Positions 1 through 64,000 of a DNA stretch of 64,000 nucleotides are shown here, piece by piece. The stretch lies in the NCBI GenBank assembly GCA_018417955.1, contig JACTVC010000001.1:3224001-3288000 (forward strand), read 5' to 3'. Under the pieces are notes generated by a model that was given only the letters and a program-made list of their open reading frames with translations, was not told the origin of the DNA and did not search any database. The translations under genes and the position numbers were made by a program. Numbering within the stretch: the stretch's first letter is position 1; every line of letters begins with the position of its first letter. The DNA is from Laccaria trichodermophora (taxonomy: Eukaryota > Basidiomycota > Agaricomycetes > Agaricales > Hydnangiaceae).

Positions 1-1945
1 ATTGTTGAGGTATCCACAATATCGTTTTGGTCCCCAAGCGCCATTGGGCTCAATCCATTCCCGACTTGATAGAGCGAACGGAGCCTGTCTTTTACAGACA
101 AGCCGGTTGCCGACCATTCTCTTGCATGTATCTAGAGTGCAGGTATGATATTGTACTGCACGCGCAAGTCGTCGCTCGCGGTCTCTGCACTTGTTCGCGT
201 AGTCGGGTTCCTCGGGATCTAAAGGACGAGAGTATGCAATTTTTGTTTCCCGAGCCATCGACAAGACCGAACTTGCGTCCATCTCATCAATATCTGCTCT
301 TATAGTCGCCCGAATAAAGTCGCACACTCTCTCCCGAAAGGCTTCACTGGTGAGAAGCGATTTCATTTCCTGTGATGTTGGGGCACCAACAAGCCACATG
401 ATGATGTGAAGGTGAAGCGTCCCCCTGCCTTGGGCTTCCACCGTACCGATATAGCTGTTCACTTTTCCCACTATGCCATATTTTCTGGACACCTTCCGAC
501 CGCGTTTGGTACTGGTGATGCCGAACAGTTCCTCGAGGACGGCAGCCACAACAAAGTGAAAAAACCTAGCAGCTGCATACGGATCCTTGGCAATGTTTGC
601 ACTGAGCTCTTTTGAGGTTGGTACCAAAGTAGCGTCAAACCGATCCATATCAATATCCACGCCAGCCATGACTTGGGCGATAGGGTCTTGTGTATCACTT
701 GGATTTATGGTGATCCATAAACTAGGTGGGCACTGCATTACGGTGGTTCCCCATATTTTTGATCTGATATTTTTTCTCGATTCGTCAGTGCCTTGTACAT
801 GAGAACGGACAGCTGTGAGTTGCGACCGAAGAGCCTGAACGGAAGGGTTCGAAAATGGAGCGCAGCGACTTTCCTCTGCGCTTGCTGCGACAAGATCCGA
901 TGGTTTCAGCATGCGGATTGCAGCTTCGTTTGCGCGGAACGTCGAGCGCTTGATTTGAAGAGTAGCCGATCGACATACCATTCGTTTTTGGATGACACCG
1001 AAGACTTGGAAGATGAATTGATGATCATATCTGAAACACTTGTCGTGGTATTGTAAAGCCCAGCGTGCGTGAACTTTGTAAGGCACGTCTTGGTCTCTGC
1101 CAACTTCGAATCCGCCTGCACCGTAAGGAAAAAGGACAGGGAAGCAGCCCAGAAGGTGATTTGGATTACTGGGACCACCGTCGGTCCTCATACCCGTATT
1201 CTTATCCTTTCGAGCGTATTCGTTGACAAAGGCACTGGATCGTCGTACTAGATAGCTAGGAGCACCATCTGATGGTTCGGAAGTGTTCGATAGTGCATGC
1301 GCCAACACATCGTTTTCTGTAACGCCGGATCCTGATATGTCTATCATTCCAGTGGATTGAAGAGGTATCACCGCCGGTTCTCGTTCTGATTATCAATCGC
1401 TCAATGGAATTCAAAAGACAGGTACTTCAAGCTTACGTTCTTCGCGATACATAGATTCTTGCATCTCAACGTCGTCCAAGGTGACGACACCTGAACAAAA
1501 TAGTGAATAAGGGTTTTCTCAGACGACGGATTGAGTGTACCTGAGGGGACTCCCGGGAGATAATCTTTTGAATGGGTGAGCGTGGCCGTCATGAGTAAAG
1601 CAGTTGACAACTGACCGTCTATTTCCAACTCTTCCATGTATGATTCACCGGCGTTTGTAGAACCAAGTGTGTCTTCATACATCGTTCAGACCAGTCGAAT
1701 TGATGGTAAAATTATAATACGCACCACGATGGTCTTCGTCGTCGACAGGTACATAGCCTTCATGTTCACGCGCCAATGATCCAGTATCGTCTGAATGCCT
1801 GGCACTAACAATTAGTTCTCTTGGTACGCCAGCTTCCGGGAGCTGCAACAGGTTTTCAAGCGAAATAATGATTTCCCTATATAAGGGATTGTTTTCTTTC
1901 AACCATTCCAGCGCGGCTTTCACCCGGCCTCTACGGTGATACGGA
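1..1945 (-). pseudogene. Helitron Rep/helicase, C-terminal-ward half (runs off the left edge)
   Basis: Reading the minus strand from 1945 down to 1 gives a Helitron-like N domain typical of basidiomycete Helitrons. It starts with a block like VKAALEWLKENNPLY (about 1925-1880) that belongs to the DUF6570-type region. Next come a PYGAGG motif (about 1125), the FQVFGVIQKR block (about 1000), a block like APFSNPSVQALRSQL (about 830) and WITINPSD (about 715). The HUH-type HLHIIMW follows at about 395-413. The Rep protein nicks and joins single strands in rolling-circle transposition; the helicase part would lie left of base 1. The frame is open from about 1120 to 1, but a T6 run near 1130 puts the PYG motif out of frame with its upstream part, and the N-terminal junction is also out of frame. 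I therefore call it a pseudogene. It is cut off from its N-terminal part (16532-16988) by element 1. Confidence 0.8.
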
Positions 1946-3609
1946 TGAAACCATTTCACCCGTATAAAATTCGATTTTAACGATTTTACCGATAAAGGTC
2001 ATCTCTAATAAATACACTACGTACAATTGCAATGATACAAAGAGTCAATGCGCATACCCGGCGCAGTTGACTAAAAATGCAAATGCGTGGAATCTGAAAA
2101 TAGAACGAAGGCCTTGGAACTGGCAGCAGTACGCGTCGTGACATTATACTTGGATCCTATCTAAGATTCACCTACCATGAAATAGAGCACGAAGAGGTTC
2201 TAGAGTAAACACCCAACGCAGGGAGAAGAATTGCATTACTACTAAAGGGTTTAGAAACACATAATGGATTTATTGTGGAAAACTCGTGTTTATACAAGAA
2301 ATACAGAAAAGACGACTTAGACGCCTAAACGGCATGTCTGAAATATTGAGAAGACTAAAATACGCCTAAACCGTAAACATACGAAGACTTAGCGTGGCTC
2401 ACGGCCATTCAGAAAGTCATGTACGGCAGTTCCCGCGTACGCATCAAAGACTGATGCGTCTGAATGTCACAAGTACAAACATAAGAAAAGACACATTCTA
2501 TTATATGAAATATAATAAGAACCCCCTGACATAAGAAAGACATTTGAAAACACCTTCGGAGTGTCTCCCGACCTCCGTAATGAAAAGACGAGCCAAGACA
2601 AGGCATTTTAATTAAAAAACTCGGAAACGACGGAAGACCGAAGACTATTGGTAAACGCGTACGCGTGCGCATCAACGCATCAGGAAACGTTAATCATTTT
2701 GTGATGTCATCTGTCAAACCGGTAAACCGGGCCATAGAAAGAAACACACGAGATCATGCCAAGCTAAGAATAGCTACGTCGGCTAACTCCGCGTACGCAT
2801 CAAACACTGATGCGTTTGAAAATGAAAGACGCGACACTACAAAAATCTGTAGTGTTCACAGAGATAGACTACGAAATATACCACACGTTCATTAAAATTC
2901 ATATTTGTAATTCGGACCGAAGTATCCCGCAATTAAAACACATGTAAAACATAGATAGGAGTTCCTGGAGTATATAAGGAGCGCGCTAGCAGGTCAAAAG
3001 GCAAGGAATCGCCCCCCGTTGACCAGCTAGTTGCACTCCAAGTAGAGACTTAGGAGGTGGACAGTTGTAATCAATTAAAAGGAGATTTCTTCGTGGTCAG
3101 ATAAGTACAGTGTGAACGAAGCCAGCGTGCTTGGGAGTCAACTTACTTGGAGACTTGGAATAAGAGGTTTTAAGGACACAGTATCATTTTAGACGAGACA
3201 GCGTACTCGTACACTTGGTTTTGGAGCGTAGTGACATAATAAAAACTCACGGGAGTCATAAAAGTCAATTAAAGTCGTGTTTTGTGTTAATAAAAGAAAC
3301 TGTGATCAAAGAACTTTGCATTTAAGAAACCAAGTTCCCAGAAAGATATACTTTGTTCTATTGAACTATTCTAAACCACACCTTATAATAAAAACCCAAT
3401 TTTGAACGAAAACTCTTGAGACTTAAACCTAAGAAAACAAAAGTGGTATTTCTTAATACCAAAGGCCCTCGAACTCTTGCACCGAGATTGTGATAGTGTG
3501 TGTGTGTGTGTGTGAGTGAGTGTTAGGTGTATAGGGTTTCCCCCCGACGCGCTTGATCCTTGTTTGCGTGTTTCGCACTTTCACGTTCATCCCCGTGCAA
3601 AGCGTATCA
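1946..3609 (+). repeat. Element 1 5' LTR
   Basis: The repeat begins TGAAACC and ends GTATCA, and is repeated at 14863-16526 with constant offset 12,917 (no indels). It contains a TATA box (TATATAAGG at 2971), a (GT)9 run near 3496, and several perfect short hairpins. These include ACGCATCA/TGATGCGT twice (2439-2459 and 2795-2815) and ACACTACA/TGTAGTGT (about 2833-2854). Confidence 0.95.
2971..2979 (+). promoter_or_regulatory. TATA box of element 1 LTR promoter
   Basis: TATATAAGG is the only strong TATA-like site in the LTR and lies about 640 bp before the LTR end. Transcription should start about 30 bp downstream, leaving a long leader before gag. The copy at 15888 is equivalent. Confidence 0.6.
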
Positions 3610-3611
3610 TC

Positions 3612-3629
3612 TGGAGCCCACCGCGAGGG
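3612..3629 (+). other. Primer binding site of element 1
   Basis: TGGAGCCCACCGCGAGG starts two bases after the LTR end. It begins with TGG, the complement of a tRNA 3' CCA end. It differs from the PBS shared by elements 2-4. I could not identify the primer tRNA. Confidence 0.6.
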
Positions 3630-3727
3630 TCTCCTTTTGTTTTTGATAAAGCAAAGACTTGAAAGTTTAGTGATCTACGGGATCAATTATTTAAACGAAA
3701 GTTTAAATTAAAACCGCTAGCGCTTGA

Positions 3728-5503
3728 AGCAATTTAAATACTAGTGCAGAGCCGTTCACCACGGCACCAAAAATCAGACAAACAGCGAATTCTATTAAAG
3801 CAGGGGAATCGTCAGGTTTACCACCTCCACCTAAACGAAAAGCTAAGCAACCTGCAACAGCAGTAGCGCAAAGGTTTCCGTTAAGAACAGAGACAGTATC
3901 CCAACCGCCTCCTCGCGTGACTCGTAGAAAAACTGTTAGGGCATCTGATAATATAAACCCGAACTCGTTAGCCCAAAGAAATATTACAAACATGCCAGAT
4001 AATACCCAAGATGAAGCTCCTGCCACAGGAGGCAGAAGATCGTCTAGACCGATGCCATTGCCAGGCTCTCGAGGAGCCCCTAACTTTGACAAGGAAAAAC
4101 CCATTGAGCTGTTAAGATTCATTGACCAAATGGAGGACTTGTTCACAGAGCATGGTATCGATAATGATCAAGAAAAGAAGAAACAATTAGGAAGGTACAC
4201 AGACCAAAAGACGGAATTCGAATGGCGAGCATTTGATACGTTTGCTCCTGAAGTTGAATACAAGGAGTTTAAACAGGCGTTGATCGATGACTATCCAGAA
4301 GCAAAGATGGCGGGAAAAGGAACACTGGCAAATTTAAGAAAAATTTGTAAAGACCATCAGCGCATCGATATTGATGACTTTATTGCACTTAAAAACCTTA
4401 CCAGAAGCTTCCGAGCAGAACAAAAATTACTCCTGACGCCACCCGCCTTGGTGAGCAACAGAGAATTAGTTGATATGTTTTTAGGATGCCTAAGGGATAG
4501 TTTCAGAGGTCAAGTGGAAGGAAGTCTCAATATTAAATTTTCCAAAGATGATAAAGGAAAAACTGCTGAAGGAAAAGAACGCCGTCCAGAGGATCCATAT
4601 CCTATCCTAGATGTAATTGAAATGGCTGAGACTATTGCAGGACGTGCACAAGGGATTAGCTCTTCAAGTGATACCCGGGTTGGTGTCAATACGACAGAAA
4701 CTCGGACAACAAGAGAGCATCACACGCATACTACGCCGGCACATAGTGTTAAGCTAGAAGATGATATCCGAGAATTAAACCAGAAAGTGGCGTTACTCAT
4801 GGATAAAATTACATCGAGTGAAAAAGCACAGATGAGTGCTTTCCAAGCGTCTAGACAAGAAATGAACAAATTAACTGAGACGTTAATGACCCAGCATGTT
4901 ACCTCAGCACCCACCATGAGGCAGACACAGCCTACTTGGAGAATGGGTTCAGATGGATGCTGGTACTGTGAAGAAACGGGGCATTTCGCGATGAATTGTC
5001 CTCATAGGGAAGAACATATTAGAACGGGAAAAATTAAAATGTCCGGGCATAAGATGTTTTTCGCGCTCACAGGACAACCAGTACCTAGAGGGACAAATGG
5101 GAAGTCTGCTAAAATGATTGTTGAGGAAGCTAGTAATAAAGATATGATGGCGCAAAGCAATATGTTTGCATCGCCTGGAGAAATTTACACACAGAACAGC
5201 GGAGAGCCAGGTATCGTCCAGTTGGGAATAGATGCTCGAGTTAAATCAGTATACACCAACCAGATTAGAGACTCGAGAGATGATCTTTTAGATAAAATGG
5301 CTACTCGAATTGATACGCTGTTGGGTAATAATGTGCCGGCACAGGTGGCACGTCCATCGGCACAAGAAGTTGACATAGTCAACAATATGAAAAACATTCT
5401 GTCATATTTTGAGGGACAGCAAGGTCAAGGTCAAGAAGCTGCAAGTTATGTAGCTACTAGACGCAGTCAAGCTGATACTCAGGGACAGCAGGGTTTCTCG
5501 TAG
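3728..5503 (+). CDS. gag: Gag-like protein of element 1 (zinc knuckle)
   Basis: The frame is open from 3728 to a TAG at 5501-5503, but the first ATG is only at 3992. The stretch before it (rich in P, K and R, with PPPPKRKAKQ) reads like protein, so the true start is uncertain. After a low-complexity lead comes an alpha-rich Gag-like section (about 4080-4650). A coiled region follows, then a CX2CX4HX4C zinc knuckle, CWYCEETGHFAMNC, near 4958. Gag forms the particle and binds genomic RNA. The end of the frame overlaps the protease frame by 28 bases, with a canonical -1 slippery heptamer in the overlap (5491-5497). Confidence 0.8.
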   Translation, partial: SNLNTSAEPFTTAPKIRQTANSIKAGESSGLPPPPKRKAKQPATAVAQRFPLRTETVSQPPPRVTRRKTVRASDNINPNSLAQRNITNMPDNTQDEAPATGGRRSSRPMPLPGSRGAPNFDKEKPIELLRFIDQMEDLFTEHGIDNDQEKKKQLGRYTDQKTEFEWRAFDTFAPEVEYKEFKQALIDDYPEAKMAGKGTLANLRKICKDHQRIDIDDFIALKNLTRSFRAEQKLLLTPPALVSNRELVDMFLGCLRDSFRGQVEGSLNIKFSKDDKGKTAEGKERRPEDPYPILDVIEMAETIAGRAQGISSSSDTRVGVNTTETRTTREHHTHTTPAHSVKLEDDIRELNQKVALLMDKITSSEKAQMSAFQASRQEMNKLTETLMTQHVTSAPTMRQTQPTWRMGSDGCWYCEETGHFAMNCPHREEHIRTGKIKMSGHKMFFALTGQPVPRGTNGKSAKMIVEEASNKDMMAQSNMFASPGEIYTQNSGEPGIVQLGIDARVKSVYTNQIRDSRDDLLDKMATRIDTLLGNNVPAQVARPSAQEVDIVNNMKNILSYFEGQQGQGQEAASYVATRRSQADTQGQQGFS

Positions 5504-6888
5504 GTTCAAGGATTGAGCGTTCTGGTAGGAATGCGGTTAATACCAGAAGTAAGAAAGCTCTTGAGAACCAAACTAAAGCCAAAAACCGCAGACAATTAGC
5601 AGAATTCGAAGATTCTGATGATGAGCAAGAAGAAGAAATTGAAGAAGCAGAGGAAGAAATTCCGCCAGTAGTAATTAAGAAAACCCAGAAAACTAAAGCC
5701 AAAAACCGCAGACAATTAGCAGAATTCGAAGATTCTGATGATGAGCAAGAAGAAGAAATTGAAGAAGCGGAGGAAGAAATTCCGCCAGTAGTAATTAAGA
5801 AAACCCAGAAAACTATACCAAAACCGAAAGAGAAGCCTAAACCACTTCTCCCAAGGGATGATGAAGAAGAGGATCCAGTGCCTAGGCATAAACAGTTACC
5901 ATACTTAAATATTCCTGACCTGAATGATCCTAGACAAAAAGAAGAAATAAAGATTGATAATTTTGAGCCAATTATTGATACTGAGAAAAGACCTGTTTCT
6001 TATAAACACCAAGCACCAATTGAGAATGTGACACACGAGAGAGAGGCTTTAGCGAATCTCTATAATGCCCCAGTCACACTGACGGCAGAGACTTTGATAA
6101 GCATTTCCCCAGGTATTAGACACGACTTAATTAAAGCTTTATCTAAGAAAAGGATGCCAGTACAACAGGCTCAAAACCGAAAAGTTACTATGATGGAAGA
6201 GCCTGACGTTGATGCGGTACCGTTAAAACCTACAAAATTTGAATTGGAGGCAGACGCGATATCCATTAACGATTTAAATATAAAAGCGGTTTTTATAGTG
6301 ACAACAAGAGATGACGGAAATGTGCCAAAAGGGTCTATCATAATCAGTGATCCAGTAGCGCAATACCTGCAGAGTTTAGGTCCGTCTGAGAAACCGAAAC
6401 AAATCTATGTTGCAAAGGAGTCTCATGCGTTACGAACCGTCTTCCCAGTGATTAATAGAATGGGACAGATTGAATGTTTGTTAGACGCTGGTTCTCAAAT
6501 TATTGCCATGGATGTGGAAGTGGCTAAGAAATTGGCCATCTCATGGGATCCAGACATAAAAATTCAAATGCAGAGTGCAAACAGGACAGTTGAACAGACC
6601 CTGGGTCTTGCTAAAAATGTACCTTTTATCTTTGGAACTATAACGGTATACTTACAAGTCCACATCATCACTGACCCTGCATATAAAGTGCTATTGGGCA
6701 GACCGTTTGATGTATTGACAGAGAGTACTGTACAGAATTATAAAGACGGGGGACAAACTCTTATCATAGCGGATCCTAATTCGACACAACGATGTGTATT
6801 ACCTACACACGAAAGAGGAAGACCACCTGTTGTAATGAAAGCAGAAATTCCTAAGCCATCTGAGGATTTTCGGTCTTCGATGAATTGA
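5476..6888 (+). CDS. Aspartic protease frame of element 1
   Basis: This frame is -1 relative to gag and opens at 5476, inside the gag 3' end. It has no good ATG at its start, so it is expected to be made as a Gag-Pro fusion. An acidic linker carries a 120-bp in-frame tandem duplication (about 5570-5809). Further on, LLDAGSQIIAMD (about 6478-6513) is the retropepsin active site in DAG form, followed by VLLGRPFDVL, the conserved helix before the protease C-terminus. The frame stops at 6886-6888. The next frame, again -1, opens at 6864. Confidence 0.8.
   Translation, partial: YSGTAGFLVGSRIERSGRNAVNTRSKKALENQTKAKNRRQLAEFEDSDDEQEEEIEEAEEEIPPVVIKKTQKTKAKNRRQLAEFEDSDDEQEEEIEEAEEEIPPVVIKKTQKTIPKPKEKPKPLLPRDDEEEDPVPRHKQLPYLNIPDLNDPRQKEEIKIDNFEPIIDTEKRPVSYKHQAPIENVTHEREALANLYNAPVTLTAETLISISPGIRHDLIKALSKKRMPVQQAQNRKVTMMEEPDVDAVPLKPTKFELEADAISINDLNIKAVFIVTTRDDGNVPKGSIIISDPVAQYLQSLGPSEKPKQIYVAKESHALRTVFPVINRMGQIECLLDAGSQIIAMDVEVAKKLAISWDPDIKIQMQSANRTVEQTLGLAKNVPFIFGTITVYLQVHIITDPAYKVLLGRPFDVLTESTVQNYKDGGQTLIIADPNSTQRCVLPTHERGRPPVVMKAEIPKPSEDFRSSMN
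5491..5497 (+). promoter_or_regulatory. Candidate -1 ribosomal frameshift site, gag to pro
   Basis: GGGTTTC read as G-GGT-TTC in the gag frame fits the X-XXY-YYZ slippery rule, two codons before the gag stop. A perfect 8-bp inverted repeat (TTCTGGTA 5520-5527, TACCAGAA 5541-5548) could form a downstream hairpin. Its spacer of about 22 nt is longer than the usual 5-9. Confidence 0.6.
5570..5809 (+). repeat. 120-bp tandem duplication in the Gag-Pro linker
   Basis: Two adjacent 120-bp units differ at one base (CAG/CGG). The unit is 40 codons and encodes a basic head and an EEE-rich tail (EFEDSDDEQEEEIEEAEEE), so the duplication preserves frame. Confidence 0.95.
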
Positions 6889-7139
6889 TCGAAGATCAAG
6901 GAGAGATCGCTGTAACCTTGATAGATGATGGTAATGGTGGTTTTGAATGCGAGTCATATACATTACCAGGGAATGGAAAATTTGAGCAAGAAGAATTAAG
7001 AAATCTTTACTTGCTCCAAACCTTGAGAAATGAAAAACACATAGAAGAAAAAGACCGTCCCGCGCTTGTAAGTTATTTAGGGAAATATTTCTCTGATGTA
7101 AATTTAGAGTCGGGGGGATCCAAAATGTTGAAACCATGA
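6864..7139 (+). CDS. Short linker frame between protease and RT of element 1
   Basis: This frame (-1 to protease) reads through an acidic stretch with [10 protein letters not shown] and ends at TGA 7137-7139, overlapping the pol frame. It has no ATG start and looks like part of a continuous Pro-Pol protein. Its entry point has only a T4 run (gat-ttt-cgg, 6865-6873), not a canonical heptamer, so this step may be a mutation. Its exit has the heptamer GGGGGGA (7112-7118). Confidence 0.6.
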
Positions 7140-10100
7140 TGAATGTCATTTATGACCATGAGGATAAAGCAGCACCTAAGGAAAAGAAAGAGGATCCTGT
7201 AGAGACTAGAGAGACTTTTGTCACAAAGAAATACAAGCCGGTGGCACAGAAAATCAGGCCAGTATACCAAGACCTCCCAGATAAATTCAGAATAATTCGT
7301 GATATTAAAGGGAATCCTCTTGACACTCTCCCAAAGTTGAACAGGACACCTCCTGACTTTGTACCCACGGGACGCTACACTGAAGAGAGAAAGGAACAAT
7401 TTGACAAAGTCCACAGTGGTGACTTTTTGTGGCCAGAAGAACGAAAATTATTACACCATTTTATGATGGAGAATAATGAGGCTTTTGCATGGGATGACTC
7501 TGAGAGAGGAAGATTCAAACCAGAATACTTCCCACCTGTAGACATTCCTGTTATACCACATACACCCTGGGTATTGAAAAATATTCCTATCCCACCAGGA
7601 TTATTCTCAGAAGTATGTAAAATCATTAAGACAAAGATAGATGCTGGAGTTTATGAACCTTCAAATTCATCTTATAGATCACGGTGGTTTTGCGTATTAA
7701 AGAAAGACGGAAAAAGCTTGCGAATTGTACAAAGTCTAGAACCTTTGAATGCAGTCACAATAGCACACTCGGGTTTACCACCTGCAACAGATGCACTTGC
7801 GACGCATTTCTCAGGTCGGGCATGTGGAGGCATGTTTGATTTATACGTAGGATACGATGAGAGACTTTTAGCGGAGTCTTCTCGGGATTTGACTACTTTT
7901 CAAACACCTTTTGGTGCTTTGCGACTTGTAACATTACCAATGGGTTGGACTAATTCAGTACCAATATTCCACGACGACGTCACGTACATTCTACAAGACG
8001 AGATACCAGATGTTACGGTACCATATATTGATGATGTACCTTGTAGAGGTCCAGCAACCAGATATGAATTACCTGGAGGAAAATTTGAGACTATACCAGA
8101 AAATGAAGGCATAAGACGTTTTGTGATGGAACACTTTGAGAATGTTAACAGAGTGGTTCACAGGATGAAATATGCAGGAGGAACTTTCTCGGGTTTTAAA
8201 TCCACAATTTGTGCAGCTGAAATTACTGTAGTAGGTCATTTATGCACATATGAAGGAAGGAAACCAGAGACAGACAGAGTAAAAGTCATTGATAATTGGG
8301 GACCTTGTAAAAATCTGCATGATGTGAGAGCATTTCTCGGAACTGTTGGGGTATGCCGGATGTTTATTGAAAACTTTGCAAAGAAAGCACAGCCTATCAA
8401 TGACTTGGTCAGGAAAGGTGCTCCTTTTGAATGGGGGCCTGCTCAAGAAGAATCCATGGCAGAACTCAAGAAAAGTCTCAGAGAATGTCCTGCATTGGTG
8501 CCTTTAGATTATATTAATAATCCCAATCCAGTTGTACTAGCAGTAGACACCTCATGGAAGGCTGTTGGCTTTTACATCTTTCAAGATGACAAAGATACAG
8601 GAAAAAGAAACTATGCAAGGTTTGGTTCTATAACCTTGAATGACAGAGAGGCTAGAATGTCACAACCAAAAAGAGAATTATTTGGACTCATGAGAGCCCT
8701 TGAAGCTGCTTCATATTGGCTACTTGGTGTAAGACGTTTAATAGTGGAAACAGATGCAAAGTACCTTGCTGGAATGTTAACTAATCCTGGCATGGGACCG
8801 AATGCTACTGTAAATAGATGGATTGACAAAATCCTCATGTTCCACTTTACATTGCAACATGTAAAAGGAAAGACCTTTGCAGCAGATGGACTTTCAAGAA
8901 GAGATTGGCAACCTGGAGATGAAGTGTTTTCAAATTCAGAGGAAAACATGGATGAACCAGTGGGGACTCTAGAAGTCTTAGCAGACCCTAATGGTGGTGA
9001 ACCGCCATTGGATTTTGAAGACTTTAAAGACCAAATAGATACTCGTGGAGGTTATGTTCTATCATTAGCATTATCAATTGATGACTTTTATGATGAACTT
9101 GATAGAGAAGAAGCAATGAGTGAGCAGTTTGCAGAAAGCATCAAACAAAAGATTGAAAATGATAAGAATAACCTGACTTGTAGTGAAGAACAGAAGGACT
9201 TCTTAGGAACCTTTGTAGTATCCACTTTAATCCCAGATTTGAGAGCCAGGTATGATGAAATGGAAACAGAGGACCCATATCCTGAAGAAGGACGCTCTTT
9301 CCTAGGAAAGGCTCATGATGATTATCTGCCGTTAGTACGAATTTGGTTGAAAAATCCAAATGTTCGACCTGAAAATCTTACGGACAAACAGTATATTTCA
9401 TTTACAAGATTTGCAAAAGGGTTCTTTGTTGACAAAGAAGACAGATTATACAGAAGAAGCATAGATTCCAGACACAAACTGGTGGTAGACAAATCACATA
9501 GAATGTACATGATGCGTGCGGCTCATGATAGTCTTGGACATAGAGGTGCATATGCTACGAGAATGATGTTAGGAGAAAGATTCTGGTGGCCAGACATTGA
9601 ACGCGATATTACATGGTATGTGAAAACATGCCATCGCTGCCAAGAAAGGTCCAAAAGAATTATAGAAATTCCTCCAACGGTTACTCATACACCCTCTATT
9701 TTTCAAGTCCTTCATGCTGATACTGTTCACGTAACACCTGCATCTAATGGGTGTAAATACATTGTACATGGAAGATGCGCTTTATCCAGTTATATGGAAG
9801 GAAGACCTTTGAAGAAAGAAACGGCACGGACTATAGCACTCTGGCTATTTGAAGAAGTAATTTGCAGATGGGGCTGCCTATCCGAAATTATTACAGATAA
9901 TGGTGCTGTATTTCTTGCAGCTGTAAGATGGCTTGAAGAAAAGTACGGAATAAAAGGAATACGAATTTCCGCGTACAATTCTAAGGCAAACGGAAGAATT
10001 GAGAGACCACATTGGGATGTAGTACAAATGTTAGCCAAATGCTGTGGACCACAGAACCTTGCTAAATGGTATTGGTTCTTTTGGCAGGTACTATGGGCAG

Positions 10101-10762
10101 ATAGAATCACGGTTAGAAAGCGTTTTGGTTGCTCGCCGTTTTTCATGGTTACTGGTGCGCATCCACTGATACCACTTGATGTTCAAGAAGCCACATGGTT
10201 AGTTAAATTACCAGATCGTGTTTTAACTACAGAAGAGCTTATTGGCTATAGAGCAAGAGCTTTGGCCAAACACAGGGTTCACGTTGCAGACATGAGAAGG
10301 AGAGTGACCTTAGAAAAAATGACAAGAGTAGCAAAGTACGAAATTGAACATAGGAATAAAATCGTTGGTAGAATTTACAAACCGGGGGACTTGGTTCTTG
10401 TCAGAAATACGAGCGTTGAGTCATCCTTGAATAGAAAAATGAAACCACGATATTTAGGCCCGATGATTATAATCAGGCGTTCCAAGGGAGGTTCGTACAT
10501 TGTGGCGGAAATGGATGGGGCTGTGTTTCAAAATAAAGTTGGGGCCTTTAGAATTATTCCTTACTTTGCAAGGACTAAGATAATGCTTCCCGACGATATT
10601 TATGAAATCATAGACCTCAACAAAGAAAGCTTAGACAAATTAGACGAAGAAGGACTTGAAGATCGCATCGATTCGAATGACTATTACTTCGAAGGCGTAA
10701 ATTTGGACCAAAACGTTCAAGATGACGCCGGCAGAATGGAAGCAAATGACGACGATGATTAG
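7097..10762 (+). CDS. pol: Pol of element 1: reverse transcriptase, RNase H, integrase
   Basis: The first ATG is at 7136 (1,208 codons). Reverse transcriptase has its YIDD catalytic box at about residue 297 (8024), within VPYIDDVPC. RNase H has AVDTSW at about residue 471. The integrase zinc domain HX-HX-CHRC lies at about residues 797-836 and its catalytic triad at about D862, D921 (ITDNGAVF) and E956 ([10 protein letters not shown]), a DX34E spacing. A GPF/Y-like module (YLGPMIII) follows and the tail is acidic. All catalytic residues are present, so with the nearly identical LTRs this copy may be functional. It converges tail-to-tail with antisense gene B, leaving about 180 bp between them. 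Confidence 0.92.
7112..7118 (+). promoter_or_regulatory. Candidate -1 frameshift site into pol
   Basis: G-GGG-GGA fits X-XXY-YYZ in the incoming frame (codon boundaries at 7113 and 7116). Shifting -1 here enters the pol frame, which is open from 7097. A G6 run is also a common place for sequencing or replication indels, so error remains an alternative. An ATGA stop/start overlap at 7136-7139 would allow reinitiation instead. Confidence 0.5.
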
Positions 10763-10939
10763 TTTATTAAAAACACGACAGGTTCTTTCTGAGTTAAAAG
10801 AGACGATGAAAACTGCAAACAGGACTATACGGAAGATAAAGGCGCGCGCGCGCGCAAAAACAGATCATCTAGATTTTAAATGTACTATGAAAATACATAA
10901 GGACTCTAGGTGCCCTACTAAGTCCGTATAATTACCTAC

Positions 10940-12298
10940 TTAAGCGAGAAACGCTTCGATTTCCTCATAATCTTTGAGCAAGTCGGCAACAGTCTCGTAC
11001 TCAGCGTTGACGACTTCAAAGAGTTTGAGCTCCAAGTCCATGCGCTGAAGGACAGTAATGACGCGGTTGCGCAAGTCCAGCTCCGTAGTACGATAATAAT
11101 CCAGCGTGGGTTCGCCAGGCATGGGTTTGTCGAGAACGGTTCTGGTGCGCTGCGTGATAAAGTCCTTGATGGAACTATCAAGTGACAAAGAGTGTCCTAT
11201 GCACAGAAAGATAAAAATAAGACGTTAGCTTCGTGTTAGTGCTATAGAAAAGTAGAAAGGACGTACCGCGACGATGCTGAAGGTCGGCAAGGTCAGTGGC
11301 AGAAGAGGGATCAATCCGAGCCCGCTTGTTGCTGGACGACGCAACCTGACCATTCTCGATAGCGGCCGCCTTGAAGTAAATACGATTTTTAGTGTCCATG
11401 CCAGGGACAGCGGCGTACGGAATACGCACAGTCTCTGCGCGTTTGAATGGGAACTAACAACGAATTTATGAGCATTTGCGTATTAAAAATCAAAAAGAAC
11501 GTGTCGCGTGGCTTACCTTGCTTGCAGCACGCTTTTTGCCCTTATCCTTGGTAGCGACCTTCGCTTCGACTTCCCCGTTGAAGAGGTTGTCGATTTTCAT
11601 CTGCGCGAATGACCGAGTAAATGAATTGATAAGACCTATGAAAATTAAGAGATACGCACGGCGTCAGGACCTGAAGCGGCAGTAATGGGACCGTCAGACG
11701 CACCCATTGTGACGTCGACATCGCCAATAATCTCGATCTCGTCGTCGTCCTTGTCGTCGATGACAGCCTTGGATTTCACGGCTTTACGAGGGCGAGGCTG
11801 AGCAAAAGAGCGATTAAAAATAGAAAAACGAGAATAAATAAAAATAACGGACCTTGGGTTTAACGTCAGCAAGGGCTGCAGCGACGTCAGCGGCACCACG
11901 CTTCTGTGCGTTTCCTGCATCTCGGATGATCTGGACCTTCTTACAGAAGTCCCGGCAGACGTTGAAGCCTACAGGAGCGGTAACGGACTTGTCCAAGTCA
12001 TTGAGAGCATTGTACTCTTGGCGAACGATGAAGATAGGCTCCGATAAGTTGTGATCAGTGAAAATGGCAGGATCGCCACTGGTGACAAGAGTCCCCTAAC
12101 AAGAAGCAAGACATACGAATTAAAATGACATTCACGTATATATCATAAAAAGCGTACGCAGAGTCCAGCAATGCTAGAAAGCATGCTGAGCAGAACAACG
12201 GGCTGGAACGTCGGCTTCGAGTTGACATAAGTCTTAAACGCTTCGTTGATATTGTCGCGGATGGCGAGAGTAGAAGCGAGAGGTACAGGAGGTGACAT
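10940..12298 (-). CDS. Antisense gene B in element 1 (six exons)
   Basis: I do not recognise the protein family. The minus strand gives ATG at 12298 and exons 12298-12158, 12095-11853, 11797-11660, 11600-11517, 11453-11267 and 11198-10940. They are separated by five introns of 55-68 bp with GT..AG ends, and every junction keeps phase. The product is about 350 residues. It begins MSPPVPLASTLAIRDNINEA and has an acidic stretch with DDKDDDEIEIIGDVDV. Basic clusters KGKKRAASK and SNKRARIDP could be nuclear localisation signals. The C-terminal helical segment is leucine and acid rich. It lies wholly between pol and the 3' LTR and opposes the element's transcription. Because the genomic RNA is the other strand, its introns are not removed during retrotransposition. 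The role is unknown; regulation of the element or its host is only a guess. Confidence 0.75.
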
Positions 12299-12859
12299 GT
12301 TAGGCTGGGTGAAAGCGTCGTGAATTGGGCTACAATACTCAACGATTTTTCCCGTCTTTTAAATTGTTCCACTGTTCCACTGTTCTACACCCCTGACTAG
12401 AGAATGAAGAATTTGACAACGTGTTCATTCAGGAGTTGAGCATCATTTCAGGAGGTATCGCGTATGATAATCACATGGGCTATTAATAGAATTGCCGTCG
12501 CTTCAGACGCACTCTTCGCGCTTGGCGGAACAACTGAGGACAGTTGATTTTAAAAGTAGGGGGGAGGATAGTGATCTATTATAACATATAATGTACCTTG
12601 TGAAATCAAGAGATAAACGTTTTGCGATTTTATAATTAAAAGAACGAACTTAGAAATTGGTTGAAAAAGTCTCTAAGTCAGCTGAGGCGACTTCAGTCTT
12701 CTTTCACACTAGTAGAAAAACAACAAGATACAAGCTTTTATTAGTCTACCTAATAAAAACTACAAGAAATACAAAGATAATACGATATTAAGAGGTAATG
12801 CGTAAAGAATATCGTATAAAGTCCCAAAAAGATGCATAAGAAATATGAAAGCACCTCGC
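12299..12859. other. Intergenic stretch between antisense genes B and A
   Basis: No coding potential was seen. It must contain the promoter of gene B (minus strand, upstream of 12298) and the 3' end of gene A. It is AT-rich and carries no obvious repeat. Confidence 0.5.
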
Positions 12860-14392
12860 TCACCCATCGTTGGCCGGGGCCTCGCCTTCATTGTCTTGAT
12901 CGTCTTCGTCGTCCTCGTCAGAATCATCGGTAGGAGGACGACCAGGGCAGATCTTCTCGAACAGAACGGCCATCTCTGCCAGATTGTCGAGGGAGTCTTT
13001 GGCAGCCTCGCCATCGGAGGGATTGGCAAGATCGCCAAGGTAGTTCATGAAGAAAGGAAAATAGTGGTCGAGGTCCTCTTGGGTCTGAAAAATGGTCCCC
13101 ACCAAGTTTTCACGGCCTTCGAGAACAGCGAGGTCGAAGAGCGCTCGAGCAGCACGGCGCATGTTGGTATCCCGACGATACATGAGGGAGTCAAGGATCG
13201 CGTGTTGTGCGCGGATGTGCTGTTGATCGAATATAGCGTCTTGGACATGAGAGACAATGACTACAAACAGAAGCGAAGTCAGAAGAAAGCTTTTAAAATA
13301 AAAACTCGAGAACTTACGTTCCGGAGCCAAGCGAACGGGGCGACGTCCCAAGATACCGCGGACTTCCGCACGACGAACAGGTTTCAAGCTGAATTCACAG
13401 CAGGTGAAATGGGCAGTAGTACAAGGCACGCAGGGGTAACCCCAGCCTTGAAACTGGCATTTCTCCTCCTTTCGGTTTTTGCCCATCGAGCATTGAACGC
13501 AAGGCTCGGGGATCTGAACAGAAGAGAACTTGAGTAGAATAAAAAGAAGATACAATAAAGTAACTCACGAATGGTTTGTTGAAAAGATGCTCCAAGTCGG
13601 TGGGGACGTTGAACGCCCCTATGAAACGCTCATGAGGAGGTACTGAATAAACAAAGACTTTCGTTAGCAACTAGAAATGAAAGATGAGGCCTGGCGACGC
13701 GAGAACGCCTTTACGACGTTTCTAAAAAGAAGTAAAGAATAAATCAGAAAAAGAACGAAATATTTAGAATAAGAAAACTTACAAAGATGGGAGAGTCCTC
13801 TCGGTCAGACTCCTCGTCAACGGGCGATGGATGACGACTAGCGACAGGAGTAGATGAAGCTGGGAAAGGGTTTGCCCTGACAGGCGCATCACAGATCGCA
13901 GGGAGAACTTGAAGGAGTTCGTCATTACTCAACGGAGTCATGACGAAGTCCCCAGTAAGACAATCCACCTAGAAATAAAATAAAATAAAAATCAGATGAA
14001 GAAACAAAGACACTCACTGGGAGATAATAATCCTCGTCGCCTTCGGGCGCCTCGAGCATCCACTCATCCCAAGCGGAGTTGGCGTGGTCGGTACTCAAAA
14101 CGGCCCATGCGTTGTAAAGAGATTTACGCACGCGAAGGTCGCATTGAGTTTCTTGCACGCCATCGTCAAGAGAACGGCAGTATCTCAACTAAGAAAACAA
14201 ATGTTGAGTTAAAAGCAGAAAAAGAAAAGATAAAAGACGACTTACCATGAGCGGATGGACAATAGCCAATAGATTGGCGATGTCTTCACCATCGCAATCC
14301 GCAAGTGCCTCCTCGTCGAACAGAGAGCGAGCGGAGTGGTATGCAGCGCGAGTGTAGACAGAGCCGTCGAAGAGCACTTGCCAACTAGCCAT
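12860..14392 (-). CDS. Antisense gene A in element 1 (cysteine-rich, about seven exons)
   Basis: ATG is at 14392, starting MASWQVLFDGSVYTR. Exons are 14392-14246, 14188-14018, 13968-13783, 13642-13569, 13513-13318 and 13260-12860, plus a short exon beginning at 13721 whose 3' border I cannot settle (GTAAAG or a GC donor; both keep phase). Introns have fungal GTAAGT or GTGAGT donors. A cysteine cluster follows (PEPCVQCSMGKNRKEEKC, then YPCVPCTTAHFTCC; spacing roughly CX2CX10CX8CX2CX6C), which could bind zinc. The C-terminal domain is helical and the tail is acidic (DDSDEDDEDDQ). The length is about 400 residues. It is transcribed in the same direction as gene B and antisense to the element. 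I do not recognise a named family; a DNA- or RNA-binding regulator is a guess from the cysteines and acidic tail. Confidence 0.72.
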
Positions 14393-14841
14393 GGCAAAGC
14401 GAGCAGAAAGCAGTGGGGAATGTGAAAAGAAGAAAAGGAACTTTGAGAAAGAAAGACGACCAAAAGGGGACTCTCCTTTGTAGCACGAGAAAAACAGAAA
14501 GGTCCCTGAGTTCCAGAGGAGCTCCGTGTCCGATTTGTTGCGGTTCCTGCGAATCATTGAGAATCCCAAAGTTTTAAAAAGTCTATTGGGCGCTTGTGTC
14601 TAAAAATAGAATTTTCGGAGGCTTTTGGCTTGACGTGCGTGAGATGCATACTATAACGAGTAAAACGTCGGTGTGGCGGACATTGACAACTTCAGAAATT
14701 GTCAGTCGTATGTCAGTCGATCCTGGAAAATCTTGGCGATCCGTCGCTACCATATGAAAACGTGTGAACCACAAGACAAAGTCCAGAGAAAGACGTCCTC
14801 AGAAGGGAATCTTGCAATGACCGAGGACGGTCAGTATTATA
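14393..14841. other. Region between antisense gene A and the 3' LTR
   Basis: No supported ORF. It should hold the minus-strand promoter for gene A, or the antisense promoter may lie in the 3' LTR itself. I saw no clear TATA box. Confidence 0.4.
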
Positions 14842-14862
14842 GTGGGGGGGAGATGATATGGA
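14842..14862 (+). other. Polypurine tract region of element 1
   Basis: The purine-rich stretch containing GTGGGGGGGAGATGA lies directly before the 3' LTR, where plus-strand priming occurs. Confidence 0.55.
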
Positions 14863-16526
14863 TGAAACCATTTCACCCGTATAAAATTCGATTTTAACGA
14901 TTTTACCGATAAAGGTCATCTCTAATAAATACACTACGTACAATTGCAATGATACAAAGAGTCAATGCGCATACCCGGCGCAGTTGACTAAAAATGCAAA
15001 TGCGTGGAATCTGAAAATAGAACGAAGGCCTTGGAACTGGCAGCAGTACGCGTCGTGACATTATACTTGGATCCTATCTAAGATTCACCTACCATGAAAT
15101 AGAGCACGAAGAGGTTCTAGAGTAAACACCCAACGCAGGGAGAAGAATTGCATTACTACTAAAGGGTTTAGAAACACATAATGGATTTATTGTGGAAAAC
15201 TCGTGTTTATACAAGAAATACAGAAAAGACGACTTAGACGCCTAAACGGCATGTCTGAAATATTGAGAAGACTAAAATACGCCTAAACCGTAAACATACG
15301 AAGACTTAGCGTGGCTCACGGCCATTCAGAAAGTCATGTACGGCAGTTCCCGCGTACGCATCAAAGACTGATGCGTCTGAATGTCACAAGTACAAACATA
15401 AGAAAAGACACATTCTATTATATGAAATATAATAAGAACCCCCTGACATAAGAAAGACATTTGAAAACACCTTCGGAGTGTCTCCCGACCTCCGTAATGA
15501 AAAGACGAGCCAAGACAAGGCATTTTAATTAAAAAACTCGGAAACGACGGAAGACCGAAGACTATTGGTAAACGCGTACGCGTGCGCATCAACGCATCAG
15601 GAAACGTTAATCATTTTGTGATGTCATCTGTCAAACCGGTAAACCGGGCCATAGAAAGAAACACGCGAGATCATGCCAAGCTAAGAATAGCTACGTCGGC
15701 TAACTCCGCGTACGCATCAAACACTGATGCGTTTGAAAATGAAAGACGCGACACTACAAAAATCTGTAGTGTTCACAGAGATAGACTACGAAATATACCA
15801 CACGTTCATTAAAATTCATATTTGTAATTCGGACCGAAGTATCCCGCAATTAAAACACATGTAAAACATAGATAGGAGTTCCTGGAGTATATAAGGAGCG
15901 CGCTAGCAGGTCAAAAGGCAAGGAATCGCCCCCCGTTGACCAGCTAGTTGCACTCCAAGTAGAGACTTAGGAGGTGGACAGTTGTAATCAATTAAAAGGA
16001 GATTTCTTCGTGGTCAGATAAGTACAGTGTGAACGAAGCCAGCGTGCTTGGGAGTCAACTTACTTGGAGACTTGGAATAAGAGGTTTTAAGGACACAGTA
16101 TCATTTTAGACGAGACAGCGTACTCGTACACTTGGTTTTGGAGCGTAGTGACATAATAAAAACTCACGGGAGTCATAAAAGTCAATTAAAGTCGTGTTTT
16201 GTGTTAATAAAAGAAACTGTGATCAAAGAACTTTGCATTTAAGAAACCAAGTTCCCAGAAAGATATACTTTGTTCTATTGAACTATTCTAAACCACACCT
16301 TATAATAAAAACCCAATTTTGAACGAAAACTCTTGAGACTTAAACCTAAGAAAACAAAAGTGGTATTTCTTAATACCAAAGGCCCTCGAACTCTTGCACC
16401 GAGATTGTGATAGTGTGTGTGTGTGTGTGTGAGTGAGTGTTAGGTGTTTAGGGTTTTCCCCCGACGCGCTTGATCCTTGTTTGCGTGTTTCGCACTTTCA
16501 CGTTCATCCCCGTGCAAAGCGTATCA
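14863..16526 (+). repeat. Element 1 3' LTR
   Basis: This is the direct copy of 1946-3609, with about three substitutions. It is followed at once by the target duplication ACGGA. Its TATA box lies at 15888. Confidence 0.95.
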
Positions 16527-16531
16527 ACGGA

Positions 16532-16988
16532 CATGGAACATATGCGGCATTTTGAGTCTCGGCAAGTTGTCAGGGGCAACAAAAGTCACACCTATTATAG
16601 AGGACAGGATGGCGGCAGGGGGTGGAAGAGAGATGCCGTCTATCATATGTTTGATTTCGTTCGTATCTAGTCGATACGTCGAAACATTTCCCCTCATACC
16701 ACTATGCATATCTGTTCCCCAAGAGCGAGACCTGCTGTCTTTCGGAAAGAGTTTGACGATGTATGCGCAGGGATAGTACTTTGCAATGAGCAGCCGTTCT
16801 GGAAGAGTCAAAATCTTGAGTACCCAAGGTACATCTCCAATCCACATGTTATTGGCAAGGGATAAGAGAGGTGTTTTGTTTAGACGCAATGCTCTGAGGC
16901 CAGCCCAGGCTGTAGTTTTAGACCAAATTGACCTGGGATATTCCACTTTCATGGTTTCCATAGGGTGTGCATTTGGCCACTGGCCCAA
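16532..16988 (-). pseudogene. Helitron protein, N-terminal DUF6570-like part
   Basis: This minus-strand frame has the block LSLANNMWIGDVPW, followed by LTLPERLLIAKYYP, AYIVKLFPK and RGNVSTYRL. Those are the characteristic segments preceding the Helitron Rep domain in mushroom genomes. The frame ends at the element 1 insertion point and resumes at 1945 on the other side, so the two pieces are one ancestral gene. Joining the sides at the ACGGA target duplication still leaves a frame change, which means the gene carried a lesion or an intron there before or after insertion. I could not place the Helitron termini (5' TC, 3' CTRR hairpin). Confidence 0.75.
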
Positions 16989-17019
16989 AATGCCATGGGC
17001 TGTGGAATGTTGGGATATT

Positions 17020-17700
17020 TGAAAAAAAGCCTTTCAAAAATAAAAACCATTGCACCTATAATAAAATATACCCTTAGAATAGGTTTTCTGCTTATAATAT
17101 TGTTCTACAGCATCTATTTTTAGCCTGATATGTTTGTGATTTATGACAAATCTAAATATAGCTCACATGTGTTTTATGATTAAAAATTCTCAGAAATGGT
17201 ATATCCTGGATCACTGATATGTTTTCTGTATGCTTTGTCTACCTAAAGAGCATCCAGATATGGTTTTTCCTGAGATCCAGAATGTTTGTAGTATATTACA
17301 AATCTAAATATAGCTCAGATATGTTTTATGGTTTAAAAATCTCACATTCTGCATCAGCATTGATGACTGGTATGTTTTCCTGTATTCTGTGGATGTTTTT
17401 TCTTGGGATCCAGAATGTTAGACAGATCTAAATATAGCTCAGATATGTTTTATGACTGAAAATTCTTAGAAATAGTACATCCTGGATCAGCATGTTGACT
17501 GCTATATTTTCCTGTATTCTGTGTATGTTTTTCTTGCCAAAAGAGCATCCACATATGTTTTTCCAGGTCATAATCCTTCCAAAAAAGCTGCATTTCACCA
17601 AAATATTCCAATTGCAATGATTCTCATTTTTCTCCATCAAAACTTGTGTTACAGCTACTCAAAGCTACCAAGTAATGTAGAAATATATTTCCGATTTTTT
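17020..17700. repeat. AT-rich imperfect tandem repeats
   Basis: A unit of about 120-150 bp containing AAATATAGCTCA...TGTTTTATG...GGATCCAGAATGTT recurs about three times (AAATATAGCTC near 17154, 17306 and 17429). No coding signal. The origin is unknown; it is possibly a decayed MITE. Confidence 0.6.
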
Positions 17701-17841
17701 CAAAAAAATTCCGCCTTGATCAGAGGTGTGGAGATGATGGATGCGCAAGTCATGTTCCGGATGACCTTTTGTTCATTGATCCTTCGAGGTAACAAACAAC
17801 CATCAACAAAGGTAACGATGCAGGACATCATGCAGACTGCA

Positions 17842-18260
17842 TGATCGAACTCGACAGCGTCAAGAACGAGGTGGAAGAGCGCGGTAGCAAACGGGGGTGA
17901 TGGATGCGAGGGATGGCTGCTTTTGGTTGCAGTAGCCGATCCCAGGTCAGTATATCGCCATCGCCTCCCTACTCCTCGCTCTGACAAATGAACAGATGTT
18001 GTCGTTTGTTCATTGACGACAATGGACCACAACCACGAGGGACAATCATGCGACCACGACGGACGAGCACAAAGCAACGACACGTACCACCACGATGCGA
18101 GGGCCAGCGCCACGGATGACCCAGGACAATGACGACGCCACTACGTCCCAGGCCGATATGCAGTGAGCGTATAGCCGAGTTAATGCAGGATTGGACTCGA
18201 TTGCATTAAGAACGAGGGGGAAGTGCATGGCAGCAAGCAGGGGTGACGGATGCCTCTCCC
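17842..18260. repeat. Diverged direct duplication
   Basis: A segment at about 17842-17905 (GACAGCGTCAAGAACGAGG) recurs at about 18190-18252 as GATTGCATTAAGAACGAGG. Many differences are C/T or G/A. No gene seen. Confidence 0.5.
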
Positions 18261-18519
18261 TCCTCGGATACTTCCTGGTTCGCTCTTACAGGGAGGGCAT
18301 CAAATGCTGGAGGAAGGCAGATGCACGGATGACGCTGCATCGCGACAGAGTATATTTCTTCTTTGTGAGGTTGTTTAGAGCTGATTTATGTATGTTTGTC
18401 AAATGTATATTATCAGATTTTTTTATTACATCGTTTTTACATGTTTTTGCTTTCCTGTAGGTATGTTGTAGAGTAGCTAGCCTTTTTTCAAGTTTTTTTC
18501 ATTGTTGTTTACACCTGTG

Positions 18520-18925
18520 TACCAATGGCGTCTATGGCCCCAATGTCATCCAAAAAGGGTTTGTCGCATCCAGCTATTTCGGTCTGATCTGACAGGAGGA
18601 AACTATCTGAAGTGGTCTGAACAATATCAAGCATATATTTGGTGAAGTTCCAGAGGTGGTTTCTAGGAGGAACAAAGCTGTAGGACATAAATATCTCCTC
18701 AGAACTAAAACTAAGCATTGTTGACAATTGTGTACCAAAGGCATCAAAAGGCCCAAGGTCATCCGAAATGGATTTGTCGCATCCAGCCTATTTCGGTCAG
18801 ATTTGACAGAGGGAAACTATTGAGGAGTGTCAAAACATCATCAAATATATATATGGTAAAGTTTCAGATGTTCTTTCTAGGAGAAACAAAGCTGTAGGAC
18901 ATAAATGTCTCCACAGAATTAAATA
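18520..18925. repeat. Tandem duplication of about 200 bp
   Basis: Two adjacent diverged copies contain GGTTTGTCGCATCCAGC or GGATTTGTCGCATCCAGC, then TTTCGGTC, then GGAGAAACAAAGCTGTAGGA or a close variant. The copies start near 18523 and 18730. No coding function is apparent. Confidence 0.7.
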
Positions 18926-19564
18926 ATGAATACATACCAATATAACATCAACAATACCTCTTCCCACCCATGCACCCTACAGCAAGCTGTGCATTAATCC
19001 ACATCCTGACCAAGTGGGCAAATGCACTCCCTATGGAAATGAGCAAAGTGCATTGTTCCAGTATATAAGGCATAGGACTACAGCCAAGGGTGATCCTATT
19101 GTTATTCCGAAACGTAGATGATAGCTGGAGACGGATGTGTTAACGGCGAAAGTCGTAGAAGGCTAGCAACTCACATTTTTCGGCAAAGTGAATGGATGTG
19201 GAAGAGAAAAAAACCAAGGTAAGTTTTTTTGGAAATTTTATTTCTCCTCCTTCTCCCGGAGCGGGACAGGTCTTGGCCGATATCAAATATAGACAAACAA
19301 TAGCAATACTGTTCATTGACAATCCGACGGTCAGCTACATAGAAAGAGTGTCACGCGATGATAACTCACCAGCGTCGCATTGGTTTGAGCATCTGGAAAA
19401 GAAGTGTTCACGACTATTCAGCCTCACAGCACTGAAAGCGAACTGAAACTAACTGACGAGAATCACTCAGAACCTTGTTCTGTAATGTACAAGCGATAAT
19501 AGCGACTTTAGCAAGGATTGGAAGTCCCACTGACGAGCAACTTGTAAGGTGTATAGTCAGACAT
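18926..19564. other. Unassigned flank of element 2
   Basis: It holds an 84-codon plus-strand frame (19192-19446, starting MDVEEKKTKV) without recognisable similarity. A TATATAAGG at about 19060 is the only promoter-like site. I cannot support a gene. Confidence 0.3.
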
Positions 19565-19932
19565 TGTAACGGCGTGGTAGTATATACTTCTTGCCTGACC
19601 TAGAACCATCGTATTTACATATATTTGTTTCAACTCTGTATAGTGTTGCGTTCTCAACAAATATACTCACTTTGCAACCACATCATATATTACATGTGGA
19701 CGGAGTCACCCCTTTTCTGTACGGCTAGGCAGCCTTATGCCTCCCCTCCGGGATACAAGAGTCCTGTGCCAGGTGACCGCGCCCCAGTTCCTGGGTCACA
19801 GGATATTCTCAACGTGGTATCGCCTTGCGGCACCACGTTACAAACACTCTCCCGCGTACCCCGAATATTCTCCGCCGCCATCTCGCACTCACGCCTTCGT
19901 CGAGAAGTCCCGATCAGCCCTTCGGTTTCACA
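19565..19932 (+). repeat. Element 2 5' LTR
   Basis: It starts TGTAACGGCG and ends GGTTTCACA. It contains a nested inverted repeat (TCCTGTG...CACAGGA around 19760-19803) and TATATAC near 19581. The first ATG of the giant frame (19694) already lies inside the LTR. Confidence 0.95.
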
Positions 19933-20653
19933 ATGGTGGGGGCACCGCGGACTTCATCAAGATGAAGTCCTGGAGTGCAATAACTTGGAGAAACTACATA
20001 AGGCGAGTCTGATTGACAGATCCTGTCAACTCATGACAGTTTCCAGATTTCCCGACTCCCAAGTAAACTTAAACCCTAACACAGGTGAGAAAACCGTTGA
20101 CCACGCCTCGCACGATGCTCCCACACCCTCGTTAGCACGAATACCCGCTGCTTTCGAGGGCAATGGTTCCATATCTCCTGTGCCCACGTTAGCGCGAATA
20201 CCCGCTGCTTCCAAGGGTAACAACTTGGCTACGTTGAACAACGGCTTCACACCATCGACAACCCTGACAACATCGAAACGACCTCTCCCAACTGACACAA
20301 GCTATGCCCGTGGCAGTTGCGCGAAGAACTGCCATCGTCAGGGCCTTGAAAGCCGGAACTCCCACTCGCAGTCAAGCTCTCAACCGCACGAAAACGAGCT
20401 GACCGTCGACCTAGCCAGTCAATTCCCCCCAGAAACCTTGTCAGCACGAAATCTCGCAGCCTTCAAGGGCGACAGCGCCCCTCAACTGATCGACAGCTCA
20501 TCGCTTTCGATTACCCTGTGCGAAAATGGGAAGACGGACCAGCAAACTGCCCAAGTCGTTCCTGTACCCTCGATAGCGCGAATAACCGCTGCCTCCGAGG
20601 GTAATGACTCAGATACGACAAACGACGACTCTACGCCTTTCCGTCCCCCATGA
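19694..20653 (+). pseudogene. Element 2 giant frame, N-terminal segment
   Basis: From ATG 19694 in the LTR the frame runs through the PBS (translated as QWWGHRGLHQ) into a repeat protein. Units resemble LARIPAASKGN, each about 27-30 codons apart in places and separated by longer linkers. I know no such protein. The stop at 20651-20653 is created by the foldback insertion; the frame continues at 25387. It occupies the place of gag but has no zinc knuckle. Confidence 0.6.
19934..19951 (+). other. Primer binding site shared by elements 2-4
   Basis: TGGTGGGGGCACCGCGGA starts one base after the LTR. The same site follows the LTRs of element 3 (42342) and, with one change, element 4 (58328). It begins with the TGG expected for a tRNA CCA end. 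The tRNA was not identified. Confidence 0.7.
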
Positions 20654-20859
20654 CTGGTGGCTACCACTTTTATGATAAAACTAAGGCAATTGCCTGCAGA
20701 GCTGTGTGTATAAGTCCACAAGTTTTATGAAAGGCATTTCATAGATGTGTCCTGTGTTTTCTTTCTCATAAAACCTATGTTCTTTTCATAAGATATAGGC
20801 AAGGCCACAGAGTGCTTTTCATAATTAAACCTGTGTGCTTTCAATAGGTATTTCATTCA

Positions 20860-21720
20860 CTGGGTTAGGTGTATTCATTGCCTTTTTCATAATTAATGGT
20901 GTGCACTTTCATTGAATATTTCATTAGGAATTTTGGGCGCTTTCATTGCTTTTTTCATAATTAATCCTGTGTGATTTCAATAAATATTTCATTCACTATG
21001 TTAGGTGTATTCATTGCCTCTATCATATCTAATGGTGTGCACTTTCATTGAATATTTCATTAGGAATATTGGATGCTTTCATTGTACTTTTCATAATTAA
21101 TGTTGTGCAATTTCAATAAATATCTCATTCCCTAGGTCAGGTGTATTCATTGCCTCTCTCATATTTAATAGTGTGCGCTTTCATTGAATATTTCATTAGG
21201 AATATTGGATGCTTTCATTGTACTTTTCATAATTAATGCTGTGCAATTTCAATAAATATCTCATTCCCTAGGTCAGGTGTATTCATTGCCTCTTTCATAT
21301 TTAATAGTGTGCGCTTTCATTGAATATTTCATTAGGAATATTGGATGCTTTCATTGTACTTTTCATAATTAATGTTGTGCAATTTCAATAAATATCTCAT
21401 TCCCTAGGTCAGGTGTATTCATTGCCTCTCTCATATTTAATAGTGTGCGCTTTCATTGAATATTTCATTAGGAATATTGGATGCTTTCATTGTACTTTTC
21501 ATAATTAATGTTGTGCAATTTCAATAAATATCTCATTCCCTAGGTCAGGTGTATTCATTGCCTCTTTCATAATTAATGCTGTGCGCTTTCATTGAATATT
21601 TCATTATCAATTCTGGGTGCTTTCATTGTGCATTTCAATAAATATTTCATTAGCTAGGTTATATGTATTCATTGCTTCTTTCATAATTAATGATGTGCAC
21701 TTTCATTGAATATTCCACAG
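20860..21720. repeat. 136-bp tandem array, left foldback arm
   Basis: Six to seven units with period 136 (GTGTATTCATTGCCTC at 21141, 21277 and 21413) are built around TTTCATT heptamers. The inverted copy lies at about 24440-25200 in the right arm. Confidence 0.9.
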
Positions 21721-22164
21721 CTTTCATTGGGATTTTTCATTGAGTATCTCAATATTTCATTCCAATTTCATATCTGCCCCCAGGGATATCATTACGATTT
21801 TTCATTATATTCCATGATAGCAATGAAATAGCTATTATGGTCCATCCAATGGGTCATTGGGAGGGTGGTCACATGACAAATTTCCAAAAATGGTAAAAAA
21901 ACAAAAGTTGTAGCTCTTTACCATAGCTTCCAGAATCAGTTGGAATTATGTCCTAAAGTGCTTCCATTGTGGAGATATAAGGTAAAAGGTTTTCAAAAGC
22001 GCCGCGTTTTTTTTTGTTTTTTGCATTTTTCTTCATGAAAAGAACACTAAACAACATGATTTCAACAGATTTAGAAAGCTAAGAGAAGGGGCTACAACTA
22101 TTGTATCGTGGGAAATTTCTCCCAAAAAGGAAGGTACATGCCCTAAAAGGGTAATTGACACTGA

Positions 22165-22800
22165 CAGACTACAAAAGTAAGTTATAGCCTACAAAGTTTC
22201 CTAATAGACTACAAAAAAGACTACAAAAGTCGGACATAGACTACAAAAGTTGGACATAGACCACAAAGGTCAGACAAAGACTACAAAAATTAGTAGCGTC
22301 TGCTTTTCTCATTACAAAAGTAATAGTGTCCGCTTTTTGAGACTACAAAAATTAGTAGTGTCTGTTTTTTCAGACTACAATGGTTTGTAGTGTCCGCTTT
22401 TTGAGACTACAAAAGTTAGTAGTGTCTGCTTTTTCAGACTACAATGGTTTGTAGTGTCCGCTTTTTTCATTATAAAAGTTAATAGTGTCCACTTTTTGAG
22501 ACTACAATGGTTTGTGGTGTCTGCTTTTTTCACTACAAAAGTTAATAGTGTCCGCTTTTTGAGACTACAAAAGTTAGTAGTGTCCACTTTTTGAGACTAC
22601 AATGGTTTGTAGTGTCCGCTTTTTTCATTATAAAAGTTAATAGTGTCCGCTTTTTCAGACTACAATGGTTTGTAGTGTCCGCTTTTTTCATTACAAAAGT
22701 TAATTATATCTGCCTTTTCAGACTACAATGGTTTGTAGTGTGTCTGCTTTTTTCATTACAAAAGTTAATTGTGTCCACTTTTCTGACATATAGTATGTAG
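22165..22800. repeat. TTTGTAGTGTCCGC array, left foldback arm
   Basis: Short units alternate GACTACAA and TTTGTAGTGTCCGCTTTTT, so ACTACAA and TTGTAGT can pair locally. The mirrored array is at about 23390-24010. Such subterminal repeats are typical transposase-binding sites. Confidence 0.8.
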
Positions 22801-25386
22801 TGTAGTTAACTATATAGGTCATTGGGGATATGATTGAAGGATTGGGATGAGTTGACATTTTGCCACTTATGAATAGTTGTGTTTGATGTCAGGTCCATGG
22901 CTGCTTTTTATACTTGCAATCTGTCATGTCTTTTCATATGAGAAGTCACTATCCTATCTAATCAAAGGGTGTGCTTCACATGAATCCTGGATAGACATTG
23001 AAAAACAGACAGGACCAACCACCTATTTAACTCACTTTTGGTACCTTTAAATCAATCTACTCAAGGCTGACCCCAGTGGTGAAGGCTTGGACAATGACAA
23101 CTGGTCTTGGTATTGAAAGACATGACAAGTTGCATTGGTAGCACAGAGAATTTATCACTCCAAAAAAATCATGTGAAGATTGACTGTGGTCAGACATAGG
23201 ACAGCAGATACTGATCTGAGTGGAAGGTTAACCAACATCAAAGATAGGATAGTGGCTTAGTATGGAAAACAGCCATGGACCTGACATCAAACACAACTAT
23301 TCATAAGTGGCAGAATGTCAACTCATCCCAATCCTTCAATCATATCCCCAATGACCTATATAGTTAACCACACTACATACTATATGTCAGAAAAGTGGAC
23401 ACAATTAACTTTTGTAATGAAAAAAGCGGACACACTACAAACCATTGTAGTCTGAAAAGGCAGATATAATTAACTTTTGTAATGAAAAAAGCGGACACTA
23501 CAAACCATTGTAGTCTGAAAAAGCGGACACTATTAACTTTTATAATGAAAAAAGCGGACACTACAAACCATTGTAGTCTCAAAAAGTGGACACTACTAAC
23601 TTTTGTAGTCTCAAAAAGCGGACACTATTAACTTTTGTAGTGAAAAAAGCAGACACCACAAACCATTGTAGTCTCAAAAAGTGGACACTATTAACTTTTA
23701 TAATGAAAAAAGCGGACACTACAAACCATTGTAGTCTGAAAAAGCAGACACTACTAACTTTTGTAGTCTCAAAAAGCGGACACTACAAACCATTGTAGTC
23801 TGAAAAAACAGACACTACTAATTTTTGTAGTCTCAAAAAGCGGACACTATTACTTTTGTAATGAGAAAAGCAGACGCTACTAATTTTTGTAGTCTTTGTC
23901 TGACCTTTGTGGTCTATGTCCAACTTTTGTAGTCTATGTCCGACTTTTGTAGTCTTTTTTGTAGTCTATTAGGAAACTTTGTAGGCTATAACTTACTTTT
24001 GTAGTCTGTCAGTGTCAATTACCCTTTTAGGGCATGTACCTTCCTTTTTGGGAGAAATTTCCCACGATACAATAGTTGTAGCCCCTTCTCTTAGCTTTCT
24101 AAATCTGTTGAAATCATGTTGTTTAGTGTTCTTTTCATGAAGAAAAATGCAAAAAACAAAAAAAAACGCGGCGCTTTTGAAAACCTTTTACCTTATATCT
24201 CCACAATGGAAGCACTTTAGGACATAATTCCAACTGATTCTGGAAGCTATGGTAAAGAGCTACAACTTTTGTTTTTTTACCATTTTTGGAAATTTGTCAT
24301 GTGACCACCCTCCCAATGACCCATTGGATGGACCATAATAGCTATTTCATTGCTATCATGGAATATAATGAAAAATCGTAATGATATCCCTGGGAGCAGA
24401 TATGAAATTGGAATGAAATATTGAGATACTCAATGAAAAATCCCAATGAAAGCTGTGGAATATTCAATGAAAGTGCACATCATTAATTATGAAAGAAGCA
24501 ATGAATACATATAACCTAGCTAATGAAATATTTATTGAAATGCACAATGAAAGCACCCAGAATTGATAATGAAATATTCAATGAAAGCGCACAGCATTAA
24601 TTATGAAAGAGGCAATGAATACACCTGACCTAGGGAATGAGATATTTATTGAAATTGCACAACATTAATTATGAAAAGTACAATGAAAGCATCCAATATT
24701 CCTAATGAAATATTCAATGAAAGCACACACTATTAAATATGAAAGAGGCAATGAATACACCTGACCTAGGGAATGAGATATTTATTGAAATTGCACAGCA
24801 TTAATTATGAAAAGTACAATGAAAGCATCCAATATTCCTAATGAAATATTCAATGAAAGTGCACACTATTAAATATGAAAGAGGCAATGAATACACCTGA
24901 CCTAGGGAATGAGATATTTATTGAAATTGCACAGCATTAATTATGAAAAGTACAATGAAAGCATCCAATATTCCTAATGAAATATTCAATGAAAGCGCAC
25001 ACCATTAGATATGATAGAGGCAATGAATACACCTAACATAGTGAATGAAATATTTATTGAAATCACACAGGATTAATTATGAAAAAAGCAATGAAAGCGC
25101 CCAAAATTCCTAATGAAATATTCAATGAAAGTGCACACCATTAATTATGAAAAAGGCAATGAATACACCTAACCCAGTGAATGAAATACCTATTGAAAGC
25201 ACACAGGTTTAATTATGAAAAGCACTCTGTGGCCTTGCCTATATCTTATGAGAAGAACATAGCCTTTATGAGAAAGAAAGACACAGGACACACCTATGAA
25301 AGGCCTTTCATAAAACTTGTGGACTTATACACACAGCTCTACAGGCAAGTGCCTTAGTTTTATGATAAAGGTGGTAGCCACTTGTG

Positions 25387-27978
25387 CCCCCATTAGCGCG
25401 AACAACCGCTGCTTCTGAGGACAATATCCTGGCCATGAAAGTGGACGTCGTTCTCGTACCCTCTGTACCTACCATAGTGCAACCACATGCTGCTTTTGGA
25501 AGTAATCACCTCACTACAACGGGCAATGGCTCCACGCTTTCGATTACCCTGACAATGTCGAAGCGATCCCTCCCAACCTACACGAGCTACGCCCGCAGTA
25601 GTCTCGCAAGGGACTGCCAGCGGCAGGCCCTCGAAAAACGGAATCCCCTCCTGCAGATGAGCCAGACGGTCGTACCCCTTCAGGGACTTCCATTCTGTCG
25701 ACGACCTATCGTCTACGCAAGCCCGCAGTGGCGTGAAGACGAGCCAACCGTCGACCCAGCTGGCCAATCACCCCTGGAAACCTCATTAGCGCGAACTCTC
25801 GCAGCGGACGAGGGAGTCAGTATCCCTTGGCTGATCGACAGCTCCTTGTCCTCAACTACCCTGCGTGAAGAAGAGGCAGCAACCCATCGAACTACACAGA
25901 CCATTTCCGTACCCTCGATGATGCGATTACCCACCGTCTTTGAGAATAATCACCTGGATACGATGGACAACAACTCGATATCTCCTGCATCCACACTAAA
26001 ACGAATACTCGTTGTCTATGAGAGTAATGACCTAGCTAAGATGAATGTCGACCCCATGTCTTCCCTATCCATGATAGTGCGTATAACCGCTGCTTTCGAG
26101 GATAATATCCAGGCCATGAAGGCGAACGTCATTCCTGTACCCTCTGTACCCACCTTAGCGCGACCACATGCTGCTTCTGGGGGTAAGGACTCAGCCATGA
26201 TGAATGCCAACTCTACACGTTCCCCTTCCACGAGGGCGCGTATGCCTGCTGCTTTCAAAGATGACGACCTGGCCATAATGGATGTCGGATCTACTCCTTC
26301 CCCATCCTCGTTAGCGCATATGCTCGCTGCTCTCGAGAATCACGACTCGACTGCGATGAATGTCGGTTCTGCAATTTCCTTACTTAAGAACTCTCAGGTC
26401 CCGACAGATCTAGTGATTGTACCTCCTGGGGAATTTCCTCCCCGTCAACGCCCTAATCATCAACTGCCACCGTTCAAGCCAGGCAGTCGTGAACAGATCT
26501 TTCCACTACCTCACTCGATAATTTCGATAGCCCCTACCATAAAGGATAGCGATCTCAACCACATGTCCTGGCAACTCTCTAGTTGTCAACCATCATTGTT
26601 TAATCCAGGTGACCACTGGCAAGCCTCCTTGCCTCCTCGCATAACGAGTTCGACAGCCCCTTATGCTAGAAACGACAACCTTAGACACAGGTTCTGCGAC
26701 ATCATCGTCTCCACTAGAAATGAACTTGTAATGCGTTCAACGATTAGGAGGAGAAAGAGTAAAGGAGTAACCACAACACTTAGACCTGATCGCAAGGCTA
26801 TCGCTTCCATGAGCGACGATCTCCCTCCGCTAATCTGTCCTGGGCACCTAAGGCCCCTCTTGCTGACCGACGTTAATCCCGCGGGCATATCCGCAAGTCT
26901 CATCGCTCTCCAAGGCATGAATCAGATACCTGTGCCCAGTAAAAGCTCGACTAAAACGACCGCTGCTCACAAGAGCGCGAACCTCCCTGAAATAACTACT
27001 TCCAGCAAACTGACCTGGGGACCTTTTACCGTCAGCGTGGAACAGCGTGCCACAGAAGGCGCTGCTACTCAATGTGAGATCAGGAACAGCAAGACGCAAG
27101 CATCTTCCTTAAGCCAATTAGAGGGAGAAGGCAACTCGTCGGGAACGACGACGGTAGAGCGTGAAGACGCGAATAAGGATGTGGGCTTCTGGGACATTGA
27201 AAATGTTATCCTCATCAATCATGCCCTCATACCCGTACCAGGGCCCGCACTCATGGGTTTCCATTCCATAGATAGCATAACTTCTGAAGGAACACTTTCG
27301 AACCCTATAAACTCTCAAAACGAGAATCGAATGTCCCCGTCTCATGAAGTCGCCACTTTAACTATCGCTGCTCATAAAAGCGCGGACCGTCCCAAACCAA
27401 AGTCCTCTAACAAAACTGTTCAGAAGCCTTACTCTACCAGCTTGAATCAGTTCGCCGCCTCGAGCGCAGCCATACATGCTAGAATCAAGGGTGATGAGAC
27501 CCTAGCTTCCCCGCTAAGTCGAATTGAGGAGAAAAGTGAACCAGAGACAATAACCAAAGAGCCTGCCCTCACGAATGTATCCAGACCTGTGTTCATAAGT
27601 CTCCATTACTTAAATGATATGGCTTTAGTGGGAACATCCTCAAACCTTACAATCTCTCGGAATCATAAGAACCGCCTCAATACAGAGACCCCTGACAGGA
27701 TTACATGGAAAACTTACTCTGCTGACGCCGGCAGGCCCGCAGCCTCGAGCGCGGTTATCCAATCCAAAATCCAGAATGACGGAACCCAAGTGTCTTCATA
27801 CAGTCAAATTGAGAAGGAAGGATTCTGGAATTTTGAGGTCATCAAGGATCCACTAGTCTGGATAGAACCTGTTGCTATACCGTCAAACCGTACTTCTGAA
27901 ACCGCCACCTCTACCGCTGTAGAGGATGCTTTAGTACTCAACAACCTATTGCTACTGGAACAAATGGAAGACTGTTGA
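25387..27978 (+). pseudogene. Element 2 giant frame, repeat-protein segment
   Basis: The frame resumes after the foldback with LARTTAASEDN, the expected continuation of the repeat broken at 20651. The first part repeats units of the form VPS-LAR-AA-E-ND-MN. A larger repeat (SITLTMSKRSLPT, also seen before the foldback as TTLTTSKRPLPT) is present too. The second part repeats a unit of about 100 residues containing AAHKSA and ASSAAI. No catalytic motif is visible. It ends at TGA 27976-27978; the same frame continues open beyond. Expression is unproven. Confidence 0.6.
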
Positions 27979-29094
27979 AGAGCACATCTAGTAGGATGCT
28001 CCGATTCGAACGTCTCTTACGTGGTCGAGAGGGACCTACATTGGGAAGTTTCCCAGATAGTTAAAACGAAGAATCAAGCACCTCAAGTCTCGATGAAATC
28101 TTTCTATAACCAAAAATGGGGAAGCTTCGTATGGGCTTATACGACTCCCGGCGTACTATGTCATAGTACAACTATGATCTCTAGTCAAACCACACGATCG
28201 CAGGAGTTGGAATCAGAACTGAATAGGACGGAGAGAGTGGGAGTAGATCCTCGAAGCCCGCTCCTAATAGACTATTCAGTCCTAGTAAGACTGTCTTCCT
28301 ACCCCGCTGCCACAATAGGCGCGAATAGAATGCATACGTTTCGCAGAAGCGCGAATGAGATGCCCGCAGCTTTAGAGAGTGTGAATAACCCTGAACCTAA
28401 CAGAACTACAGCAAAAACTTGCGCGACAGATCTGTATTTGTTACTAGCCAAGTCGGAATGGTTTACACGTAGTGAATCAAACAGCCTATGGGAGGCGACA
28501 GTGATCAAGGACAAGGATCAAGGCGAGACTCATCCTCGATCGGTTGGCCTAGGCGAGAAAATTCCGACCTCTTTCACTAGACTTGAGGCTTCTGGTGGAA
28601 TTGGACTTAATATATCACCTAAAGCCACACGAGTGAATCCGATCATAGAACGGATCTTACAAGTCTTGGCAAACTACCCTCATAAACGAAAACAGGACTG
28701 CCTCTCATTGAACTATGACTTGACCTTTTGGCAATTACCAGCCTCTCATCTAAGTCAAACAGAGTTATTGCCTACCTACCACAGGCCGCAACATGGGCCA
28801 AAGCTGTTCCCTAAATGTTTTATAAGGAATTTACAGACGAAGGAGGAGAGTTACAACCTAATGCCCGAAGGTCTCATAGAGATGATTGCTGCATATTTGC
28901 ACGATCAAGCCAATAAGGACTACCGGACGGATAATAGGTTATCTATTCGGTGTCTGCAAGTATCACGATGGGCAGAGCCTCGGAGAATTGGTGGAAAGAT
29001 TTGGAAACGAAGACACGCTCGAGGAGCGAAGCTATGTTTCCATCTCCTTACCGACTCTCGAATCTACTCTGAAACTCTTACTGAGTTCATCTGA
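27979..29094 (+). pseudogene. Element 2 giant frame, third segment
   Basis: Same frame as the previous segment, open from the TGA at 27976 to the next TGA at 29092. I recognise no domain. The ATG usable for independent translation lies well inside, so this reads best as an internal part of one long ancestral protein. Confidence 0.5.
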
Positions 29095-32000
29095 GCAATA
29101 TCCCAAGAAGGGGTTGGGTCCATAGTCTCGAAAGGGCTTCCCTCTCCTACCATAGAACCGAACTTTGCGCGTGACCCCACTGCAAATGAGGGTCAGAGTA
29201 TAGGAGGGGCTGCGGAACCTCTGGCATCAAGCTCAGTATCTATTCTTGTATCGAAAATCCCTTCTGTGCCGCAAATACCGGACTCAGGAGGAATCTTCAG
29301 ACCGACGACTGAATCTTCCTCGAACAATGCTGCAACTTCGAGAACGGAGTTAATGATGATTACCGCGACCATCGCCTCAGATCGCTCCAGGGCACCTGCT
29401 GCATCCAATCTGCGCAAACTAAGCCTGGAATTGAGGACCTCCAACACTCAACGCTGGCAGGAGACATTGCCAACTCCGAATCACGTCTTCCCTACCTATC
29501 ATTACGACATTATGATTATCGGAACTAGACTCCAGACCATAAATGAAGAATGTGCTCTAAACCGAACTTACAGCTTCGATAAGGAAGTCTCCGATTTTAC
29601 TCTACGGATTCCACGACTAGCCTACCAAATTTGTAAAGGGTTATCGGCTTCCTGGCTACAGGTCGAGTACTACAAGAAACCTAAATCATACTACAGTAAT
29701 AACCATTTACATGCCACGAATGCAACGAATGCAGAGACTAGTAATATGGAAGACGAACAAGGATCCTACACCCATGGTGAGGAAATAGTTAAGGAGAGAT
29801 ACACGAGCCTCGCTAGCAATACTGAGGCCAAGCCCTTCGACCAGCTGTCCTGGACCGGGGGGCCTAAAACCGTGACTAGTAGCAAGGAATTTACGCATGA
29901 TAGAACAAGGAAGGAAGCGACCATCGAACCAGACAGTTTTGACGTATGTCCTGACCCGCTGGGCAAGGAGTGCATTAACGCCCACTCCAAGCACATCCAT
30001 CAGGATTGTCCGCCTTCCGGGAAATGTAACATTCCCTGGAATGTCATTCATAAGGCTCATGAAGGATCAAATCACGACAAGAATGGTGAAGCAGACAGGC
30101 TTCGCGTGCCCATGCGAGTAGTATGTACGACTCGGGACGATCTTAAGGAAGCGTTTGCTGCTATAAAAAGCAATATGATCATCATCAAAATGTATGAAGA
30201 TATTGATCAGATCGAAGTGTTACCGGTTGCGACTTATTGTCGAGCGCTTGCCCCTCGCCATGACAGACGAAGAATTAGATGTCACGGAAAAAGGGAAAAC
30301 AAGGGATCACCTCTAGTCACTGCGGTTTTGAAACGAATTCCTGCGAAAACGATGGAACCTGTTGGGGATTTCCAGGCCGCAAGCAGACCAAGCATCGCTA
30401 GGTTCATCATTGAGCACCGAGAGCTATTTGAGCGCGTAAAATCCGCTGCCACAGCTGGGAACAACAATATAGCAATTGAAATCTTAGTAGCATATACCAT
30501 GGGGTTCTTCATCCATAGGAAAGCTGTAGCTTGTGCAAGACCTAACGTTAGTGTGAAACCGCACATGGAATTTGTGGCTTCGAACGATGCGCCCATCCAG
30601 CCATCTAATGTTATCTTAGACACGAAGGGTCAAGACATCACGATTGCCTCTTCCTTGACCACCACCAACGTCAGTCCCGTCCCACGGCTTGTCCTAGGGG
30701 GGGAAGTAGTTGGATATCTGCCTGACTCAAGCGTTACTATGGACAAACCTCGAGACGAAGAACGCTTACATGGCCTGGATGGTGTGACTGATAAGCCTCA
30801 AGGACTCCGGAGTAAAATGTTGGGGTATCCGATAGCGGCCGCCCCAGAGCATGATGGTCGATCCAAGGACGACTTCCCCTGGGGACCGGAGACCGCAGCC
30901 CTTGTTAACCTCGACCCCAAAACGTTTCCCGAGTTTAGAGGAAGATCGCACAAAGCGTGGCGCAGAGACGTTGCAGCCTGCAGAGTGAATGATAGATTAA
31001 GACACGTAAAAGCGCAAGTTCAGATCCTGCTGCTACGTGATATTCAATCGACCTTTAAGCCCACGAACGGAGCACACTCAGTTAAACTTAAAGCTATAGG
31101 TCGACTGCTCTTGAAAGTTTGGTTCAAGGCCGGAACCATTAATCCTCTTGCTAGCCTAGGGGGACTTATGGAACCTCAAGTGTCTTCGTTAGATATCCTG
31201 ACAGGGTTCACCCAACTCGAAACTGCTGAAGACACTAAGGAACAAACCGTTTTTCGATGTCGCTTGGGACTTCAGCGGATCAAAGAAATACTGCTCGACC
31301 TCATATCCCTATGGTTATCCACATTCGACCTCGTAACCTATTCGGAAGACGGGAAGGGACATTCAATCTGCTCAGACAAGGTGTTAAGAGTTGTGGCCTC
31401 ATCGGGATTCTTCTTACCGAGCCCCATGAAAGGCTATGGGAGTCACTCAAGCGTGTTGCCGCTAAGACAAAAATCCTCACGATTAGGACAACTAACACTT
31501 GAGAAAGTTCAAGCTGTCTTGGCCCTTACTCTTTCTACGTCAATGACCCAGCTGCCGATACCCTTTGAAACGGTCATCCATTTCTCAAATCACGTTCCTT
31601 CCTACTCTATGATCGCGGCTCCCCTGACTGACCTCCTAGACAAGGTTGTGGAACGACAGTGGAGCGCGGATCCAGAAATCACCCTGGAACCAACTAAGGA
31701 TACTCGCATGAATGACCTCAGGCCAGAGCCCCTGATAGTGAATAAATCCTACAGGTTATATACGAGTGCTTCGAACTTGGCCCCAAGAATCGAACTACGA
31801 CGAGGAGTATGGGAGGTTGGTAACAAAACACCCCGACTGGTAGATGAGCTACTCAAGGAGCAATGCGAAGTTAATCTAACGAACAAATGGGGGGCTACGC
31901 CAGTCAAAACCGTCAAGTGTATAGGACGAGTGATTGCCTCAGGGAGGTGGACATTTACATCGACAGAAACCTACTATAAAGAGAAGGAAACCACCTTTAT

Positions 32001-32736
32001 CATCGACCACGCAGCCCTAGGATGGGCGCGAGACTATATAAGGGTTAATCAACGATTAGTCGCTTGGGGGGCTAGCTCTGCTATTCGCCGTGACCCTGAA
32101 CATGGAATTGACTCTCCATTGAATAATGATGGCGCACCCATAGAACGAGACGCCATAAGACATAATGTAGCCCAAGGAGTGGAAGACAAAATGTTCAGGG
32201 TAACCACTGCTCCTAAGGCTTCTCACCGCACGAGGCGATGGGAAGACTCCAATGACAGCCAAGTCCTAGATGTTTGCAGCAGACTACTCGCAGCCGACTC
32301 GAAGCCAGGAAAGTGCAAAAATCTTCCTGATTCGGCGAAGGTAGTTAAGGACGAATTCAAGGACACGTCGAGGACCAAGAGCTTTATCAATTCAGTGATA
32401 CAACAGTCCACCGATATGCCGATAGACGAGGACTGGGCGAAGCGATCAAAATTACCCGTAACCGTTGATTCGATCAGGCACAAGGTATCAACATACAAAA
32501 TGAACGAATCCTTGGTCCCTCATTATGCAAGAAGTCGTTTCATCGAAAAGACGATTATGTTCGTGAACCGTTTACGAAGAAAGCATGACGGTCTTCTGTT
32601 ATACTATATGGTTGTTAGATGGAGGACCCATCCATTCACGCCCAAATCAAGGAATAATTTAGTGCTACACCGGATATCATACAAAACCGAAACTCAGAGT
32701 ACACTCGCTGAACCACACTGCTATGTGATAGCGTGA
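29095..32736 (+). pseudogene. Element 2 giant frame: Pol-like segment without catalytic residues
   Basis: This segment is colinear with element 3 Pol. VVGYLPDSS matches IVGRLADPS, WGPETAALVNL matches WGPKTTAV, TGFTQLETAEDT matches AGFTQLEMKEEE, and FRCRLGL matches FRCHLGL. SYSMIAAPL matches YSFIAAPL and IIDHAALGWAR matches ITDHAALQWAR. The RT motif LAIDYRKLN is missing through an in-frame deletion. YIDD reads YSED, and the RNase H motif YTDAS reads YTSAS. The integrase zinc and DDE motifs are not seen. The frame is nevertheless open for 1,214 codons, up to TGA 32734-32736. Reverse transcriptase activity is not expected. Slow decay of a once-intact gene and a retained structural role are both possible. 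Confidence 0.75.
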
Positions 32737-34716
32737 CTACAAGGATGGCGCTGCTGCCCTACCCTGAACATCAGCGTTAAAGCATACTTTGTTATTCACG
32801 ATGCTTATCAGAAAATTAGAATGAATCCTCCTGAAACCTCGAAGAGCTCCCCACTCCTAAAGTTCGCACAAACTCCTTCACAACGAATCTATGCCGTTAT
32901 GCCGGATATAATGACAGATCGACCGAATTCCGGAGAACAGTGTCGTGTGACTATACCAGTAATAGTGGTCTACCCCTCTAGGTTCATTCATATCACCAAT
33001 ATACATGCTCTCTCTGTCCCCAATGCAGGGAGCGCCTACGACAGCCTTTACGCGGACTGGCTGTTACGGACGGACCAAGAAACAGACAAGAGAACGGATC
33101 GCCACTGCGAGGAGCACCATTCACCCAAACCACTATACAGCACCTCGTGGAGCAAAGGAATTCGCCTGACAGTGCCCTCTTCAGAGGACACAAATTCCTT
33201 CCTATACTGTGAACAACATCCGTTCGCCGTTGACTGGACAACGAAGGTTCAAAAGGGCCTTAGATGCGAACAAGCACATATCGAAACTTCAAGAACAACG
33301 GGCTTGAAAGAAAATCTCCCAGTTATTTGCAAGGGCCATTCTCTTAAGCGTGACCTACACACTGCTCTAGAGATCTCAATCGACCTTGCCACCAGAACTG
33401 ACACCTGGTTCAATGGCTGGAGCACCGGTAACTGTGAAATATTAGCTATATTAGGAGGCCATTTAAACTTGCCTGATTCCGCGGTCTTGCTCGATCCGGT
33501 TTGGAATTCCGAGGGTCTGTCATCGAAGGAAACTCCAAAGGAGAATGAATTTATTTCGGATCGTGACCACCACATACAACCGTACTCAGGAGGAGTTTAT
33601 CTGAACCTAGTTAAGAGATGGTGCACCCGACTAAGTTGGATTCATGATAGGGTGCGACCTAAAATGGTGAACCTAGAGACGGGAGTTCCCCCTTCCGGAA
33701 TGAAAGAACTCTCCTTCTCCCACAAGACACCTTGCTCTGCACTGGAACACTCTAGCGTGAAGGCAAGCCTCGCTTCCACACCCTCCTCTCTCTCTCGAGT
33801 ACTCCACGTCTTCTCCGCTGCCATCTTGTGTGCGAGACAACATCAAGAAGTCACGAAGTGCCATATGGTTTCACAATATACCAGAAGCGTAAATTTCTAT
33901 TTCAAATCTGACTGTATGAATGACCTTGACGAGAAAATGGAAGACCTAATGGAGAGCGCGACTCGCCATTCCGCCGCTTGGACATGGGAATCGGAACCTG
34001 CTGCAGCAAGCTTGCCCGGAAGTCCTGAAGCTACGATAATTGAAACAATTCCAAACTGCATTGGGCTGCCTCCTGTCCCAAATAGTCAAGATGTAGCAGA
34101 AGATGAAGCCTCACCTTGCAGAGAGGAGTCCAATAATGAGCCGATGGATGATCCTGACAGTGCAAATTCTTTAGAGTCCATCCCGCTCCACTTAATGCTG
34201 CGTCGTGAAGACAATGAGCAACCAACTCATCACAGGCCAAGTCCTTCCAATGTTGCACGAGCTCATAACGATATTACATCTGCGACAAGAGTCCTGGCGA
34301 TTGGATCACTGTCAACTCACAGAACCAAGCACCAAGCTCAAGGACTTCGACGATCTTGCAACTCGCGTCGTACCTCGCTCCTGTCAGAACACCATTGCCA
34401 AGCTTGGTACCCTTCTCCACGATTTAGTTGTCAACCACCAAATCTATTTGTACTCACTAGACGTTGTTATCTACCCACCCTCCCTTCCTATGGCAGAAAT
34501 CACTCCTTATTTCCTTCCCCTCTCTTCTGTCATGGGCGCTGTTCTCCTCTTTCCAAAAGATCTCCTGCCTCTCGCCATCTAAACCTACGAGTCCACCCAT
34601 GCATGTTCCCTTCGCCCGCTAGCTTCAAGATGCTAGTCACCCCTCTACTGGCATCAGCTACTATACTCTCGCGACCTTATTATTACTGCATAACGTCCTG
34701 CTACCCATGGACGTGA
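32737..34716 (+). pseudogene. Element 2 giant frame, C-terminal segment
   Basis: Same frame, open to TGA 34714-34716. There is no recognised domain. Part of it (HVFSAAI, around 33805-33825) resembles the N-terminal segment near the LTR (RIFSAAIS). Near the end another frame (34205-34582) looks equally protein-like, so a frameshift may lie near 34330. Confidence 0.45.
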
Positions 34717-35129
34717 AGATAACATATGCGGTATCCCTCAGGCTATACACAAAATATGGTCTGGGAATAAGAGACCTTAGGACGTCGCAGCCTAAGTCCC
34801 CGAGACCTCCAAACAGTCCTGCTCATAAAGCCGCATATATTTTGCTTGCCCTGGTCAAGATCACATCGCTACTGACTGTAAAACAATGAGACCTCTGCTC
34901 GAATTACCCCCTCCGCCTGTCAATTTCTCCTGATTTCCTCTCCTGTCACGAACATCAGAGAACCTACTGAGCGAATGGAGGCGAGCCCATGCAGCCTAAG
35001 AATCCAACAACCATAAAGGATCCTCAACCTCCGGATGTTATGATTGTGTAACTTTGAAAAATGAATAGCAGGGAAGGCCAAAGAGGAGGATGAAGTAAAT
35101 TGAAATGCAAGACGATGCTCCAAGCTCAC
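34717..35129. other. 3' untranslated region of element 2
   Basis: No supported ORF between the end of the giant frame and the polypurine tract. Confidence 0.5.
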
Positions 35130-35139
35130 GGGGGGGCTT

Positions 35140-35507
35140 TGTAACGGCGTGGTAGTATATACTTCTTGCCTGACCTAGAACCATCGTATTTACATATATT
35201 TGTTTCAACTCTGTATAGTGTTGCGTTCTCAACAAATATACTCACTTTGCAACCACATCATATATTACATGTGGACGGAGTCACCCCTTTTCTGTACGGC
35301 TAGGCAGCCTTATGCCTCCCCTCCGGGATACAAGAGTCCTGCGCCGGGTGACCGCGCCCCAGTTCCTGGGTCACAGGATATTCTCAACGCGGTATCGCCT
35401 CGCGGCACCACGTTACAAACACTCTCCCGCGTACCCCGAATATTCTCCGCCGCCATCTCGCACTCACGCCTTCGTCGAGAAGTCCCGATCAGCCCTTTGG
35501 TTTCACA
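35140..35507 (+). repeat. Element 2 3' LTR
   Basis: This is the direct copy of 19565-19932 with five CpG-type transitions. It is preceded by the polypurine tract GGGGGGGCTT and followed by GACAT. Confidence 0.95.
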
Positions 35508-35512
35508 GACAT

Positions 35513-36275
35513 GAATCGAGCCGATTGACGCGCGAGGCCACAAGCGATGCCAGTCCTGCCATCAGTTGTCTCGTACCAAACCGAATCCTGTAGAGCGTAA
35601 GTATGGTAGGTGAGGGATAAGTAGAAATCCACATGCCTGTTGCAAGTACCGAGACTCAACGATCTTGTCTGGATACTGTTCTGAAGTCATTGCATTTTGA
35701 TATCGGGTTATGGTCGAACCAGCCGACGTGTTGATAGTCTTCTAGCATGGTGTGCATGCGAACGTCTAGCTATCGATGATGACATTGAACGGAACTAAAA
35801 GTTTGACTCCGCACATTTGGACTCGCTCATTGCCATGAGCACACGATCGTTAACGATACATCCGACAAATACTTCCGTGCAGATTCCCACTTAATGGGAC
35901 CGCTAGTTGAAATGGAGGAAAGAAACTTAGGAATCCGTCGAGCAAAGTTTTATATCACTTACTTGTTTAGGGCCCGTCAGAGGTAGCAATTGACGGGCCC
36001 TAAACAATTGATGGGTATATACGGTGATTTTCCGTATCGTTTTACCTTCTTTCCCTTTTATACGTACAACAATAAATTTCGGAAAGATAGCAGTATTCGA
36101 CTCTTCGTTTCGCAGTGTATTAGAAAAGACGTCGTATACACAATAGACACCTTTGACGATAGCTTAAAGAAATCGTAGGTATGAAGACCCCAAAAAATTG
36201 TGGATGTTTCGGGTAATAGGCATAGGGTTTCTTCGGAAGAACGCTGATGGTGTGTGATAGGTTACTTCACCCAAA
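35513..36275. other. Intergenic region with a strong inverted repeat
   Basis: I see no gene. The region contains a perfect 17-bp inverted repeat (35963-35979 and 35991-36007) with an 11-nt loop, built on TTTAGGGCCCGTCA. It is upstream of the SPT5-like gene. Confidence 0.6.
35963..36007. repeat. Perfect 17-bp inverted repeat
   Basis: The left arm ends GGGCCCGTCA and the right arm starts TGACGGGCCC, with an 11-nt loop. It could be a DNA cruciform or transcript hairpin; its function is unknown. Confidence 0.85.
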
Positions 36276-38722
36276 ATGACAGACGTGGTCCAAACTCCAA
36301 AAAAGAGGAAGGTCGCGGTAAGTTGCGTTCACGTTGCGTTTGGTGAATAGCACGCCTGACCCTTATACCTAGAACGCGTCCCTTTTTGTTGACATTGAGG
36401 CGGCCGTGGAAAATGAAGATGCGGTGGAATCTGATGACGAAGACATTGGTCGGTGAAAGTTCATCACTTTACCCTGACTGACTTGATTATATTTAGAGGA
36501 TTTGATTGATGATACCGACCCTATCGACGAGGACGGCGCGCCAGATGGCAGCTTCATTCGTGAATTCACTGGACAAGATGATGACGTGGAAGGGAATTGG
36601 CGGGAGTTTATACAAAGGGCTCAAATACGAGGAACAAGTGTCCACGATGTCTCGGACTACGATGGCCCAAGACCAGAGGATTACAGTATTTACGAGGTTG
36701 GATGCCAGGTACGAACCTCACGTTAAGAGCAGTTCTTACCTTATTGGCTGACATGATAAACCAAGCTAGGGACGGAGGAGACCACGGTACTGCGAATACT
36801 CAAGTATTTCATCTGCAGGGACGATGTCCGTCCAATGGTTCGAACAGCCCTGGCACTCAGGTCGCATCCAGGGCGGGTGTTCATTGAAGCCGCATCTTAT
36901 GAGGTTGTGAACGAGACCGTACGTGGGTTCGCCAATCTCAAAACAGGTGTTATCAGGGCTCTAGAGGCGGATGAAGCACAGGCCTGTTTGCGTAGCGGTT
37001 CGATTTACACACCGTCCCCAGGGACTTGGATCAGAGTCAAGAAAGGAACCTACAGAGGAGACATCGGATATGTCCGCCAAGTCGATCCCAGATCACTGCA
37101 TGCGGATATCGTCGTGGTACCTCAGATAAATTTCAATATCGCCAGCAAACGGAAACGCGGTGGTCGCCCACCGCGACGACTTTTTGATCTGGAAGCTGTG
37201 AGGAAAAGATGGGGAACCAAAAGCTTCGAAAAACGAAACAATATATGTTTTTTCCACAACGAAACCTACACCGATGATGGATATCATCTTTGGAACGATG
37301 TAGACTCCGAATACGTCAACCACTCATATTGTTTACCCTCAAGGACCGAATTGGACGACTTCGATGGATGCTCTGAAATTCCCTTTGCGATCTACAATGC
37401 CACCCGGCACCACATTGCAGCGAAGACAATACAAACAGGTGACCGCGTTTTGGTCGTGGACGGTGAATGCAGAGGACTGGAGGGGAACGTCTGCTCAATT
37501 CAAGACGGGGAGACAGAAATTTTCATACCTTCCCAAGATATGTTTCACGTGTTGCGCTTGACAGAGCTTCGACGAGAGTTCAAAGTCGGTGACAATGCAA
37601 GGGTGACGTTTGGGCCTCACGACGGAAAGGTGGCATTCGTTGTCAACTCTCTGAACGATGTGTTGACTCTTCACATCCAAGAAACTTCAGCTGAGGTAAG
37701 TAGAATGCGTTATTTCACTAACCAAAAACTCAGGCGGCATTATAGATAAAAGTTCCCGTATCCGATGCGGAGTTTTTCAACGCACCGATGAGCTGTGTGG
37801 TACTGTCGCTGAACGCCAACGTACCAAAAACGGTGTGGAAAGAGTCCGAGGTGGTGAAATGTGGCGTGCGTCAACGAGTAAGGGAGCTCGTCAGTCTGAA
37901 GGACAATCCACACTGGCATCACGAAGGAAAGCGAGTTATGGTATTGAGGAACAATTTCAAGGGTTACATTGGCCGGATCGTGTCCACACACATAGATGAC
38001 ACTGCAGTGGTAGAACTTGATGCCACTTTGCGAAAGGAGCGATTCAAACTGACGGAGCTGTCTGTTGTGTAAGGACTTCGTCATGCACATGTTATCTACT
38101 GAATCAAAACAATCAGTGATCATGAAACACCCATAAAGGCTATCCAACGCGAAGAAAGAAGAACTGTAAAACAAGTATTCCCATGGAATGCACCTCCAGC
38201 AACTTCTACGCCGGGAACTCCTATGCCGTCTAGTCAGGACATACCCCCAAGCCCCGCCTGGGACCCTGCATCGGAAGTTGCAGGAAATGATGAAGGTACG
38301 TGCAAAAGATGAATATCCTTTCATAAGAGTAATCAGATAGTATTGTAGCAGCGTGTCACTGGCTGGCCGACGATCGATTGGCGACAAGGAGGATTTGTCT
38401 CAAACTCAGTGAATCTGCGCCACCCGAGCACATGGCGTATTGAGACAGGTCGCTTGAATTTTTGAGACATGAAGGTAACACCGCAGTGGTTAGGATCAAT
38501 CGAGAGAGCAAGAACATCCCAATGCAATATTTGGAACCCGTGCACCCTGATATGGAACGCCTGTTGGTAACGCCGATGAGAGGAGAACTGACAGGAAAAG
38601 TTTACAGAGTCATAACACACGGACCAATGCAATGCAAAATCAGAGACATTAACATAAAACCTGTACGAAAGAAGGACGATTTCCTCATGCCCACTGACGA
38701 GCTTGTGCATGTCTACAGTTAG
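36276..38722 (+). CDS. SPT5-like transcription elongation protein (NGN and KOW), possibly truncated
   Basis: ATG 36276 begins MTDVVQTPKKRKVA, with a classic basic nuclear signal (PKKRKV). Exons 36276-36317, 36373-36448, 36497-36708, 36766-37695, 37746-38068, 38117-38295 and 38337 onward join in phase with short introns. After an acidic N-terminus come an NGN-like segment (GRVFIEAASYE) and a KOW (GTWIRVKKGTYRGDIGYV). KRGGRPPRRLF is a block typical of fungal SPT5. Another KOW follows (GKRVMVLRNNFKGYIGRI), then a proline/threonine tail (TPGTPMPSSQDIPPSPAWDP). SPT5 with SPT4 supports RNA polymerase II elongation. An in-frame TGA at 38441-38443 precedes a further KOW-like part (to 38722), so the protein is cut or the gene is decaying. 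It is shorter than normal SPT5, so probably a paralogue. Confidence 0.8.
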
Positions 38723-38805
38723 ATCACCTTGTCATAAAATGTACAACGTCCTAATTATAAAAGGCAATAGTTTTTTTTTTTTCGGGGAGGGGTGCAGGGA
38801 AGTTG

Positions 38806-39751
38806 CTAGATACTGCGTTGAAAAGGACATCGGACATTCAGACAGTCATCGCCTGATCTCCATCGAAGATGTGTGTCCTTGAAGGGGTCGGCGCTGAGGA
38901 TATTCCTATCTTCCAAGCCTCCCCAACCATATACGCCAACACCTTCCAAACGGTAGGTCAGATGCCAGACCAATGGGCAACACTGACCACATGCTCTATC
39001 CCACGTAGCAGTCGAAAAGTTGTACTCGATGGAACGACTTTCCAGCTTTTGCATATCCTCCACCGTGGGAGGAAAGGTGCCCGGCATTGTCATCGCATGG
39101 GCAGTTAGACCAGGATAGAAGCAGTAAACGCGAGAGGGCGAGATGGCATTCATCTGGGAAGTAAGGTCTGAAGAGACCAGGGGATACAATGACGAAGAGG
39201 ATTGGCTTTCAAACACTCTGATCTGGTATCCCTGCAAAAAGGTGAGATAACACTTTAGAAAGATGGATAACGCTCACGTTGAGGATAGAAAAAGATAAGA
39301 CACATTTCGTCAAATCCCGCTTGGTGGTACGTGGCTTATCTAGACTCTTTTGGGTGGCATCCTGTGCTTCTGCCCATTGAACCCAGGTGGGTAGAGTACC
39401 GGAGGGGGTCATGATGTCGAGATTTAACGGCGGGTGCTCCGAAAAACCTAAGGGGTTGACTATGGAGAGTGCCACAGATCCTGCAACCAAGGCTTGTGTC
39501 ATCCCAAGGACATCAAAGAACATTTGCAAGTCTTGGGCCATCATGAACCTCGATAGAGCCAATTTGATGCGGCCACGAACAATCGCTCGACAACTAGCGC
39601 CGAATTGCGAATTGACGTGACTCAAAGGCACTATGGAGGCAAAAGTCGGATTTTCCGACGCGAACTCTGCAACTATTTGGTGGGTGATTTCAGCTGGCAT
39701 AACCCAGTCACCATGTTGAGTTACACGACTTCGCAAACCTGAAAGAAACAT
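38806..39751 (-). CDS. F-box/nucleotidyltransferase-like mushroom family protein
   Basis: There are two exons, 39751-39278 and 39231-38806, with a 46-bp intron (GTGAGC donor, TTTTGCAG acceptor, phase 0), giving about 299 residues. The start region has PAEITHQIVAEFA, resembling an F-box helix. ALVAGSVALSIVNP followed by LNLDIMTP resembles the GS...DLDI strand-turn of nucleotidyltransferase-fold proteins common in Agaricomycetes. The second catalytic Asp is not convincing (N-L-D-I), so activity is doubtful. The upstream border is uncertain: TTTCTTTCAG just inside the ORF start could be an acceptor for an earlier exon. Function unknown. Confidence 0.55.
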
Positions 39752-39955
39752 GGTAAGTTGTTAAATTTTGACGTGGCAGCAGATATAAAAAGCGGAAAAT
39801 ATACATACGTCGTACTTCACACCCACAGTCACAGAAGTGGTCGCTATTGCTCGTGCCAATAAGCATTAAAGCACAACAGCTCTTATGGTATTTATCTAGA
39901 CTCTTTCCAAAAAAAGATCGAACTAACGATAACTTAGAGGGGACCTATTACTTAT

Positions 39956-40400
39956 TTGGGATTGCTCTATTCAACGGGGAGCAATAAACCGAGGAGGGTG
40001 CGTGTTCCACTCCACGTTGGAACGTCCGTTGCAAGAAGTCTGGATGACCTCGACACCGACGGCTGGATCCCAGTCGGTGCATCCTATGTTCAATGTCTAG
40101 ACCTGGAAGACAATCGCATATTTGTTGAGTCGCGCTCAGGTGCTTCAACCGAACCCTCCTTTACAGTTTATTACTGCAAACGGGTGAGAATTATGGTTAT
40201 TTATAAAGATTTGCCTAGTAAACGTTCCACAGCGATCCCCACCGACATATTCTCGGGCTGTCAACAAATTGATATTGGGAATAGCGAACCGAGTGTGGTA
40301 CGGAAACGTATTGGTTGTTTGCCACGACAAAGGTAACGCCGTCATGGACGTACAGAGTACCCACATTGGTTATGTTACGGAACAACTGAAGCAGTAAGTG
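39956..40400 (+). other. Unassigned ORF fragment
   Basis: A plus-strand frame (39956-40336) with VPLHVGTSVARSLDD, and a second frame near its end (VWYGNVLVVCHDKGN, to about 40400), look protein-like and could be exons of a small gene or a broken SPT5/KOW relative. I cannot join them with confidence. Confidence 0.25.
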
Positions 40401-40720
40401 ATCCCTTCACCAACCAATACGATGTCTGACAAAAAAATGTAGATTGTTGAACGAAGGCGGCGTAACTCAGACAAAGTAACAAGGTTAAAGTGGAAGAGTG
40501 TCTGGTACATTCACATACACTACTCGGCGGACCGTTAGATATATTTAGCATAGCCATGACGACCACAGCCTGGATTTTTTCTTCAAAATTTTTCTTAAAT
40601 TTTTTTTTGTTGAAAGTTTTTTACCCTAAAAAAAAAAGAGAAAAAAAGAGGGGGGAAAGATGAAACCGATCTCATTCAAATAACGTCCACAATGCAATCA
40701 CCCAATTTCCTCAAGCAAGC

Positions 40721-41135
40721 ATGCCAGCCTCGGTACTCATTGACGGCATCGTCCAAAACATGATAACCCAGTTGCCTACAGCGAGGATGACAGACTCGTC
40801 TATGGACAAGGTAAGAGCTATTTGAATTTGATTTGAACGTCCAATGAAATTGTTGACAATAACGGCGCCAGGACTCGAGCATGTCCGAGACTTCTTGGGA
40901 TTCGAGTGATAGCATGCCAGAGCTACAATCTGTCAGCAACTCGAGCGACGACGACACTTTATCAGAATCATCAGAAGACAGTGACGTGGAAGTGCAACGA
41001 AGACCCAAGACCGACAACCCGCATACACGGGAAGCCGAAGCACCAGACGTATCAGTGGACACGCAACAAGTAGGTCCACAACTAGTCAGGCATTCGAACT
41101 CACACGACGGGTTGAACAGTCAGGAATTCAAATAA
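40721..41135 (+). CDS. Small acidic serine-rich protein, two exons
   Basis: ATG 40721, exon 1 40721-40810 and exon 2 40872-41135, with a 61-bp intron (GTAAGAG...CGCCAG) at phase 0. The product is about 117 residues, with a Ser/Asp/Glu block (SSDSMPELQSVSNSSDDD). Similar MPELQSV blocks occur in many mushroom repeat-associated proteins, so this may be a remnant of a larger mobile-element protein. Function unknown. Confidence 0.5.
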
Positions 41136-42010
41136 TCAACGACTGGCGCATGCTCGTTTGGTACATCACCATGTATGTTGTCCGTGACGAGGCGCCAGTG
41201 CTGAATGAGAGACAGTTGCGTGGGGTAATGCACGCCCATCCTCCGGAACTTGTAGCAGGGCTTACAGAAGCTGTACAAACTGGGGTTGGGAGCCAGCGTG
41301 AAGAGGAAGCACGTATGGGACGAGAGGAACAGGGAGGGGGAGGTAAGGATGAAGGGGAGGAGGGTGAATGAGTAAATAGGTAGGAATATAGCAGTCATTT
41401 TATTTTTCTTAAGACCGACCTCGTAAGTTATTCACGAAATTCGTTACGTCGACTGAATTTGTTCTTAACGTTCAAAGACAAAGAATTGTATGTGTCGATC
41501 TCCAGCGAATGATAAATGCAAAAGCGGCAGGAGGGGGCTGTTTCGCTCCACGAACCGCAAGAGAATGTGGAAGAAGGCGGAAGGATGAATGGGTTTTTTT
41601 ATATTGTGCTCCAAAAAATGATACCGGTGTCTTTGAAACCTTCCTTCAAATGAAGACGGCGCACTCGCACTTAGCACCCGGTATGCAAATTGATACTGCA
41701 TCTGGATGTTTTAAATTACAAGACGTTAGTACTCAATTCATATATATATGACGCGTACTCATCACCTTCCAGGATTTACTTGAAGCCACGCCTGAAGACG
41801 CGTCCCCTTGACCCCCAAGTCTAGAGCATCCACACACTTGGAGTGTATGCTGCACGGGCCACATATTGGGTTGATTCCTTCGTGTTACTACAATGGAAGG
41901 GTTTGTGAACTTGAATGACCATGCAGAACTATGACTCACAAACCCAAGAAAACTTGAGCGACGCGTCAACCACAGAAAAAGAAATATACAAAATCAGCAG
42001 CACGTACATG
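41136..42010. other. Intergenic DNA before element 3
   Basis: Short frames on both strands have no recognisable content. I see no promoter, repeat or RNA gene here. Confidence 0.4.
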
Positions 42011-42015
42011 CAGTC

Positions 42016-42340
42016 TGTGAAGAGTAGGACTTGATCACTTGACATCACGCGCCGTGTATTGTATTGTACATAGTTGTTTGCTTAGATGTATATACAAGGG
42101 GAACCCTACGTTAGGGTTCCTCATCTTTTGAAATCTACTACCTTTTGCATCATATGCTCGCGGACTAGCGTCTCACGTCTACACAAGCCTGCCAGGCTTG
42201 TGTATCTTACCAACAACACGTCCGGCCGGCTGAGCACCCTGTAACTGCTCACTCACCGGGATAAGCGCTGACACGTCGTCAGCCACCCTCAACTTCTCCT
42301 CTAGACTCACTACGCGAGAAGTCTCGAACACCATTTCACA
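42016..42340 (+). repeat. Element 3 5' LTR
   Basis: It begins TGTGAAGAG and ends TTTCACA. It contains a TATA-like GTATATAC (42089) followed within about 10 bp by a perfect hairpin GGAACCCTA/TAGGGTTCC (42100-42120). A second hairpin, ACACAAGCCT/AGGCTTGTGT, lies at 42181-42203. Both should fall in the transcribed R region. Confidence 0.95.
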
Positions 42341-42341
42341 A

Positions 42342-42359
42342 TGGTGGGGGCACCGCGGA
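42342..42359 (+). other. Primer binding site of element 3
   Basis: TGGTGGGGGCACCGCGGA, one base after the LTR, is identical to that of element 2. Confidence 0.7.
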
Positions 42360-42454
42360 CTTCACCAAAGCGTAGTGAAGTCCACTACTTGAAGGATTAG
42401 GAGAAGGAAGAGAGAGAAGAAGATGGGGAACGAAAGGGAGAGCTTCGGTAGTGA

Positions 42455-43262
42455 AGGCCACAGCTCGCATTATCGCGGCGGGTCTGTTCATGAAGGAGCT
42501 TCATTAGGAAGACCGCAGCTCGCGATATCGCGGCGGGTCCGTTCACGAAGAAGCCCAGCAATTCCCCTAGTATTCTATCTCGAACTCTCGAATCGCTGCT
42601 CGCGAGATTGCGGCGGGTTCGAGATTACAATTGAAGATCGTCCATCGATAAAGGAAAACGACAGATAGTGGAGAGGAGGGACGAGGAATGGGTATACAGG
42701 GAGAGTCTAAGGTGAAACGTACCTCTGCAGCTCGCAGTCATGCAGCGGGTTGTACGCCAATCGAGGACATCTCCCAGGAGTTTCCTATCTACGGACTACG
42801 GATCGCTGCTCGCGTTACCGCGGCGGATCTAAGGTCCATGAAGGAAAACTTCACCCAGTAATTGACGAGCACCAGGGATTTCGCGCATACGCGGCCTTGA
42901 TTTACTCGTCAATTAGTCCTCGAGGTTCTAAGGGTTCAAACTCGCGCTTACGCGGATGAATCCAAGGAGGCATGTCGCTGCTAGCTAAAAGCGGATTCGA
43001 ATACGCGCTTACGCGATCGAGGAAGCATACTAGCTCAGCATAAGGACCGTCCTAGTTGCCTGAAAGGATGAGCAATTTAGCATAAGCCTGCGCTTTCGCG
43101 GCTAGTTAGATCCTTATCAACGGAAAGGCGAGCAAGGCACAGCTCTAACGAGACGAAACCATACTCGCGCCCACGCGGTTAGGATGAATCTCGGAAGAGT
43201 TTCGCATATAAGGAGTAGCAGCCTAATCTACGGACTACTGGATATCGCGATTACGCAGCCGA
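42455..43262 (+). repeat. Array of ten modular GC-rich hairpins in the element 3 leader
   Basis: The core is CTCGCG-loop-CGCGGCG or a variant, at about 42460, 42514, 42593, 42726, 42801, 42938, 43008, 43086, 43162 and 43241. In most copies the sequence outside the core also pairs, but with a different sequence in each copy. Examples are ATCTCGAAC/GTTCGAGAT (copy 3), GGGTTC/GAATCC (6), CTACGGAC/GTCTGTAG (10), CTGCA/TGCAG (4) and GGAC/GTCC (5). The leader otherwise has no long frame. Covarying outer stems argue for a selected RNA structure. Confidence 0.8.
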
Positions 43263-43506
43263 TTGTCTGTAGAGGCAGCTGTACGAATTATATCGATAGT
43301 CCTGAATGAACCCTCTATCTCCTGTTTCCTGTCAACCGTTCATATCGATCGTCGATTTTCATCGATAAAGCAAACCTTAGCAAATTCAGTCTACTGCTCC
43401 ACCGAAAGCTATGCCCCAGCATGTTAAAAGAGCACAGAAGCTACGCGTGGCACAAGTTCGTTAACCCTCAGCTTTCCCCTTATTATTTCCCCGCTCTAAT
43501 CGACAA

Positions 43507-44571
43507 ATGTCTGGTTCTAATCGTAAATCTGCTCTTACGGGACCAGGACAAGCAGGTCAATCAGCCCCTCGATCCTCTTGATCGGCTTCCAATCTTCCTT
43601 CTGCCAACTCGCCTCCAAGGAAAAGAGGTTCCCGCACCAGAGGATCCTCGTCGATCCATCAGGTCGAAGAAGAGTCGAATAGAACCTTACAAACCGTGGA
43701 AGAAAGTCCTAGTCCCTCTGGAAAGAGATCTGAACTACCAGACCCCACGGCTCCCTCTTCCATCTCTGAATCGACTCCAACAGAAGCCGTACGAGGTATT
43801 ATCCATAGGAATAGAAAGGGTAAAGACAAGGAGCCCCACTTGTTTGCGCACGCGCCTCATTTGAAGATGGCCCCGGCGTACGAAGAAACCCTGACCGAGT
43901 CGATCGTCCGATGTCATCACGCCTGGGATCCTGCAGAGGATGCAGACCCTCTACGGGAATTTGGTGCTGAGGAAGGAGTCCTGCAAGGGCTAACTCCTAT
44001 GCAAACTATGCCCTTCTGTGACATACTCATACGTTGGTCAGCACCGCACCAGAACTTAGTATGGCAAAACCTGGAGGACTACGCGCAGGTGCTATGCGCG
44101 ACGAATCTAGCACGTAGTGATATAGAATTGATACCTGAGAACGGGAGATCATATTACGCCCTACACTACAGGATTCTAATGCACACCTATGAAGTTACCC
44201 TTGGAATCACGCAGATTATCTCTACGGTAGACCAATTACTGGATAGGTCGGCATGTCGCTCCTTCAGCATTGACAAGGGTTTTGTTATCCTCAAGCAACT
44301 AGCCATGGGGGAGGATGCGGACCACATCCAGCTCAGTTTCTACACGCTGCAAACCCGATGCAAGGGCGCTGTGAACCACATACGACAGGACCTCAATACC
44401 ATACACGCTATCTTCGGGCAGTTCAACAACGCGTTGACCAACCTTTCGTATAACTCGACTCTCTCGGATATACGGTCGAACTACGGTCAACTACCTCCGC
44501 GTTTAGAGGTGGCTAGGCATATGCTGAGGGAAGATTATCAGAGGGAGATGCCTGAGCACCTGATAAGTTAG
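43507..44571 (+). pseudogene. gag: Element 3 Gag, N-terminal part
   Basis: ATG 43507 opens MSGSNRKSALTG, but an in-frame TGA follows at 43576-43578; the frame then runs to TAG 44569-44571. The second part is helix-rich (YEETLTESIVRCHHAWDP, PEHLIS) and has no motif I know. The next frame (-1) opens at 44556 and continues with KLVEEWVKSG, so the boundary is a frameshift or a recoding site. No canonical slippery heptamer is present. Confidence 0.6.
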
Positions 44572-45182
44572 TGGAAGAATGGGTCAAATCAGGAAGAGAG
44601 GTAAACAGCCGTCCTTATGAAAGGAAGTCAGCCCATTATCCGCAGTTAAAATACAACGATCGGTCAGACTCGCCTAGAGCATGGAGCCATACACAAGGTT
44701 CCGCACCCAGAGTTGCGCCTAGTCAGCCTTCAGTCTTCGGCAGTGTGTCCTCCAGGGATCGGAGACGCGATCCTCCGCCTACCTCCATTTCCATGGCCTT
44801 AAGCCGTAATCACCCTCTTAGCCACTTCGCAGGTCTTAATTCTAACATGGGAGGCGATGAAGGGAAAGAGGGCGAGGACTCGAACCCCCATAATCCATGG
44901 ATCACCGTTCAATCGGGTCGTGCCCATGGCACACGTTCGAAGTCTAGCCAAGTCAATAAGAACGCCCGTTTCGCTAGTCCCAATGAGGATCGACCATCAA
45001 CTTCAGCTTTTTATGCTACGGATAACTTCAGCAACACGAGACAAGGAAGGAGTGGGAGGAGCTCAAATGGAGGTGATCCTCCCGGCGGAGATGGTCCCCC
45101 AGGCGGAGGACTACCGTCAGGACCCAGGAACCCTGCTCGACGAAACTATGAAGGCCTGCCTCCTTTTCGAGGCCACTCGTGA
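44556..45182 (+). pseudogene. Element 3 Gag, low-complexity middle part
   Basis: The frame is rich in Ser, Arg, Gly and Pro (GGDPPGGDGPPGGGLP) and ends at TGA 45180-45182. It stays open beyond in the same frame into the capsid part. The stop is consistent with CGA to TGA. Confidence 0.6.
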
Positions 45183-48100
45183 AACTCAGGGCAAGGACCT
45201 CCAGGAGGAGACCCCCCGGGTGGTGGTCCCAGTTACGGTATCGACCCCGAAGAGAAAGGTCCAGAGGACGAAAAGAACAAGAGTGAATGGCAATTGAATA
45301 ACAAGATCAGCATGGGCATGATACCGCAGTGGGATGGGAACCCCACTACAATGATCGACTACATCATGGAAATCGCATTACTAGCTCGACTTTCAAAAAG
45401 GCTTTTCAAGGAAATAGGACAAATAGCGCCCATTAGATGGACGGGTTCCGCGAAGGGATGGTGGATGACATTACCAAGAGCAGATCAAGCTTACTATTCG
45501 CAAGACTGGGAATGCCTAATGACAGGAATGCGCGACCATTTCATGAATGACGAATGGCTGAACGATAGGGGAATCGAATTCGACGCTATGCGATTTCGTC
45601 GAGGTCATGCTCATTCTCGCGAAACGCCGGAAGAATACTTCAATCGCCGAATACGTCTTCATATGGTTCTCCATCCAGAGGAGATAGACAGATCTACAGT
45701 CACACATCGACTCATGAATAGGCAGCCTATCTTATGGAGTTCCATTCTCAACACAGTCTCATGTCCCAGCATCGTGCAACTCATAAAGTTGGCTAAAGCA
45801 AATCTTATAGCCCAGTATTATAGCGGCCTACGCATTGAGAAGTCGAAGTCAGTTCACACCGTTGAGGCAGCTTCTCCAGAGGATTCAGACAAGAGCGGGA
45901 CAGAGCTTAACGTTATCAAAGAGGCACAAGTAGTAGTGAGAGGAGTAAACAGGAAACGCACGGATTGGCCCAAGGGTAGGACCATCGCAGGTTATAACTA
46001 CTGCCGAGATGACTCAGTGGTCAGCAAAACCCCTCCCCCCGGTCCTTGCTTCATTTGCCTCAGTCCCAAGCACTTCTTCAGAGACTGTCCACATAACACT
46101 AGGTTCTTTACGAAAGCGGCTCACTCAGTAGATGTGACGATAGATCAAGAGGAATTAAACGAACTGGACATAGCGTACTACGATATTGTGTCAGCAGCAA
46201 TGGCATCCGCTTCTGAGTATGAGTCGCCTGAGGTGGTGTCAGAACCGAAGGATAAAAGGAATCGGAACGAACGGAGACGCGAGAAGTTTGATATGAAATC
46301 TAACAAGAAAGGGAAGAGTAAGGTGGAAGACCTTCCTCAAGCCAATCGAGCTACGCGTCGAAAACTGAAGCTTTCCAAAATGGCATCAGTAGCTAGTATC
46401 AACGATGCGCTGCCACGGTCCGAAGAGGAGGACTTGTTCTCGGACGAGGAGGATATCATCGGCTATCCTGACCCTCCTTCAGAGGACGAAGGATCTTCCT
46501 CGAGTCAAGCGGATACGATTCCAGCTTTCTCTACCAATTCCCCTACATCTTCTGTGTCGTCCTTGCCCTCAGCGCCAGTCAAAAAGACAGGAACAAGAAA
46601 GGTTACTATAGAAGAAATAGAGGACCCAGAAGCCCCTCCAGTGTTCCAGTCATCCCCGAAATCTATGCCGCTTAAGGAATCGGAAGGTTACTTCCCTAAT
46701 GAGTCAGACGTTGTAATGGCAGTGAAGAAGGAAGTTAAGCCCGAAGGGCTAGGCTCTATGGGCACCCAAGCACTTCACATCAAAGCACACGTTCAGTCTA
46801 TAGGCAGAGGTGAAGTGAAAGCTCGTCTAGACTCTGGGGCAGATATCACCCTTATGTCAGAAGAGTTTTGGAAGCAATTGGGTACATTGCCTCAGCCGAA
46901 GGAAGGAATGCGGATGAAATTGTATCATCTTACAGGGCACGCCAAAGTTCTTGGGTACATCAAGACCCGTCTGTACACTTTAACGACGGACCAGGTCTGG
47001 ATCGGTTTTGAACTAGAAGCTTACGTAGTCCGAGGCATGAGAGTTCCTCTCTTATTGGGTGAGGACTTTCAAACAGCGTACGAGCTGCATGTGAAACGCT
47101 ACGCTACAGGTCATTGTGAAGTAACTATTAACGATGATATGAAGGTCATCCCCGCGTCATCAGCTCACGATGTGGATCTGGGATTCAAAATACGCCAGTC
47201 CTATCTGACTCAATCATTCGTGCGCGCCAAGACTGCCCGACGTAGACGAGCCAAGAAACTGAAGAAGATGCCCAAAGAGTTATCCCCTGTTTATGCGACT
47301 GAGGACACTAGAGTGGAACCAGGCACTGTGAAAACCATACGAGTAACAGGCGCTTTAAAGGAGAAAAAGGAATGGTTAGTGGAAAAGGTCATAGTTGGCT
47401 CAGACACGACCGACATACTCGCAGCTCCTTTTACCTGGATTTCGTCTGAAAACCCAGTTCTTCCTGTGGCAAACCCGGGCACCAGGCCTCTGTACGTACG
47501 CAAGGGGGAAATCGTAGGTCGTTTAGCGGACCCTTCGTCATACCTAGATCATCCTGATGAGGAGGAGTTACCCAAGTACGCTGCTTTGGCGGAGGCTATC
47601 AAAGTGGTCATTAATGAGACCTTGAAAGAGCGAAGTTCCACGAGCACGAAAACTCAGGAAAGAGCTTTCGATAGTAAGCTGGAAGAAGAGGAGCATTGGG
47701 GACCGAAGACGACAGCCGTACCAGAGGATCCCGCTTCAGGATCCGTGCCAGAATTGGTCAATCTCGGGCCAGATATACCCTCTAATATTCTTCCGCGACT
47801 GAAAGAGGTACTCCAAAGGAACTCTTCAGCTTTCGGCGTCGATGGCAGGTTAGGCCATGTGGATGCTAAGGTTTCTATTCCACTTAAACCAGGGACGGTC
47901 CCTACCTCTTTACCCATGTATGGCGCTTCACCAGCAAAAAGAGAGGTCATCGACCACCAAGTGAAGGCGTGGTTCGAAGCAGGAGTAATCGAACCTTCAG
48001 TTAGCCCCTGGGGATTTCCAGTGGTGGTAGTCTACCGGAACGGGAAGGCAAGACTGGCCATCGACTATCGCAAGTTAAACGCCAACACGATCCCTGACGA

Positions 48101-49244
48101 ATTCCCTATACCACGCCAATCAGAGATCATCCAAGCTTTATCAGGCTCTCAAGTACTATCATCCTTTGACGCCCTCGCTGGGTTCACGCAGTTGGAAATG
48201 AAGGAAGAGGAGAGGGAAAAGACTGCATTCCGGTGTCACTTGGGATTATGGCAATTCCGTAGGATGCCATTCGGCCTACGCAACGGTCCCTCCATCTTCC
48301 AGCGGCTTATGCAAGGGATCCTAGCCCCGTATCTTTGGTTGTTCGCCTTAGTTTATATCGACGACATCGTGGTGTTTTCGAAGTCTTGGGAAGAACATCT
48401 CACACACCTCGACGTAGTCCTGGGGGCGATAGCTAAGGCAGGAGTAACATTGTCCCCTTCCAAGTGTTTTATAGGATATTCATCCATCCTCCTACTGGGA
48501 CAGAAAGTGTCACGCCTAGGGTTGTCCACTCATCAGGAGAAAGTACAAGCTATACTGGATCTGGACCGCCCGACATCGGTAGCAGACTTACAAAAATTTT
48601 TGGGCATGGTTGTTTATTTTTCACAGTATATACCTTATTATTCATTTATCGCTGCGCCATTATTTGCACTATTGAAGAAGGGAGTCAAGTGGCATTGGGA
48701 CGCGGAACATGAGCTAGCCTTTCACGAAGCGAAGGAGACGCTGTCCAAGGCCCCAGTGTTAGGCCATCCGATTCAAGGTCTCCCTTACCGACTGTACACG
48801 GACGCCTCCGACATCGCCCTGGGCGCGTGTTTGCAACAAGTACAGCCGATCTTGGTAGGAGACTTAAAGGGTACACAGGTGTATGATCGATTGCAGAAAG
48901 CCTGGGCTGCCAGCGCACCTGTTCCAAGCTTGTTTCGATCGTTCGCTACGGACTATGAGGAAGGCGACTCTAATTCAGTCTGGGGGGCCACTTTGGACGA
49001 AACGGTGGTGCATGTCGAACGAGTGATAGCATATTGGAGCCGCACGCTTAAGTCAGCGGAGAGGAATTATAGTACGACGGAGAGAGAAGCTTTAGGAGCA
49101 AAGGAAGCTCTAGTAAAATTCCAGCCGTTCGTCGAGGGAGAGCAGGTTCTTCTTATCACGGATCACGCAGCGCTACAGTGGGCGAGAGTTTATGAGAACG
49201 CTAACCGGAGACTAGCCGCGTATTCGCAGCTTACCCAGGTCTGA
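45183..49244 (+). CDS. gag-pol: Element 3 Gag capsid, protease, RT and RNase H
   Basis: After the TGA the frame runs to 49244 (ATG-independent; residues below are counted from 45294). A Ty3-type capsid (IPQWDGNP...WGM-like tryptophan-rich region) occupies about residues 5-190. The zinc knuckle CFICLSPKHFFRDC starts near residue 252. The protease active site ARLDSGADITLM has its Asp near residue 513. Reverse transcriptase has LAIDYRKLN and the catalytic YIDDIVVF (near residue 1021). RNase H has LYTDASDIALGACL (near 1170), TTEREAL and ITDHAALQWAR. The frame ends early, at 49244, because of a short deletion just after RLAA. In element 2 the same place still reads RLVAWGA. Pol is thus split from integrase in this copy. 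Confidence 0.9.
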   Translation, partial: NSGQGPPGGDPPGGGPSYGIDPEEKGPEDEKNKSEWQLNNKISMGMIPQWDGNPTTMIDYIMEIALLARLSKRLFKEIGQIAPIRWTGSAKGWWMTLPRADQAYYSQDWECLMTGMRDHFMNDEWLNDRGIEFDAMRFRRGHAHSRETPEEYFNRRIRLHMVLHPEEIDRSTVTHRLMNRQPILWSSILNTVSCPSIVQLIKLAKANLIAQYYSGLRIEKSKSVHTVEAASPEDSDKSGTELNVIKEAQVVVRGVNRKRTDWPKGRTIAGYNYCRDDSVVSKTPPPGPCFICLSPKHFFRDCPHNTRFFTKAAHSVDVTIDQEELNELDIAYYDIVSAAMASASEYESPEVVSEPKDKRNRNERRREKFDMKSNKKGKSKVEDLPQANRATRRKLKLSKMASVASINDALPRSEEEDLFSDEEDIIGYPDPPSEDEGSSSSQADTIPAFSTNSPTSSVSSLPSAPVKKTGTRKVTIEEIEDPEAPPVFQSSPKSMPLKESEGYFPNESDVVMAVKKEVKPEGLGSMGTQALHIKAHVQSIGRGEVKARLDSGADITLMSEEFWKQLGTLPQPKEGMRMKLYHLTGHAKVLGYIKTRLYTLTTDQVWIGFELEAYVVRGMRVPLLLGEDFQTAYELHVKRYATGHCEVTINDDMKVIPASSAHDVDLGFKIRQSYLTQSFVRAKTARRRRAKKLKKMPKELSPVYATEDTRVEPGTVKTIRVTGALKEKKEWLVEKVIVGSDTTDILAAPFTWISSENPVLPVANPGTRPLYVRKGEIVGRLADPSSYLDHPDEEELPKYAALAEAIKVVINETLKERSSTSTKTQERAFDSKLEEEEHWGPKTTAVPEDPASGSVPELVNLGPDIPSNILPRLKEVLQRNSSAFGVDGRLGHVDAKVSIPLKPGTVPTSLPMYGASPAKREVIDHQVKAWFEAGVIEPSVSPWGFPVVVVYRNGKARLAIDYRKLNANTIPDEFPIPRQSEIIQALSGSQVLSSFDALAGFTQLEMKEEEREKTAFRCHLGLWQFRRMPFGLRNGPSIFQRLMQGILAPYLWLFALVYIDDIVVFSKSWEEHLTHLDVVLGAIAKAGVTLSPSKCFIGYSSILLLGQKVSRLGLSTHQEKVQAILDLDRPTSVADLQKFLGMVVYFSQYIPYYSFIAAPLFALLKKGVKWHWDAEHELAFHEAKETLSKAPVLGHPIQGLPYRLYTDASDIALGACLQQVQPILVGDLKGTQVYDRLQKAWAASAPVPSLFRSFATDYEEGDSNSVWGATLDETVVHVERVIAYWSRTLKSAERNYSTTEREALGAKEALVKFQPFVEGEQVLLITDHAALQWARVYENANRRLAAYSQLTQV

Positions 49245-51139
49245 AGATCGTGCACAGGCCAGGTCGCGTGCACTCCAATGTAGACCCCTTATCCAGGCTA
49301 CCGAGAACTCCGCAGCATAGTTCTCCGGTTCAAGACGAATTACAATCCATTAGTTCCGACGAAGAGAAGCGGAGAGTAGCTCAAGAAGCAGAAGATCGCA
49401 TGGGCAAATCGGCAGCTCGTAAAGCAGCATTTACAGCATGGTGGTGGGAGGACCTGTTAGATGCTCAGGCATTCGCTATCGAGACGAAGGCCAAAGACGA
49501 AGACGACGGACTGCCAAAGGCTTTTCCAGAAGTTGATCAGTGGTCCTATCTGTTAGATTCGCAGCCCGAAGGAAAGGAAGAGGAATGGGAGAGTAAAGCT
49601 CACCTCCTGGTGGCTCTAAGCCCGGAAGTGATAAGCGAATTCGCGAAGGGATATGAGGAAGATCTGTTCTTCAGACAATACTACGCAGAAGAAATTCCAA
49701 ATCCTCGCATAGCCATCACACCTTCACACTTCCGCAAAGGATCAAACGGGTTGCTTTATTTTATCGATGCTCGTTGGGAGACCAGGCTCTGCGTTCCCCG
49801 ATCTCAGATACAGTTCGTACTAGAATGGATCCACGAAGCCCCACACGAAGCCGCTCATGGGGGATATGTCAAGACGTTAGAACGAGTTCGTGAATTATTC
49901 TTCTGGAAAGGCATGAACCGAAGTACCGAGAAGTTTTGCGAGACCTGCGACGTATGCCAGAAAACTAAGACCAACCGTACTAAGAAAATGGGCGCACTAC
50001 GGCCTTCGCATATCCCCTCGCGACCGTTCGAAACAGTATCACTAGACCTCATTACGGGACTACCACCCTCTGGTGCTGAAAAGTACACTGCGATTCTAGT
50101 CATTGTGGATAAATTCACTAAGTTTGGGCTCTTCATACCCACTCACGACACTCTATCTCAAGAAGGATTCGCGAAGTTGTTCGTCGAAAGGGTAGTACAC
50201 GTGTATGGCATGCCTCACAGAATTATCGCTGACCGCGATCGTCGCTGGGCAACGGGCTTTTGGAGGACGGTAGTAGCTTTACACGGAGCTAAGATGGCGC
50301 TATCATCCTCCCACCACCCTCAAACCGACGGACAAACTGAGATCCTCAATGCGACTATTGAACAAATGTTGAGGGCCTATGTATCTCACGATCGTAGTTC
50401 CTGGTCCGAATGGTTATCAGTCTTAGCATTTGCCTATAATTCCGCGAGGCACTCTTCCACCAAAGATACTCCAAATGGGTTGCTGCTTAACTATCATCCG
50501 AAGATATCAACGGGAGAAATTCTATTGGGAACAGAATCCTCTGAAGTTACTTTCCACCCTAGTCACCAAGGAGAAGAGTACGTCAAGACTATTAATCTTC
50601 GACGGGATCAAGCGAGGGACGCTTTGGTACTCGCACAACAACGGCAAGCAAAAGCTTACAATAAGGATAGACGCCCCGTGGAGGAGATCAACCCAGGTGA
50701 TTTAGTGTTAGTCAACCCACACACGTTGAAACTCGTAGAAGTCGAAGGCACGGGCAAGAAACTCGTTCAGAGAATGATAGGCCCTTTTGAAGTAATGGAG
50801 CGTGTCAATCCAAACGTCTACCGACTCAGACTTCCAGACTCTTATCCCATGCACCCAGTAATCAATATCGATCACCTGAGGAAGTACAAACAATCTCCAG
50901 AAGAGTTCAAAAGTCATACTACTTTGCCTTCTACTCGAGACTTCCTGCCTAGTGAGGAGTATGAAGTCGAAGCCATTTTGGGACATAAGCTGACAGGTCG
51001 AAAGAAAGGCAATCGAAGGATGTTTAGAGTTAGATGGGTTGGGTATGGGCCAGAGGCGGACTCCTGGGTTTCAGAGGCTGACTTACGCAATTCCCCGGAA
51101 ATTAAAAGGGAATACCTTATTAAGATGGGACTAAACTAG
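49205..51139 (+). CDS. int: Element 3 integrase with chromodomain
   Basis: The frame opens at 49205 (VFAAYPGLKIVHRPGRVHSN) and belongs to the same polyprotein as the preceding frame; the shift is -1. The zinc-binding HHCC lies at about 49850-49960 (HGGYVKTLERVRELFFWKGM, CETCDVCQ). The catalytic triad is D in LDLITGL, D in IADRDRRW and E in TDGQTEILN, with DX35E spacing. A GPF/Y motif (IGPFEVMERVNPNVYRL) comes next, then a chromodomain (YEVEAILGHK...FRVRWVGYGPEADSWV) at about 50960-51095. The chromodomain targets integration to modified histones and places the element among chromoviruses. All integrase catalytic residues are intact. Confidence 0.92.
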   Translation, partial: PETSRVFAAYPGLKIVHRPGRVHSNVDPLSRLPRTPQHSSPVQDELQSISSDEEKRRVAQEAEDRMGKSAARKAAFTAWWWEDLLDAQAFAIETKAKDEDDGLPKAFPEVDQWSYLLDSQPEGKEEEWESKAHLLVALSPEVISEFAKGYEEDLFFRQYYAEEIPNPRIAITPSHFRKGSNGLLYFIDARWETRLCVPRSQIQFVLEWIHEAPHEAAHGGYVKTLERVRELFFWKGMNRSTEKFCETCDVCQKTKTNRTKKMGALRPSHIPSRPFETVSLDLITGLPPSGAEKYTAILVIVDKFTKFGLFIPTHDTLSQEGFAKLFVERVVHVYGMPHRIIADRDRRWATGFWRTVVALHGAKMALSSSHHPQTDGQTEILNATIEQMLRAYVSHDRSSWSEWLSVLAFAYNSARHSSTKDTPNGLLLNYHPKISTGEILLGTESSEVTFHPSHQGEEYVKTINLRRDQARDALVLAQQRQAKAYNKDRRPVEEINPGDLVLVNPHTLKLVEVEGTGKKLVQRMIGPFEVMERVNPNVYRLRLPDSYPMHPVINIDHLRKYKQSPEEFKSHTTLPSTRDFLPSEEYEVEAILGHKLTGRKKGNRRMFRVRWVGYGPEADSWVSEADLRNSPEIKREYLIKMGLN

Positions 51140-51308
51140 AACTAGGAAAGGGTTCTTGATCTTCTATAGGAATTAAGCGAAATTACAAACACCGCTAAAG
51201 TCTAAGGGAATTTGGAGGTGCCTTCCCCTCTAAGTCCCAGAGTAATACTGCCACGTATACACTGTCACTACAAATCCCTTCTCTGCCAGTCAACCCACGC
51301 TCATTCCT

Positions 51309-51704
51309 ATGCCCAACAAATTCCCTGCCTATCCTTTGCCAATTCACGTTAAGGATTGCTCTTCATGCCCCAACCCTTTATGCTGCATTAAAACCTCGCA
51401 CGACTTCCAAGATCTTCTTCCGATGCCCTCTGTACCAACTGGTATTCCTCGACTAGAGATTACTCACTTTGAGGAAGTTAATCCCTTCTCTACAATCAAC
51501 TGTTGGAAATCAGTGACGTTCAGTGCTCGTGACCTCAGAAACGAACCTTGGGTGTATTTACCAGGAGGTTATGGTTCCGTTAAGCTTCTGAAGGTATTGG
51601 AGGTGAAAGGATGGGTGTTATACAACGGGATGAGAGATGAACGGTTAATAGCCAGGATAGCCTTGCCTAAACAGCGACGCTGGCAGTGGTGGTGGTGGTG
51701 GTAG
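51309..51704 (+). CDS. Small ORF between integrase and ORF3
   Basis: This 131-codon frame has a cysteine group (KDCSSCPNPLCC) and ends in a tryptophan run encoded by a TGG microsatellite (51686-51703). It has a plausible ATG at 51309. It may be a real accessory protein or a fragment of ORF3's upstream part. Function unknown. The rest of 51140-52138 shows nothing else. Confidence 0.35.
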   Translation: MPNKFPAYPLPIHVKDCSSCPNPLCCIKTSHDFQDLLPMPSVPTGIPRLEITHFEEVNPFSTINCWKSVTFSARDLRNEPWVYLPGGYGSVKLLKVLEVKGWVLYNGMRDERLIARIALPKQRRWQWWWWW

Positions 51705-52138
51705 GAAGAACGCTCGGAGAGATGGAGTTTAGTGGTCCTTTTCTCACTTCCTGCATTCACACGAGAACCCAATTCATTTCAAAACATCACACGAAGGCCG
51801 GCGTCGCATCTGACATTCACCCACGAACTTCTTCACTAATTCCGTTCAAAGATCTATCGGCATTCATCCATCATTTCATAATTGTAACATATTGGTATTA
51901 CACAATACGTGGGCATGTCCGTGGGAGTAATCTAGGATAATTACCTCTTTGTACTATCTTCGTCCTTTCATTGATCAAAGCTTTGGTCCCATCCAAACAA
52001 CTTCACGTAGATCCCGATCGGTCCAGAAAGACTCGTATTGCCGCGCCCGAGACGAATTAGAATCACTCCCTTGATAGGAATCCCACCACGGAAGGTCGAC
52101 TCTTATCATCGCTCATCCTAGAACCGAAGAAAACTATA

Positions 52139-53854
52139 ATGTACACCAAGTTTACGCATACCCCTGCGCCAGGCGGATACGATTCCAGGATTTATGACAC
52201 GATGCGTAGGAAAAGCCTATCAGGATATTTCGAGCTTCCGGTGGTCGACGATACCTTATCACTCATCCTGCCACCTTTCTCTCGAGTTCATAGCCATCTT
52301 GTCACGACGCATAGCAAAACTTGGTTATTATGGTCCCCAAACTCCCTAGTCGAAGCGTACTACCCAGGCATTAGGGCTCCAGGGCACGAAGTTAAAATAG
52401 AAGAGGATAGAACGAAGAGGCGCTTTGACGGTCACTTAGGACGATTCGACCCCACGAAGTCACCACAGCACTACGATCCATTACAGCCGTGGTTGCCGTT
52501 CGTGAAACGAGAACAGGCACATGTGGCGAGCATCGAGAACGCTCCACTGGCTATTGCATGGGTTAGCTCTTCGCCTCGAAGGGAGATGAGGGATCTAGGG
52601 CGCCTGGATACAGCTCTCCTAATACAGCTTACGACGCGCAACATCGAACTGGAAGCTGCCGTATCCACGATGACGATCATAGCCGACATCAAGCAGGAGT
52701 ACTGGGATAATAGGCCATGCTACCCTAGTGAGAGCGAGATTAGAGGATTGGGAGGAGAACATCATTATGCAGATGCGGTGGATTTGGTGACTCGGATACA
52801 AAGGGGCTTGAAGTTGAAGGACGCGTGGTTAAAGGCAATGTCTATCGTTAAGAGGGAACATAGAGAAGCAGCGATGAAGGAATGGATGACGGAGACACCA
52901 TTTGCCGTGGACGACGTCTTGGGAACCTGGATCAACGGTGCCAGAGAGGAACACGTTTATTGGCTCTTGAAACATAGAATCCCTTGTTTCATCATCCACG
53001 AGGTTCCTATTACAGAACTATATAACTACAAGGAGGATCATAAGCACCAAGACTTTGTCGCCTCAACAGATATCCAGTACCTCGCGCCAAAGACCAATGC
53101 CTACAATCACGTCGCTTATAAAAAGCAAGCTACATTCAACAATGACAAGGACAGGGAGGGAATACCGGCGGGCTATCCTACCTTATCAGTGGGAGATCGC
53201 GTTAACTCGGACCCAGCGACACAGGGATGGGACGGGATCAAGCATAAACGACTGGAGGAGCTTCAGGAAGTAGTAATGCGGCCAGTCGAGCCGAATCGAC
53301 GTCCAGAGAGCACGACACACGGCTCCGGAGCCCCTTCCTCTAGCCGTACCTACGACGACCAGGAATTAGAAGTTCGATCCCTAGCAAGTGACAGAGTAGA
53401 TTGGATAGTACCACCCGCAGTAATGGCCGTTTTGGATGGTAAATGGACGTTCTGGAAAGAATGCGACATCACCCCGGACTGCTACTATTTCTGTCTTGTA
53501 TCGCCTAGGCCCGACGATTGCGAAAGGGTGTGTTACGATAGACAGAGAAGGAGGGAGATATTCTTCTTGGAGGGCATGGAGACTCCTATCGGCGCCGTGT
53601 CAGACATAGAGAAGTTCGGATTCCCAGCTCCCCTAGCGCGGTTCGTCGAGATGAAGGAGGAGGAAATCACGAAGGAACATCCAGCTTCGCGTTGGATCTA
53701 TACCAAGAAAACAGCCTCCAAGGGAACGGTTGGTCAACGAGCTCCAACACCGTCAGCAACAGAGCTCCCGTTGAAGAAACTATCCGTCAAGGGCAAAGAG
53801 AAGATCGTTTATGCCCCTGTGACACACCACCCTCCTTCCCCTAGGAGGTCTTAG
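52139..53854 (+). CDS. ORF3 of element 3, N-terminal part
   Basis: ATG 52139; 571 codons in the sense direction, downstream of integrase. The protein is mixed alpha/beta with a long conserved-looking middle (YWLLKHRIPCFIIHEVPITELYNY is at about 52958-53029). A Ser/Pro-rich C-terminal stretch ends at TAG 53852-53854, exactly where the TIR element begins. I recognise no enzyme or envelope motif, and no signal peptide or membrane segment. Similar extra proteins are known in large basidiomycete Gypsy elements, but I cannot name this one. The gene continues after the insertion. Confidence 0.65.
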   Translation: MYTKFTHTPAPGGYDSRIYDTMRRKSLSGYFELPVVDDTLSLILPPFSRVHSHLVTTHSKTWLLWSPNSLVEAYYPGIRAPGHEVKIEEDRTKRRFDGHLGRFDPTKSPQHYDPLQPWLPFVKREQAHVASIENAPLAIAWVSSSPRREMRDLGRLDTALLIQLTTRNIELEAAVSTMTIIADIKQEYWDNRPCYPSESEIRGLGGEHHYADAVDLVTRIQRGLKLKDAWLKAMSIVKREHREAAMKEWMTETPFAVDDVLGTWINGAREEHVYWLLKHRIPCFIIHEVPITELYNYKEDHKHQDFVASTDIQYLAPKTNAYNHVAYKKQATFNNDKDREGIPAGYPTLSVGDRVNSDPATQGWDGIKHKRLEELQEVVMRPVEPNRRPESTTHGSGAPSSSRTYDDQELEVRSLASDRVDWIVPPAVMAVLDGKWTFWKECDITPDCYYFCLVSPRPDDCERVCYDRQRRREIFFLEGMETPIGAVSDIEKFGFPAPLARFVEMKEEEITKEHPASRWIYTKKTASKGTVGQRAPTPSATELPLKKLSVKGKEKIVYAPVTHHPPSPRRS

Positions 53855-55479
53855 TGATGCCCTACATATTCCTGCCGGATTCCGGTCATTCCAGCGGATT
53901 CCGGTGCCATTCCAGTGGAATTTACCAGCCAAAATTTCACTCCAGCCACGGAATATTGATATTCCGGGATTTTCACCGGAACAGTCCCCGGAATGCACCG
54001 GAACGGAATGGCACTGGAATCCAGTGACCGGAATGAGCACTAAAAATTGCCAAATATGGCAAGTTCTATATTTTCAGATAAAAATTAACAATAAAATCAG
54101 AAAAAAAATAGGGATGGTGGTAATGATGTTGGGGTACTGTTTACATGGTCTGTGCGCATTTCCTAATATGGTAATTAATGCAAATATAACCAGAAAATCA
54201 GGAAAAAAAGATAGAAAAAATATAGGGATGGTGCTCACTATTGGTGATGTTGTTGGGGTATTGCTTACATGATCTGTGCGCATTTCCAAATATGGTAATT
54301 TATGCAACTATAGCCAGAAAATCAGGAAAAAAGAATAAATATGATGTAGACTCTTGTTGACAATGTTGGAGTAGTGTTTACATGGTCTGTGCACATTTCC
54401 AAATATGGTAATTAATGCAAATATAGCCAGAAAATCAGGAAAAAAAGAGAAAAAAGAATGAACATGATGTAGACTGTTCTTGACAATGGTGAAGTAGTGT
54501 TCACATGGTCTGTGCACATTTCCAAATATGGTAATTAATGCAAATATAGCCAGAAGATCAGAAAAGAAGGGGAAAAGGTATACACATGGTGTTAACTGTT
54601 ATTGACAATGTTGAAGTAATGTTTACATGGTCTGTGCACATTTCCAAATATGGTAATTAGTGCAAATATAACCAGAAAAACAGAAAAACAGCAGAGACAT
54701 GATGTTAACCATTGTTGACAATGTTGGGGTACTGTTTACATGGTCTGTCCACATTTCCAAATAGCTGTTGTCAGGTTCAGGGTACAAATCCAAAAAAGGA
54801 AATTTAAGTATTTCTAGTAAAAGAATAGCAGAACACTCACAAAAAAATAGAGTTGGTATATGCAGTGTATACAATATGAGGCACTGCCTTCAGGGTCCAT
54901 GTCAGGGTCATTTATATATATCTATGAAAGGAAATATGATCTTGTATGACCAAAAAGTCAAGAAATTCAAGATAATGAGGATTCTGCTTGTCAGGGTTCA
55001 TTCAATGGGATGTCAGGATGATGGTCACATGACCAATTACCAAAAATGGTCAAAAAACAAAAGTTGTAGCCCTGCACTGTAGCTTCCCAAATCTGGTTGA
55101 ATTGTGTTCTGAAGTACTCCCATTGTGGATATATGAGGTAAAAGATTTTCAAAAGTGTCGCGTTTTTTTTTGTATTTTGTACTTTTCTCCATGAAAACAA
55201 CACCAAATAATATGATTTCAACACATTTACAAAGCTAAGAGAAAGGGCTACAACTATTGTATCGTGGGAAATTTGACCCAAAAAGGAAGGTGTATACCCT
55301 AAAAGGGATAATAACGCTGATAGACTACAAAAGTCAGTTTATATACACACAGAATCTGGTGGAATCCAGGCCCATTCCAGAGGATTCCAGTCCATTCCTG
55401 TGGATTCCAGTCTATTCCTGTGGAATCCGGTGGAATCCAGCGGAATGGACCCATTCCTGCAGGAATATGTAGGGCATCA
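53855..55479. mobile_element. 1.6-kb non-autonomous TIR element inside ORF3
   Basis: Perfect 21-bp terminal inverted repeats (TGATGCCCTACATAT... at 53855-53875; complement at 55459-55479) are followed by subterminal repeats of GGAATCCAG and ATTCCGGTG type. Inside are about six diverged tandem units of about 120 bp (CATGGTCTGTGCACATTTCC, 54145-54760). There is also a module of about 310 bp shared with the foldback element (55015-55330). No transposase. I could not find a clear target duplication (flanks CTTAG and AAAAG), so the superfamily is unassigned. Confidence 0.88.
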
Positions 55480-56432
55480 AAAAGTACAGTTCCCCTAGCA
55501 TACTACGTAGACCATCGTCCGGGCCCCTCCCCAAACCGTCAGCCGCTGTTATGCCACCGCCTGTTCCTGCATGACCAACCCCGACAGAACCCAGATCCTA
55601 CCGGTTGCAGTCCCACCCTTCTCAGGATCAAGCAGCGCAGGACGCGGGGCATCAATTACGTCGGTGTCCCCGAGCTCCCAGTTCCAGTTCGGAACACCCT
55701 GCGGCTAGTGACGGGAGTCACGCTAAAAAGATTAAGAGTTCAGACAGCGCGAAACCGCCGACGTCCGACGTTTCGAACCCCCACCCCAAGAAACTCGCTA
55801 CGCCCTTGCCCGCAGTTATAGCAAGGATAGAATCGTCCGCCTCTCCGACGTTCGAGCCCAACAGACCGCTATCTGTGGTACAAGCTAACTTCAGCACTTT
55901 GGGAAGCCACTCTTCCGATTCTCGTTTCCTGTGCTTCGAGGGTCTACCGCCTGATTGGGAGACTTGCCGCGTATGGTTTTATAGCATGGCAGTCTCCTCC
56001 CACTTCGTTTGGATCAATCGACTATTCCGAACGGTTGTACACGGAGTTCCCCTTATCTGGGTAGACATGAGAAGTAACGATGATGCATGCACCTTATGAG
56101 GATACCTGACGCACCGAACCATGGCAGACGGCTCATTAGTTATCAGCCACTTCATGGCAGAAAGCGTATTCATTGAAGCTACACGGAATGCTACGGACTC
56201 TTGGACTCGACCTCCCTCAGCGGTATCTACTGGCAAAGACGACCCTATGGACGGTCCAGGCCCTTCCTCCATTCCCCTCGAGGAGCGGTTAACCTCCCCC
56301 GGTCCTTCTAATCCAGCTCCGGACGTTTCCTTACTTCATTGTGCGGCCGTAACTTTGGAAGAACGAGTAGAGCGCCGTCCTCGAGGTGGGCAGAAGCATC
56401 GCAAGTACAAGGCCAAACAACAGAAATCGTGA
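55480..56432 (+). pseudogene. ORF3 of element 3, C-terminal part
   Basis: The frame is continuous apart from two TGA codons (55572-55574 and 56097-56099), both explicable as CGA to TGA. After a Ser/Pro linker, FLCFEGLPPDWETCRVWFY...RTVVHGVPLIWVDM (about 55926-56075) has the strand-helix-strand look of an RRM-like RNA-binding fold. The C-terminus is basic (RRPRGGQKHRKYKAKQQ). The stop is at 56430-56432, shortly before the polypurine tract. An RNA-binding role in the particle is an inference. Confidence 0.55.
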
Positions 56433-56457
56433 TCACGGCTACTGATGTGGGGGGCTT

Positions 56458-56782
56458 TGTGAAGAGTAGGACTTGATCACTTGACATCACGCGCCGTGTA
56501 TTGTATTGTACATAGTTGTTTGCTTAGATGTATATACAAGGGGAACCCTACGTTAGGGTTCCTCATCTTTTGAAATCTACTACCTTTTGCATCGTATGCT
56601 CGCGGACTAGCGTCTCACATCTACACAAGCCTGCCAGGCTTGTGTATCTTACCAACAACACGTCCGGCCGGCTGAGCACCCTGTAACTGCTCACTCACCG
56701 GGATAAGCGCTGACACGTCGTCAGCCACCCTCAACTTCTCCTCTAGACTCACTACACGAGAAGTCTCGAACACCATTTCACA
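56458..56782 (+). repeat. Element 3 3' LTR
   Basis: This is the direct copy of 42016-42340 with three CpG-type differences. It is preceded by GGGGGGCTT and followed by CAGTC. Confidence 0.95.
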
Positions 56783-56787
56783 CAGTC

Positions 56788-57155
56788 TGTGCGAGCCCTC
56801 CCCTTTCTCAACAGCTTCGTCGTAATCGATAGCCCACTCGAACTTCCCACTCGAACATCCAGCGATTGAAGTAAGGAGGCATCGTATGGTATTCAGTGGG
56901 ACAAGATATTCCCAGCGAGTCCGACCGGGCATCTCATTCGCCTCAAGAAAGTGACGAGGGAATCAGCACATATGCACAACCGAAAAGTGCAAACCGCGCG
57001 AAGGACAATACATCTACAGCTGCAATATCGGCCCTAGTTGTACCTCATGCGCGCCGCAGAGTCCTTCTTCCTCCACGACGACGAAGACGCGTCACTGCTA
57101 CACATTGGCAGTGCACTTGTGTCACACTCACGCCACTACACATAAAGCAAACACC
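56788..57155. other. Flank between element 3 and the next gene
   Basis: A minus-strand frame (about 56932-56780) with GKFEWAIDYDEAVEKGEG crosses the element 3 junction and could be an exon of a gene broken by the insertion. The support is weak. Confidence 0.3.
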
Positions 57156-57807
57156 ATGGAATGCGAACATGTCCTCGGGACAACAGAAAGAGATAATTCG
57201 ATCACAGAAGTGGAAGAAATGGAGATGATCGGGCGGATGGATGGAGGTAAGAACACTCGAGGCACATCATGCTCATACTGACCATCTGAAAAGGACAGTA
57301 CACATTCAACATGGAACAGGACTCTGTAATGACAACGACCAGCGGTGAGGTCGCTTCTCACACACGAAGAACTTGAACGAATAGCGTGTATCCACAGGAC
57401 CCTTGTCAAACTTCGCAACGTCCGAGTCGGACAAACTACCTGCAACTCATGGGGATACCATAACTACCAATGGCATTACGACGACGTCGTGGCCCGCGAA
57501 TTCTGGCGTCAAGACAACTCAGACGAAACGCGGGACGTTATTGGCAAACAACGCTAATACGGCGTCCAATGTGCGGGATGGAGGATTGAATACTACAGAT
57601 GATGGAGATAGAGGGACCGCTTCAATTGGCGAAACGGCTAGCCAGCCATTGACTACTACGCGGAGAGTGGGACGAGGTATGTACCTCAACTTCTCCTCAA
57701 AATCCTAATTCATCAACGTTACAGCATTATCTCGACTTCGAGGAAAACGGGGTGAACGCGTACCATCTAGTCCCGCTCTCCGCACGACAGTCCAACACCT
57801 CGTTTAA
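57156..57807 (+). CDS. Small spliced Thr/Ser-rich protein gene
   Basis: ATG 57156; exons 57156-57246, 57294-57344, 57399-57676 and 57725-57807, with introns of 47, 54 and 48 bp (GTAAGA, GTGAGG and GTATGT donors) that all keep phase. The product is about 167 residues: an acidic N-terminus (EVEEMEMIGRMDGG), a Thr-rich middle (TTNGITTTSW) and a basic end (RLRGKRGERV). No family recognised. Codon-phase agreement at three introns is the main support. Confidence 0.5.
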
Positions 57808-58007
57808 CCCGCAAAGAGGTAGAGACAGACGTACTGGGGCAGACTCCGAGACGCCAAACAGAACCGCGAACTTACACGACCCTGGGGCCGACGATAGCCC
57901 AGGCATCTACAACCGGTATGACAAATGTTTGAGGACGTTATGTGAAGCCGCACGTCCTTTGCCTAGACAAATACACCACAACCTATCGCTGCTCAGGATG
58001 CCGACGA

Positions 58008-58326
58008 TGTGATATAGGATTGGAAGGGAATGCCCAGAGGCCATAGTCAAACAGTGGTATATAGCTAGATTTGGATATCTTACATAATATATTGATCTTT
58101 TGTCTTGAACCACCACCTTGTCAGCAGTCTTGCCATCCTCTTGCACTACATGTAGTGCTTTGTATAACTGTACTTCCTACAGTATGCATAATCATGTTGG
58201 GCCAGCTGAGTATCTTGTAACTGCTCATTGCTCACTCATGGGTGTTGATCCCAGATCCACCCATTCTTGCCTCCTCCTTCCCTCTTCGCTTCAGCTATGC
58301 GAGAAGTTCAGAGTGAACGCTTCACA
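58008..58326 (+). repeat. Element 4 5' LTR
   Basis: It begins TGTGATATAGG and ends GCTTCACA. It contains the palindrome CACTACATGTAGTG and a short hairpin ACTGTA/TACAGT. Confidence 0.95.
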
Positions 58327-58327
58327 A

Positions 58328-58345
58328 TGGTGGGGACACCGCGGA
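58328..58345 (+). other. Primer binding site of element 4
   Basis: TGGTGGGGACACCGCGGA follows the LTR by one base. It differs from elements 2 and 3 at one position. Confidence 0.7.
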
Positions 58346-58446
58346 CTTCACCAAAGCATGGTTGAAGTCTGCATTTCTTGGTAGAGGGAGAGCTGGAGAG
58401 TTGTGGGAATGCGCCAGCTCATCACAGGAGGAACCTTAGCATGGAT

Positions 58447-58690
58447 GGTAGCTGCTGCTCGCGCTCTTCGCGGCGGGCTTACTACTTCATGTGAAAGGGC
58501 TCATCCATCCTTCAGTTGGATGAACCATTGACTTTAGCTTGTGCTTGCACAGCTGGTTGAGGTTTGTTCGATTGGGGTGCTGCGCTGACTCTGAGCAGCT
58601 GGGCTTTCAGATTTCGCGACTACGCAGCCTGAAGTCTACTGTGAGGAGAGTTCCTACTCACCTATGTCTGGATTCCGCGACTACGCGACC
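58447..58690 (+). repeat. Hairpin array in the element 4 leader
   Basis: At least three copies carry the element 3 core. They are GCTCGCG...CGCGGCGGG (58458), TTCGCGACTACGCAG (58613) with outer stem TTCAG/CTGAA, and CCGCGACTACGCG (58675). Confidence 0.75.
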
Positions 58691-59049
58691 ATTGACTTGG
58701 TGAGGAGGTTGCCCACAACCAGTGTTACCTGCTGCTTTGCGCTGTTTCACTGTCTCTCAGACTCCACCTGTTCCTCAACCATCTCCCTTGTCTTTTAGCA
58801 TCTAGGCCTCTCAAGAACAGCCAGATGTTCATTGACATCCCTCCAGTTCAGTCTACTGCTCTGGAAATTATGTGCTATGCCCTACTATGCTTCTCTCCCA
58901 ATCCTTGCTGTTTTCTTGCTTGAGGGCTGAGTATTCTCATCCTCCTTACTTCTCTATGAACTCTCTGGAATGGCTCTTCTTGGTTTCTGAATGGTTAGAA
59001 GGGTTTGGAGTGGTTTTAGGTTGGATGGGGTTGATGGAACATCAACACA

Positions 59050-60300
59050 GGACTTATTCATGTCATATCTCGCCGACCGACGCCCGGATCGCGCTCATCT
59101 TTTTTGCGTTGGAAAGCCCTGATCCACACCTTTCTGTGGACTCCCTGAAATCGCCAAACGGTCACCTATTGGCGGCGCTTCGCCTAGTTCAGCCTGGTAT
59201 GACCAAGATGAGCATGTTTCATCCGTTCTCGGCGAGATCTTCGTCGTCCCTTTCGTTCTTTGGTTCGTTTTAAAGCCACGGTCAATGCGCTTCTGGGAAG
59301 CCCTCATACGCGTCAAACGGACAAGCGGTTCTCATGTTACAGCACCATCCTTCCAACAACCATTTACATGTGACTTGTTCATGTCATATCTCGCCGACCG
59401 ACGCACGGATCGCTCTCATCCTTTTTGCGCTGGGAAGCCCTCGTTCACACCTTTCTTTGGACTCCCTGAACTCGCCAAACGGCCACGTATTGGCTGCGCT
59501 TCGCCTAGTTCAGCCTGGTATGACCAAGATGAGCATGTTTCATCCATTCTCAGCGAGATCTTCGTCGTCCCTTTTGTTCTTTGGCTCGTTTTAAAGCCAC
59601 GGTCAATGCGCTTCTGGGAAGCCCTCATACGCGTCAAACGGACGAGCGGTTCTCGTGTTACAACACCATCCCTCCAACAACCACTTACATGTGACTTGTT
59701 CATGTCATATCTCGCCAACCGATGCCCCGATTGCGCTCATTCTTTTTGCGTTGGAAAGCCCTCATTCACACCTTTCTGTGGACTCCCTGAACTCGCCAAA
59801 CGGTCACCTATTGGTGGTGCTTCGCCTAGTTCAGCCTGGTATGACCAAGATGAGCATGTTTCATCCATTCTCGGCGAGACCTTCGTCGTCCCTTTCGTTC
59901 TTTGGTTCGTTTTAAAGCCACGGTCAATGCGCTTCTGAGAAGCCCTCATATGTGTCAAACGGACGAGCGGTTCTCGTGTCACAGCACCATCCCTCCAACA
60001 ACCATTTGCATGTGACTTGTTCATGTTATATCTCGCCAACCAACACCCCGATTGCTCTCGTCTCTTTTGCGCTGGGAAGCTCTCGTTCATACCTTTCTTT
60101 GGACCCCATGAACTCGCCAAACGGTCACATATTGGCTGCGCTTCGCCTAGTTCAGCCTGGCATGGCCAAAATGAACATATTTCGTCCGTTCTCGACAAGA
60201 TCCTCGTCGTTCCTTATGTTCTTTGGCTTGTTTTGAAGCCACGGTCAATGCGCTTCTGGGAAGCCCTTATACGCGCCAAACGGACGAGCGGTCCTTGTGT
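59050..60300 (+). repeat. 321-bp tandem repeat array in element 4
   Basis: About four units have period 320-321 (GTCAATGCGCTTCTG at 59281, 59602, 59923 and 60243). The period is 107 codons, so a 218-codon frame (59285-59938) shows the same peptide twice (RFWEALIRVKRTSGS). No known protein is encoded. Confidence 0.9.
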
Positions 60301-60713
60301 TACAGTGCCATCTCTTCAACAACCATTTCCCCATTCCTATTGTCATAACCTGCTCGCATCGGACGCTCTATAGCCCGTTTGAAACGCCTGAATCGTACCT
60401 TTCCGACGCACCTATTCACGTCGATAACGGACAACAGCCTGGTCTGCAGTATGCATTTACTCCAGAACTGCAGTTTCTGGGTATTACCTCTCTATCTCGA
60501 CAACAACGGCTCGTCACGATACGCGAATTATACCGTTGGAAAGGCGTCGTTCGTAGCTTTCGAACGGGTATTTGATCCCCAGGAACGGGCCAGAAATCAC
60601 TACGCTATGCTCAAACACATTTTTGGCTACCTCAGGATCTCCCCTCTATTTGGGGTGTTAAGACTTGATTGGAGGACTCTTATGGGCAGGGGAGACACCT
60701 CAACTGGTTGAGA

Positions 60714-61110
60714 GTTGCTGCTCGCGCATTACGTGGTGGACTCTTCTTCAGTCATGGTAACCTTCTGGCTCCATCAGAAGGCTGATTGCTGCTCGCGCGT
60801 TGCGCGGCAGATCAGTGTGGAGGAGTTGCAGCTTGCGCATTACGCGGCGGACTCTTCTTCAATCATGGTAACCTTCTGGGTCCCTCAGAAGTACTGATTG
60901 CTGCTTGCGTGTTACGCGGCGGATCAGTGTTGAGGAGTTGCTGCTCGCACATTATGCGGCGGACTCTTCTTCAATCATGGTAACCTTCTGGCTCCTGATT
61001 GCAGCTCGCATGTTTTGCGGCGGATCAGTGTTGAGGAGTTGCTGCTCGCACATTATGCGGCGGACTCTTCTTCAATCATGGTAACCTTACAGATTGCTGC
61101 TTGTGTGTTG
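60714..61110 (+). repeat. 3' hairpin array of element 4
   Basis: Eight units of GCTGCTCGCG...CGCGGCGG type alternate two outer stems: AGGAGT/ACTCTT and CTGAT/ATCAG. The units are separated by a constant TCATGGTAACCTTCTGG spacer or by a short link. Confidence 0.8.
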
Positions 61111-61357
61111 CATGGCCTGTGTCCACTCTGGGGGGCAAAATTTATGACAACATTTTTTTCCCCTCCTTTCCTTTGACCTCCTATCATTCCTACCCAACAT
61201 GGCACCACCTTTACCCACTCAGACACCAACTTAGGATCATGGCTTGTAATTTTCCACTGCACGATCTCTTCGCCTCTATCCTCCCTGGCTTGATTCTTGA
61301 GATTCGCACACTGGAAAAGTGGGGGGCTGTAGGGGAGTATAGGTGGAAGATGGGAGG

Positions 61358-61494
61358 AGAGGCGCAAGCCTCTATCCCATTACACACTCCCCATGTCCAG
61401 ACGACACACCACAATGGAAGCAAGCTACATCATCTTGATGGGTAGAGGGAGTTGAGTTGGGATCAACGATCTGAGTGGAGAGGCGCAAGCCTCT
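61358..61494 (+). repeat. Pair of GCAA-loop hairpins
   Basis: AGAGGC-GCAA-GCCTCT occurs at 61358-61373 and 61479-61494, within a diverged duplication of about 120 bp. The loop is a GNRA tetraloop. Confidence 0.7.
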
Positions 61495-61886
61495 ATCACA
61501 CTATACATGTCTTATACCCAGACCACAAGTATGATGGAAGCATGCTACACCATCTTGATGGGGAAAGGCAATGGAGTTGGGATGGATGACCTGGAAGCCA
61601 TCCACTTGCATGGTTTCCCAGTACTCATGGTTATACATCACTGAAGAGAGAATGGGAGGATCATATGGGTATTTCTGGGTTAAGCTGGGAGCTTACAGTG
61701 ACCAGCTTTCCAGATAGCAAATTATTTGGGGCCAAATTTTTTCTTTCTTTTATTCATCTTCTTTGCTTTGCTACCTTTTGGTCTCATTTTATCCTGATAT
61801 TCACTCTGGGGGGCAAGAGGATTTCTATTCTATTATTCTTCCCCACCATTGTTTTCCTTACATGCCCTCTGGACATTGGGGGGCTT

Positions 61887-62205
61887 TGTGATATAGGATT
61901 GGAAGGGAATGCCCAGAGGCCATAGTCAAACAGTGGTATATAGCTAGATTTGGATATCTTACATAATATATTGATCTTTTGTCTTGAACCACCACCTTGT
62001 CAGCAGTCTTGCCATCCTCTTGCACTACATGTAGTGCTTTGTATAACTGTACTTCCTACAGTATGCATAATCATGTTGGGCCAGCTGAGTATCTTGTAAC
62101 TGCTCATTGCTCACTCATGGGTGTTGATCCCAGATCCACCCATTCTTGCCTCCTCCTTCCCTCTTCGCTTCAGCTATGCGAGAAGTTCAGAGTGAACGCT
62201 TCACA
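61887..62205 (+). repeat. Element 4 3' LTR
   Basis: No difference from 58008-58326 was seen. It is preceded by GGGGGGCTT (61878-61886) and followed by GACGA. Confidence 0.95.
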
Positions 62206-62210
62206 GACGA

Positions 62211-63420
62211 TGTACTCTTCGAGGTTTTGCGGGTTGGAATCGTATCGTCAGGGTTGCGAGGGACGAGGTGGGGTTGCAGTTCACTCTGCCAGCGGGTTGC
62301 CTTTCCGCGGTGGTTCTAGAGAATGCGCGTATCCACCTGGGTCCAGTGCGTGCTGAGGGAGGGCGGGGGAGCCCGATGTGGCAGAGAATGGAAACGACAT
62401 TCAGGACGCATTTTTAAAAACGTTATTGAGGGATTGGAAGACGCTGATCGGCGTATCTGCTTTACCGACTTCGTAAGTAATTTCACCGATTTCCGCAGAT
62501 GTTAACGATAAGAATAAAATTTAAAAATAAATCAGAGCCGTTTTAACAATATTGCAAATCACTGAAGCGGCCGACAGCCCGATCACCAGGAACACTGCGC
62601 TCCTTTCATTGATGTGCGCACTGATGAGTATATCATATAGCTGTATGTTTATTGTGAAGATTGGGACTTTGAGGAATATGTGTCGAACTGGGTGCCGGGA
62701 TGAGGTACGTTTTTGTGTTCAACAAAATTGAGATTTAATTGTATCGTCCGCCGGTAGGAAGAAAGGAGGACAAATACCGAGACATGGTGGAATGTTTGGG
62801 TGGTACTGGCGATGCCGGCGGTATCAACGGCTTGGTATTCTTTAGCTTCAGTTACCTTGCTCACGCTCACCATTTAAACCACAGGTCAATGCTCCTATTA
62901 TTCGCAACCATCGTATCATTAGTGTGGCTCAACAGATCAGGCAACGATCATTCCCCCCGTGCACCATTAAATGCAACGGCGGGTTTGGGTCCATGGCTTT
63001 CTGTCATGGGGATGTTGGTGCTTGGATTGGTTTTTTTGCTATGACAGTGAAGTCATTGAGGAGGTACGATAGGGAATGGAGAGAGAGGAGGACGGATGCG
63101 GAGAGTTTGAGAGTTGATCCTGTTCAGGGCGGGGAACCGTAAAAGAGCGACAGGACTCAAAGATACATCGATATATTGGAAATACGGAGAGACATCAACC
63201 CCTAGACCTACACACACCTCTTCCGTACTCACTCATTCTTGGTACCTATTTCTTGAAGATAATCACAATCTTGGTACTTATATTATTGAAAAAAAATTAA
63301 AAATCAAAAATTAAAAAGAAGACGGCACGATGTCCAGTTGCGTGGATCATAAAATAAACCAATAATTTGCACATGTATACCCGCCAGCGTTGCGCCAGCG
63401 TGCGCATTATATTCTACAAG
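62211..63420. other. Right flank of element 4
   Basis: Frames with protein-like segments (for example MAFCHGDVGAWIGFFAM near 63000) and possible short introns suggest a small or broken gene, but I cannot assign exons or a family. Confidence 0.25.
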
Positions 63421-63435
63421 AAAAGAGAGCCCTAG

Positions 63436-63837
63436 GCTTATTTGTACATGACTGTCGTTCTGCAAGAGAGCCCTATACGCTCATTATTTGTACGTGATTG
63501 TATGCTCGCATGCGCAATCTGCAAGAAAAGAGCCCTATGGCCCCTACACTCATTGTTTGTACGTGATTGTCCGCTCGCGTGCGCAATCTGCAAGAAAAGA
63601 GCCCTATGGCCCCTACGCTCATTGTTTGTAAGTGATTGTCCGCTTGTGTGCGCAATCTGCAAGAAAAGAGCCCTATGGCCCCTACGCTCATTGTTTGTAC
63701 GTGATTGTCCGCTCGCGTGCGCAATCTGCAAGAAAAGAGCCCTATGGCCCCTACGCTCATTGTTTGTACATGATTGTACGCTCGCGTGCGCATTCTGCAA
63801 GTCAGAACCCCATGGCCCCTACGCTCATTGTTTGTAT
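63436..63837. repeat. 69-bp minisatellite
   Basis: About six units of 69 bp contain CTCATTGTTTGTACGTGATT and GCGCAATCTGCAAGAAAAGA. Because 69 is divisible by three, several frames on both strands stay open (120-142 codons). I do not regard these as genes. Confidence 0.92.
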
Positions 63838-64000
63838 CTGTTTGGTATTTATGACCTTGGGAGACCTTGACAAGCAAGGTGATGTCGTGAGCAAGTGATT
63901 AGCATAGGCATCGATGCTACCAAGTCTGCCACTGCTCAGAAGGTGACTAAAAAAATCACAGCACAAAAGGTGTCAACCTCTAATCAATGAGCAACCACTA

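Follow-up and report, generated by a model that had tools for sequence, protein, structure and literature searches.

A selected array of CGCG-topped hairpins in the leader of a Laccaria trichodermophora chromovirus: a candidate multi-copy signal for recognition of the element RNA

The leader of El1, a chromovirus of Laccaria trichodermophora, contains eleven CGCG-topped hairpins in one shared orientation. The hairpins are confirmed as genuine, and selection acts on the fold of their RNA. Judged from its sequence and distribution, it most likely represents a lineage-specific, multi-copy, cis-acting RNA signal that would serve Gag recognition, packaging or dimerisation. That eleven look-alike hairpins precede the first gene, stay folded through paired changes and recur in a neighbouring element lacking recognised genes suggests a repeated handle by which the RNA of the element could be recognised. 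The window, i.e., the whole stretch of DNA that was analysed, comprises 64,000 nucleotides, and all positions refer to it. The LTRs, primer binding sites, leader elements, hairpins and coding region of El1 and El2 described below are located on the plus strand.

El1 is bounded by long terminal repeats (LTRs) and spans positions 42016–56782, with the array region at 42454–43273. Its 5' LTR (42016–42340) has TG...CA ends and is 99.1% identical to the 3' LTR (56458–56782) over 325 bp. The target-site duplication CAGTC is found outside the LTRs at either end of the element. The primer binding site (PBS; 42342–42359), identified by a pattern search and from the sequence itself, pairs with the 3' end of an intron-bearing tRNA. 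The array is thus situated between the PBS and gag, as originally predicted. Genome-wide, the El1-type PBS pattern occurs at 131 sites, and the tRNA-end pattern that matches it is found at seven genomic places, three of which were retrieved (L080, L081, and L082). We read the anticodon in these three genes as GAA, which would indicate tRNAPhe, while ARAGORN splices them otherwise, once as Asn and twice as Val. The introns of the three genes vary in length and sequence. A self-primed PBS had also been considered and was discarded after the tRNA match turned up.

Two further elements of the leader flank the array. A stem-loop, GCGGACTTCAC / GTGAAGTCCAC (42355–42385), which overlaps and follows the PBS, was identified by alignment and consensus folding, and a similar stem is visible by eye in four sister leaders. 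At the 3' end of the leader, the conserved block TTCAGTCTACTGC...GCTATGCC (43385–43415) is shared by all six aligned leaders and is present in the second element El2 as well, and similar blocks exist in the sister leaders L070 and L071. In the consensus fold, this block is paired with the PBS region, and a splice acceptor or a long-range pairing are possible functions for it. An intron spanning the array was considered, as TTCAG, followed by TCTAC, resembles an acceptor, but no convincing shared donor or branch site could be recognised by eye. In the sister leaders L069 and L072, a short intron appears by eye to follow the PBS stem (GTACGT or GTGAGC ... CTAAC ... TAG) and is not obviously shared by array-bearing leaders.

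The gag-pol region (43507–51139) is divided into several frames and includes gag, a protease-like sequence, reverse transcriptase (RT), RNase H and an integrase with a chromodomain. Matches to RVT_1 and RNase H were obtained in 45183–49244 and an integrase zinc-binding match in 49205–51139, which places RT and RNase H upstream of the integrase. The chromodomain (PF00385) is located at the integrase C-terminus (residues 586–637, E 2.7e-10), and the protease match is weaker than Pfam's cut-off. The LTRs, the target-site duplication, the tRNA-type PBS, the order of RT/RNase H before integrase and the chromodomain identify El1 as a chromovirus, which upholds the original classification. Its Gag exhibits a CX2CX4HX4C knuckle, as read from the sequence. 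The gag of this copy carries an early in-frame stop (43507–43581), and some of the other copies in the genome possess a single long gag-pol frame, for example one of 2616 aa at C1:2.93 Mb. A third open frame is located between pol and the 3' LTR (52061–53854 and onward). It yielded no match in a Pfam scan, and 100 matching stretches were found in the genome, some of them near array-bearing and array-free elements and often as frames of about 1000–1200 aa. The 3' part of El1 also contains an apparent insertion (53850–55480), whose ends are inverted (ccctacatattcctg ... caggaatatgtaggg) and which includes AT-rich tandem repeats; a part of it (54995–55339) recurs with 84% identity at 21839–22183 and 23990–24334.

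Within the array, five type A hairpins (42454–42833 by core pattern) are followed by six hairpins of type B or a B-like form (42859–43273). The total of eleven is the union of two core-pattern scans. The pattern CGCGNNNNCGCG with one mismatch is found at ten places in the leader and a stricter pattern, again with one mismatch, at nine; the original prediction had located the hairpins correctly and counted ten of them. In type A, a variable outer stem of some six pairs is followed inward by a bulged G and a single C-G pair, then by a bulged A or U and the two GC/GC pairs, and finally by a bulged U and the four CGCG/CGCG pairs, which close a loop of four or five bases; all three single-base bulges are located on the 5' strand. 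Type B comprises a variable outer stem, GG/CC, a 4x1 internal loop, CGCG/CGCG and a four-base loop. Covariance models were built for type A (R1) and type B (R2). Their training sets include hairpins of El1 and El2, which had originally been found by pattern and core scan, and the scores of these training copies are consequently no independent evidence.

The type A hairpins, all of them training sequences, are located at 42454–42488 (R1 35.2 bits), 42509–42543 (42.9 bits), 42577–42625 (38.4 bits; folding z -2.86), 42721–42755 (36.5 bits; z -0.81) and 42793–42837 (40.7 bits; z -2.79). The third has a long outer stem, ATCTCGAAC/GTTCGAGAT. For the fourth, two competing pairings exist, one of which is CTGCA/TGCAG, and the fold of the single segment adopts neither the outer stem of the model nor CTGCA/TGCAG alone. 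Type B proper is represented by the first and last hairpins of the second group, both training sequences: 42859–42915, with the outer stem AATTGACGAG/CTCGTCAATT (R2 46.6 bits; z -5.88), and 43227–43273, with TCTACGGAC/GTCTGTAGA (52.5 bits; z -3.04). The four copies between them deviate. The B-like hairpin at 42932–42963 (GGGTTCA/TGAATCC; z -3.86) is matched by R2 although it is outside the training set (22.0 bits, E 4.5e-5), and R1 also matches its top at 42941–42955 (11.5 bits). The other three were identified by core scan and gave no match in an R2 scan at E up to 1: 42991–43026, with a register shifted by one (z -2.22), 43067–43118, a variant with a bulged U (z -1.85), and 43143–43199 (z -2.42). 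A weak R2 match at 53605–53636 (15.1 bits, E 0.018) was taken as chance. Four of the five outer stems that had been proposed were borne out, namely ATCTCGAAC/GTTCGAGAT, GGGTTC/GAATCC, CTACGGAC/GTCTGTAG and GACC/GGTC; the fifth, CTGCA/TGCAG, is only one of the two pairings that compete in the fourth hairpin.

The region 42440–43290 folds with an energy z of -5.2, which was equalled by none of 20 shuffles. Across the window, the stricter core pattern has 15 occurrences, nine of them in the El1 leader, against 3.4 expected, and none of 100 shuffles reached 15. Together with the finding that both core patterns, when reversed, have no match in the genome, these results rule out a chance origin of the array. 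Folded singly, 16 segments gave z values from -0.57 to -5.88, so that some hairpins fail to beat their shuffles; the weakest folds were obtained for 42503–42549, 42715–42765 and 60705–60750. A known Rfam family was likewise ruled out, as the Rfam covariance models produced no match in 41500–57500 at E up to 1.

Selection on the fold is best seen in related leaders. A fold was derived from El1 alone with a span of up to 100, in which 251 of 320 pairs enclose a core, and was examined in five aligned relatives (L002, L004, L008, L073, and L074); this fold draws some hairpins, e.g., the first, differently from the model. In the relatives, 851 of 1004 cells are paired, 108 of them with one-sided and 91 with two-sided compensation, and 153 are broken. 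When the 3' partners were swapped among pairs of the same kind, a null that preserves the history of each column, 78.4 ± 0.9% of cells were paired and 36.3 ± 5.3 showed two-sided compensation, and none of 5000 replicates was as high as the observation for either measure. The predicted selection for an RNA fold is thereby supported. The three diverged leaders account for most of the signal (426 of 560 cells paired, 87 two-sided vs. 34.8 ± 5.3 in the null), while the closest relative, L002, is uninformative with no two-sided cell. Local pairs of El1 outside the cores show no advantage over the null: 225 of their 288 cells are paired and none is compensated on both sides, compared with 2.5 in the null. 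RNAalifold, applied to the same six-leader alignment, assigned two-sided changes to 66 of 245 pairs, those of hairpins included, in a fit that itself uses covariation.

Covariation between the repeats, on which the original prediction had relied, is visible among paralogues. In the type A copies of the window (13 copies, 12 distinct), 92.9% of cells are paired and the covariation score is 0.480, compared with 0.275 ± 0.030 in shuffles and a slid maximum of 0.162. A set of 83 copies (61 distinct), whose alignment was model-fitted, gave similar values (92.4% paired, 0.488 vs. 0.257 ± 0.012, slid maximum 0.149). For type B, 19 of 26 matches were used after removal of four copies in the shifted form and three judged to be duplicates; 71.9% of cells are paired (0.384 vs. 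0.205 ± 0.021) and the outer pairs are formed in only 65% of cells. Two-sided cells exceeded all shuffles in every paralogue set (25, 138, and 52). Counted by pairs in which such a change occurs, however, there is no clear excess over shuffles (6 vs. 5.3, 9 vs. 7.0, and 11 vs. 10.7). In a tree-aware, all-pairs test of the paralogues, performed with an R-scape-style script of our own on 60 distinct type A rows, 561 column pairs and 60 null alignments, no pair reached E<0.05, the best values being 0.14 and 0.42. The two best-ranked pairs belong to the structure, as do five of the first ten in all, and the other five are located outside it. Restricted to the 13 proposed pairs by rescaling of the all-pairs test, pairs 2-33 and 3-32 yielded about 0.003 and 0.01, respectively. 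Covariation becomes strong only once related leaders are included.

Several features of the hairpins bear on the question of whether they act as RNA. In 60 distinct type A copies, which were recovered by a model that includes the bulge positions, the bulged U12 is retained in 60, G7 in 56 and A or T at position 9 in all 60. As these bulges are confined to one strand and kept, they speak for RNA. An excess of G.U pairs over A.C is expected when a fold acts as plus strand RNA. In the leader alignment, 85 G.U were counted against 66 A.C, a weak difference (one-sided p 0.07); only in the paralogues, after exclusion of column pair 6-29, was it clearer (60 against 35, p 0.007), with copies that are not independent. 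The excess is suggestive only.

The genomic distribution was assessed by core-pattern searches of one 59 Mb genome, which returned 364 type A and 139 type B matches. In the original prediction, hits spread without association to LTR leaders would have spoken against the array; core matches are instead tied to PBS-bearing leaders. Among the matches listed for contigs C1–C7, 35 of 46 type B matches are found downstream of an exact PBS at a distance of no more than 1.5 kb; of 100 type A matches, 19 are located downstream within 1.5 kb and 88 within 5 kb, a count that takes in 3' arrays. None of these listed matches was oriented opposite to the PBS within 1.5 kb (type B) or 5 kb (type A). Conversely, 21 of the 39 exact PBS sites on these contigs have a core match within 1.5 kb. 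The 11 type B matches lacking an exact PBS comprise two in L004 and one in L024, both of which have a slightly changed PBS, one in the leader fragment L075, which has no PBS, two background matches and five further matches. The background matches (L078 and L079) were rejected, as their surroundings resemble each other and contain neither a PBS nor a second hairpin. The 12 type A matches without an exact PBS within 5 kb include three in L004, one in L024, two near C1:1.97 Mb, which have an El2-like 3' end downstream (L022), and six others.

In addition to El1, hairpins were identified by R1/R2 or core scan in L002, L003, L004, L007/L008, the diverged L073 and L074 and the fragment L075. L005 and L006, in which only the later leader is covered, are linked to the group by DNA similarity alone (89% and 97%); L005 gave no R1 match in this later part. 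The retrieved stretches L076 and L077 contain no PBS and are thus uninformative on leaders. Four sister leaders with the same PBS (L069–L072), by contrast, were matched by neither R1 nor R2 at E up to 1 and contain only loose, scattered matches to the core, although the RT of these elements is 77–80% identical to that of El1. Such sister families do without the array, which is consequently unnecessary for elements of this kind in general; their existence was not part of the original prediction. Matches to the N-terminal part of the El1 Gag split into groups of 59–95% and 22–30% identity, with single pieces of the closer group at 40%, 67% and 76%, the first of which is located beside the array-bearing C76 leader. 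Matches to the third open frame split similarly (50–97% and 26–39%). These sequence comparisons point to a co-occurrence of the array with a Gag N-terminal part and a third open frame strongly unlike those of other families, as judged from the part of the closer groups that was checked for the array.

A second LTR element of the window, El2 (58008–62205), carries the same hairpins and was likewise absent from the original account. Its LTRs (58008–58326 and 61887–62205) are 100% identical and flanked by GACGA at both ends, its PBS, from 58328, is almost identical to that of El1, and recognised gag or pol genes are absent. Among the matches listed, the Gag and RT parts of El1 have none in El2, the RT search having scored 93 of 392 candidates. 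El2 contains two stop-to-stop frames of at least 150 aa, and a Pfam scan of the longer one (271 aa) revealed nothing above the cut-off. Four tandem repeats of 321 bases are located at 59051–60328; as this period is a multiple of three, the 271 aa frame stays open. The El2 leader contains one type A hairpin (58448–58483; R1 41.1 bits) and two type B hairpins (58596–58641 and 58657–58702; R2 47.0 and 51.9 bits), the latter at a spacing of 61 bases that also separates the first two B hairpins of El1. Seven more type A hairpins with two kinds of outer stem are found near the 3' end (60711–61070; 45.2–51.1 bits each); all ten are training sequences. The motif is hence present in cis, in the leader and near the 3' end, in a putative non-autonomous partner, and it is present in relatives of El2 as well. 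Kinship of El2 to the El1 lineage is indicated by the PBS, the 3' end, where GGGGGGCTT precedes the 3' LTR in both elements alike, and parts of the LTRs compared by eye. The shared hairpins could therefore reflect inheritance instead of function, and five aligned leaders of the El2 family are too alike for compensation to show. Neither R1 nor R2 has a match in a third LTR element of the window, whose LTRs are located at 19564–19932 and 35139–35507 and whose PBS pattern is at 19929. After its 5' LTR, a long inverted repeat with internal repeats is located at 20657–25381.

Conserved tops and bulges combined with outer stems that change and yet remain paired are what would be expected of repeated protein-binding RNA sites. 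The leader location, the zinc knuckle of Gag, the presence and multiplication of the hairpins in El2 and the co-occurrence with Gag and the third open frame lead us to infer that the reader is the element's own Gag and that the function is packaging or dimerisation. We accordingly favour, at a little under even chances, the interpretation that the array is a set of lineage-specific hairpins through which the genomic RNA of a clade of chromoviruses is recognised by protein, most likely by the Gag of that clade. The recognised surface would be the conserved top, in which two CGCG strands enclose a tetra- or pentaloop, together with the bulges, and the outer stems would hold it up. An El1-type Gag might bind through its zinc-knuckle part or its group-specific N-terminal part, and cooperative binding to many copies could select the full-length RNA, dimerise it or nucleate assembly on it. 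El2, which retains and multiplies the same tag, might then be packaged in trans. A more far-reaching version is conceivable, though we hold it only tentatively: the hairpins would form a modular address tag, a multi-copy code of one chromovirus clade that is read by its own fast-changing Gag and separates the clade from sisters sharing its host, its primer and most of its RT sequence, while a gene-less element, which bears multiplied copies of the tag at both ends, exploits this code.

Recognition of the hairpins by a host factor, in favour of nuclear export, stability or silencing escape of the unspliced RNA, appears unlikely. Many short bulged stems that are lineage-specific and present at both ends of El2 would suit any protein that reads bulged stems, but nothing here points to one from the host, and four sister leaders exist in the same host without the array. 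Control of gag translation, by internal entry or by shunting past the long leader, is distinctly unlikely, and ribosome entry is the role we favour least among the three that had initially been proposed besides packaging and dimerisation. Plain scanning would indeed encounter 13 ATGs in the 1166 bases between PBS and gag; a similar ATG density is found, however, in two array-free sister leaders (5 in 549 and 5 in 491 bases), and El2 has no recognised protein to translate, yet bears hairpins, more of them near its 3' end.

Two explanations that dispense with a function of the folded RNA are disfavoured. Hairpins might be multiplied by slippage during reverse transcription and quasi-palindromes perfected by template switching, and it is true that copies come and go among relatives and that the 3' array of El2 resembles a tandem expansion. 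Such a mutational origin is nevertheless very unlikely: correction by template switching should erase bulges, yet they are kept in nearly all copies amid changing stems, and other local stems of the El1 leader show no compensation. Highly improbable, finally, is an action of the motif as double-stranded DNA, e.g., as a CGCG-rich protein-binding or methylation site. The CpG richness and near-palindromic sequence of the conserved top would suit such a site, but the outer stems maintain pairing over sequence and the type A bulges are one-stranded.

If the array is a signal read by Gag, its interest lies in the comparison that it offers. The way in which fungal LTR retrotransposons select their RNA has, to our knowledge, been worked out closely in a few yeast elements only. 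Here, a multi-copy signal that can be read from the sequence is shared by one group of elements and an apparent parasite, while four close relatives in the same cell lack it, and this pattern provides a natural comparison of which part of Gag reads which RNA. El1 and El2 together would also constitute a simple model for the continued access of a non-autonomous element to a helper.

Among known systems, several resemble the array in part. Ty3 and other chromoviruses share with El1 the order of RT and RNase H before integrase, the terminal chromodomain and the tRNA-type PBS; they differ in their leaders, insofar as four sister leaders of the same genome have no El1-type array. The mobile GC-rich hairpin modules of fungal mitochondrial DNA are likewise GC-rich and present in many copies, but they are scattered, whereas the listed El1-type copies are mostly tied to PBS-bearing elements and to their orientation. 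The dispersed packaging signals proposed for some single-stranded RNA viruses are also numerous stem-loops that share a recognition motif and vary in their stems; in contrast to the clustered and strongly alike hairpins of El1, they are scattered and mostly only weakly alike. Packaging and dimerisation signals of retroviruses and LTR retrotransposons are exemplified by psi of murine leukaemia virus with its double hairpins. These signals are similarly located between PBS and gag, are formed by short stem-loops of the full-length RNA and are kept by elements without coding capacity. El1 differs from them by its eleven modular copies in two architectures with a shared CGCG top, by a copy number that varies among relatives and by the additional array that the non-autonomous El2 carries near its 3' end.
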